Below are positions 1 to 35,567 of a stretch of 35,567 nt of DNA, one piece after another. Under the pieces are notes generated by a model that saw only the letters and a program-made list of their open reading frames with translations, did not search any database and had not been told where the DNA came from. This DNA comes from Spartinivicinus poritis (GTDB lineage Bacteria; Pseudomonadota; Gammaproteobacteria; Pseudomonadales; Zooshikellaceae). A program made the position numbers and the translations under genes. Each line of letters begins with the position of its first letter. The first letter of the stretch is position 1. The stretch is from contig NZ_JAPMOU010000052.1 in the NCBI RefSeq assembly GCF_028858535.1, positions 1 through 35,567 on the forward strand, given 5' to 3'.

Positions 1-465
1 TGAGTCCGACTCTTCATATTGGGTGCAATAAACCCGAGTGGGTAAGTCGGTAGTGATTTGAAAGCTAAAGTCGTCTGCAGTCAGGCCGGCATTTTCCAGC
101 ACTTGCTTAATAATACCTTCCGCCGTGAGTTGCTGGAAAATTTTGAGGTTAATTCGGTAATGTAGTAGTGCAAATTTAGGTACTAACTCAAACACATACT
201 TACAAAACCTGTCACCTATGAGATCACCCACTGACATGGCATGAACAATACCATTTATATAACGTGGTTGCTCAGGCTCACGAATAACCAGCTGGGCGGT
301 TTGCTCTAGTATGTCGTCAAACTCCAAATCAAAGTTTTCACAAGCAACCACAATGGTAAAAATAAATGGGCGGGAAATCCCTTCACGGCCATCAAACCTG
401 ACTACTCGTAATTCATCTTCTATGCCCTTGATGGTGAAGGTAAAGCGGCTAGTATTCCCTACCAT
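1..465 (-). CDS. vgrG: VgrG type VI secretion spike protein, N-terminal part (cut by window edge)
   Basis: The reverse strand is open for 155 codons from an ATG at 465 to base 1, where the window cuts it. The protein begins MVGNTSRFTFTIKGIED and continues through RFDGREGISRPF and FELVPKFALLHYRIN to TRVYCTQYEESDS. These match in order the N-terminal gp27-like part of VgrG (the RVV.FDG.EGIS.PF, FELVP and YC.QYEESD landmarks). VgrG trimers form the puncturing tip of the type VI secretion needle and carry effectors. The start is supported by a GAGG ribosome-binding site 8 bases upstream. The OB-fold and beta-helix needle lie outside the window, so any fused effector domain cannot be judged. Confidence 0.88.
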   Translation of the reverse strand, partial: MVGNTSRFTFTIKGIEDELRVVRFDGREGISRPFIFTIVVACENFDLEFDDILEQTAQLVIREPEQPRYINGIVHAMSVGDLIGDRFCKYVFELVPKFALLHYRINLKIFQQLTAEGIIKQVLENAGLTADDFSFQITTDLPTRVYCTQYEESDS

Positions 466-672
466 AATAAAGCCCTCAGACAAGTAATAAGGCTTCTGTA
501 AAAGCTGAGAATTATGGGATGGAATAGCAAGGTGAAGGGCACTAACTGCAACATACAACACTACACTCTAGTTGACCAGCAAATACGAGGGAGTGGCTTT
601 GAAAACCACCTCACTAGAAGTGTAGTTAAAGATCCCTCTAATGGGGCAAGTCCGTTACCTCACAATAACTGT

Positions 673-1269
673 TTAGCTGCAAAAAACCTTTTGCACTTGC
701 TCACGCAGACTGGGTACTACCTCTTCCTCAAACCATGGGTTTTTCCTTAGCCATAAAGTATTTCTGGGTGAGGGATGAGGTAATGGAAACAGGTCGGGTA
801 AACATTGCTGCCAGTTTTTTACCCGTTCTGTTAGGGTTTTATAGTTATCCTGTAAATAATATCGTTGGGCGTATTGGCCAATTAATAGGGTTAACCGAAT
901 CTCTGGCATTAGCTGTAATAATGGATGATGCCAGGTTGGTGCACATTCAGGTCTGGGTGGTAAATCACCACTTTTTCCCTTTCCTGGGTAACAAAACCCC
1001 ATTGGCATGATGGCGATTTTTTCTACATCATAAAAGGTGTCTCGATCCATCGCTAACCAGCTCCGTAATCGATCACCACTAGGATCATTCCAAGGAATTG
1101 ACGTATTATGGACTTTAGTCCCTGGTGCTTGGCCAATTATCATCAGCCTGGCAGTTTCACTTACCCTTAGGACTGGATTAGGCCCTAAGGGCAGCTCTTC
1201 CTCACAGCGTCGACAAGCAGTTACTTGTTCAACCAGCTGAATAAGCTTAGGCATAGATTTCTTAGACAT
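673..1269 (-). CDS. Uracil-DNA glycosylase family protein
   Basis: A 198-residue protein of the uracil-DNA glycosylase superfamily. It shows the N-terminal active-site segment GQAPG (about 46-50), which corresponds to the GEAPG/GQDPY loop of UDGs, and the C-terminal HPSPRN loop (165-170) that inserts into the DNA minor groove. Between them, IPWNDPSGDRLRSWL and PMGFCYPGKGKSGD resemble a widespread, largely uncharacterised bacterial branch. Only two N-terminal cysteines (C19, C22) are in the position used by Fe-S-cluster family 4 and 5 enzymes, so a full four-cysteine cluster is not evident. It probably removes uracil or another deaminated base, but substrate specificity cannot be read from sequence. 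It stands alone, about 200 bases downstream of vgrG's start. Confidence 0.85.
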   Translation of the reverse strand: MSKKSMPKLIQLVEQVTACRRCEEELPLGPNPVLRVSETARLMIIGQAPGTKVHNTSIPWNDPSGDRLRSWLAMDRDTFYDVEKIAIMPMGFCYPGKGKSGDLPPRPECAPTWHHPLLQLMPEIRLTLLIGQYAQRYYLQDNYKTLTERVKNWQQCLPDLFPLPHPSPRNTLWLRKNPWFEEEVVPSLREQVQKVFCS

Positions 1270-1343
1270 GGCAGCGTAATCAATATTGCTTGGCTAGTAA
1301 TATTGAAACACTGACCAGGATAGTCCTGCAAATACTTTTTTCA

Positions 1344-1369
1344 CCCAAAAACCATTCGCATTGGGTATA
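1344..1369. repeat. Solo end of the 128-bp inverted-repeat element
   Basis: The stretch AAAACCATTCGCATTGGGTATA closely matches the right end of the two full elements at 2202-2329 and 33963-34090 (AAAATCATTCGCGACGGGTATA). Only one end is present, so this is a solo or decayed copy just downstream of the peptide deformylase gene. Confidence 0.5.
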
Positions 1370-1380
1370 AATCACTACAT

Positions 1381-2040
1381 TTAACCCGCTTTGTCCGTAC
1401 TTGTTTTAACCGTTTTTTTGGGGAGATCTTTCAGCAGTTTCAAGGTGTCTTTATTTTTAACCAAATCAATATACAACTTGCCATTTAGGTGATCGGTTTC
1501 GTGCTGAAGCACCTGGGCAAAAAATCCGGTTGCAATGCCTTCTACTTTATCGCCAGCCAACGTAGTATAACTATAATGTACTTTTTTATAGCGAGGTACC
1601 TTAGTACCATAAAAGTGAGGGACAGAAAAACACCCTTCAGCCATTTCATGTACATCATTATCAACAGGCGTATATTCAGGGTTTATTGCAACTGTCCAGG
1701 GAATACTCTCAATATTTTTATCCTTTAACTTGTCAGGAATATTCTTAGGGATTTGAAAAACAAAAATTCGTTTGCTAATACCAATTTGTGGCGCTGCCAA
1801 ACCAACCGCATGGTTGCCCTTTTTTACTTCTGTCAATAAGCGATTAGCAATGGTCTCAGTTTCTTCAGAATTAATAGCAACCGTAGCCGCTGTTTCTCGC
1901 AAGACACCCCCCGTGTAAGTGAAGTTATTAATATTGACTGCTGTATCAGCTGTTTTTGCTGCCTGCATATTTGAGCAAGCAGAGGCAGACACCGTAGTCA
2001 TTATAACAGCAACTTGAAAAGCTTTCTTTTTAATACACAT
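1381..2040 (-). CDS. def: Peptide deformylase with an apparent lipoprotein signal
   Basis: All three peptide deformylase motifs are intact: GLAAPQIG (residues 80-87 from the ATG), EGCFSVP with metal-ligand Cys137, and QHETDHLNG with His180, catalytic Glu181 and His184. The family removes the formyl group from nascent proteins in the cytosol and is usually about 170 residues. This one is 219 residues and begins with a basic, then hydrophobic stretch (MCIKKKAFQVAVIMTTVS) ending in ASAC, which resembles a lipobox, followed by a low-complexity linker. That predicts export as a lipoprotein, an odd place for a deformylase. The ATG at 2040 is preferred because AAAAGG lies 11 bases upstream; a GTG at 2052 abuts that site. 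There is no fmt beside it, so this is probably an accessory paralogue. Confidence 0.88.
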   Translation of the reverse strand: MCIKKKAFQVAVIMTTVSASACSNMQAAKTADTAVNINNFTYTGGVLRETAATVAINSEETETIANRLLTEVKKGNHAVGLAAPQIGISKRIFVFQIPKNIPDKLKDKNIESIPWTVAINPEYTPVDNDVHEMAEGCFSVPHFYGTKVPRYKKVHYSYTTLAGDKVEGIATGFFAQVLQHETDHLNGKLYIDLVKNKDTLKLLKDLPKKTVKTSTDKAG

Positions 2041-2102
2041 CAAACCAAACACCTTTTACAGACCAGAATTCACTTGGCAGTGACCCAAAAAAACACCAAT
2101 CT

Positions 2103-2133
2103 AAGCTTACTTATCATGTTGATAAGTAAGCTT
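2103..2133. other. Perfect 14-bp hairpin upstream of the deformylase
   Basis: AAGCTTACTTATCA and its exact complement TGATAAGTAAGCTT are separated by three bases. The hairpin lies about 63 bases upstream of the deformylase ATG. It could be a terminator or a 5' structure of that transcript; a U-rich tail is weak on either strand. Confidence 0.5.
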
Positions 2134-2201
2134 TATTTATATTAGTCACACTCATCAATCAATACTTTTTACAAAAACTTACATCTCAATTTTATAATTC
2201 T

Positions 2202-2329
2202 TATACCCAATGCGAAGAGTTTTTAGGTGAGGCCATCAAGTGACGAAGCCCCATGAGCCTATATATTAATAGGTGATTGGGGTGAGGAACGAAAATAACA
2301 AAACCTAAAAATCATTCGCGACGGGTATA
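2202..2329. repeat. 128-bp MITE-like inverted-repeat element, copy A
   Basis: The element starts TATACCC and ends GGGTATA. Its subterminal parts are also inverted (TTTTTAGGT near the left end, ACCTAAAAA near the right). A central hairpin pairs CCCCA with TGGGG and CCTAT with ATAGG. A second copy of exactly 128 bp lies at 33963-34090 in the same orientation, and a solo end at 1344-1369. It carries no coding frame. The rest of the gene-free stretch 2041-2609 holds the hairpins at 2103-2133 and 2498-2528; I see no gene there. Confidence 0.75.
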
Positions 2330-2497
2330 TACTAATATTGATATATAGAGCAGTTATTATTTTTCAATAACAGACTCAACTTATAAGCAGAACTATCTAT
2401 TTAGCTATATTTTTTACTAAAAAAGCAATTCAAAAAATTGATTTTTTGTCTCAGAACCTGTTAACACTAATTTTATTACTATTGATGTATAGAGATA

Positions 2498-2528
2498 GGG
2501 GCTAGCTTTACAGTAGCAAGCTAGCCCC
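2498..2528. terminator. Hairpin, possible terminator of the arrestin-like gene
   Basis: GGGGCTAGCTT pairs perfectly with AAGCTAGCCCC over a 9-base loop. It lies about 80 bases past the end of the leftward gene at 2610. The base of the stem is GC-rich but the following U-run is poor on the minus strand, so the terminator call is tentative. Confidence 0.45.
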
Positions 2529-2609
2529 CTAAAAATTATTCGCTTTAACTACAGAAATAAATTCACACAGCATTTTTAATTATTTATTTTTTTGAGGTCA
2601 ATTGGTGTA

Positions 2610-3086
2610 TCAACAAAAATAAGGTAGTTGAATCCAACCAGAGTCTGGATCATTGCCAAAACAATCTAACCCTGCAAATATTTCATATCGATGCGTCGCA
2701 TTATGTCCACAATAACAGGGCATACAACCTTCAGGAAAGCTTACCGCCTGAACCCACTCATACTCTGTATCAGCAACTAAAATTTGCTCCTCACTCACTA
2801 TGTATTCATCTTCGTAAGTTATATGTGATCTGTTTTCACAATCAGTGACTGAACGGCTGTCACCTACATGGTCAGTTTCGGTATAAGTAACATCAACTTC
2901 TACTTCTTCTATACCTCTGACTTTTAAATAAACTTTATCTACTTTTACCTGCTCACTTTTAGTGGTAGCACGAATAACAACATTAAAAGGTTCACTAATC
3001 TTTGGCTCTTCAAACTCTACTGATACCTCAGCAGCGCCACCTGTAACCATATTAATTGCCGACTTCAATTTACCAAGAACACTCAT
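2610..3086 (-). CDS. Arrestin-like or Spo0M-like protein of unknown function
   Basis: A 158-residue soluble, acidic protein with no signal peptide. The start MSVLGKLKSAINMVTGGAAE followed by alternating beta strands (VSVEFEEPKISEPFNVVIRA, then VKVDKVYLKVRGIEEVEV) resembles the N-terminal beta-sandwich of Spo0M/arrestin-fold proteins; this is a pattern resemblance, not a proven homology. The C-terminal third has clustered cysteines (CMPCYCGHN, then LDCFGND and a terminal C), which could bind metal. The ATG at 3086 is preferred over an upstream GTG at 3095 because AAGGTGG lies a few bases before it. No partner gene is adjacent and function is unknown. Confidence 0.65.
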   Translation of the reverse strand: MSVLGKLKSAINMVTGGAAEVSVEFEEPKISEPFNVVIRATTKSEQVKVDKVYLKVRGIEEVEVDVTYTETDHVGDSRSVTDCENRSHITYEDEYIVSEEQILVADTEYEWVQAVSFPEGCMPCYCGHNATHRYEIFAGLDCFGNDPDSGWIQLPYFC

Positions 3087-3270
3087 AGCAGCCACCTTCC
3101 ATTCCGTTTTTTCAAGAACTAGCTTTCACTATAGTATGCTTTTACAAATAATTGTGACCTATGAGTTAAATAGGCATTTAGCATTCTTATATTTTTTTTC
3201 TTTAACAGAGTATTAACAAAAGCGCCTTATTAAAAACCATCTATATTATTTTTCAATAACCAGTTTTAAT

Positions 3271-3477
3271 ACTGCAGTAAAAGAGTTAAAGCAAGCATTG
3301 GGAATGATTGATTACCTACCCCACTCTTTTCAAGATGATCAAAACAGCATATGCGGTATTTCTGCTGAAATCATCCAGGCGCTTGCTATGCAGTTAGGGC
3401 GAAAGCAGCAACCTATACAGGTGTTCTCCATGCCTTATAATACATATACAGCTTTCAGTAGATACTCTCTGTTGTAA
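3271..3477 (+). pseudogene. Remnant of a family 3 periplasmic solute-binding protein
   Basis: An open frame reads TAVKELKQALGMIDYLP, then SICGISAEIIQALAMQLGRK and QPIQVFSMPYNTYTAF, ending at TAA 3475-3477. The pattern of a ligand-facing segment followed by GIS.EIIQALA.QLGR is that of the first lobe of family 3 solute-binding proteins, which normally have about 250 residues. No signal peptide or plausible ribosome-binding site precedes it and the second lobe is missing, so this is a truncated relic. An intact member of the same broad family lies at 34195-34980. The flanks 3087-3270 look non-coding. Confidence 0.5.
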
Positions 3478-3507
3478 AAAGCTTCACTTCAACAGTGAAG
3501 CTTTTTT
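3476..3507. terminator. Bidirectional rho-independent terminator
   Basis: AAAAA, an 8-bp perfect stem GCTTCACT/AGTGAAGC with a 5-base loop, then TTTTTT. It immediately follows the stop of the rightward pseudogene and sits 4 bases from the end of the leftward zinc-ribbon gene, so it can serve both strands. Confidence 0.85.
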
Positions 3508-3511
3508 ACAC

Positions 3512-3721
3512 TTAGAAATACACAGTTTCATTAATGCAAAAATCGTGATCACACCTTGGACAGTTTGATTTTATTTTTAGATCCGATTGATTTGTTGCAG
3601 GAATTAACTCATCTTGTTCCAAGATTTGATACTCTTCAGTATCCATAAAATCGAAACGCGATTTACATTCGGGACAATTCACCCAAAGTTGAATGCTCCA
3701 CTCAGCTGTTACCGCTACCAT
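3512..3721 (-). CDS. Small zinc-ribbon protein
   Basis: A 69-residue protein with two CPxC knuckles: CPEC (about 16-19) and CPRC (about 54-57), spaced by 34 residues. That arrangement predicts a single zinc ribbon. The N-terminus AVTAEWSIQLWVNCPEC resembles small proteins common in phage and accessory regions; no further function can be inferred. A GGGGGAG ribosome-binding site lies just before the ATG, and a strong terminator follows the gene. Confidence 0.72.
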   Translation of the reverse strand: MVAVTAEWSIQLWVNCPECKSRFDFMDTEEYQILEQDELIPATNQSDLKIKSNCPRCDHDFCINETVYF

Positions 3722-3860
3722 CTGCTCCCCCTACAAGATACCCTACTCGAATAATTTTTAGGGCTTTATTTTCACCGATCAACGGCTGCCCTTAAAAAAA
3801 TTCACTTTGGCTACAACAACTAGCACTACCACTTAGCGAGTGATACATAGACCACTAGAA

Positions 3861-3882
3861 TATACCCAACATGTTGGATATA
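3861..3882. promoter_or_regulatory. 22-bp imperfect palindrome in a gene-free stretch
   Basis: TATACCCAAC ATGTTGGATATA is symmetric about ACATGT except for one base pair. It shares the TATACCCAA end of the 128-bp element, so it could be a decayed element end or an operator. The stretch 3722-4045 holds nothing else I can support. Confidence 0.35.
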
Positions 3883-4045
3883 ACCCCCTGCCCATTGGAT
3901 ATAATTAAAGCGTCCTTATTTCAAAAATTTTACGTTATAGAATTGCCAGTTGTTATTGGCATCACATAAATAACTAAAAACAAATCCATAATCAAGCAGT
4001 CGTATAATTTTTTTAATTTAAAGGGGGCCTAAGAGGGAAAATCGT

Positions 4046-4777
4046 TCAAAATATCGCCGTTACTGCAACTGGACTGCCACTACCACCCACTAATTTTAAT
4101 AGTCCAATCATGAGCATAATGTCAGTAGCGGGTAATTGATTTAGGTTGGTCAGATTTTCCACTGCAAGCCTTTGATTAGACAACAAAGCCTGGTTAATTC
4201 CAAAGTGGTTATCATGAGGAGAATCTAGTCCATGAGTATCAATTCCTACGCCTGTTATATTTCGTTGATGGATTAAAAATTCGACGGCCTGCTGCGAAAT
4301 GCTGGGAAACTGCGCAATTTCTTCAACAATATTAAAATATTTTTCGGGGTCCAACCAATACTCCGACCAACCCGTCAAAACCAATACAACCTCTCCTTCA
4401 CTAATAGGGCGATGGTGCTGCTCCCAGCGTAAAATATCGCCAACGGTTAGTTGATAAGTTTCCTCCAGCTTTACTGACTCACTGATATCAATACAAACGG
4501 CAGGTACTAACCAGTGACTGCGATTCATTGAAGCGATATCTGCTGCTTGTTCCGTGAAACTCAGTGCTGAATTTACATGTGTTCCACTGTGTTCACCCAT
4601 GGAAAAGCTTCGTAAAAAATAGCCTTCTGCTAAGTAGTCAGCCACCAGGCTAAACTCAACCTGAGGATCACCGGGCCACAGAGGAATATTGGAATCAATG
4701 GGATGACTTAAATCAATTTGTTGGCGCTCAAGTAGTTGGTTAATCCATGTAGTAGGATGAGATGCTTTTTCAGTCAC
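4046..4777 (-). CDS. Cyclase-family (kynurenine formamidase-like) metal hydrolase
   Basis: About 243 residues, the usual length for the cyclase/KynB family (metal-dependent amide or ester hydrolases). DLSHPIDSNIPLWPGDP near the N-terminus and GVGIDTHGLDSP in the C-terminal half are characteristic. The metal-site motif is HSGTHVN, where the family consensus is HxGTHxDxPxH: the aspartate is Asn and the following PxH is absent (SALSF). Variants with Asn occur in the family, but metal binding here is less certain. The start is one of two adjacent GTG codons (4780 or 4777); AAGGGA is better spaced for the second. The gene is monocistronic, and no tryptophan-catabolic gene is nearby, so kynurenine formamidase activity is not implied. 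Confidence 0.82.
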   Translation of the reverse strand: MTEKASHPTTWINQLLERQQIDLSHPIDSNIPLWPGDPQVEFSLVADYLAEGYFLRSFSMGEHSGTHVNSALSFTEQAADIASMNRSHWLVPAVCIDISESVKLEETYQLTVGDILRWEQHHRPISEGEVVLVLTGWSEYWLDPEKYFNIVEEIAQFPSISQQAVEFLIHQRNITGVGIDTHGLDSPHDNHFGINQALLSNQRLAVENLTNLNQLPATDIMLMIGLLKLVGGSGSPVAVTAIF

Positions 4778-4843
4778 CACAGCGTCCCTTCAAGTAAATG
4801 TCTACAGCTCTGACTAACCATACAGATTAGACATAAGCGTGAG

Positions 4844-5485
4844 TTATTTATGTTTTTTTACCACGCTTAAAATATCATCTTCTTTAACAATCTGATATAT
4901 CCCCTGCTCTAAACCATCAGCGTATTTTTTTAATAAGTCATTAAATGAGCTGGCCAACAGCTCACGACATAGCGGCTCTTTGCTGTCAATAAACACTTGT
5001 CCAGGTTTCCCGGTGGAAGTTGGGTTTAGGTCAATAAACACCTCATAAAGACCTGGGTCGGCAGCAATGGGAATCCAGTTAGAATCATAAAATACAGGTT
5101 GTACTTCTGGGCATTGTTCAGCCAATTGTTGTAAAGCCTGATCATCTTCCAGATCTTCAACACAAACTATCAATTGATTACGGTAAGCGACTATTTCTTC
5201 TGTGGGTAATAAATCACCATGAAATGGCATAATGCCACAGACTAATGGCACCTCATCTTCTTGCTTCGCTTCTATTGAGCCAGGATCACAGCTTAAGCTG
5301 CCTTCTCCATCATGAATAGCTAAAAAAGCTTTATAGTCTTCTGGCAAATTCAAGCCAATGGCTGATTGCAGCTCGTTAATTGCCGTATTACTGGCCCCTG
5401 CTCCCAGGCTTGCCAGAAAAGCCGGTTCATTTTGTTTAAACCAGCTTTCAATGCGCCGCCATTGTTCCTCAACAGATGTTGTCAT
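4844..5485 (-). CDS. SMI1/KNR4 (SUKH) family protein
   Basis: A 213-residue acidic protein with the SUKH fold pattern: an N-terminal helix, then INELQSAIGLNLPEDYKAFL followed by HDGEGS, a run of beta strands ending WIPIAADPG.YEVFIDLNP and PGQVFID, and a C-terminal helix (SFNDLLKKYADGLEQG). SUKH proteins often act as immunity partners of secreted polymorphic toxins, but many are housekeeping or orphan. No toxin gene is adjacent. The vgrG at the window edge makes a type VI link conceivable, but it is 4.4 kb away with unrelated genes between. AGGAG lies 5 bases before the ATG. Confidence 0.85.
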   Translation of the reverse strand: MTTSVEEQWRRIESWFKQNEPAFLASLGAGASNTAINELQSAIGLNLPEDYKAFLAIHDGEGSLSCDPGSIEAKQEDEVPLVCGIMPFHGDLLPTEEIVAYRNQLIVCVEDLEDDQALQQLAEQCPEVQPVFYDSNWIPIAADPGLYEVFIDLNPTSTGKPGQVFIDSKEPLCRELLASSFNDLLKKYADGLEQGIYQIVKEDDILSVVKKHK

Positions 5486-5647
5486 TGTGCTCCTATCACT
5501 ACCTGATTACACACTTTACAAGATTACAGCTAACTATTGAGTGCACCAGCTATAACACAACAAACCCAAAAGATGCAGCAACACAATTTGTACTTCATCT
5601 TTTAGTGTAGTGCCCAACACCAATTTATTACAAAAAATGGCATTAAG

Positions 5648-5950
5648 TTACTCACCTTCACCAATAGGTTCTTTAGAAGTAGATAAAAAGCCTCTACCTT
5701 GAGCAAAGTAGATATAGACAGGCTTTTCATTACGCAGTACATCTAAAATGTTTTCAAACATTGATGATGGCAAGTGCATGTAAATGATATCACCACGCTG
5801 GTAATCATTTTCATACTCCATACCCGCGTCATTAAACCGTAAAAATGCCTTGGTTTTACCATCATTACCATATAAAGCAATTTGAGCCCGATTAGTCTGA
5901 TAACCCTCTGGACCACCATAAAATAAAATGTGGTAGCTTTTGACTTCCAT
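5648..5950 (-). CDS. Unknown conserved-looking protein, 100 residues
   Basis: Not recognised. The protein starts MEVKSYHILFYGGPEGYQ and is soluble, with mixed strands and a segment YQRGDIIYMHLPSSMFENILDVLRNEKPVYIYFAQGRGFLSTS that suggests a small alpha/beta domain. No cysteines, signal or membrane segment. The ATG at 5950 is preferred because AAGGGG lies 8 to 9 bases upstream; ATGs further upstream have no such site. It stands alone between the SUKH gene and the nag operon. Confidence 0.6.
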   Translation of the reverse strand: MEVKSYHILFYGGPEGYQTNRAQIALYGNDGKTKAFLRFNDAGMEYENDYQRGDIIYMHLPSSMFENILDVLRNEKPVYIYFAQGRGFLSTSKEPIGEGE

Positions 5951-6004
5951 TGTCATCCCCTTTTTTGTAAGACAGATAGTAGGCATAAGCAATCGCTATC
6001 GACA

Positions 6005-6041
6005 ACTAGTGCAGCATGTCGCGAAACGATGCAACACTAGT
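6005..6041. terminator. Imperfect hairpin downstream of the nag operon
   Basis: ACTAGTG and CACTAGT bracket a partly paired core (GCAT/ATGC and CG/CG). It lies 41 bases past the kinase stop on the minus strand and may mark the operon end, although no U-run follows. Confidence 0.35.
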
Positions 6042-6081
6042 CTAATTTTAGCTTAGCAGTCAGCGATTACACTGCAAGTGA

Positions 6082-6990
6082 CTAAAGCCTGCTACCCAAG
6101 TAGGCAGCGCCTCTAACACCACTATCGGCTCCAAATTGACTTGCCTGTAATTGGGTGGAAGGGTTACTAATCAGGGTATACTTTTGCCAGTTTGCAATAA
6201 CGGCAGGATAAAATTCAGCTACTTGTGATAGGCCTCCCCCTAAGATGATCGTATCTGGGTCGATAAAATTAATTATCATTGCCAAGCTGGCAGCTAAACA
6301 TTCGATATAACACTCAACCACTTGGGTAGCAGCTGAATCACCCTGCTGCCAAGCAGCAACAACCGCTTCAGCTGACAAGGTTTGACCTGTAAAAAAACTG
6401 GCTAAATTTTGTAGGCCTGTACCTGAAATATAGGTGTCAATACAGCCTATACGCCCACAATTACAGTTTAATTCTGGTAAATTAAGCTGTTTAACAGCAG
6501 CAGAGCAACCAAGTAATGGCAGCGGCTGATGACCCCATTCACCAGTCAGTCCATGCTTGCCTTCAATTAAGTGGCCATTAACAATCAGGCTTCCACCTAC
6601 CCCAGTGCCTAAAATCACAGCAAAAATTGTTTTATTATGTTCAGGGGCTATTGCTACTGCCTCAGCAATTCCAAAGCAATTAGCATCATTGGTCACCACT
6701 AAAGGCCGCTTGATTCGTAATTGCAACTGCTGTTTAAATGGCTGCTGATTAACTGCTGGAGCATTGGCTGCATACCAATGTTCACCATCTGTACAGCCTG
6801 GCGCTCCAATCCCGATTGTTCCTCTTTGGCCATATTGAGAGTCATGCTGATTAACCAGGCCTTCAATTAAATCCAATAAATCAGAAAACCTGGAAGGTGT
6901 TGCTAAACGTTGATAAGCAATCTGGTGAAATTGTTGATCAAATACCGCAAAACTTATTTTGGTACCACCAATATCAAACCCGTAGTGCAT
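6082..6990 (-). CDS. nagK: ROK-family N-acetylglucosamine kinase
   Basis: A 302-residue ROK-family sugar kinase. Visible elements are the phosphate loop DIGGTK (6-11), the sugar-binding NDANC with catalytic Asp102, the ATP-binding GTGVGG (128-133), and the zinc site made by His154 (GEWGH) with Cys176, Cys178 and Cys183 in CNCGRIGC. The signature continues IDTYISGTGL; most relatives have Glu where this has Asp185. It phosphorylates free GlcNAc with ATP to GlcNAc-6-phosphate. It is the last gene of the operon, 34 bases after nagA. Its presence fits the ABC importer, which delivers unphosphorylated sugar, unlike a PTS. ROK kinases can also accept mannose or glucose; specificity is inferred from context. 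Confidence 0.88.
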   Translation of the reverse strand: MHYGFDIGGTKISFAVFDQQFHQIAYQRLATPSRFSDLLDLIEGLVNQHDSQYGQRGTIGIGAPGCTDGEHWYAANAPAVNQQPFKQQLQLRIKRPLVVTNDANCFGIAEAVAIAPEHNKTIFAVILGTGVGGSLIVNGHLIEGKHGLTGEWGHQPLPLLGCSAAVKQLNLPELNCNCGRIGCIDTYISGTGLQNLASFFTGQTLSAEAVVAAWQQGDSAATQVVECYIECLAASLAMIINFIDPDTIILGGGLSQVAEFYPAVIANWQKYTLISNPSTQLQASQFGADSGVRGAAYLGSRL

Positions 6991-7024
6991 TAATTAGTAT
7001 TCCATCAAAAAATCATATAATCAT

Positions 7025-8179
7025 TTACTTGGCGGTGTTTGGAAAGATCACCCCATCACTTACCGTGGCTAATACGTCCAGTGCTTTATCAAGCACTGTT
7101 ACGCAAGCACGAAAACCAGGTTTTAATTGGCCTAATTGCTTTTCTTGTTTAATAGCAGTTGCCGGATATAAAGAAGCCATCCGCAGTGCCTCATCCAACG
7201 GTAAGTCTGTCATCTGAAGTATATTCTTTACAGCCTGATTCATACCCAAATGGGCACCTGCCAACACCCCTTGTTGGTTAACACAACGTCCATCGCTGAC
7301 TTCTATTCGTTCACCATCTAACATAAACCAGTGACAATCTTCAGCCCCTACAGTCGCCATTGCATCCGTCACTAAAAATACTTTACCAGGTGGCTTGCAC
7401 TTAATGGCCAACTGCATATTGGCTGGGTGAATATGATAACCATCAGCTATAATATCCACCCAAACCTGATCATTGGTTAATGCAGCACCCACCAAGCCAG
7501 GCTCCCGAGTTGTCATAGGTGACATAGCATTATAAAGATGGGTAACACCAGTTATACCTGCATTAAAACCCACATTTGCTTGTTGCTCTGTTGCATTAGA
7601 ATGGCCAGCAAATAAAATAAACCCTTCAGCAATCAGCTGCTTAATAACCCATTCATCAGTCAGCTCAGGGGCCAATGTCATTAACATAGTACCACTGACT
7701 AATTTTGGTAGCTGACTGACAACACCTGTAGCCAATTGACACATTAAAGCTGGTTGATGGGCACCTTTTCGTTGGGGGTTTAAAAATGGCCCTTCTAAGT
7801 GAATGCCTAGGATACCCGGCATATTGAGTGCAATGGCTTCATTGACTACAGCTACTGCCTCTTTCATTAACTCCCAAGGGGCTGTAATCAATGTTGGGAG
7901 CATCATTGTAGTACCATGCTGACAGTGCGCTACCAGCATTTTCTCTAAAGCTTCCAGAGTAGGCTCATTATTAAATAATACCCCACCACCACCGTTCACC
8001 TGCAAGTCAACAAACCCTGGCGCCATAATGCCTTCATAAGTAAAGCGAGCCAGCTCAGTGGGCAGCTTAGCTATAGGCAATACCGCTTTTATTTTGGTAT
8101 TCGCTATCCAGAGCGCATAATCTTCATACCATTGTTCACCATCAAATAATTGAGGAGATATTAAGGCATATTCACTCAT
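7025..8179 (-). CDS. nagA: N-acetylglucosamine-6-phosphate deacetylase
   Basis: 384 residues from the ATG at 8179, close to the 382 of E. coli NagA. It removes acetate from GlcNAc-6-phosphate to give glucosamine-6-phosphate. Motifs: PGFVDLQVNGGGG at the first barrel strand, HLEGPFLN.QRKGAH (127-141, metal ligand Glu129), AGHSNA with His193, THLYNAMSP with His214, and LVTDAM with catalytic Asp272. The ATG overlaps the nagB stop by 8 bases (ATGAGTGA), which indicates translational coupling; a longer reading from 8239 would run well into nagB and is unlikely. The deacetylase works between the kinase and the deaminase in the cytosol. Confidence 0.96.
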   Translation of the reverse strand: MSEYALISPQLFDGEQWYEDYALWIANTKIKAVLPIAKLPTELARFTYEGIMAPGFVDLQVNGGGGVLFNNEPTLEALEKMLVAHCQHGTTMMLPTLITAPWELMKEAVAVVNEAIALNMPGILGIHLEGPFLNPQRKGAHQPALMCQLATGVVSQLPKLVSGTMLMTLAPELTDEWVIKQLIAEGFILFAGHSNATEQQANVGFNAGITGVTHLYNAMSPMTTREPGLVGAALTNDQVWVDIIADGYHIHPANMQLAIKCKPPGKVFLVTDAMATVGAEDCHWFMLDGERIEVSDGRCVNQQGVLAGAHLGMNQAVKNILQMTDLPLDEALRMASLYPATAIKQEKQLGQLKPGFRACVTVLDKALDVLATVSDGVIFPNTAK

Positions 8180-8984
8180 AACTTGTTGTGTAACCCTCTC
8201 CTGATTGAGTGAAAAGGGTATCACAGGCTTGTTTAGCAAATTGGTAATAGTCTTGCATTATGAGTTCACTAGCAGCTTGTTGATCTAAAACAATGGTCGC
8301 ATATTGGTGTAGCTGCAAACAAGATGCAGGACACATTGCACATACAGGTCCCTCAATCATAGCTTTCACAGCCTGCGCCTTATTGGTTCCAGTCGCTAAC
8401 AACAATACTTGCCTGGCTTGCATTATGGTTTTAATACCCATGGTAATAGCATGGGTTGGTTGGTATTCCCCTGAACGAAAAAAGCGCTGGTTATCTGCTT
8501 TGGTAGCATTGGTAAGTGCTTTCACTCGAGTAATGGAATTCAAACTGGATGTAGGTTCATTAAAACCAATATGACCATTCCTGCCTATACCTAACAATTG
8601 TAAGTCAATCCCTCCTTTTTCATGGATCAGTTGCTCGTAGCGGATTGCTTCTTGCTGCACATCAACTGCATCACCATGGGGTATATGGGTATTAGCAGGA
8701 TCAATATCGATAAAATCAAATAACTGGGTCTTCATATAATAATGATAGCTTTGGTTATGGCTAGCTGAAACCCCAACATACTCATCTAAATTAAAGGTTG
8801 TTATTTGAGAAAATGATAAGTGCTGCTGCCGATAGCATTTAATTATTTCTTTATATAAAGCAAGAGGCGTACTTCCTGTTGCTAGCCCCAACACAGCGGT
8901 AGGTTTTGTTTTAATTAATGCCTCACATACATTAGCCCCATAACAGGCTACCTGCTCAGCTGTTGGTAAAATTATGACTTCCAT
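8172..8984 (-). CDS. nagB: Glucosamine-6-phosphate deaminase
   Basis: 270 residues; E. coli NagB has 266. It converts glucosamine-6-phosphate to fructose-6-phosphate and ammonia, feeding glycolysis. GLATGSTP (33-40) binds the phosphate, FNLDEYVG holds the catalytic Asp67, and GIGRNGHIGFNEP (132-144) carries His138 and Glu143. The loop reads RNGH as in Bacillus enzymes rather than NDGH as in E. coli. The gene lies 41 bases after the transporter ATPase and overlaps nagA by 8 bases, so all are presumably on one transcript. Confidence 0.96.
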   Translation of the reverse strand: MEVIILPTAEQVACYGANVCEALIKTKPTAVLGLATGSTPLALYKEIIKCYRQQHLSFSQITTFNLDEYVGVSASHNQSYHYYMKTQLFDFIDIDPANTHIPHGDAVDVQQEAIRYEQLIHEKGGIDLQLLGIGRNGHIGFNEPTSSLNSITRVKALTNATKADNQRFFRSGEYQPTHAITMGIKTIMQARQVLLLATGTNKAQAVKAMIEGPVCAMCPASCLQLHQYATIVLDQQAASELIMQDYYQFAKQACDTLFTQSGEGYTTSYE

Positions 8985-9025
8985 TAGAGGTCCATCAGGA
9001 AAATATCATTGGCTAACTATTTTTT

Positions 9026-10183
9026 TCAAGCAATTTGAGCAGACTCATCCTTTGCTGCTGCGTCTTTTTTAACGGAAATAGATTGTTTTAGCTGTTCTTT
9101 AACTGATGTTTTTAGTGAGCGCCCATTTTCAGCAAATAAATGAGCACGTGATAAGTTTAAAACTAACCCTATAGACTGCCCTACAAAACAAGGCTGATCA
9201 GCAGTCACTCGCACAATCATATTATAATCATGAGACAAACTAACATAAATATAACTATCACACCCAAGAGACTCTTTCATGATTATTTTTCCAACCATCG
9301 TTGCCTGTTTATGGTTGGTTGTCACTTCTACATCCTCAGGTCTGATTCCCAGTTTTACTGTAGTAACGGCTGTATTTGGTTGCCAAGGCCATCTTATTGA
9401 TTTAAATAAAGCTGAAGAAAGTGTTATTTGCTGACCACTAGTCGATAGCTCAGCGGGTAATAAATTTATTTTCGGCGAACCAATAAATTCCGCAACAAAC
9501 TGATTTACTGGGTGGTGATATAAAGTAAGCGGATCGCCTACTTGTTCTATTTTACCTTCATTTAGCACCACAATTCGATCAGCAAGCGTCATCGCCTCTA
9601 CCTGATCATGGGTAACATAAATCATTGTTGATGATAGTTGCCGATGAAGCTTTGCAAGTTCCAGCCGCACTTCAGTACGTAAAGCAGCATCCAAATTAGA
9701 AAGCGGTTCATCTAATAAAAACACTTTTGGCTTTCGCACCATTGCCCGCCCTATAGCCACTCGTTGTCGCTGACCGCCAGACAACTCAGCAGGTTTTCGT
9801 TTTAAATATTGCTCTAGCCTTAATACTTTCGCAGCATCATCAACTCGTTGTTGTATATCAAGCTTACTTAATTTTGCTTGTTTTAATGCAAGCGCCATAT
9901 TATTAAAAACGGTTAAGTGAGGGTATAATGCATAGGTCTGAAATACCATGCCTATCCCTCGTTTAGCAGGAGGCAAATGACTGACATCTTTATTATCAAT
10001 AAGAATTTTACCTGTCGTCTGCTGCTCCAAACCTGCAATCATTCTTAATAAGGTAGACTTACCACAGCCAGATGGCCCAACAAAAGCAACAAACTCGCCT
10101 TCATCAATGGCCAACTCAATATTGTCCATAACAGAAATGCGGTTATAGGCTTTACTAATATTTTTCAGCTGAATAGTAGACAT
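9026..10183 (-). CDS. Sugar ABC transporter ATP-binding protein (MalK/UgpC type)
   Basis: A 385-residue ATPase with Walker A GPSGCGKST (36-44), Q-loop Gln82, signature LSGGQ (134-138), Walker B VFLLDEP (154-160) and switch His192, plus a roughly 130-residue C-terminal TOBE/MOP-like domain (GIRPEDVEV). This length and extra domain are typical of the MalK/UgpC/MsmK group that powers carbohydrate uptake. Two ATPases act with the two permeases encoded upstream. The gene is separated from the second permease by 57 bases holding a dispersed repeat, and from nagB by 41 bases. The C-terminus is longer and more charged than usual. Confidence 0.95.
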   Translation of the reverse strand: MSTIQLKNISKAYNRISVMDNIELAIDEGEFVAFVGPSGCGKSTLLRMIAGLEQQTTGKILIDNKDVSHLPPAKRGIGMVFQTYALYPHLTVFNNMALALKQAKLSKLDIQQRVDDAAKVLRLEQYLKRKPAELSGGQRQRVAIGRAMVRKPKVFLLDEPLSNLDAALRTEVRLELAKLHRQLSSTMIYVTHDQVEAMTLADRIVVLNEGKIEQVGDPLTLYHHPVNQFVAEFIGSPKINLLPAELSTSGQQITLSSALFKSIRWPWQPNTAVTTVKLGIRPEDVEVTTNHKQATMVGKIIMKESLGCDSYIYVSLSHDYNMIVRVTADQPCFVGQSIGLVLNLSRAHLFAENGRSLKTSVKEQLKQSISVKKDAAAKDESAQIA

Positions 10184-10200
10184 TATTTAACCTTAATTTA

Positions 10201-10240
10201 TCCTCCTCTCCCTCTGGGAAAGGGCTGGGGTGAGGGTATT
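10201..10240. repeat. Short dispersed repeat in the transporter operon
   Basis: TCCTCTCCCTCTGGGAAAGG followed by GCTGGGGTGAGGG is a common genome-dispersed sequence in many gammaproteobacteria. It is weakly palindromic (CCCT.TGGGAAAGGG) and fills the gap between permease and ATPase genes. Related pieces occur at 18238-18265 and 21411-21440. Confidence 0.5.
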
Positions 10241-11077
10241 TTATTTTACTGCTCCCGATGTTATTCCCCTGATTAACTGCTTTGAAAAAATAATATACAG
10301 TATCAATACTGGCACCAATGCCAAGCTCAACGCAGATAAAACCGCATTCCAATTTGTTACAAACTGTCCAATAAACTGCTGGGTACCCAATGTTACCGTT
10401 TTAACCTCATCGCCAGGTGCTAAAATAAGTGGAAACCATAAATCATTCCAAATAGGTATCATGGTAAATACGGCTACAGTGGCTAAAGCAGGTCTTATTA
10501 ATGGCAATACAATACGGAAAAAGATTGCATATTCACTTAACCCATCAACCCGCGCAGCATCTTTTAAGTCTGACGATAACTGCCTCATAAACTCCGTTAA
10601 AATAAATACAGAAAGTGGCAACCCTTGCGCGATATACACACAAATTAAAGCAAATAATGTGTTTTCTATACCAACATCTACAACAAAATCTAAAATACCA
10701 ACAGTACCTAAACGGATGGGGATCATAATACCAATAGCCAGATAAAGTCCAAGCAAAGTATTCCCTTTAAATTTGTACTCTGCTAATGCATAAGCCGCCA
10801 TAGCTCCTAACAGCAATACAAAAAACAGCGCTAAGACAGTGACAATAATACTATTAGAAAAATAACCAATAAAATCTCCCTGTTCTAATACTGTCTGATA
10901 ACCCACTAAAGAGAAACTTTCCTGGGTGGGCAAGAGCATTGGTTCTTTGAAAATATATTTTTTAGTTTTAAATGAATTGATAATCACCAATATTAAGGGC
11001 ATGATACAAATTAGTGTATACACAATTAATATCAAGTGAACAGATAAGTGACTTGTAAACTTGTTACCCTTATTCAT
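10241..11077 (-). CDS. Sugar ABC transporter permease (MalG/UgpE type)
   Basis: A 278-residue inner-membrane protein with about six membrane segments. The cytoplasmic EAA loop that contacts the ATPase reads DAARVDGLSEYAIFFRIVLP about two-thirds along, as in MalG-type permeases. It pairs with the MalF-type permease encoded upstream to form the import channel. Two ATGs are possible: 11083 lies only 3 bases after AGGA, whereas 11077 is 9 bases after it, so 11077 is chosen. A 293-base gap with an inverted repeat separates it from the upstream permease, unusually large for this operon type. Confidence 0.93.
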   Translation of the reverse strand: MNKGNKFTSHLSVHLILIVYTLICIMPLILVIINSFKTKKYIFKEPMLLPTQESFSLVGYQTVLEQGDFIGYFSNSIIVTVLALFFVLLLGAMAAYALAEYKFKGNTLLGLYLAIGIMIPIRLGTVGILDFVVDVGIENTLFALICVYIAQGLPLSVFILTEFMRQLSSDLKDAARVDGLSEYAIFFRIVLPLIRPALATVAVFTMIPIWNDLWFPLILAPGDEVKTVTLGTQQFIGQFVTNWNAVLSALSLALVPVLILYIIFSKQLIRGITSGAVK

Positions 11078-11180
11078 TAACATTAGTCCTTTATACAGGA
11101 TGCTTTTTATAATTTTTTTTGCTGCCCAACTATTGTTTTTAATACCTTATTCTTTTATATGGATTGGATAGAAACCCAAC

Positions 11181-11310
11181 CTCCCCCTTTGAAAAACGGG
11201 AAATGAGGGGGATTTCATGAAAGCTCGTCTAAAGCACCTCAAACAACTTGCTTGTCTATTATGATCAAATTTAAATCCCCCCTACCCCCCCTTTTTCAAA
11301 GGGGGGGGGA
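11181..11310. repeat. Inverted repeat between the two permease genes
   Basis: The left arm (11181-11215, from CTCCCCCTTTGAAAAAC to GAGGGGGATTT) is matched in reverse by the right arm (11273-11310, from AAATCCCCCCTACCC to CTTTTTCAAAGGGGG), with 57 bases between. A related CCCCCTTTGAAAAAGGGGG lies at 18195-18213. No coding frame is present. The structure sits within the operon and could cause partial termination or mRNA processing. Confidence 0.65.
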
Positions 11311-11370
11311 TAAGAACCGCGATACAACTTTACTTATCCTTTCACAGTAGTATTTACAAAATCCCTATTG

Positions 11371-12294
11371 CTATAACTCATATCGAGTCAGCTTTCGTTG
11401 AATAAAAAATAAGTAAAGGCAAACTCCGCATAAAATAATAAAAAACATCGTTGAAGCGATAGTTGCTCCCATTGAGGGGTTACCTAACTGCAGCTGATGA
11501 CCAAAAAAAGTACGATATAAAAAGGTACCTAAGATGTCTGTTGAATAGTCTGGTCCTGCAAGTGCTCCTTGAGAAACATAAACAAGATCAAACGCATTAA
11601 AATTACCAACAAAGGTCAAAATTGTCACAATACCTAATGTTGGCAAAATCAATGGTAATTTAATTTTCCAAAAAATGGCCCAGGCATTTAAACCATCGCA
11701 ACGAGCTGCTTCAATAATTTCCTCAGGTATACTTAATAAGGAAGCATAAATTAGCATCATGGGAATACCAACAAATTGCCACACTGATACCAATGCTATT
11801 GTTGTAAGTGCCGAGTTTTCAAGCCCTAACCAAGGTGCATACCAGTCACCTAAACCTATGACAGATAGCAAACCCTCTGATACCCCCCATAATGGGCTTA
11901 ATACCAGTTTCCATATAAACCCTACTAACACAAAAGATAACAATGCGGGTAAAAAGATAGCCGTTCGATAAAAGCTACGCCCTGGCAACCAACGAATACT
12001 TAACAAAGCTGCTATCATTAAACCTATAGGATTTTGCACCAGCATATGTACGAGAAAAAAATAACCATTGTTAGCAAAGGCATTCCAGAACTGCTCTGAC
12101 CAGGTCGCGTCAAAAAATAGTTGAAAGTAGTTCGCCAGCCCAACAAACTGCATTTCTTCCTGGCTGTTTGTTTGAAAGAAACTTAGCTTTAAGCTCTCTA
12201 TCAGTGAATAAATCATAAACAAGCTATAAATAACCAATGCAGGTGCAATAAAAAAAGGAATATGCCAACGCTTGTTTAATTGATTGCTTAACAT
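11371..12294 (-). CDS. Sugar ABC transporter permease (MalF/UgpA type)
   Basis: A 307-residue inner-membrane protein. The first membrane segment follows KRWHIPFFIAPALVIYSLF, and NYFQLFFDATWSEQFWNAF is the periplasmic segment typical of MalF/UgpA-type permeases. The EAA loop reads EAARCDGLNAWAIFWKIKLP. It forms a heterodimeric channel with the permease at 10241. It begins 9 bases after the binding protein gene, with AGGGA 6 bases before the ATG, so the two are co-transcribed. Confidence 0.93.
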   Translation of the reverse strand: MLSNQLNKRWHIPFFIAPALVIYSLFMIYSLIESLKLSFFQTNSQEEMQFVGLANYFQLFFDATWSEQFWNAFANNGYFFLVHMLVQNPIGLMIAALLSIRWLPGRSFYRTAIFLPALLSFVLVGFIWKLVLSPLWGVSEGLLSVIGLGDWYAPWLGLENSALTTIALVSVWQFVGIPMMLIYASLLSIPEEIIEAARCDGLNAWAIFWKIKLPLILPTLGIVTILTFVGNFNAFDLVYVSQGALAGPDYSTDILGTFLYRTFFGHQLQLGNPSMGATIASTMFFIILCGVCLYLFFIQRKLTRYEL

Positions 12295-12303
12295 GCTAAT
12301 TCC

Positions 12304-13587
12304 CTATTGCATCTTTTCTTCAGCTTTCGCTAATTTTGGTTTATACCAACTATCCAACCCTTTTTGTAATTTCTTTGCTGCCTTTCCAGGCTGCTCTGTT
12401 TTATTAAGTATATTAGCGCTTACTGACCACAATTGAGTTTCAAGATTAGGCGTACCTCTTGATAAAATTTGATAGGAGTTTCTAATTGTTGACCGGCATT
12501 TACTCCGCCATCCAATAAATGTTTTAGCAAGTGGATTGTTTAACAAAATCTGGTGGTTTGATAAGCTAAAAAAACCCGGCAGAGCATTTGAGTAAAGCTC
12601 AGCGAACTCTTTACTACCCAACCAATTTATAAACACTTTTGCTGCTTTTATATGTTTACTTTTACTATTAATGCCCATCCCTATATCAGTGTGATCACTT
12701 ATATAGCAAATATCACCTTTAGTCGGCACAGGTGGTTTAAATGCTCCTAACTCAAAATCCACTTCTTTACTAAAGAAACCAATTTCCCAAGAGCCAGCAG
12801 GATAAATAGCAGCTCGCCCTAAACTAAACTGTGTTTGGCTATCTGAATAAGTTTGAGCTTGATAGCCTTTCGCCAAATATGGCTGCCACTTACTTAAAGC
12901 AGTTAATGCATTAACATAAGGAGTATCTGAAAGCTTTTGAGTACCATTAATCAATGCTTTTCTGCCTGTTTCTCCCTGCCAATAGTTAGGCCCAATATTC
13001 TGTAACCCCATTGTCGCAGCTTCCCATTGATCAGCTGTTCCCATTGCTAAAGGGATGTAATCACCTTGGTCTTTTATTTTTTCTAATGTTGCAAGAAACT
13101 CGGCTTCTGTTGTAGGTTCTTGTAGTTTCAGCTCATTAAAAACCTGCTTATTATAAATAAAACCGTGAATAACCGACGCAACAGGTATGCAAAAGGTATC
13201 CTTTCCGTCATCCGTTTGCCAGGCCAACTTAGCCATCGTTGAAAAATTAGTCAGTGTAGATACATCGTCTAATTTAACTAGTTTGCCTTTTTGGTATAAA
13301 CGTAGGCTTGTATCAAATGGCCTACAAGTGATTAAATCACCAGCAGTATCCGACTCAAGCCGTGCGTTTAGTGCTGCATTGTATTCGGCAGGAGACGTAG
13401 GTGAAAACTTAAGCTTGATATTAGGGTGTTTTTTTTCAAATGCAGGTATAATCTGCTGCTGCCAGATGACTCGATCATCTGACCGCCAGCTCTCAATTGT
13501 TAATGTGGTAGCTGCTGTGCAAGTAAAGGGGAGGATGGTACCTAAGCAAAACAATGACCTAAGGGTATCTTTAATTGTAGTTTTCAT
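12304..13587 (-). CDS. Periplasmic sugar-binding protein of the GlcNAc/chito-oligosaccharide ABC transporter
   Basis: A 427-residue extracellular solute-binding protein (family 1). A signal peptide (MKTTIKDTLRSLFCLG to FTCTAA) precedes TTLTIESWRSDDRVIWQQQI and a two-lobed body with HGFIYNKQVFNELKLQEPTT and GRAAIYPAGSWEIGFF, both typical of the sugar-binding group. It captures the substrate in the periplasm and docks on the two permeases. Being first in an operon that ends in nagB-nagA-nagK, its ligand is inferred to be GlcNAc or a chito-oligosaccharide. The start has AAGGGA 5 bases upstream. The promoter region is shared with the divergent GntR regulator. Confidence 0.92.
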   Translation of the reverse strand: MKTTIKDTLRSLFCLGTILPFTCTAATTLTIESWRSDDRVIWQQQIIPAFEKKHPNIKLKFSPTSPAEYNAALNARLESDTAGDLITCRPFDTSLRLYQKGKLVKLDDVSTLTNFSTMAKLAWQTDDGKDTFCIPVASVIHGFIYNKQVFNELKLQEPTTEAEFLATLEKIKDQGDYIPLAMGTADQWEAATMGLQNIGPNYWQGETGRKALINGTQKLSDTPYVNALTALSKWQPYLAKGYQAQTYSDSQTQFSLGRAAIYPAGSWEIGFFSKEVDFELGAFKPPVPTKGDICYISDHTDIGMGINSKSKHIKAAKVFINWLGSKEFAELYSNALPGFFSLSNHQILLNNPLAKTFIGWRSKCRSTIRNSYQILSRGTPNLETQLWSVSANILNKTEQPGKAAKKLQKGLDSWYKPKLAKAEEKMQ

Positions 13588-13683
13588 GAAGGTCCCTTAT
13601 TATAGTTATACTAATATACGACGTTAGTTTTATGTTATTATTATACTGCTTTTGCTTACTTTAGTTTTATTCGCAGATTTTCT

Positions 13684-13803
13684 ATTGGTATGCTTCAATT
13701 GAGACTATTTTTATTTAACATACTATATTGTTAAAAGTATCTGCCAGATATTACCAATGTCAACAAAAAAAATACCTATTTCACCTTGGTACCTTATTGG
13801 TAT
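13684..13803. promoter_or_regulatory. Divergent nag promoter region with repeated TTGGTA half-sites
   Basis: The 256-base divergent region between the binding protein and the GntR regulator carries ATTGGTAT at 13684-13691 and 13796-13803, its inverse ATTACCAAT at 13750-13758, and TTGGTACC at 13786-13793. TTGGTA-type half-sites resemble operators of HutC-type GntR regulators such as NagR. These are candidate binding sites for the adjacent regulator. Confidence 0.5.
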
Positions 13804-13843
13804 TTTATTTTGTCGCTTTATTACAATCTTGTGAGAAATTACC

Positions 13844-14584
13844 ATGACTGTATCGCTACAGGAAATTCAACTTAATACAGATAATAGCACCCCTCTGTAT
13901 CGGCAGCTTTATCAACAAATTCGTGAGTTAGTTGAAAAAGGCAAATGGCCGGCTGAAACAGCTCTACCGCCAGAAAGAGACCTTGCAACCAACCTGGGAA
14001 TTTCTCGCATTACTGTCAGGAAAGCAATGGCCGCCCTGGCAAACGACCGTTTGATCTACAAACGTCAAGGCGCGGGAAGCTTTGTAAGAGGTATGATTCA
14101 TGGCAGCTATGGTGTACTCAGTAACTTTTCTGATGATATGCGCTCTAAAGGGCTGACACCATCTTCTACCACACTTGAAGCAGATACTTTGATGGCTTCT
14201 CCAGAAATTGCCCTCACATTAGGACTTACCCCCGGCAGCATGGTTTCTAAATTGGTAAGGCTGCGGTTTGGAGATGATGAGCCTTTTGCTTATGAGGAGA
14301 CTATTGTTCCCCAACAATTACTTGATGACCCAAAAGCACTGGATGGTTCTTTATATAACTACCTGCGTGAAAATGGTCATGAACCAGTTAGAGGTTTGCA
14401 AAGAATACGTGCTATTGCTGTCAATGATACTATTGCACAACATCTTAAAATTGAGCCTGGACTGCCAATATTTTTTATTACACGAACTGCTTTTAACAAC
14501 CAAGGCACACCCGTGGAGTTTACAAAATCATACTATCGCGCTGACGTTTTTGACTTTGTTGCAGAACTAAAAGGTCTCAATTAG
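13844..14584 (+). CDS. GntR/HutC-family regulator of the nag operon
   Basis: A 246-residue transcription factor. The N-terminal winged helix (about 15-80) contains LYRQLYQQIRELVEKGKWP, LPPERDLATNLGISRITVRK and KRQGAGSFV, all diagnostic of GntR. The remaining part (from about 95, YGVLSNFSDDMRSKG to the end) is a UTRA ligand-binding domain as in NagR and HutC, including SMVSKLVRLRFGDDEPFAYEET. NagR-type members sense GlcNAc-6-phosphate or glucosamine-6-phosphate and release the operator. It is divergent from the operon, which fits local control and autoregulation. The ligand is inferred from context. Confidence 0.93.
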   Translation: MTVSLQEIQLNTDNSTPLYRQLYQQIRELVEKGKWPAETALPPERDLATNLGISRITVRKAMAALANDRLIYKRQGAGSFVRGMIHGSYGVLSNFSDDMRSKGLTPSSTTLEADTLMASPEIALTLGLTPGSMVSKLVRLRFGDDEPFAYEETIVPQQLLDDPKALDGSLYNYLRENGHEPVRGLQRIRAIAVNDTIAQHLKIEPGLPIFFITRTAFNNQGTPVEFTKSYYRADVFDFVAELKGLN

Positions 14585-14596
14585 TTTTCCTAATGA

Positions 14597-14644
14597 AGAG
14601 CACCTTTTGAATTTAATAAACCAACTGGTGCTCTAAAAAGGTAT
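14597..14644. other. Hairpin after the regulator gene; rest of a 523-base gene-free stretch
   Basis: AGAGCACC pairs with GGTGCTCT over a 32-base, partly self-complementary loop, 13 bases past the regulator stop. It may be a weak terminator, but no U-run follows. In the remainder of 14585-15107 the only candidate is a 27-codon frame at 14945-15028 with AAGGA upstream, too short to support. Confidence 0.4.
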
Positions 14645-15107
14645 AGCCTTTCTAATACATAGTCTCTCAAATACATAGTATTTACTTAGGAAGGCAGACA
14701 AAATAGCCATTATAGATTGGCCTTAAAAATTTACCTTATTTTAGACTGGATGAATGTTTTTGGTCACTCTGCTTTTGCAGCGGCAATAATTCACAAAATA
14801 TTTTTTATCTACTTCTCATACTATAATCAAAGTGCTAAGCCTTCTCTATTGATAACTGATAGGTAAAATGCCTCTTTGTTACTTCTGATTTATTATTTTG
14901 CCTATAAGTTTGCATGTTACTAACTGGTAGCTTTAAGGAAACCTATGAAAAATAAGATTCCTTTCACAGATCAACCAAAAAGGGTCAATAACCCGTCCTG
15001 CTTTTGCCGTACAATTCTACCTTCTTAGTGCTTAGTGATGTGTTCTTGCTTACAGGATGCCTCTCTAGATACCATGGATTTAATTGATGTCTTTTTAGGC
15101 TGTTGTA

Positions 15108-17174
15108 ATGAAAACCGTTCAGTTTTGTCTCTTCACATTGCTAATTTTGCCCTTTTTCAGCTGTTATGCCAGCAGTGAAGAAGAGACAACCAATAGTGAA
15201 ACTGAGTCCACTACTTCAGTTAGCAACCAGTCCTCAGCTATAGAGTATATTAATAGCAAAGACTTTACGCTAAAGCGCCCGACTGACAACTGTCAGTTAA
15301 GATTACCTTACCTAAGATACAGTGCTGATGAGCAGATTACCCTTCAGTCTGACAGCCTTTCTTGCCAAGATGGTTACTTAAGTGGCAAAGGCAAGGTAGA
15401 GCTAGTTGATAACAAAGGCACTACCTTAGAAACCTTTCATGGCTTTTTTAAACGCGGGTTTGTATTTTTTAACAGTAAATTACAGTCCTTCCCGATCACA
15501 GCCCGCCGCAAACAGTTTGAAGAAGAACAGCTAGTTCTAGAGCTTCCTCCTATCGTCACTGACAATGATGAAAAGTTACCTGTTTATGCCATTTTGGCCC
15601 AATCTGAAAATCGCTGGAGCGTACTCAACCCAACACTTGTAGTAGTATCTGCAGATGACACCATTAGCAAAAAGCAAATTCAAAAAATTGTTACAAATGC
15701 TAAGACAAGGGTGAAAGCACTCTCAGCAAGTGATCATTTTCAAATTTATCTGGTTACCCAATTAGCGTTTAACCAACCCTTAGTTGAAAATGCCATTTAC
15801 CAAGGAGCCATCAAGCTATCCAATGAACCAGGTAGTATTGAGCGTACCACCGAGAAGTGGTTTGCAGAGGAAGAGCAGCGACTAAAAGATCAAGCTCATT
15901 ATCGCCAACAACAGCTTTTCAACATTCCAGCTACACGTTATGAAGAAATTGAAACAGGTATTATTGATGCGGCCAGCCCAGACCTACTCTATTCTGCTGA
16001 GTGGGAAAATACGGGACCTGCTGGTTACCAGTTTCTTCCCTTTGATGTTGCTGGCTGGCAGCCAGACTTAGCCAACCAAGAGCTCATTACCAGCAAACAA
16101 GCTAAACAATACACTCTTTATAATGTTGCTGAAACATGCTCAATTAACCTACCTAAATTAAAAGGGCTAGCTGAGCCTAAAGGCCCAATAGCTGCTACCA
16201 ATCTTCCCTGTCGTAATAACCAGTATTATGGCGGCGGCAGCCTAAGATTGAGTGATCAAAAAACAGCCATCACGGGTTTTTTCTATCAGGGAATACCATT
16301 TAGTGATGACCTGATTAATGGTTATCCTTTAGCCTATCGTTTTAATACTAAAAGTCAGGCTATGTTGGCTGTTTATATTGGCTCTACCCCCTGGCTGGCT
16401 ACTCATTACTATGCACTGTTGGCATTTGACAAGCAGGCTCTGGTATTTAATACCACTCCTATTAAAGTAGCAGCGATAACTGAAGATGCCCGCTGGTATA
16501 CCGACCCAACCTTAGAAGGTTTAATGGTAGAAGAAGCAGCACGCCTGATTGATCAGTTCAGCCAAGGAAAACTAAGCGAAATCAGCTTAGTTGGTTATGG
16601 CCTGTTTCGCTTTCCAGTGCCTAATCAAAACCTGCTGCATTATCAAACTCACCTGCAAAAAGAAGAAAACCAATGGACTCAAGTTGCCAATAGCACTAGC
16701 AATCATGTTCTCATCCGCTATCAACAACAACAAGTTCGCTTGACCAATATGCAAAAAGATTGGGGCATGTTAAAGCAAGCCAATTTCTACCAAAAAATAA
16801 ACTACTTACATAAAGAGTTTTTGTTTGAAGATACTCCGATGGAACTTGCTGCTGCTTCACTCATTACAGGCAAACCCTGGGCTGGCGCTACAGTGGTACG
16901 TGTAAACAACTTGCAAGGATTAGACGCCAGTACTGACTGGCCATACCCAATTAAGCTTGAAAGCGGTGGACATATTGACTCTGAAGGCTGGTACATCATC
17001 AAAGGTCGAGTCAGTGCAGAAGAGCTTGCTAACAGTTTACTACCAAAGCCCATTATTTCTGTTACTGAAGCCATTGCCTGTGAAGAAGACCAGTGCAGTG
17101 AGTACAACAATATTATCAATCTTGTTCGGCAAAAATATAATGAACTCGAGTGGTCACCAAAGGAAAATCAATAA
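15108..17174 (+). CDS. Secreted protein of unknown function with an internal tandem duplication
   Basis: A 688-residue protein not recognised as any named family. A signal peptide (MKTVQFCLFTLLILPFFSCYA) is followed by a Ser/Thr/Glu-rich linker. Two homologous halves can be seen: C62-QLRLPYL, then SLSC86, YLSGKGKVELVD and GFFKRGFVFF; and C344-SINLPKL, then NLPC368, YYGGGSLRLSD and GFFYQGIPF. The cysteine spacing is exactly 24 in both, suggesting one disulfide per repeat. Each block continues into a similar alpha/beta region of about 100 residues. A C-terminal part (from about 560) is unique. A predicted anchored protein is encoded just downstream, and the pair may act together in the envelope. 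Confidence 0.8.
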   Translation: MKTVQFCLFTLLILPFFSCYASSEEETTNSETESTTSVSNQSSAIEYINSKDFTLKRPTDNCQLRLPYLRYSADEQITLQSDSLSCQDGYLSGKGKVELVDNKGTTLETFHGFFKRGFVFFNSKLQSFPITARRKQFEEEQLVLELPPIVTDNDEKLPVYAILAQSENRWSVLNPTLVVVSADDTISKKQIQKIVTNAKTRVKALSASDHFQIYLVTQLAFNQPLVENAIYQGAIKLSNEPGSIERTTEKWFAEEEQRLKDQAHYRQQQLFNIPATRYEEIETGIIDAASPDLLYSAEWENTGPAGYQFLPFDVAGWQPDLANQELITSKQAKQYTLYNVAETCSINLPKLKGLAEPKGPIAATNLPCRNNQYYGGGSLRLSDQKTAITGFFYQGIPFSDDLINGYPLAYRFNTKSQAMLAVYIGSTPWLATHYYALLAFDKQALVFNTTPIKVAAITEDARWYTDPTLEGLMVEEAARLIDQFSQGKLSEISLVGYGLFRFPVPNQNLLHYQTHLQKEENQWTQVANSTSNHVLIRYQQQQVRLTNMQKDWGMLKQANFYQKINYLHKEFLFEDTPMELAAASLITGKPWAGATVVRVNNLQGLDASTDWPYPIKLESGGHIDSEGWYIIKGRVSAEELANSLLPKPIISVTEAIACEEDQCSEYNNIINLVRQKYNELEWSPKENQ

Positions 17175-17187
17175 CCTGTCAGTCTAT

Positions 17188-18135
17188 ATGCGCTACTTAA
17201 AAATTATCACTATATTACTAATTCTTACTGGTGGAGTTTATGCTGGCTGGTCACTAATGCAGCACCGTGCAGAAGAGCAATTTAAGTCTGCCCTTTATCA
17301 ACAAGGCTTGTCGAAGTACATTCAATATGAAGAGTTGTATTACGACCCTTGGGAAAAACAGCTGCAAATATCGGATGTTGAATTAGTTTTTCAAGCAAAG
17401 CGCTCTTTTCTTGGCAAGCGGCCCAAAGTAACGTTTAAAGCCGAAGAAGCTGTCACCAACTTGAATCAATTAGAAGCAGCAACACTCAACCATGGTTATA
17501 TTGAGTTGAAAGGCTTTAAACTGGATTTAGATAAGCACGGTAAGCTTTACGCTGCATTATTTGGTAAAGAAGCTGTCATTGCCTTAGTTGGCATGGGCTA
17601 TAAACAAATGGCTACCGATATACATATTAAATGGAAGTATGATCCATTTAAGCAAACCTTTGCTTTTAAGGGTAATTTAACCAGTGAAGAGTTTGGTCAC
17701 CTTAACTTAAGTATTAAACTCAACTCGTTGGATAACCTGATTAAGCACATTGCAGGTTACCGAGGCAAGACCCAAAAGCTTCCAGCAGCCATCGAAAAAC
17801 GACTTAATCATGGAGAATTAGTTAGCTTCAAGTTGTCTTATGAAGATACTGGTATGGCTAAACGCTGGCTTACCTGGTATCCCTATGCAGAGCCATTACC
17901 ACCAGGTTACCAATACTCATCTGTGATTCCAGACAACTACTACTCAAAAATTTCCCGACAAATGAAGCAGTCAGGAGTAAGCGCTAAACTTGCTGATGCT
18001 AATGCTCAAAAAATAAAAGCCTTTATTCAAAAGCCGGATGAACTCACTCTGGAAACAACAAACTCAGAACCAGTTATTATTGATGTAAATAACTGGCATA
18101 AAACAATAGAAGAGTTAGGGCTAACATTACAGTAA
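17188..18135 (+). CDS. Membrane-anchored periplasmic protein of unknown function
   Basis: A 315-residue protein starting MRYLKIITILLILTGGVYAG, an uncleaved anchor or signal, followed by an extracytoplasmic beta-rich region. It loosely recalls AsmA/DUF945-type proteins (helix HRAEEQFKSALYQQG, strands ISDVELVFQAKRSFLG, GYIELKGFKLDLDKHG and a late LSYEDTGMAKRWL), but I cannot assign it. The start is uncertain: no strong ribosome-binding site precedes 17188, and an in-frame ATG at 17140 would overlap the upstream gene by 35 bases. It lies 13 bases after the 688-residue protein's stop and is likely translated from the same message. Confidence 0.75.
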   Translation: MRYLKIITILLILTGGVYAGWSLMQHRAEEQFKSALYQQGLSKYIQYEELYYDPWEKQLQISDVELVFQAKRSFLGKRPKVTFKAEEAVTNLNQLEAATLNHGYIELKGFKLDLDKHGKLYAALFGKEAVIALVGMGYKQMATDIHIKWKYDPFKQTFAFKGNLTSEEFGHLNLSIKLNSLDNLIKHIAGYRGKTQKLPAAIEKRLNHGELVSFKLSYEDTGMAKRWLTWYPYAEPLPPGYQYSSVIPDNYYSKISRQMKQSGVSAKLADANAQKIKAFIQKPDELTLETTNSEPVIIDVNNWHKTIEELGLTLQ

Positions 18136-18177
18136 TGTAACCTTCACAAAAACTACTTTTTTTCTCCTTTGATGAGT

Positions 18178-18282
18178 GTCGTGAAAGTCATATACCCCCT
18201 TTGAAAAAGGGGGTAGCGAGATGACAAAATAGTTCTACCCTCTTCTCCAGGGTGAAAGGGCGCTAAAAACATCTTTCGCAAC
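18178..18282. repeat. 105-bp element with GTCGTGAAAG ends
   Basis: It begins GTCGTGAAAG and ends CTTTCGCAAC, an inverted repeat of that end. Inside are a CCCCCTTTGAAAAAGGGGG hairpin and CCCTCTTCTCCAGGG. A shorter element with the same GTCGTGAAAG end lies at 21390-21465, on the other side of the GH92 gene. No coding frame. Confidence 0.5.
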
Positions 18283-18351
18283 CACGCCCTAGGAAAAGAA
18301 GCAACAGTTATCGGCTATTTATCCACTCGAATCTATTAAAAAAGAAACGCC

Positions 18352-21300
18352 TTATTCAACCAAATCAAACACCACCTCATCAGCAAAAATAAAACTAGGC
18401 TTTCCTGCCCCCGGGTGCCAATCTGGGCAATTACCAATAATTTCTCCTGTTATACGGATATATTGAAATGCCTCTTCATCAACAAGTTTTACTGTAGGGG
18501 TAAATACTTCTGCTGGCCTGAAGTCACCTGGTGTTTTATAAGGAATATTTTTGACTTGTTTAAATGACTCACCATCGGTTGAAATAGCATAAGTGACATT
18601 TTTAGGTAAAAAAATCCAGGATCGGCTATCCTCTAAAAAACGAGTGGCTACGGAATTTACTTTTCGAAGCGTTTTTAAATCAATAGTTACATCAAAATTT
18701 ACATTATAAAAGCCTTGCCAGTTTGGGTGCCTGAAGTTCGTGCTACCAGTTTGAAAGTCCACTAAACTGATAGCACCATTAGCAGGATAAGACGGCGTAT
18801 ATTCCGTATGGTAGGTTACACCAAATTGATAAGGTATTTTTATGTATTCTAAAGATTGTATATAACTAGGTAAAAAGCCTTCCTTTACTGCCAATGCTTT
18901 TAATACCGTTGTATCTGTAAATGTTAACGGCTGAGAATAAACTGGCGATTGTTGAGTAGGCTGCTCCCCATTTGTTGTATAATGTATTTTCACCCCTGGC
19001 TCTGTACTGTTAACTGCCACATTAACTGAGTCATAAAAATTCTTACTTGGCGAATTAAATAAAGGTACTGGCGTTAAAGGCTCAAGTTGCTGATAGTGTT
19101 TTGGGCGATGACTTATCGAAGCACCAAACTCTGGGTTCGACTCTGCTGCCATATAAAATACCAGCTCACCGCCTGCTACAATATCCTCATGTCGTATATA
19201 ACTATAAGGATAGTCGTTACCATTTAGCTCCACTCGGTCAATATAAAAGTTATCGGCTGTTAGCCCTTTGGCTTTTATTGTAAAAGTTTTACCGTCTTCC
19301 AGCGGCAGGCTTACTTGATTAAAGCGAGGGGTACCCAATACATAAATATCACTGCCAGGCGCAACAGGATAAAAGCCTAGTGCACTAAAAATATACCAAG
19401 CAGACATTTGACCACAATCCTCATTGCCACTTAACCCATCAGGTTTAGTAGAATATAACTTCGTCATTATTTGATTAACTTTTTCCTGTGTTTTCCAAGC
19501 AGCACCAGCAAAACTATACAAATAAGCAATATGGTGACTAGGCTCATTCCCATGAGCATATTGACCAATCAACCCAGTAATATCCTTTCCAGGTATCTCT
19601 GATACTGTATTAAACATCTCATCCAGCTTCGCGATAAATCGTTCATCTCCACCTAGCTTACCTATTAACAACTGCACATAATGAGGCACAAAAAAGTTAT
19701 ATTGCCACCCATTCGCTTCTGTGTAATGAACCGTGGGTCGTTTAGGGTCAAATGGTTCGATCCAGTTGGTGTACTGCTTTGGCCGTATAAAGCCAATGGT
19801 AGGATCATATAAGTTAACAAAAGCCTGTGCTCGCTTACGGTATAATTGCCAGTCGTCCAGATATCCCATCGCTTTAGCCATTTGGGCAATTGCCCAATCA
19901 TCAAAGGCATATTCCAAGGTAATTGATACGGATTCTCCTTCTTCTTCCGCCATAATATGCCCAAGTTTACGGTACTGAGCCAAACCACGATAATCACGGT
20001 CCATTGCAGCTTTTATCGCTTGATAAGCTAACTGATTATCAAACCCCTTAATACCTTTAATGTAGGCATCTACAATCACAGGGATAGAATGTTGACCAAT
20101 CATGGTACCAGTCTCATGACCTGCTAACTCCCAAATAGGTAAATGGCCACCCTGCTGATACATGGTTAACATGGTATTAATAAAATCTGATGTTCTTTGT
20201 TGATCGATTAAAGTTAGCAGTGGGTGTTCAGCACGAAACGTATCCCATAATGAAAAAACTGTATAATAATTAAAATCTCTGGTTTTATGGATTTTTTTAT
20301 CATGTCCTTTATAGCTACCATCCACATCATTAAAAACATTGGGTGCCAGCATAGAGTGATAAAGTGCTGTATAAAAAGTCTTTTTATTGGCTGGGTTTTC
20401 CTCCTTGCCAAGCTGAATTCGCTTTAGCTCATTTTCCCAGGTAAGTTCTGCAGCTCGTTTGGCTCTATCAAAATCAAAATGAGGCATCTCAGCCATCAAG
20501 TTTTGCTCTGCCCCTGCTAAACTAGTATGAGAAATACCCACCTTAACTTTTACTTCTTCAGTTTTTTTAGGAAAAGAAAAATAGGCAGCAATGCTTTTAC
20601 CGTTTACTTTTTTTGTATTTTCTAACAGCGCCCTGCCTTGCTTAATGCCATATTGTTTGACTGGCTGAGAAAACTCCATTACAAAGTAAACCGTTTGATC
20701 CTGAGCCCAACCGTTGGTTTTACGATAACCTTTCACCCTGTAAGGGCTGATTACTTCCAGCTGTAAATCAATAATTTCATCAGAGACTACCCCATGGCGT
20801 AAATCCAGAATCATGTTCGCTTGCTTATCTACAGGATATTGATAACGATGAACACCTACGCGATGAGTAGCCGTCAACTCTGCATTAATATCATAATCTA
20901 GCAGTTTTACTTGATAATAGCCCGGTGACGCAGACTCCTGATCATGTTCAAACCTTGACCGATACCCCGTTTCTGGTTGCTCTTCAGATCCCTGTTCTAA
21001 TTGAACAACGCCTGTCGTTGGCATTAATAAAATATCGCCATAGTCACCTACACCAGTACCACTTAAGTGAGTGTGAGAAAAGCCAATTATTGTGTTATCT
21101 GTATAATGGTAGCCTGAACTGGCATCCCAATTATTTTGCCGTGTATCTGGGCTTAATTGCACCATACCATAGGGCATAGTTGCACCAGGATAAGTATGAC
21201 CATGCCCACCTGTACCAATAAAAGGGTCCACCCAGTCAATGAAATAGTCTGGTCTCCTCTCCTGAGCATGACTAATGCTAATAGCAGTTACTACAAATCC

Positions 21301-21363
21301 TGCAGTAAAAAAAAGTACGCCAACTAATTTATTTCGGAAAACTTTTTGTCTCATCCCTGTCAT
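18352..21363 (-). CDS. Secreted GH92 alpha-mannosidase with C-terminal accessory domains
   Basis: A 1003-residue glycoside hydrolase family 92 enzyme, a calcium-dependent exo-acting alpha-mannosidase that trims N-glycans. A signal peptide ends at SHA, about residue 33. The N-terminal domain has FIGTGGHGHTYPGATMPYG and SHTHLSGTGVGDYGD. The (alpha/alpha)6 domain has SLWDTFRAEHPL, WELAGHETGTMIG, HGNEPSHHIAYLY and GNEDCGQMSAWYIFSALGFY, covering the known catalytic and metal-site regions. After about residue 790 comes a chitobiase-type C-terminal beta module (PGVKIHYTTNGEQPTQQSP), then a discoidin-like domain. GTG at 21366 and ATGs at 21363 and 21354 are possible starts; AAAGG precedes 21363. It has its own transcription unit. 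Confidence 0.95.
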   Translation of the reverse strand: MTGMRQKVFRNKLVGVLFFTAGFVVTAISISHAQERRPDYFIDWVDPFIGTGGHGHTYPGATMPYGMVQLSPDTRQNNWDASSGYHYTDNTIIGFSHTHLSGTGVGDYGDILLMPTTGVVQLEQGSEEQPETGYRSRFEHDQESASPGYYQVKLLDYDINAELTATHRVGVHRYQYPVDKQANMILDLRHGVVSDEIIDLQLEVISPYRVKGYRKTNGWAQDQTVYFVMEFSQPVKQYGIKQGRALLENTKKVNGKSIAAYFSFPKKTEEVKVKVGISHTSLAGAEQNLMAEMPHFDFDRAKRAAELTWENELKRIQLGKEENPANKKTFYTALYHSMLAPNVFNDVDGSYKGHDKKIHKTRDFNYYTVFSLWDTFRAEHPLLTLIDQQRTSDFINTMLTMYQQGGHLPIWELAGHETGTMIGQHSIPVIVDAYIKGIKGFDNQLAYQAIKAAMDRDYRGLAQYRKLGHIMAEEEGESVSITLEYAFDDWAIAQMAKAMGYLDDWQLYRKRAQAFVNLYDPTIGFIRPKQYTNWIEPFDPKRPTVHYTEANGWQYNFFVPHYVQLLIGKLGGDERFIAKLDEMFNTVSEIPGKDITGLIGQYAHGNEPSHHIAYLYSFAGAAWKTQEKVNQIMTKLYSTKPDGLSGNEDCGQMSAWYIFSALGFYPVAPGSDIYVLGTPRFNQVSLPLEDGKTFTIKAKGLTADNFYIDRVELNGNDYPYSYIRHEDIVAGGELVFYMAAESNPEFGASISHRPKHYQQLEPLTPVPLFNSPSKNFYDSVNVAVNSTEPGVKIHYTTNGEQPTQQSPVYSQPLTFTDTTVLKALAVKEGFLPSYIQSLEYIKIPYQFGVTYHTEYTPSYPANGAISLVDFQTGSTNFRHPNWQGFYNVNFDVTIDLKTLRKVNSVATRFLEDSRSWIFLPKNVTYAISTDGESFKQVKNIPYKTPGDFRPAEVFTPTVKLVDEEAFQYIRITGEIIGNCPDWHPGAGKPSFIFADEVVFDLVE

Positions 21364-21389
21364 CACACCTTTTCTCTAGTTTAAAGGGA

Positions 21390-21465
21390 GTCGTGAAAGT
21401 ACTTCAAATTAAATCCCTTCTCCTCCGTGGGGGAGAAGGGATTTAATTTGAAGTACTTTTGCGAC
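21390..21465. repeat. 76-bp near-perfect inverted repeat upstream of GH92
   Basis: Two 38-base arms meet at 21427/21428. The left arm runs GTCGTGAAAGTACTTC to CCCTTCTCCTCCG. Thirty-four positions are complementary, and the other four would be G-U pairs in RNA, so the transcript could fold into an unbroken hairpin. It ends 27 bases upstream of the GH92 ATG. The ends match the element at 18178-18282. Confidence 0.75.
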
Positions 21466-21532
21466 ATCCTTGTTATCAAAACCAACTATTAAAACAGGCG
21501 TTGTATATATTTTTATGACAATGGCAGTTTAT

Positions 21533-22900
21533 TTATATTACCAGTGTTTTCTGAATACTCATTTCCCGTATAGCATAGTAAATACCCTCCCGGCCAACAC
21601 CACTGGCTTTTACGCCACCAAATGGAAAATGCTCTGCTCTAAAACCAGGGCCATCATTAACAGCCAAGGTACCAACTTCAAGCTGTTCAAATAAATCTTT
21701 TGCTAAATTAATAGACTCAGTAAATATTCCTGCCTGCAAACCGTAAGGATTGTCATTGATCAATGGAATAATATCATTTATTTCATTAAATGCATGAATA
21801 GGCATAACTGGCCCAAATGTTTCATCTTTTACCAATTCACTATCAGTTGCTACATTTTCTAATATTGTTGGGTAAATAGTATTATTGTCTCGCTTATTTC
21901 CAAGTAATACTATTGCGCCTGATTCAACTGCCTGATTAATACGTTGCTCCACCACATCAGCTGCCTGTTTATTAATTAGTGGTCCCACAAAGGTTGCCGG
22001 ATCAGCTGGGTCTCCAACCTGAAGCGCAGCTGCCTTTGCTAGTAACCCTTCAACAAATTGAGAATAGATAGCTTGATGAACATAAATACGTTTTGCAGCC
22101 GTACAACGTTGTCCTGCCGTAGCAAACCGCTGGTTAATTGCTGCATTAATAGCAAGCTCGATATTTCCATCCGGCATGATAACCAGCGGATCATTACCTC
22201 CTAATTCAAACAATAACTTTTTATATCCTGCCCTGTTTGCAATGGCTTCACCAGCCTGGCTGCCGCCAGTAAAATTAATGGCTGCCACACGAGGATCCGC
22301 AATTAACTCACTTAACACAGGAATATCTGGCACTACCAGTTTCAGCGCATTCTTCGGTATACCTGCTTCATAGCAAAGATCAACCAGTAATTTGGCTGAC
22401 AGATAATTCTGTGGTGCTGGCTTAAACAAGATTGGATTGCCTGCAGCAAATGCAGGCCCTATTTTATGCATGGCAATATTTATTGGAAAGTTAAAAGGGG
22501 TTACACAAAGTACGACACCTATCGGCCTCCAGCAAACTAAGCCCCATTTACCACGTTTTGGTGAGTAAGCATCTGAATCTAATAACTCACCATCAATTTT
22601 TCTTACCTCAATAGAACAGGCTTTGGTAGTGTTAACTGCTCTATCTAGTTCAACCCTGCTATCACTAATGGTTTTACCTGTTTCTTGAGTGATCAAGTCA
22701 GCAAGTTTCTCTTTATGCTCTGTTAAGAGCTTTCCCAACTTTTCTAAAATCTCAGAACGTTCTGCAGCACATAAAAGCGCTATGGTTTGCTTACTGCTAT
22801 CGACGAGTGATAATGCACTTTCAACCTCTGTTGCTGATGTATAGTTAAACTCACCAACTAGATTGTTGTTATAGGGGTTAATTATTTGATAATCCATCAT
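21533..22900 (-). CDS. NAD(P)-dependent aldehyde dehydrogenase, candidate for sulfinoacetaldehyde or acetaldehyde
   Basis: A 455-residue aldehyde dehydrogenase superfamily member. The oxyanion Asn137 is in TPFNFP, the nucleotide-binding segment is FTGGSQAG, the general base Glu232 is in FELGGNDP, and the nucleophile Cys266 is in GQRCTA. FELGGNDP is typical of the branch that includes phosphonoacetaldehyde and lactaldehyde dehydrogenases. The gene lies 14 bases after a TauE/SafE exporter on the same strand and opposite an omega-aminotransferase, so its substrate is probably the aldehyde made by that enzyme. Two adjacent ATGs (22900, 22897) follow GAGGA. Specificity cannot be read from sequence; malonate- or succinate-semialdehyde are alternatives. 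Confidence 0.92.
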   Translation of the reverse strand: MMDYQIINPYNNNLVGEFNYTSATEVESALSLVDSSKQTIALLCAAERSEILEKLGKLLTEHKEKLADLITQETGKTISDSRVELDRAVNTTKACSIEVRKIDGELLDSDAYSPKRGKWGLVCWRPIGVVLCVTPFNFPINIAMHKIGPAFAAGNPILFKPAPQNYLSAKLLVDLCYEAGIPKNALKLVVPDIPVLSELIADPRVAAINFTGGSQAGEAIANRAGYKKLLFELGGNDPLVIMPDGNIELAINAAINQRFATAGQRCTAAKRIYVHQAIYSQFVEGLLAKAAALQVGDPADPATFVGPLINKQAADVVEQRINQAVESGAIVLLGNKRDNNTIYPTILENVATDSELVKDETFGPVMPIHAFNEINDIIPLINDNPYGLQAGIFTESINLAKDLFEQLEVGTLAVNDGPGFRAEHFPFGGVKASGVGREGIYYAIREMSIQKTLVI

Positions 22901-22914
22901 TACTTCCTCGTATA

Positions 22915-23667
22915 TTAATTAATTAGTGTCAACAACTGATAACCGAGTCGAATACCTGCAATCAATAGCACTAGTTTCAACAATATAAAGAAAAACTGTT
23001 TATTTATTTTTTGGAGTAATTTAATACCCAGATAGTTACCTGCTGCACAGGCAGCCAGTAGCAGTAAAATTATTTCTAAATGATCCAAAAATGAAAACCC
23101 CAAGTACATATAAGCAGGAATCTTCAACAAGTGAGTAAAACATTGCATTGCTGATTTATTGGCAACAACCTCTTCTTTACTAAAGTCATCACGCACAAAA
23201 AATACGGCTAGCAATGGATCAATTGCACCGACTAATATACCAATTATCCCTGTTGCCACACCAACATACAGAAAATTACTATCCTTAATCACCAGGTTGG
23301 GAAGTTTATTTGGTTTAAATACAGTGTATGTAATTAAAACCAGCAAAATAAAGAGTGGAATACTTTCATTAACCAACTGTTCTACCACTATCACACAGGC
23401 AATAGTGCCAAATAATGCACCGATACAAAATGGTATAACGATACGCCAACGGATACTGGTTAATAAAAAGTAAATTCTGATTAAGTTATTACCAAACTGA
23501 ACAATACCATGTAATGCCACCAGTGGACGTAAAGGTATGACCGTATTCATTGCAGCAAAAAGCAACATCCCGCCCCCCATACCAGTAACCGTTGATGTTA
23601 ATGATGCAACAAAAGCCACCAAGGAAAGCAATACTACTGTTGTGATACTTAAGTCGATAACTTCCAA
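22915..23667 (-). CDS. TauE/SafE-family anion (sulfite or sulfonate) exporter
   Basis: About 250 residues, nearly all hydrophobic, with roughly eight membrane segments. The family signature is visible in FVASLTSTVTGMGGGMLLFAA near the N-terminus and GIIGILVGAIDPLLAVFFV in the second half, an internal repeat typical of the fold. TauE/SafE proteins export sulfite, sulfoacetate or related anions made in organosulfonate catabolism. The start is taken as a TTG at 23667, which has AGGAG 8 bases upstream; an earlier TTG at 23703 has none. It precedes the aldehyde dehydrogenase by 14 bases, so they form an operon. Confidence 0.85.
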   Translation of the reverse strand: MEVIDLSITTVVLLSLVAFVASLTSTVTGMGGGMLLFAAMNTVIPLRPLVALHGIVQFGNNLIRIYFLLTSIRWRIVIPFCIGALFGTIACVIVVEQLVNESIPLFILLVLITYTVFKPNKLPNLVIKDSNFLYVGVATGIIGILVGAIDPLLAVFFVRDDFSKEEVVANKSAMQCFTHLLKIPAYMYLGFSFLDHLEIILLLLAACAAGNYLGIKLLQKINKQFFFILLKLVLLIAGIRLGYQLLTLIN

Positions 23668-23767
23668 GCGGTTTACTCCTGGGCTAGCAGTGCAAAATAA
23701 CAATTATAAGGCACTTCTATATTTACTAGAGTTTTTTCCTATTGATAGAGCCAACTTTTATATTTAG

Positions 23768-23788
23768 TTGGTCCAGCAACTGGACCAA
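23768..23788. promoter_or_regulatory. Perfect palindrome, candidate MocR operator
   Basis: TTGGTCCAG and CTGGACCAA flank a 3-base spacer in the 249-base divergent region between the exporter and the aminotransferase genes. The half-site CTGGAC resembles the reported TauR recognition sequence CTGGACYTAA. Another AACTGG half-site pair occurs upstream of the symporter (27916-27949). Confidence 0.55.
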
Positions 23789-23916
23789 ATGGCACCAATT
23801 ATCTGGCTCTACATAAAGCCATCAGTGCCTGATTATCATCAGAATCAGTCTTAGTTACCCTTCAGTGAAGGTGTTCGCATATTGACATGGTTCTATAGAC
23901 AAAGGATAAACATCGT

Positions 23917-25230
23917 ATGACGCACCAACCATTACCCAACATGAATTACCACTGGATGCCTTTTACCAGCAATCAAACATTTAAAGCGGATCCTCAATTA
24001 TTTTGCAAGGCAGAAGGTGTTTATTATTGGAACCATCGAGGTGAAAAAATATTAGATGGTTGCTCAGGCTTGTTTTGTACGCCAGCAGGCCATGGCCGAA
24101 AAGAAATCGCCAACGCTGTCTTTCAGCAACTGCAAACCATGGATTACTCCCCCCACTTTATGCGGGCTAATCCAGCTTCTTTTGAGTTAGCAGAAAATAT
24201 AGCGAGTATGCTGCCCAAAACGATTAATCGAGTATTCTTTTGCAATTCTGGTTCAGAGTCTGTTGATACAGCCATTAAAATTGCTTATGCCTATCACTAT
24301 GCTAACGGCCAACCCCAACGTCAGCGTTTAGTATCACGTGAAAGAGCCTATCATGGGGTTAACTTAGGCGGCACCTCTTTAAGTGGTATGGTAAAAAACC
24401 GTGAAGTTTTTGGCCAAGGCATTCCTGGTGTTGTACACATGCGCCATACCTGGCTAACCGAAAACCAGTTTGCCATGGGCGAAGGTGAACAAGGGGTTGA
24501 ATTAGCTGACGACCTGTTACGAGCAGTACAGCTTTATGGAGCTGAAACAGTAGCTGCCTGCTTTGTTGAGCCCATCGCAGGATCAACGGGTGTATTAGTA
24601 CCACCTAAAGGTTATTTAAAACGTTTAAGAGAAATTTGTGACCAATATGGAATATTACTGGTATTTGATGAAGTAATCACTGGCTTTGGCCGAACAGGAA
24701 AAGCGTTTGCAGCTGACAGTTTTGGTGTTATCCCCGATATTATTACTATGGCCAAAGCATTAACCAATGGCGCCCAACCAATGGGTGCAATTGCCGTTAA
24801 ACAAAGTATTTATGATACCATTGTTAATGCAGGGCAACCTGGCGTGCCAGAGTTTTTCCATGGCTATACTTACTCTTGCCATCCAGCAGCCTGTGCAGCC
24901 AGTTTAGCAACATTAGCTATTTATGAGCAGGAAGGCTTATTTGAAAAAGCGGCTGTACTTGCACCACTCTTTCAAGAAGCCATTTTTTCATTAAGCCGGT
25001 TACCTATTATTAAAGATATTCGTGGTTATGGCTTACTCGCAGGGTTTGATGTTGAACCAGATTCCGTACCAGGAAGCAGAGGTAATGACTTACAACTCAA
25101 ACTTTTTGAAGCAGGTCTACATATTAAAACAACAGGTGATGCAGGAATTGTTGCTCCTGCATTTATTTCAACCCCCAGCCATATTGAGCAAATGACTGAT
25201 ATTTTACATAAGGTATTAGGTCAGTATTAG
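23917..25230 (+). CDS. Omega-amino acid:pyruvate aminotransferase (class III, PLP)
   Basis: A 437-residue class III PLP aminotransferase. HWMPFTSNQTFKADPQLF near the N-terminus and YYWNHRGEKILDGCSGLFC match the beta-alanine/omega-amino acid:pyruvate aminotransferase group (EC 2.6.1.18), which also contains taurine and hypotaurine transaminases. Active-site features: CNSGSESVDTAIK (109-121) for the cofactor phosphate, RAYHG with Tyr145, Asp251 in FDEVITGFGRTG, and Lys280 (MAKALTNG) for the Schiff base. It moves an amino group from a terminal amine to pyruvate, giving alanine and an aldehyde. It is divergent from the exporter/aldehyde dehydrogenase pair. AAAGGA precedes the ATG. Beta-alanine is an alternative substrate. 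Confidence 0.93.
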   Translation: MTHQPLPNMNYHWMPFTSNQTFKADPQLFCKAEGVYYWNHRGEKILDGCSGLFCTPAGHGRKEIANAVFQQLQTMDYSPHFMRANPASFELAENIASMLPKTINRVFFCNSGSESVDTAIKIAYAYHYANGQPQRQRLVSRERAYHGVNLGGTSLSGMVKNREVFGQGIPGVVHMRHTWLTENQFAMGEGEQGVELADDLLRAVQLYGAETVAACFVEPIAGSTGVLVPPKGYLKRLREICDQYGILLVFDEVITGFGRTGKAFAADSFGVIPDIITMAKALTNGAQPMGAIAVKQSIYDTIVNAGQPGVPEFFHGYTYSCHPAACAASLATLAIYEQEGLFEKAAVLAPLFQEAIFSLSRLPIIKDIRGYGLLAGFDVEPDSVPGSRGNDLQLKLFEAGLHIKTTGDAGIVAPAFISTPSHIEQMTDILHKVLGQY

Positions 25231-25309
25231 TGTAGCCTTACCTCTTGGTTAATTATGTGCCAATATAAGCTTTCACAAGTTTACCAAGAGGATTTTTTAT
25301 GACATATAT

Positions 25310-26092
25310 TTACGACCCCATTTTCCCGTACCGGCTATATTGGGATAAGTGAATTACGATTATACCTTGATCAGTTTTTACTGGATAATAGATTTCATAC
25401 CGGCCATCACTTGATGAAAACCTATGGCTGGAGACTCTGCCATCGAATACTGAATTAAGATATTGCCTTTCCTCACTAGATGTGCTCAATATATAATTCA
25501 CTCGTAGTGCTTTTTCCTCAGATCCAAGGCCAGAATAGCTGCTAAAACCTAAAAGTAATTGTTTACCATTCAAACTATCTCTAGCAATAACTGTCACCTC
25601 TGGAAACTTTTCTTCTACTTTACTAAGTACTTTAATATCATGACTGGCACTCTCAATATACTTTCGAGAGAAAGAATAGCGAGACAGCCTTTCCATTATA
25701 TCTTGTTGCTCTCCAATTAAAGCTGAAGCGGATGAAACTAAATAATCTTCCTTTTTCTTTGATGTTGCAATATCTCCAAGGTAGAGAAGCATAAATATTA
25801 CAACCAAAGATCCTAAAAAACCTAGTAATGTATATTTATACTTATCTTTTGGTACATTTTCTGTATATTTCTTACCTTCAGCAATAGCTGTCAGATTAAA
25901 CATAATATTAATAATTATTGAGCCAAGTAAAACTGCAAATATTCCTAATATACTCAGCAAAAATATCTCACTCATGTTTTCTCTAAAGACTTTAAAGCCG
26001 AAGACTGTAGAGCAAGTAAAGATAAAAACCCAGTACACTAATAAAACAATCATTACTAAGGCTATCTTATTTGTTACTTTTACTATATTCAT
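25310..26092 (-). CDS. Membrane protein of unknown function with a soluble C-terminal domain
   Basis: A 260-residue protein not recognised. Three membrane segments occupy the first 110 residues (KIALVMIVLLVYWVFIF, IFLLSILGIFAVLLGSI, TLLGFLGSLVVIFMLLYLG), followed by a roughly 145-residue domain with helical start (SSASALIGEQQDIMERLSR) and strands such as EVTVIARDSLNGKQLLLGF and GRYEIYYPVKTDQGIIVIHL, which could be a sensor-like module. No kinase, HAMP or catalytic motif is seen. It faces the aminotransferase gene tail to tail (79 bases apart). A role in the neighbouring pathway is possible but unsupported. Confidence 0.68.
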   Translation of the reverse strand: MNIVKVTNKIALVMIVLLVYWVFIFTCSTVFGFKVFRENMSEIFLLSILGIFAVLLGSIIINIMFNLTAIAEGKKYTENVPKDKYKYTLLGFLGSLVVIFMLLYLGDIATSKKKEDYLVSSASALIGEQQDIMERLSRYSFSRKYIESASHDIKVLSKVEEKFPEVTVIARDSLNGKQLLLGFSSYSGLGSEEKALRVNYILSTSSEERQYLNSVFDGRVSSHRFSSSDGRYEIYYPVKTDQGIIVIHLSQYSRYGKMGS

Positions 26093-26130
26093 ACTTAATC
26101 TTCCAATTACTTATACTGCTTCAGTTTAAC

Positions 26131-26209
26131 TATAGGGCACCTCTAATTATTGTTTATGGCCTCTGCGCAAGCTGACGGGGTCTTGAACAATAATTAGAGA
26201 TGCCCTATA
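26131..26209. mobile_element. 79-bp MITE-like element with 24-bp terminal inverted repeats
   Basis: The ends TATAGGGCACCTCTAATTAT..TGTT and their complement differ at one of 24 positions. The 31-base core is TATGGCCTCTGC to GTCTTG, and 29 of 33 bases of that core region recur at 35192-35224. It carries no gene and looks like a non-autonomous insertion. A 29-codon frame at 26247-26336 beside it is not supported. Confidence 0.7.
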
Positions 26210-26332
26210 TATGATTGATCTCATCAGCCTGTTTCAGGGTTTTTGCATGAAATACTGGAACACCATTCCCTATATTACTGGCCATAAAGTCACTGCCAGT
26301 ATAACACCAAAAGTGGATCAATTCTTAAGCAT

Positions 26333-27799
26333 TTAAGCCAAGCCATTTATTAGTTCTGCAAGCTGTCTTATCCCTTCTTCAATTAGCTCTTCTTGAATAA
26401 AAGAAAATCCTAGCCTCATAAAATTGTCAGGTTTATCATTCCCCAAAAAATGCATGCGACCTGCTTCAATAAATATACCTTGCTTGAGAGCCAGTTGCTG
26501 CAGATTTGTAGTATTAACATGTGTAGGCATTTCAACCCATAACGTACTACCACCAAAAGAAGGAAATATACGGCACTTTGGTAGGTATTGTTTCAAAGCA
26601 GCTTGAAGTATTAACCAACGATTACGGTAAGCTTGGGCTAGTCGCCTAATAAAACTATCGTGATAACCACGAGATAGAAATAAAGCAATAATATGCTGAT
26701 TATTAGCTGGTGGATGTCGTAACATTAAACGACGTAGAGCAATAGCCTGCTGAATCAGTGGCTTTGCTGCTACCATATAACCAAGTCGAACACCTGGCGC
26801 TAAGGTTTTGGATAGACTGCCTACATATATAACGCGATCATTCTTGGCAATACCTTTTAAAGCAGGTGAAGGTTGTGTCACAAAGTTAAATTCACTTTCA
26901 TAGTCATCTTCAATAAGAATGAAATTGTACTTTTCTGCAGCTGCAAGTAGTTCTTGTCGCCTCGCCATAGGCATTGTGACTGTTGTTGGTGATTGATGAC
27001 TTGGGGTTACATACACATAATCACATCTAGCTAACTGTTGATTAACTTCTACACCATGTAAATCAACTGTCAGCGGCTGGATCGTAGCACCCGCCAAGCA
27101 AAAGATATTTCTTGCATCCACATAGCCCGGATCTTCTATGCCAACAACTGTCTTACTATTCATAAGTATACGTGCCAGCATATATAAGGAGTGTTGCGTT
27201 CCCAGCGTAACCAATATTTCATCTTGCGCACAACGAATTCCCCGCCTAGGCAGCACACGGGTTCGTAACTGGTCAATCAGTAAAGAGTCATCAGAGCCTG
27301 TTTGATCAGCTAACCAACGTCCCACTGTTGCACGACTGGAAGCAATCCTACAACATTCTCGCCACTCATTAATTGAGAACAAGCTACTATCTAACTGTCC
27401 ACAAATAAAAGGGTATTGACAATGGCGCCATTCCTCTGGCTTATCTATATTTTGATAGTTTAGAAATGTAAACTGAAAGCGGCTTTGCCAATCAACTTGC
27501 TTATTTATTGTGCTTTCATCAACACATTTAACATATGCTGATTTTTCTTTAACATCTTCGCTAACATAATGGCCTTTTCTTTCTGAAGTTGTGATATAGC
27601 CTTCATCAGCCAACTTCTCATAGGCAAAGACTACAGTGTTTCTAGAAACCTTAAGGTATTTAGCAAGCTTACGGCATGAAGGTAATAAACTTCCTGGTGG
27701 AAAATGACCGTCCAAAATTGCAGAAACCATTATTTCTTGAATTTGCGCTTGTAAACTGATTCCAGGCTTCGGCTCTAAATAAAACAGTTGTTCATACAT
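26333..27799 (-). CDS. MocR-type (GntR/aminotransferase fusion) transcription regulator
   Basis: A 488-residue MocR-family regulator. The N-terminal GntR winged helix (about 12-80) has LQAQIQEIMVSAILDGHFPP, LPSCRKLAKYLKVSRNTVV and ADEGYIT. A linker leads to a class I aminotransferase fold (about 130-480) with EDPGYVDARNIF, DDYESEFN and the PLP-binding SLSKTLAPGVRLGY, Lys331 forming the Schiff base. MocR members include TauR (taurine), GabR (GABA) and PdxR; they sense an amino compound reacting with PLP. Here it lies between the aminotransferase and the symporter, so it probably controls both. It is divergent from the symporter. Confidence 0.93.
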   Translation of the reverse strand: MYEQLFYLEPKPGISLQAQIQEIMVSAILDGHFPPGSLLPSCRKLAKYLKVSRNTVVFAYEKLADEGYITTSERKGHYVSEDVKEKSAYVKCVDESTINKQVDWQSRFQFTFLNYQNIDKPEEWRHCQYPFICGQLDSSLFSINEWRECCRIASSRATVGRWLADQTGSDDSLLIDQLRTRVLPRRGIRCAQDEILVTLGTQHSLYMLARILMNSKTVVGIEDPGYVDARNIFCLAGATIQPLTVDLHGVEVNQQLARCDYVYVTPSHQSPTTVTMPMARRQELLAAAEKYNFILIEDDYESEFNFVTQPSPALKGIAKNDRVIYVGSLSKTLAPGVRLGYMVAAKPLIQQAIALRRLMLRHPPANNQHIIALFLSRGYHDSFIRRLAQAYRNRWLILQAALKQYLPKCRIFPSFGGSTLWVEMPTHVNTTNLQQLALKQGIFIEAGRMHFLGNDKPDNFMRLGFSFIQEELIEEGIRQLAELINGLA

Positions 27800-27915
27800 A
27801 CCTTATTACTACCTATTATTAAACCACTTCCATTCTTATACAACTGTTAATACTGATTTTATTAAATTCTTTGTAAAAAGTGCAAATATACACTAGCCAC
27901 AATCACATAAACGTC

Positions 27916-27949
27916 AACTGGCATTACAAAAAATGTTTAACTGGCACTA
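27916..27949. promoter_or_regulatory. Direct repeat, candidate MocR operator
   Basis: AACTGGCATTA (27916-27926) and AACTGGCACTA (27939-27949) are spaced 23 bases start to start, about two helical turns, between the divergent MocR regulator and symporter genes. Paired direct repeats with CTGG cores are typical for MocR-family operators such as the TauR box. Confidence 0.55.
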
Positions 27950-28024
27950 TTAAACTCTTGTTCACTTTCATTAACCTGACAGATTCATAACTATAAATAA
28001 TTATTTTATAAATGACACCTTATG

Positions 28025-28038
28025 TAAGCAATTGCTTA
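28025..28038. promoter_or_regulatory. 14-bp perfect palindrome upstream of the symporter
   Basis: TAAGCAATTGCTTA is fully palindromic and lies 30 bases before the symporter ATG, a position where an operator or promoter-overlapping site would act. No match to a known site is claimed. Confidence 0.35.
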
Positions 28039-28068
28039 TAGCGGGTATAACTTAGAAGTTAAGGGACT

Positions 28069-29637
28069 ATGAATATTTATAAGCTAATCCTTCCTTTGTT
28101 ATTGGTTAGCAATAACTCTCATGCCGATAGTATAGATACCGCTGTTAATAATTTTCTCGAACCCATTTCCAATGCGTTATCAACCTTTGTTTTTTTCAGC
28201 ATACCCATGTTAGGAGCTGATGTTCCTCTGATTGTTATCTGGCTTGCTTGTGCAGCTCTCTTCTTTACCTGTTATCTAAAATTTATTAATTTACGTGGCT
28301 TTTCCCACGGATTACAACTCATTCGCGGCGATTATAGTAATCCAAAAGCAAAAGGTGAAATTTCACATTTTCAAGCCGTAGCCACTGCAATATCAGGTAC
28401 TGTAGGAGTAGGTAATATTGGTGGTGTGGCTATTGCTATTACTATAGGAGGTCCTGGGGCAGCCTTTTGGTTAGTTTTTGCTGGTTTTTTATCCATGTCG
28501 ACCAAGCTAGTTGAGTGTACCTTGGGCGTGATGTACCGGCGCCACCATGAAGATGGCTCAGTTTCTGGTGGCCCAATGTATTATCTTGAGCATGGAATTG
28601 CTGAAAAAGGCTGGCCTAAGCTAGGTAAAACTATGGGTATTTTTTATGCCCTAGCAATGGTAGTAGGCTGTCTTGGTATTGGTAATATGTTTCAGTCAAA
28701 CCAAGCGTATATCCAATTCGTCAATATTACTGGTGGCGAACATAGTTTTTTTGCTGAACACAGTTGGCTATTTGGTATTCTTATCGCAGGTACTGTTGCA
28801 ACCGTTATTATTGGCGGCATTCACTCTATTGCTAGAGTGGCTGAACGCATTGTACCATTAATGGCTATTCTTTATATCGTTTCAACAATTGTAATTATCA
28901 GCTTTAATTACCAGTTTATTCCCACAGCATTCAAGTTAATCTTGCAAGGGGCTTTTACTTCAGATGGCATCACTGGTGGTATGATTGGAGTAATGGTTAT
29001 TGGTTTTCAACGGGCGTTATTTTCCAATGAAGCTGGTTTAGGTTCAGCCTCTATTGCCCATTCTGCTGTAAAAACTAACGAGCCAGTAAGCGAAGGTATA
29101 GTATCATTATTAGAACCATTTATAGATACTATTGTCATTTGCACCTTAAGTTCACTCGTCATTATTACCACAGCAATTCCCCATGGCTTAATGGATAGCG
29201 GGCTTAAAGGCATTGAGCTAACATCTGCTGCTTTTGCTTACCACATTAGCTGGTTTCCCTACCCATTAGCATTAGCGGCTCTTTTATTTGCATTTTCCAC
29301 CTCTATTGCCTGGTCTTACTATGGATTAAAAAGCTGGACTTATTTATTTGGAAGCAAAAAGAACTCACAATTGATTTTTAAAATGATATTTTGTTTATTT
29401 ATTGCTTTAGGCTGTATGGTTCAACTGGACTCTATTATTAAAATGTCCGATGCATTAGTTTTTATTATTGCAATACCCAACATCCTTGGTTTATATATTT
29501 TAGCACCAAAGGTAAAAAAGGAGCTCAATCAATATATGGCTAAACTTCAACAAGGCAAATTACAAAACTATAGACAACTTAAGTACAATGAAACAATTAG
29601 TTCAATAACAGCAAATGGCCAACCTGCTCAAAAATAA
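28069..29637 (+). CDS. AGCS-family cation:amino acid symporter
   Basis: A 522-residue integral membrane protein of the alanine/glycine:cation symporter family. Family landmarks are ISGTVGVGNIGGVAIAITIG in an early membrane region, GGPMYYLEHG, and GFQRALFSNEAGLGSASIAH, the diagnostic segment. The protein has about ten to eleven membrane segments, and its N-terminus (MNIYKLILPLLLVSNNSHA) could be a cleavable signal. It imports small amino acids with Na+ or H+. Placement beside the MocR regulator and aminotransferase suggests the substrate is the cluster's amine, or alanine made by the transaminase. Confidence 0.93.
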   Translation: MNIYKLILPLLLVSNNSHADSIDTAVNNFLEPISNALSTFVFFSIPMLGADVPLIVIWLACAALFFTCYLKFINLRGFSHGLQLIRGDYSNPKAKGEISHFQAVATAISGTVGVGNIGGVAIAITIGGPGAAFWLVFAGFLSMSTKLVECTLGVMYRRHHEDGSVSGGPMYYLEHGIAEKGWPKLGKTMGIFYALAMVVGCLGIGNMFQSNQAYIQFVNITGGEHSFFAEHSWLFGILIAGTVATVIIGGIHSIARVAERIVPLMAILYIVSTIVIISFNYQFIPTAFKLILQGAFTSDGITGGMIGVMVIGFQRALFSNEAGLGSASIAHSAVKTNEPVSEGIVSLLEPFIDTIVICTLSSLVIITTAIPHGLMDSGLKGIELTSAAFAYHISWFPYPLALAALLFAFSTSIAWSYYGLKSWTYLFGSKKNSQLIFKMIFCLFIALGCMVQLDSIIKMSDALVFIIAIPNILGLYILAPKVKKELNQYMAKLQQGKLQNYRQLKYNETISSITANGQPAQK

Positions 29638-29642
29638 GCATA

Positions 29643-29672
29643 AGGGTTGAGAAAATATGTATTCTCAACCCT
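29643..29672. terminator. Terminator hairpin after the symporter
   Basis: AGGGTTGAGAA pairs perfectly with TTCTCAACCCT over an 8-base loop and lies 6 bases after the symporter stop. It is followed by ATTT only, so the U-tail is short. The convergent cytochrome gene ends 26 bases further on and may share it. Confidence 0.7.
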
Positions 29673-29697
29673 ATTTAAGGTAAAAAATTATTACTAT

Positions 29698-30396
29698 TTA
29701 CTCGCCATAACATGTTGATAAATAGTCTAAAATTATTTTCTTCTTATCAGAGGCAATACTATCCATGCCCTGCTCATCAACCATCCAATCTAGTGTTTCC
29801 TCCCACCGTTCACGATTCATACCTTGCTGAATAACTAACCTTAAAGAATGGCAGCTTGCACATAATTCACTAACTACCTCATTACCTTTTCCGGGTTTTA
29901 ATAGCCTATTTGTTGTTGCTATATTTGTTTCTATTATAGATTTGCTAGGCAAAAGGTCATCAAAAGGAATTTTCCAGTTGGCTTCTTTACTATTTAATGT
30001 AGCAAGCCATGCAATAACAGCTGCACGCTGGGACACATTTTCAATTCCTGGAAAGGCCATTTTGTTACCAGGTGCAAACGCTGCAGGCTGACGCAGGAAT
30101 TTATCAAGCTGTTGAAAATTCCAGCTACCTTGTTTATTCGATAACGCTAAACTGTATTGATAACCACCGGCACTAGCAATACCTCTAGAGGATAGGGCCC
30201 ATAAATTAGGACCTATTTTATGGGGCTGACCTTTCTCAGCACTATGGCACGCTAAACAAACATTAGCGACCTGACGACCAACAGCAGCTAATTCATTTAA
30301 TTTTTCTACTGTTTCATCATTGGTTGATTGGGCATTAGCAGGAACTATCCCTACTAATACTTTCATCAATAGAATACAAGATAAGTATTTTCGCAC
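29698..30396 (-). CDS. Two-haem cytochrome c, likely electron acceptor of the sulfite dehydrogenase (SorB-like)
   Basis: A 232-residue exported cytochrome with a signal peptide (MRKYLSCILLMKVLVGIVPANA). Two haem sites are seen: CLACH (47-51), with KIGPNLWAL and the distal Met113 in GNKMAFPG, as in class I cytochromes c; and CASCH (179-183), followed by RLVIQQGMNRERWEETLDWM.DEQGM, which resembles SorB, the monohaem partner of SorA in Starkeya. So this looks like a class I cytochrome fused to a SorB-type domain. It starts with GTG 23 bases after the molybdoenzyme gene. It would pass electrons from sulfite to the respiratory chain in the periplasm. Confidence 0.87.
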   Translation of the reverse strand: MRKYLSCILLMKVLVGIVPANAQSTNDETVEKLNELAAVGRQVANVCLACHSAEKGQPHKIGPNLWALSSRGIASAGGYQYSLALSNKQGSWNFQQLDKFLRQPAAFAPGNKMAFPGIENVSQRAAVIAWLATLNSKEANWKIPFDDLLPSKSIIETNIATTNRLLKPGKGNEVVSELCASCHSLRLVIQQGMNRERWEETLDWMVDEQGMDSIASDKKKIILDYLSTCYGE

Positions 30397-30419
30397 TAGC
30401 TAACTACCTAAACTGCTGT

Positions 30420-31760
30420 CTAAACTACCCGAACGGCTATCCGGTGAAAGCTGTTATTTAAATACCCCTTAGGATTCCAATTAATAGCAAAAGGCTGGCT
30501 TACACCCTGCTCATCAGTGGCCTTAGCCCACACTTCATAGTAGCCTACCTGAGGGAATTTCACTGTTGTTTTAAAACGTTGCCAAGCACCTTGATTAACA
30601 GGTTGGTTTAATGTTGCTTGTTGCCATGTAGCACCAAAGTCAATTGATATCTCTACTTTTTTTACTAATTTATCACCAGCCCAAGCATGACCACGAACGT
30701 CTAATTCACTTGTTTTTATTTCAACATTGTTCTCAGGGAAAGTAATGAGTGATTTAACTGGCATCTGTTCAATAATAACAAAATCCTTTTCTTCTACTTT
30801 CTCACCTGGAGCTACAGGATGATTAGGTACACGATAAGCTTTACCAGTCATTTTAGGACCATCGTGCACCTGGTTACGCAACTCTATTCGGGTTAACCAC
30901 TTCTGGGAACATGAGCCAGGCCAACCAGGAATAACTAAACGCAGAGGTGCCCCATTCATTGGGTGTAATGGCGCTCCATTCATTTCAAAAGCAATCAAGT
31001 TTTCAGCACCCAGTGCTTTCTCTATAGGAACACCTCTTGAAATAGGTAGTTTACCTGGTTTTCCTGAAAGGTGGCTATCAGCACTATAATGAGCAGTGTA
31101 AACAGCTTCTTCTTGAATTCCTGCCGCATTTAAAACATCAGCTAGCCTTACCCCTGTCCACTGAGAACAGGCAACGGCTCCATAAGTCCACTGATTACCA
31201 CGGGCTTTCGGCTCAAAAAATGCTCTACCATTCCCACCACACTCTAATACAAGATTTTTAGTTACCACATCAAAATGTTTTTTTAGGTCAGAAATTTTTA
31301 GAGATAGTTGCTTATTAACTAAACCATCAATCGTCAACAACCACTTTTCAGGATCAACATTTACTGGAGGAGTTCCATTATTACGAATAAAGTGACGTGC
31401 TGTAGGTGTAACATCATCATCTAATAAATGTGGAGGGGTTTCCGCGTTAACCGGACGGTCATTTAGGATTATAAGGCCATTTTTACCTTGTATTTGCAAG
31501 TCTGACATTCCACTTGCCATTGCAGCAGGAATGAGCCCACCAGGCATATTACGATGAAATGGAATGTAGCCACCTAGAGTAGCAGCCATACTTGCCAAGC
31601 CAAGCCCCTTAAGAAACCCTCTTCGATCAGAATAAGTTTTTCGACCAAATGCAACCTCATCAGCTTTATCTGGATTTTCTAGATAAAGGTCTAACAGATT
31701 TTTCTGATTAGATTGACTTGCATTTTTGGTAATATCACTACTTCTTCTTTTATCAGACAT
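30420..31760 (-). CDS. sorA: Periplasmic molybdopterin sulfite dehydrogenase (SorA type), Tat-exported
   Basis: A 446-residue sulfite oxidase-family molybdoenzyme. A twin-arginine signal DRRGFLKGLGLA starts at about residue 45. The Moco domain has LVLECGGNGRAFFEPKARG, where Cys174 is the molybdenum ligand, then WTYGAVACSQWTGVRLADVL and PLHPMNGAPLRLVIPGWPG. The C-terminal Mo-Co dimerisation domain (about 330-446) contains VRGHAWAGD and SIDFGATWQQA. It oxidises sulfite to sulfate in the periplasm with cytochrome c as acceptor. The ATG at 31760 is chosen because AGGGA lies 6 bases upstream; a longer reading from 31784 lacks this. Operon with the downstream cytochrome. Confidence 0.92.
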   Translation of the reverse strand: MSDKRRSSDITKNASQSNQKNLLDLYLENPDKADEVAFGRKTYSDRRGFLKGLGLASMAATLGGYIPFHRNMPGGLIPAAMASGMSDLQIQGKNGLIILNDRPVNAETPPHLLDDDVTPTARHFIRNNGTPPVNVDPEKWLLTIDGLVNKQLSLKISDLKKHFDVVTKNLVLECGGNGRAFFEPKARGNQWTYGAVACSQWTGVRLADVLNAAGIQEEAVYTAHYSADSHLSGKPGKLPISRGVPIEKALGAENLIAFEMNGAPLHPMNGAPLRLVIPGWPGSCSQKWLTRIELRNQVHDGPKMTGKAYRVPNHPVAPGEKVEEKDFVIIEQMPVKSLITFPENNVEIKTSELDVRGHAWAGDKLVKKVEISIDFGATWQQATLNQPVNQGAWQRFKTTVKFPQVGYYEVWAKATDEQGVSQPFAINWNPKGYLNNSFHRIAVRVV

Positions 31761-32019
31761 CTTAATCCCTATGCAGCAACGCACATACAGTTATACAGAG
31801 GTGCCATTATATACAATAAAGGCTAAATACTTAATCTGTATCAATTTTATACAAAAATATATGTATTACATTTGACGTATTATCTTATTCAAGTACATTA
31901 TTTAGCTATTGGTAACAGCTAACAAATTTAGTACTATAGCGATTCAGTAGATATCAAATATTTGTTCTCAAATCAAGATTTACATTTACTTTACAAATGT
32001 GTTTAGAAGGACATTGGTT

Positions 32020-32808
32020 GTGCTAAAAATAACCAAACGTAGACTTTTGCAGTTACTCATCTCCCTACTACTAGTTAACTTTTTATTTATAAAGTATCTA
32101 CATGCAGATAATACCTTTCCCCATCGATCAAGCTATCCTAATGTAAAAACCATTGAATTAGATGAGCTATATCATAAAAATAAGCAATGTCTTGTTATAG
32201 ACGTAAGATCAAAAATAGAATACGACGTTATTCATATTAGCGATTCTATTAATATTTCTTTAAGTAAAATAAATTTCAGTACGCTAGTTGAAAATGCACA
32301 TAAAAAGCAGAATAAAGCTTGTATTGTATTTTACTGTAACGGTCATACCTGCAAGAAGTCTTATAAAGCTGCACAAAAAATGAGCCATTCTAAACTATAT
32401 AACCTAGTACGTTCGTTTGATGCAGGAATTTTTTCATGGGCAAATAAATACAACAATCAAACCATCCTACTTGGAAAAGTGCTTACAGATAAAAGCAAGC
32501 TGATAAACAAACAAGAGTATGAACAACATTTAGTCACGAAAGCCGAAATAAATGACACGTTTAACACTATTGATATAAGAGATCACTTTCAAAGAAAGGA
32601 AGAAAAAATTCCACTTAAGGCATTAAAACGTATTCCTTTGACGAGAATTCGCCCCCTCCTAAAGAGACATCTTATAAAAGATGAAAATTTACTCTTTATT
32701 GATAAAGTAGGCAAACAAAATCGCTGGCTGCATTATTATTTAAAAGAGTATGGGTACAAAAATTATGTATTCCTAAAAGGTGGCAGCACTACCTTTAATA
32801 AAAACTAA
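32020..32808 (+). CDS. Secreted rhodanese-like protein with one active and one degenerate domain
   Basis: 262 residues. A signal or anchor (RRLLQLLISLLLVNFLFI) is followed by a rhodanese domain: CLVIDVRSKIEYDVIHI and the active-site loop YCNGHTCKKS with Cys106 and a second Cys111. A second rhodanese-like domain (TIDIRDHF, LLFIDKVGKQNRWL, YVFLKGG) lacks a cysteine at the loop, so it is probably catalytically dead. GTG at 32020 is preferred because AAGGA lies 8 bases upstream. A close paralogue follows at 33087. Rhodaneses transfer sulfane sulfur; here, divergent from sulfite dehydrogenase, a role in periplasmic sulfur handling is inferred. Confidence 0.88.
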   Translation: MLKITKRRLLQLLISLLLVNFLFIKYLHADNTFPHRSSYPNVKTIELDELYHKNKQCLVIDVRSKIEYDVIHISDSINISLSKINFSTLVENAHKKQNKACIVFYCNGHTCKKSYKAAQKMSHSKLYNLVRSFDAGIFSWANKYNNQTILLGKVLTDKSKLINKQEYEQHLVTKAEINDTFNTIDIRDHFQRKEEKIPLKALKRIPLTRIRPLLKRHLIKDENLLFIDKVGKQNRWLHYYLKEYGYKNYVFLKGGSTTFNKN

Positions 32809-32846
32809 TAATAAAAATCTAACGACAGCCTGCTAAAATGATTATA

Positions 32847-32883
32847 TTTTTGGGTAAGTTTTACTATAAAACTTACCCAAAAA
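32847..32883. other. Perfect 17-bp hairpin between the rhodanese genes
   Basis: TTTTTGGGTAAGTTTTA pairs exactly with TAAAACTTACCCAAAAA over a 3-base loop. Orientation (T-run first, A-run last) is the reverse of a normal terminator on either strand, so it may be an mRNA-stabilising or processing element. The rest of 32809-33086 shows nothing else. Confidence 0.6.
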
Positions 32884-33086
32884 CTCACATTAAATAGCAT
32901 AAAGAAAACCTCTCACTCTCAAACCTTATAACTACAATACTTAGCTCTATATTGCTATAAAAACCAAGTATTTAAACCAATATTATTTAGCTATATCCAC
33001 TAGCGCAATTATTTCAACTCAATCATGCCTTGAATAACATTTAAACTATAATTATCTCATCAAAAAAACATGTGCTGAGCTAAAAA

Positions 33087-33878
33087 ATGAACCCTATAAT
33101 TTTTAAGCAAAATTATACAGTAGTTATACTGGTAATTATAAGTCTAATCGCTATAAATATCAGTTCTGCGAGCGACTTTCCACTAAGAGAAAAATATAAA
33201 AACATACCTATTATAGAACTTAACACTCTTGGTGAAGAACTTAGTGACACAATAGTCATCGATGTTAGATCTAAAGCTGAATACAATGTTATACATATAG
33301 CTAACGCTCATAATATCCCCCTATCAAATATGGGATTTACTAGTAAAGTACAAAACCTAAGAAAGGAAAATCCAAATAAAAAGATTATTGTGTACTGTAA
33401 TGGACATACTTGCGCTAAAAGCTACAAAGCCACCAAAAAACTAATGGATTCAAATATAGATAACTGTTATGCATTTGATGCTGGGATATTTGACTGGGTC
33501 AACAAATATCCTGAAAACTCATCATTACTTGGTGAGTCTCCTGCAGACTTAAGTAAAATTATAAGCAAAGATGAATTTAAACAACATACACTAGAAAGTG
33601 ATAATTTTGAAAACAAACTTAACTCCACTAAAAATTCTATTATTATTGATATAAGAGAGTCTGTACAACGTAGTTTTTCTCCTAATTATAACAATATTAG
33701 AAACATCCCCTTTGATAGGTTCACCAAAGCACTGAAAAATAACAAATACAAAGATAAAACCTTGTTTATTTTTGATGCTGTTGGAAAACAAGTAAAATGG
33801 CTACAGTATCACTTAAAAAACTACAACTATAAAAACTATTACTTTCTAAAAGGGGGAGTTAAAACATTACAGAGTTAA
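33087..33878 (+). CDS. Secreted rhodanese-like protein, paralogue of the preceding gene
   Basis: 263 residues with the same layout as the preceding gene: a hydrophobic N-terminus (TVVILVIISLIAINISSASD), a rhodanese domain with TIVIDVRSKAEYNVIHI and YCNGHTCAKS (Cys104, Cys109), and a second domain with IIDIRESVQR and FIFDAVGKQVKWL that again lacks a loop cysteine. The two proteins match along most of their length, including FDAGIF.W.NKY and KNY.FLKGG, so they arose by tandem duplication. The ribosome-binding site is weak. Their conserved but cysteine-free second domain suggests a retained binding role. Confidence 0.88.
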   Translation: MNPIIFKQNYTVVILVIISLIAINISSASDFPLREKYKNIPIIELNTLGEELSDTIVIDVRSKAEYNVIHIANAHNIPLSNMGFTSKVQNLRKENPNKKIIVYCNGHTCAKSYKATKKLMDSNIDNCYAFDAGIFDWVNKYPENSSLLGESPADLSKIISKDEFKQHTLESDNFENKLNSTKNSIIIDIRESVQRSFSPNYNNIRNIPFDRFTKALKNNKYKDKTLFIFDAVGKQVKWLQYHLKNYNYKNYYFLKGGVKTLQS

Positions 33879-33918
33879 TCGCAATCATATTAAAGCACTC
33901 TCTAGATCAAAGCCTATG

Positions 33919-33948
33919 TATACCCATCATGAATCATTTTTAGGTTTG
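33919..33948. repeat. Left end of a further 128-bp-type element
   Basis: TATACCCATCATGAATCATT followed by TTTAGGTTTG is the complement-type end of the same family (TATACCC...AAT.ATTTTTAGGTTT). It sits 15 bases before the full copy B and may be a partial or nested insertion. Confidence 0.5.
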
Positions 33949-33962
33949 AAAATAAAGTGGTA

Positions 33963-34090
33963 TATACTCACAGTGAAGGATTATTTAGGCGAGGCCACCG
34001 AGCGATGAAACCCCAGGATTTTAGATAAACTAAATGACTGGGGTGAAAAGTGATGGTAACAAAGTCTAAAAATCATTCGCGACGGGTATA
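33963..34090. repeat. 128-bp MITE-like inverted-repeat element, copy B
   Basis: Same length and orientation as 2202-2329. The right 25 bases, from CTAAAAATCATTCGCG to GGGTATA, are nearly identical, but the central hairpin differs in sequence while keeping pairing: CCCCAG with CTGGGG and TTTAG with CTAAA. No coding frame. Together with 33919-33948 it fills most of the gene-free stretch 33879-34194. Confidence 0.75.
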
Positions 34091-34194
34091 ACAGCAGGAA
34101 GATAGGTGTATTGGACACACTATTACTTAAAAATGGAAGATGTTCAAAAAGGCTATTTTTAAAAAGTAACTTTAACAAAGGCATTATATCTAGT

Positions 34195-34980
34195 TTAGAT
34201 ATTTGGTATATACTTTATTAACAACTCCCTCAGTCGACCACTACTTTCCAACTTATCAAGCCCTTTATTGATTATATTCAACAATTTCTTTCCCTGAGGA
34301 TGTTTTTTAGAAATTAAAAAATGAAATCTTTCCTTAGGTACAGGAAGCGCCTGATAAGAAATTTCTTCAGTTAAGAGGGGCTTTTCTAAAATCATCCATG
34401 CAGCAGCAATAATTTCTAAACGAGCAAAGGCTGCATGGCAGAATTTATGGTGAATTCTAGCAATCAGTGCTTCATGACTTTTTGTCGTACGCGCGATTTC
34501 TTCATTGTTAAAACCAAAGTTCGTATAGTTATACCCTAATAACCCACAACGTAAATCAGGGCTTATCTTGTTTCTCACCTCATCAGCAGTAAGCCCAGAA
34601 GGGAATTGACTCTTTAAGTAAAAGAAAGCAGGTGTTAGCTCATAACTGTGTCGAGAGTGTAAATAATCTCTACGACGCTCTTCATTTAAAGAGGTAGGCC
34701 ATATCATATGGAATTCACCAGACTTTAACGACTCCAAGCATCGTTTCCAGGGTCTGATAACGTGCTTTAATTTTATGTTATAAGGCTTGAGAATTTCCTC
34801 CATCACATCAACATTATAACCCACTAATTCATTATTTCCTTTACGGTCATGATACTCATAAGGTGCCCACAATGTTTGTGGGGTTGTACAGGCAAGAATC
34901 TCTGTATTAGGTGGCAGATCAGCATATGCATTGGCAGCAAAACAAGCTAACAATAGTACCCGCTTAATCAAAACTAACAT
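34195..34980 (-). CDS. Family 3 periplasmic solute-binding protein
   Basis: A 261-residue exported protein of the family 3 solute-binding fold. A signal peptide (MLVLIKRVLLLACFAANAYA) precedes a two-lobed body: TPQTLWAPYEYHDRKGNNEL, GYNVDVMEEILKPYNI, RPWKRCLESLKSGEFHMIWP and NEERRRDYLHSRH are the usual ligand-facing segments. No permease or ATPase gene is adjacent, so it may be an orphan binding protein rather than part of an ABC importer; many marine gammaproteobacteria carry such orphans. The ATG at 34980 is preferred; an in-frame TTG lies 18 bases upstream, and no strong ribosome-binding site is seen. Confidence 0.83.
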   Translation of the reverse strand: MLVLIKRVLLLACFAANAYADLPPNTEILACTTPQTLWAPYEYHDRKGNNELVGYNVDVMEEILKPYNIKLKHVIRPWKRCLESLKSGEFHMIWPTSLNEERRRDYLHSRHSYELTPAFFYLKSQFPSGLTADEVRNKISPDLRCGLLGYNYTNFGFNNEEIARTTKSHEALIARIHHKFCHAAFARLEIIAAAWMILEKPLLTEEISYQALPVPKERFHFLISKKHPQGKKLLNIINKGLDKLESSGRLRELLIKYIPNI

Positions 34981-35191
34981 TTTTTCACTCACAACCAATC
35001 TATATCAATTACTCACAATTTAGTTTAGTTGAGTATGCAAAATTTACTTGAAATTATGTTGAGTGATTGCTTTTCAACAACACTGTGTGCGAGTTTACCT
35101 GAAGGCCCTGGAAATGTGTTGCCTGACAGCTCTTGCATAGTGTTGACTTGCTTAGAAAGACAATCAGCTTTACACTTCATAAGCCGTCTTA

Positions 35192-35224
35192 TTCAAGACA
35201 CTGCCAGCTTGTGCAGAGGCCATA
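35192..35224. repeat. Core sequence shared with the 79-bp element; rest of a 476-base gene-free stretch
   Basis: The complement of this segment matches the core of the element at 26131-26209 at 29 of 33 positions (TATGGCCTCTGC.CAAGCTG...GTCTTGAA), but the terminal repeats are absent. It looks like a fragment of a larger insertion. Elsewhere in 34981-35456 two short rightward frames (35029-35244, 35252-35470) show no family resemblance and are not called. Confidence 0.5.
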
Positions 35225-35456
35225 GAAAAGGAATTTATAGCTAAAAAAACCATGTCCCCACCTTACTACCAGCACCAAATTAGCACTATAATAGCAAAGC
35301 AAAGAAGCTCTTATTTAATAATAAACATCCCGACAAAACTAGCGATCTACTCGCTAAAAAGTTGTTTTTTTATACTGATCTCTATATTTATTCAACTGGT
35401 TTCAAGGGCAGCCAGCATTTTTTCATTTCTTTTAATTAACAATACTGTAGACACTT

Positions 35457-35567
35457 TTATGCAGCAATAGCCCCATAGTCGCTTAACTGTTCATACACTT
35501 GAGCGACTTTTTTATTACTTTTGCTCAGACCTAACTTATCAAAAAGTTTTTCCATTAAATGCTGATT
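35457..35567 (-). CDS. C-terminal 36 codons of an unidentified gene (cut by window edge)
   Basis: The reverse strand is open from the window edge to a TAA at 35457-35459, reading NQHLMEKLFDKLGLSKSNKK then VAQVYEQLSDYGAIAA. The HLMEKLFDKLGLSKSNKKVAQ part faintly recalls the recognition helix of LuxR-type helix-turn-helix domains, but the fragment is too short to assign. The frame ends exactly on the window edge. Confidence 0.5.
   Translation of the reverse strand, partial: NQHLMEKLFDKLGLSKSNKKVAQVYEQLSDYGAIAA

Follow-up and report, generated by a model that had tools for sequence, protein, structure and literature searches.

Assimilation of taurine nitrogen with release of sulfoacetate was reportedly described for Neptuniibacter caesariensis by Krejcik et al. 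in 2008, for a pathway that includes SafD and SafE. The release of sulfoacetate by N. caesariensis during the assimilation of taurine nitrogen is also stated in the consulted excerpt of PMC5289682. In the Chromohalobacter salexigens type (TauABC-Toa-IsfD-IsfE), which leads to isethionate, sulfoacetaldehyde is reduced, according to the excerpt of PMC6616044. Taurine regulons of TauR/MocR proteins, as presented in the excerpt of PMC5320631, feature repeated boxes resembling CTGGACYTAA and divergent target promoters. Taurine itself is named as a substrate for marine prokaryotes in the consulted part of PMC6647121.

The window, that is, the whole stretch of 35,567 nucleotides of Spartinivicinus poritis analysed in the present study, contains a block of genes for an aldehyde dehydrogenase, a TauE/SafE protein, an aminotransferase, a MocR regulator, an AGCS symporter, a cytochrome, a sulfite enzyme and rhodaneses. 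All of them were found where the preceding sequence-only reading had placed them. That reading called the genes consecutive, which holds for the coordinates, but the strands alternate across the block, so that a single operon cannot be read into the word, and an uncharacterised gene lies inside it (25310-26092, minus strand; no Pfam or NCBIfam match, present in both other species of the genus). The block recurs in both congeners found (G001 and G002), except that the second rhodanese of G002 is not at this place. The gene order in both is kept well beyond the block, which makes synteny within the genus weak evidence. Scans of the window for Rfam families and tRNA genes gave no matches, and the promoter scan found 46 candidates versus 46.3 in shuffled sequences. 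The locus looks like two adjacent entities, a taurine-nitrogen module (21533-29637) and a neighbour made up of sulfite-oxidase, cytochrome and rhodanese genes. Judging from sequence comparison, it is very probable that the former is a MocR-controlled module that uses taurine as a nitrogen source and releases sulfoacetate, the sulfite-oxidase and rhodanese genes being separate from it.

The aldehyde dehydrogenase gene can be specified as safD (21533-22900, minus strand), since its product exceeds the cut-off of the NCBIfam equivalog NF047626 (797.1 bits versus 700); it is 58% identical to SafD of N. caesariensis MED92. On this family assignment, the enzyme would convert sulfoacetaldehyde to sulfoacetate. 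The gene safE (22915-23703, minus strand; Pfam PF01925), with a TTG start codon, that of the longest frame, lies 14 nt away from safD in the same orientation and encodes a TauE/SafE-family exporter sharing 51.6% identity with SafE of N. caesariensis and 48.0% with that of Vibrio chagasii. Both homology and place suggest that it exports sulfoacetate. In agreement with the sequence-only reading, which saw no xsc, none passes the cut-off in the draft genome, where the best match reached 328.6 bits against 676.4, and xsc-type dissimilation was rejected on this ground; in 14 control genomes, xsc matches likewise appeared only below the cut-off. With no Xsc, the C-S bond would stay intact in the proposed pathway, and so sulfite would not be formed. 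A predicted route consisting of transamination, oxidation to sulfoacetate and export is supported.

The aminotransferase (23917-25230, plus strand) belongs to class III and scores 583.1 bits with NF052567 (cut-off 500). The genome yielded no orthologue of Tpa, and the identity of the enzyme to the Tpa type is 30-34%. In a tree of 37 sequences it falls into a distinct subclade of AptA (FastTree support 1.000), in which GLW is changed to GLF and an arginine near the C-terminal GD motif to lysine; these changes are present in all eight members of the clade and in none of the 26 other sequences. The subclade also contains the aminotransferase of genome G316, encoded in a cluster with a MocR, an SDR, a TauE-family protein, TauA and a TauB-like ATPase, which appears to be of a taurine-to-isethionate-like type. 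The nearest relatives (66%; G267 and G147), however, stand beside mmsA, a beta-alanine-type arrangement, so that the subclade is not taurine-only. A second AptA homologue in the genome adjoins genes of a carbon-nitrogen hydrolase and a dihydropyrimidinase. This pyrimidine-type cluster is the predicted place for the beta-alanine enzyme, which leaves the window copy free for another substrate. The window copy shares a predicted operator with safE. Its clade, its place and the shared sites suggest that this omega-aminotransferase would act on taurine with a keto acid as the amino acceptor, giving sulfoacetaldehyde. An AptA-subclade enzyme in the role of Tpa is, by these comparisons, unusual for the pathway; in N. 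caesariensis the aminotransferase is of a PRK07678-like type.

The regulator (26333-27799, minus strand) has GntR and aminotransferase domains, and a TauR-like role is predicted for it. It is 50% identical to the MocR of N. caesariensis and, more broadly, 43-50% identical to the MocR proteins that accompany safD in 14 of 74 loci, counted within the fetched flanks. It exceeds the cut-off of the PdxR model (355.1 bits versus 320), as do the MocR proteins of N. caesariensis and V. chagasii. Candidate operators were sought with a two-box site model of 23 rows built from sites of other genera. The divergent safE/aminotransferase promoter contains a predicted four-box operator (23746-23811) with sites of 30.3 and 26.0 bits (an initial model gave 29.9 and 25.6), and the divergent MocR/AGCS promoter a two-box one (27917-27949, minus strand) of 24.2 bits, with 24.2 bits in G001 and 21.6 in G002. 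These are the three top sites of the window, the next one scoring 14.3 bits, and the same three places rank top in both other species. The maximum in 500 shuffled windows was 23.1 bits, and none reached 23.8, although these statistics are somewhat favourable because the training sites were chosen from many pattern matches after the window's own boxes had been seen. A motif-free check makes up for this weaker independence: the block TAGAGCCAGAT, which is invariant in the aminotransferase/safE promoters of seven Vibrio loci, has a single occurrence in the window, and this lies in the divergent promoter of safE and the aminotransferase gene. The other 11-base Vibrio block, TTTAAGTCCAG, does not single out this promoter in the window. 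The layout of the four boxes is that of Vibrio except for the centre, which has 3 nt here and 2 nt there, so the strict Vibrio pattern has no match in the window. At seven of ten further safD loci (L013, L014, L019, L020, L021, L030 and L048) no strong model site was found, the best scores being 7.6-15.0.

Two marginal sites were also observed. One, of 13.8 bits at 26254, is inside the range of the shuffled maxima and outside the top ten of G001 and G002; the other, of 12.7 bits, lies near the AGCS-cytochrome gap of G001.

Comparison of the sites points to activation by the MocR protein, which would bind the paired boxes and turn on the safE/aminotransferase and AGCS promoters. The regulator, the repeated boxes and the divergent promoters resemble the TauR/MocR taurine regulons of the PMC5320631 excerpt, while the targets here, safED, the AptA-clade aminotransferase and the AGCS gene, set this system apart from them.

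The AGCS-family Na+ symporter (28069-29637, plus strand) scores 379.7 bits with TIGR00835 (cut-off 272.65), and its one PDB match is AgcS (6cse). The solved member of the family carries alanine or glycine. The protein is 59-68% identical to the AGCS proteins whose genes, within the fetched flanks, accompany safD in 14 of 74 loci, and it belongs to a clade of support 1.000. An AGCS gene is present at a minority (13) of the 40 close safD loci. In Spongiibacter the gene order is safE-safD-Tpa type-AGCS-alanine dehydrogenase; members of the same clade adjoin a Tpa-type gene in G035 and a gene of SauS (723.5 bits, cut-off 600) in G007. The recurrence near SafD, Tpa or SauS makes this clade a candidate taurine importer, and the symporter of the window would bring in taurine together with Na+. 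A literature search covering part of the matching literature found no report of an AGCS taurine carrier. No AGCS gene was found in the fetched stretch of N. caesariensis, which resembles the present locus in SafD and the adjoining SafE, and the AGCS gene stands here where TauABC stands in the C. salexigens cluster, as given in the excerpt of PMC6616044. The present aminotransferase shares its subclade with that of G316, for which the C. salexigens type is presumed, but sulfoacetaldehyde would be oxidised by SafD here and not reduced as in that excerpt. These results support the aminosulfonate (taurine-type) pathway suggested in the sequence-only reading, with its MocR, TauE/SafE-family exporter and AGCS carrier. 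The AGCS and cytochrome genes are convergent, and the gap between them holds a hairpin (29643-29672) with an 11-pair stem, terminator-like on the minus strand only; the terminator-like matches in the region (11) are not above those in shuffled sequences (9.5, sd 2.6).

On the far side of this gap, the strand opposite to AGCS carries genes of a c-type cytochrome with two CxxCH motifs (29698-30396) and of a sulfite-oxidase-family molybdoenzyme (30420-31784; Pfam PF00174/PF03404) with a Tat-like signal, as seen by eye. The latter had been taken for a SorA-type sulfite dehydrogenase; it is indeed sulfite-oxidase-like but falls short of three NCBIfam cut-offs, those for SorA (247.2 of 600 bits), SorT (210.5 of 570) and SoxC (207.3 of 420). 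Its best PDB match is SorA (2blf), aligned over residues 97-447, and within the C-x-G-N-x-R stretch both the Cys, which marks the Mo-ligand region, and the Arg are kept. As in SorAB, a molybdoenzyme of this family adjoins a c-type cytochrome, but the cytochrome here has an additional N-terminal haem motif, and its C-terminal part is weakly SorB-like (46 of 93 bits, below the cut-off). Two rhodanese-domain proteins (Pfam PF00581) follow on the plus strand, a secreted-looking one, by eye (31999-32808), and one of a genus paralogue set (33087-33878). Regulator sites are missing upstream of both (best 2.4 and 2.3 bits, respectively), from the AGCS-cytochrome gap and, with 4.8 bits as the top score across the three species, from the molybdoenzyme-rhodanese gaps. 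The pair and the rhodaneses occur in none of the 40 close safD loci outside the genus, of which 28 have both 10-kb flanks, and 13 sampled loci of molybdoenzyme relatives contain no safD, AGCS or MocR match. These comparisons make the pair and the rhodaneses look like a separate neighbour outside the module.

The sequence-only reading had proposed that hypotaurine or taurine is dissimilated: after transamination, spontaneous desulfination would give sulfite and acetaldehyde; the aldehyde would then be oxidised, and the sulfite exported and oxidised by the molybdoenzyme. Such a desulfination pathway has an acetaldehyde dehydrogenase and sulfite handling in one regulon. The aminotransferase could well accept hypotaurine, no xsc match passes its cut-off, and both a TauE-family protein and an enzyme of the sulfite oxidase family are encoded nearby, but the dehydrogenase is SafD by the curated cut-off and the exporter is SafE-like, so desulfination was not borne out. 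The sulfite-oxidase genes, on the opposite strand, share neither the regulator site nor, outside the genus, the company of safD, which speaks against both the built-in sulfite detoxification and the single pathway from uptake to sulfite oxidation. The same reading had named homologous clusters lacking sorA and tauE as evidence against it; the close loci lack the sulfite oxidase throughout, whereas 33 of the 40 have an exporter homologue. With no regulator site, no co-occurrence and a dehydrogenase of the SafD type, this candidate was rejected as very unlikely. Still less credence is given to the idea that the pair and the rhodaneses were added beside the module in the genus and serve it while answering to another regulator, their task being to deal with sulfite or sulfane sulfur that stems from some other organosulfur compound. 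The block does stay together in three species, but so does the gene order well outside it, and the regulator site is not shared.

Beta-alanine or GABA catabolism, with the AptA-type enzyme feeding a semialdehyde dehydrogenase and the AGCS protein importing beta-alanine, is also very unlikely. It agrees with the AptA family, with the best PDB matches of the enzyme (omega-amino acid:pyruvate and beta-alanine:pyruvate aminotransferases) and with the relatives beside mmsA. Against it, the dehydrogenase of the block is SafD, and the promoter boxes resemble the ones that Vibrio has between safE and the Tpa-type gene. Residues constant in the sampled AptA sequences are changed as well, though the mmsA-linked relatives share the changes. 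Beta-alanine use as the main function was rejected, as the second AptA homologue sits in the pyrimidine-type cluster.

For the taurine-nitrogen module, it seems rather probable that the AGCS clade is a marine gammaproteobacterial taurine importer, encoded in these clusters at the position expected of TauABC or TauMLK, and that the genus reassembled the sulfoacetate pathway of Neptuniibacter, using an aminotransferase of the isethionate subclade under a MocR operator of the same type. A study of sponge symbionts that include sulfoacetate users did not, in the part of PMC12625764 consulted, find a safD route that could feed them. The sulfite oxidase of S. poritis illustrates that such a gene adjoining a taurine cluster need not be part of that cluster, and the predicted regulator site provides a handle for finding similar modules elsewhere. 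If the proposed reading is true, marine bacteria of several genera would import taurine by a sodium symporter family, retain its nitrogen and pass on sulfoacetate.

All genes named in the sequence-only reading were found in the window by gene calling and by Pfam and NCBIfam scans. The window is one complete contig of a draft genome of 6.83 Mb in 160 contigs, and the region is also carried by two other species of the genus (G001 and G002; the window's own genome is G000). The strands alternate along the block: safE-safD is directed leftward, the AptA-type aminotransferase gene rightward, an uncharacterised gene and the MocR regulator gene leftward, the AGCS symporter gene rightward, the molybdoenzyme-cytochrome pair leftward and the rhodaneses rightward. 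The uncharacterised protein (25310-26092) has no family match in Pfam or NCBIfam, is 80-94% conserved within the genus and, by eye, possesses hydrophobic N-terminal stretches. Between its gene and that of MocR lies a 31-nt inverted repeat (26131-26209; 87% complementary, 17 nt between the arms), which looks like a small mobile insertion; the stretch holding it is mostly missing from G001 and G002. Another inverted repeat (21384-21471; arms of 43 nt, 2 nt apart, 88% complementary), retained partly in G001 and missing in G002, separates safD from the gene at 18352-21366, whose product is, by its look, presumably a large secreted GH92-type glycosidase. To the right of the rhodaneses, a family 3 solute-binding protein (Pfam PF00497) is encoded leftward at 34195-34998.

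The aldehyde dehydrogenase of the module (21533-29637) scored 797.1 bits against the NCBIfam sulfoacetaldehyde dehydrogenase equivalog (cut-off 700), and the next-best model gave 443 bits with a cut-off of 650. Judged by its sequence, this protein is SafD. Sulfoacetate release by Neptuniibacter caesariensis was reportedly described originally by Krejcik et al. in 2008. SafD of N. caesariensis MED92 (locus L042) reached 859.6 bits with the same equivalog, and PMC5289682 states that this bacterium assimilates taurine nitrogen, releasing sulfoacetate. Of 56 relatives, the window's own genome counted among them, 4 encode a SafD above the cut-off; a sample of 369 genomes from the class, in which at most four candidates per genome were scored, gave a single one, again that of the own genome.

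A scan of named genomes yielded 74 safD loci, 40 of them close (SafD identity at least 54%; none from the window's genus), including 28 with both 10-kb flanks. Matches had to span half of the query, at identity thresholds of 40% for SafE and MocR, 55% for AGCS, 45% for the AptA type, 35% for TauA, 30% for the sulfite oxidase and the cytochrome, 25% for the rhodanese, and 50% to the N. caesariensis enzyme for the Tpa-type aminotransferase. SafE was present at 33/40 close loci (23/28 with full flanks), MocR at 14/40 (14/28), AGCS at 13/40 (13/28) and the Tpa type at 12/40 (11/28). Neither an AptA-type aminotransferase (at least 45%) nor TauA (at least 35%) was detected at any of the 40. The remaining 34 loci contained AGCS (L048), the Tpa type and mmsA once each. 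AGCS accompanies safD in Vibrio, Aestuariicella, Pseudomaricurvus, strain NOR5-3, Spongiibacter and Cellvibrionaceae AOL6; the Microbulbifer safD loci had no AGCS or MocR match. The gene order of Spongiibacter, safE-safD-Tpa type-AGCS-alanine dehydrogenase, would suit nitrogen gain from taurine via alanine. In Zooshikella ganghwensis (locus L012 of G004), a safE-like stretch beside safD (1856-2609) is broken across several reading frames, through either decay or sequencing error.

The release of sulfite and its detoxification by the adjoining genes, as proposed earlier, is unsupported, since the sulfite unit is absent from related clusters and the dehydrogenase is a SafD. The sulfite oxidase, its cytochrome and the rhodanese were each found at 0/40 close safD loci (0/28 with full flanks), the unit did not occur among the other 34 loci, and no xsc in the genome exceeded its cut-off. 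Periplasmic sulfite oxidation by the molybdoenzyme is plausible, because it aligns to SorA (2blf) across residues 97-447 with the Cys/Arg stretch retained and has, by eye, the Tat-like N-terminal motif DRRGFLKG; it fell under the NCBIfam cut-offs for SorA, SorT and SoxC. Thirteen stretches around its relatives were compared, comprising 2 of 12 matches from outside the genus (the two of at least 50%) and 11 of 12 other matches from a second search, some shortened by contig ends (L102, L151 and L156 most). A cytochrome match adjoined the relative in 8/13; matches to safD, safE, AGCS, MocR or the aminotransferase were present in 0/13, and one stretch held a weak rhodanese-like match (24%) about 8 kb away. 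The cytochrome (29698-30396) consists of a weak SorB-like part and a second haem domain, and 7 of the 8 cytochrome relatives beside a molybdoenzyme match just about one third of its length. Rhodanese-domain proteins, at 31999-33878 in the window, form 4 to 5 paralogues per genome in the three species, partly in tandem; outside the genus, one of this set was found in 1 of 53 genomes (G025, E 1e-15).

With 583.1 bits (cut-off 500), the window aminotransferase is a member of the AptA family. In N. caesariensis, Vibrio and Zooshikella, the enzyme encoded at safD is of the PRK07678-like Tpa type, not AptA; the two share 30-34% identity across 13 safD loci, and a search of the genome with the N. caesariensis enzyme gave the window aminotransferase as best match (34%). 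A FastTree phylogeny of 37 sequences, including the second AptA copy of the genome, three Tpa-type enzymes and, for the rest, AptA search matches with assigned loci, placed the three genus copies in a clade (support 1.000) with those of G267 and G147 (66%), G321 and G211 (62%) and G316 (57%). All 8 clade members carry GLF and Lys, whereas the 26 other AptA sequences of the tree carry GLW and Arg, at positions that we take to be Trp61 and Arg414. In G316 the clade gene stands together with MocR (41%), an SDR (325.4 bits with the YdfG 3-hydroxy acid dehydrogenase model, below the cut-off of 411), a TauE-family protein, TauA (343 bits, cut-off 304.25) and a TauB-like ATPase (320.7 bits, below the cut-off of 357). 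This cluster resembles the taurine-to-isethionate cluster of Chromohalobacter salexigens reported in PMC6616044, in which IsfD is classed as an SDR within the 3-hydroxy acid dehydrogenase group. A taurine-only reading of the subclade is opposed by mmsA adjoining the gene in G267 (717.3 bits, cut-off 448.5) and G147 (88% to that of G267). At these two loci (L199 and L200), a MocR of 51% is also present, and the mmsA neighbour is as in beta-alanine use. In G321 and G211 the gene lies beside other genes, with an SDR in G321. The second AptA homologue of the genome (48%) has as neighbours a dihydropyrimidinase (585.6 bits, cut-off 393.25) and a carbon-nitrogen hydrolase, a setting where a beta-alanine enzyme would be expected.

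The gap between safE and the aminotransferase gene shares a four-box arrangement, TAGAGCCA...TCCAG-CTGG...TGGCTCTA, with the Tpa type/safE gap of Vibrio, and its half-box resembles the TauR consensus CTGGACYTAA given in PMC5320631. Besides one unrelated place (L029), a strict four-box pattern matched the promoters of the seven Vibrio loci; it misses the window because the centre between the inner boxes is 3 nt in the window's genus and 2 nt in Vibrio. A two-box model of 23 rows, trained on sites of other genera, Zooshikella included, was then run over the window; it was not blind, since the training sites had been selected for their position and resemblance, out of numerous pattern matches, once the window's boxes were known. 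It returned sites at 23779 (minus strand, 30.3 bits), 23746 (plus, 26.0) and 27917 (minus, 24.2), followed by a fourth of 14.3 bits; the maxima of 500 block-shuffled windows averaged 12.1 bits (sd 2.6, highest 23.1). The top three places were the same in G001 and G002. The gaps ahead of the molybdoenzyme and the rhodaneses gave 2.4 and 2.3 bits in the window and at most 4.8 in G001 and G002; to the left of safD the value was 0.4 bits, and the AGCS-cytochrome gap was negative in the window, 12.7 in G001 and -4.8 in G002. A repeated scan of the window gaps gave comparable values. In a motif-free check, invariant blocks of the seven aligned Vibrio promoters were searched in the window. The 11-base block TAGAGCCAGAT had its single exact match at 23801, in the safE/aminotransferase promoter, and TGGCTCTACG had three places at no more than one mismatch, 23804 among them; TTTAAGTCCAG and three 7-base blocks did not single out this promoter in the window. 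Genome-wide, the string pattern occurred 6 times in G000, 7 times in G001 and 6 times in G002, and the reversed control 1, 0 and 0 times. These sites include the reverse safE-side site in all three species and, for G000 and G001, that between MocR and AGCS; another pair looks common to the latter two genomes. Among 10 safD loci scanned with a model lacking their own sites, L067 (30.3), L022 (25.9) and L032 (21.1) had strong sites, and the other seven had none (best 7.6 to 15.0). Weaker sites precede the AptA-clade gene at L199 (G267, 22.3 bits), L203 (G316, 18.3) and L200 (G147, 18.1); the two-box model found none before it in G321 and G211.

An AGCS tree of 32 sequences, covering 13 of the 14 safD-locus proteins (L025 left out), united these 13 with the window's genus and with G007, G050 and G035 in one clade (support 1.000), separate from a group of about 50% identity and from other paralogues. 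On a 5-kb contig of G035 the gene adjoins one of the Tpa type (64% to the N. caesariensis gene), and in G007 (L250, 8116-11016) it lies directly 3' of the gene for SauS (723.5 bits, cut-off 600), which is an acylating sulfoacetaldehyde dehydrogenase. Because one clade occurs in three sulfonate contexts, taurine is the best guess for its cargo; the literature matches listed contained no report of taurine transport by AGCS proteins.

The pathway type recognised earlier, aminosulfonate use with a MocR regulator and an exporter, was right, and sequence comparison establishes the gene content, the identity of SafD, the likeness of SafE and the predicted regulator sites. It seems that taurine would be the substrate in Spartinivicinus, with the AGCS protein as its probable importer, MocR binding to the predicted sites and sulfoacetate as the likely product.
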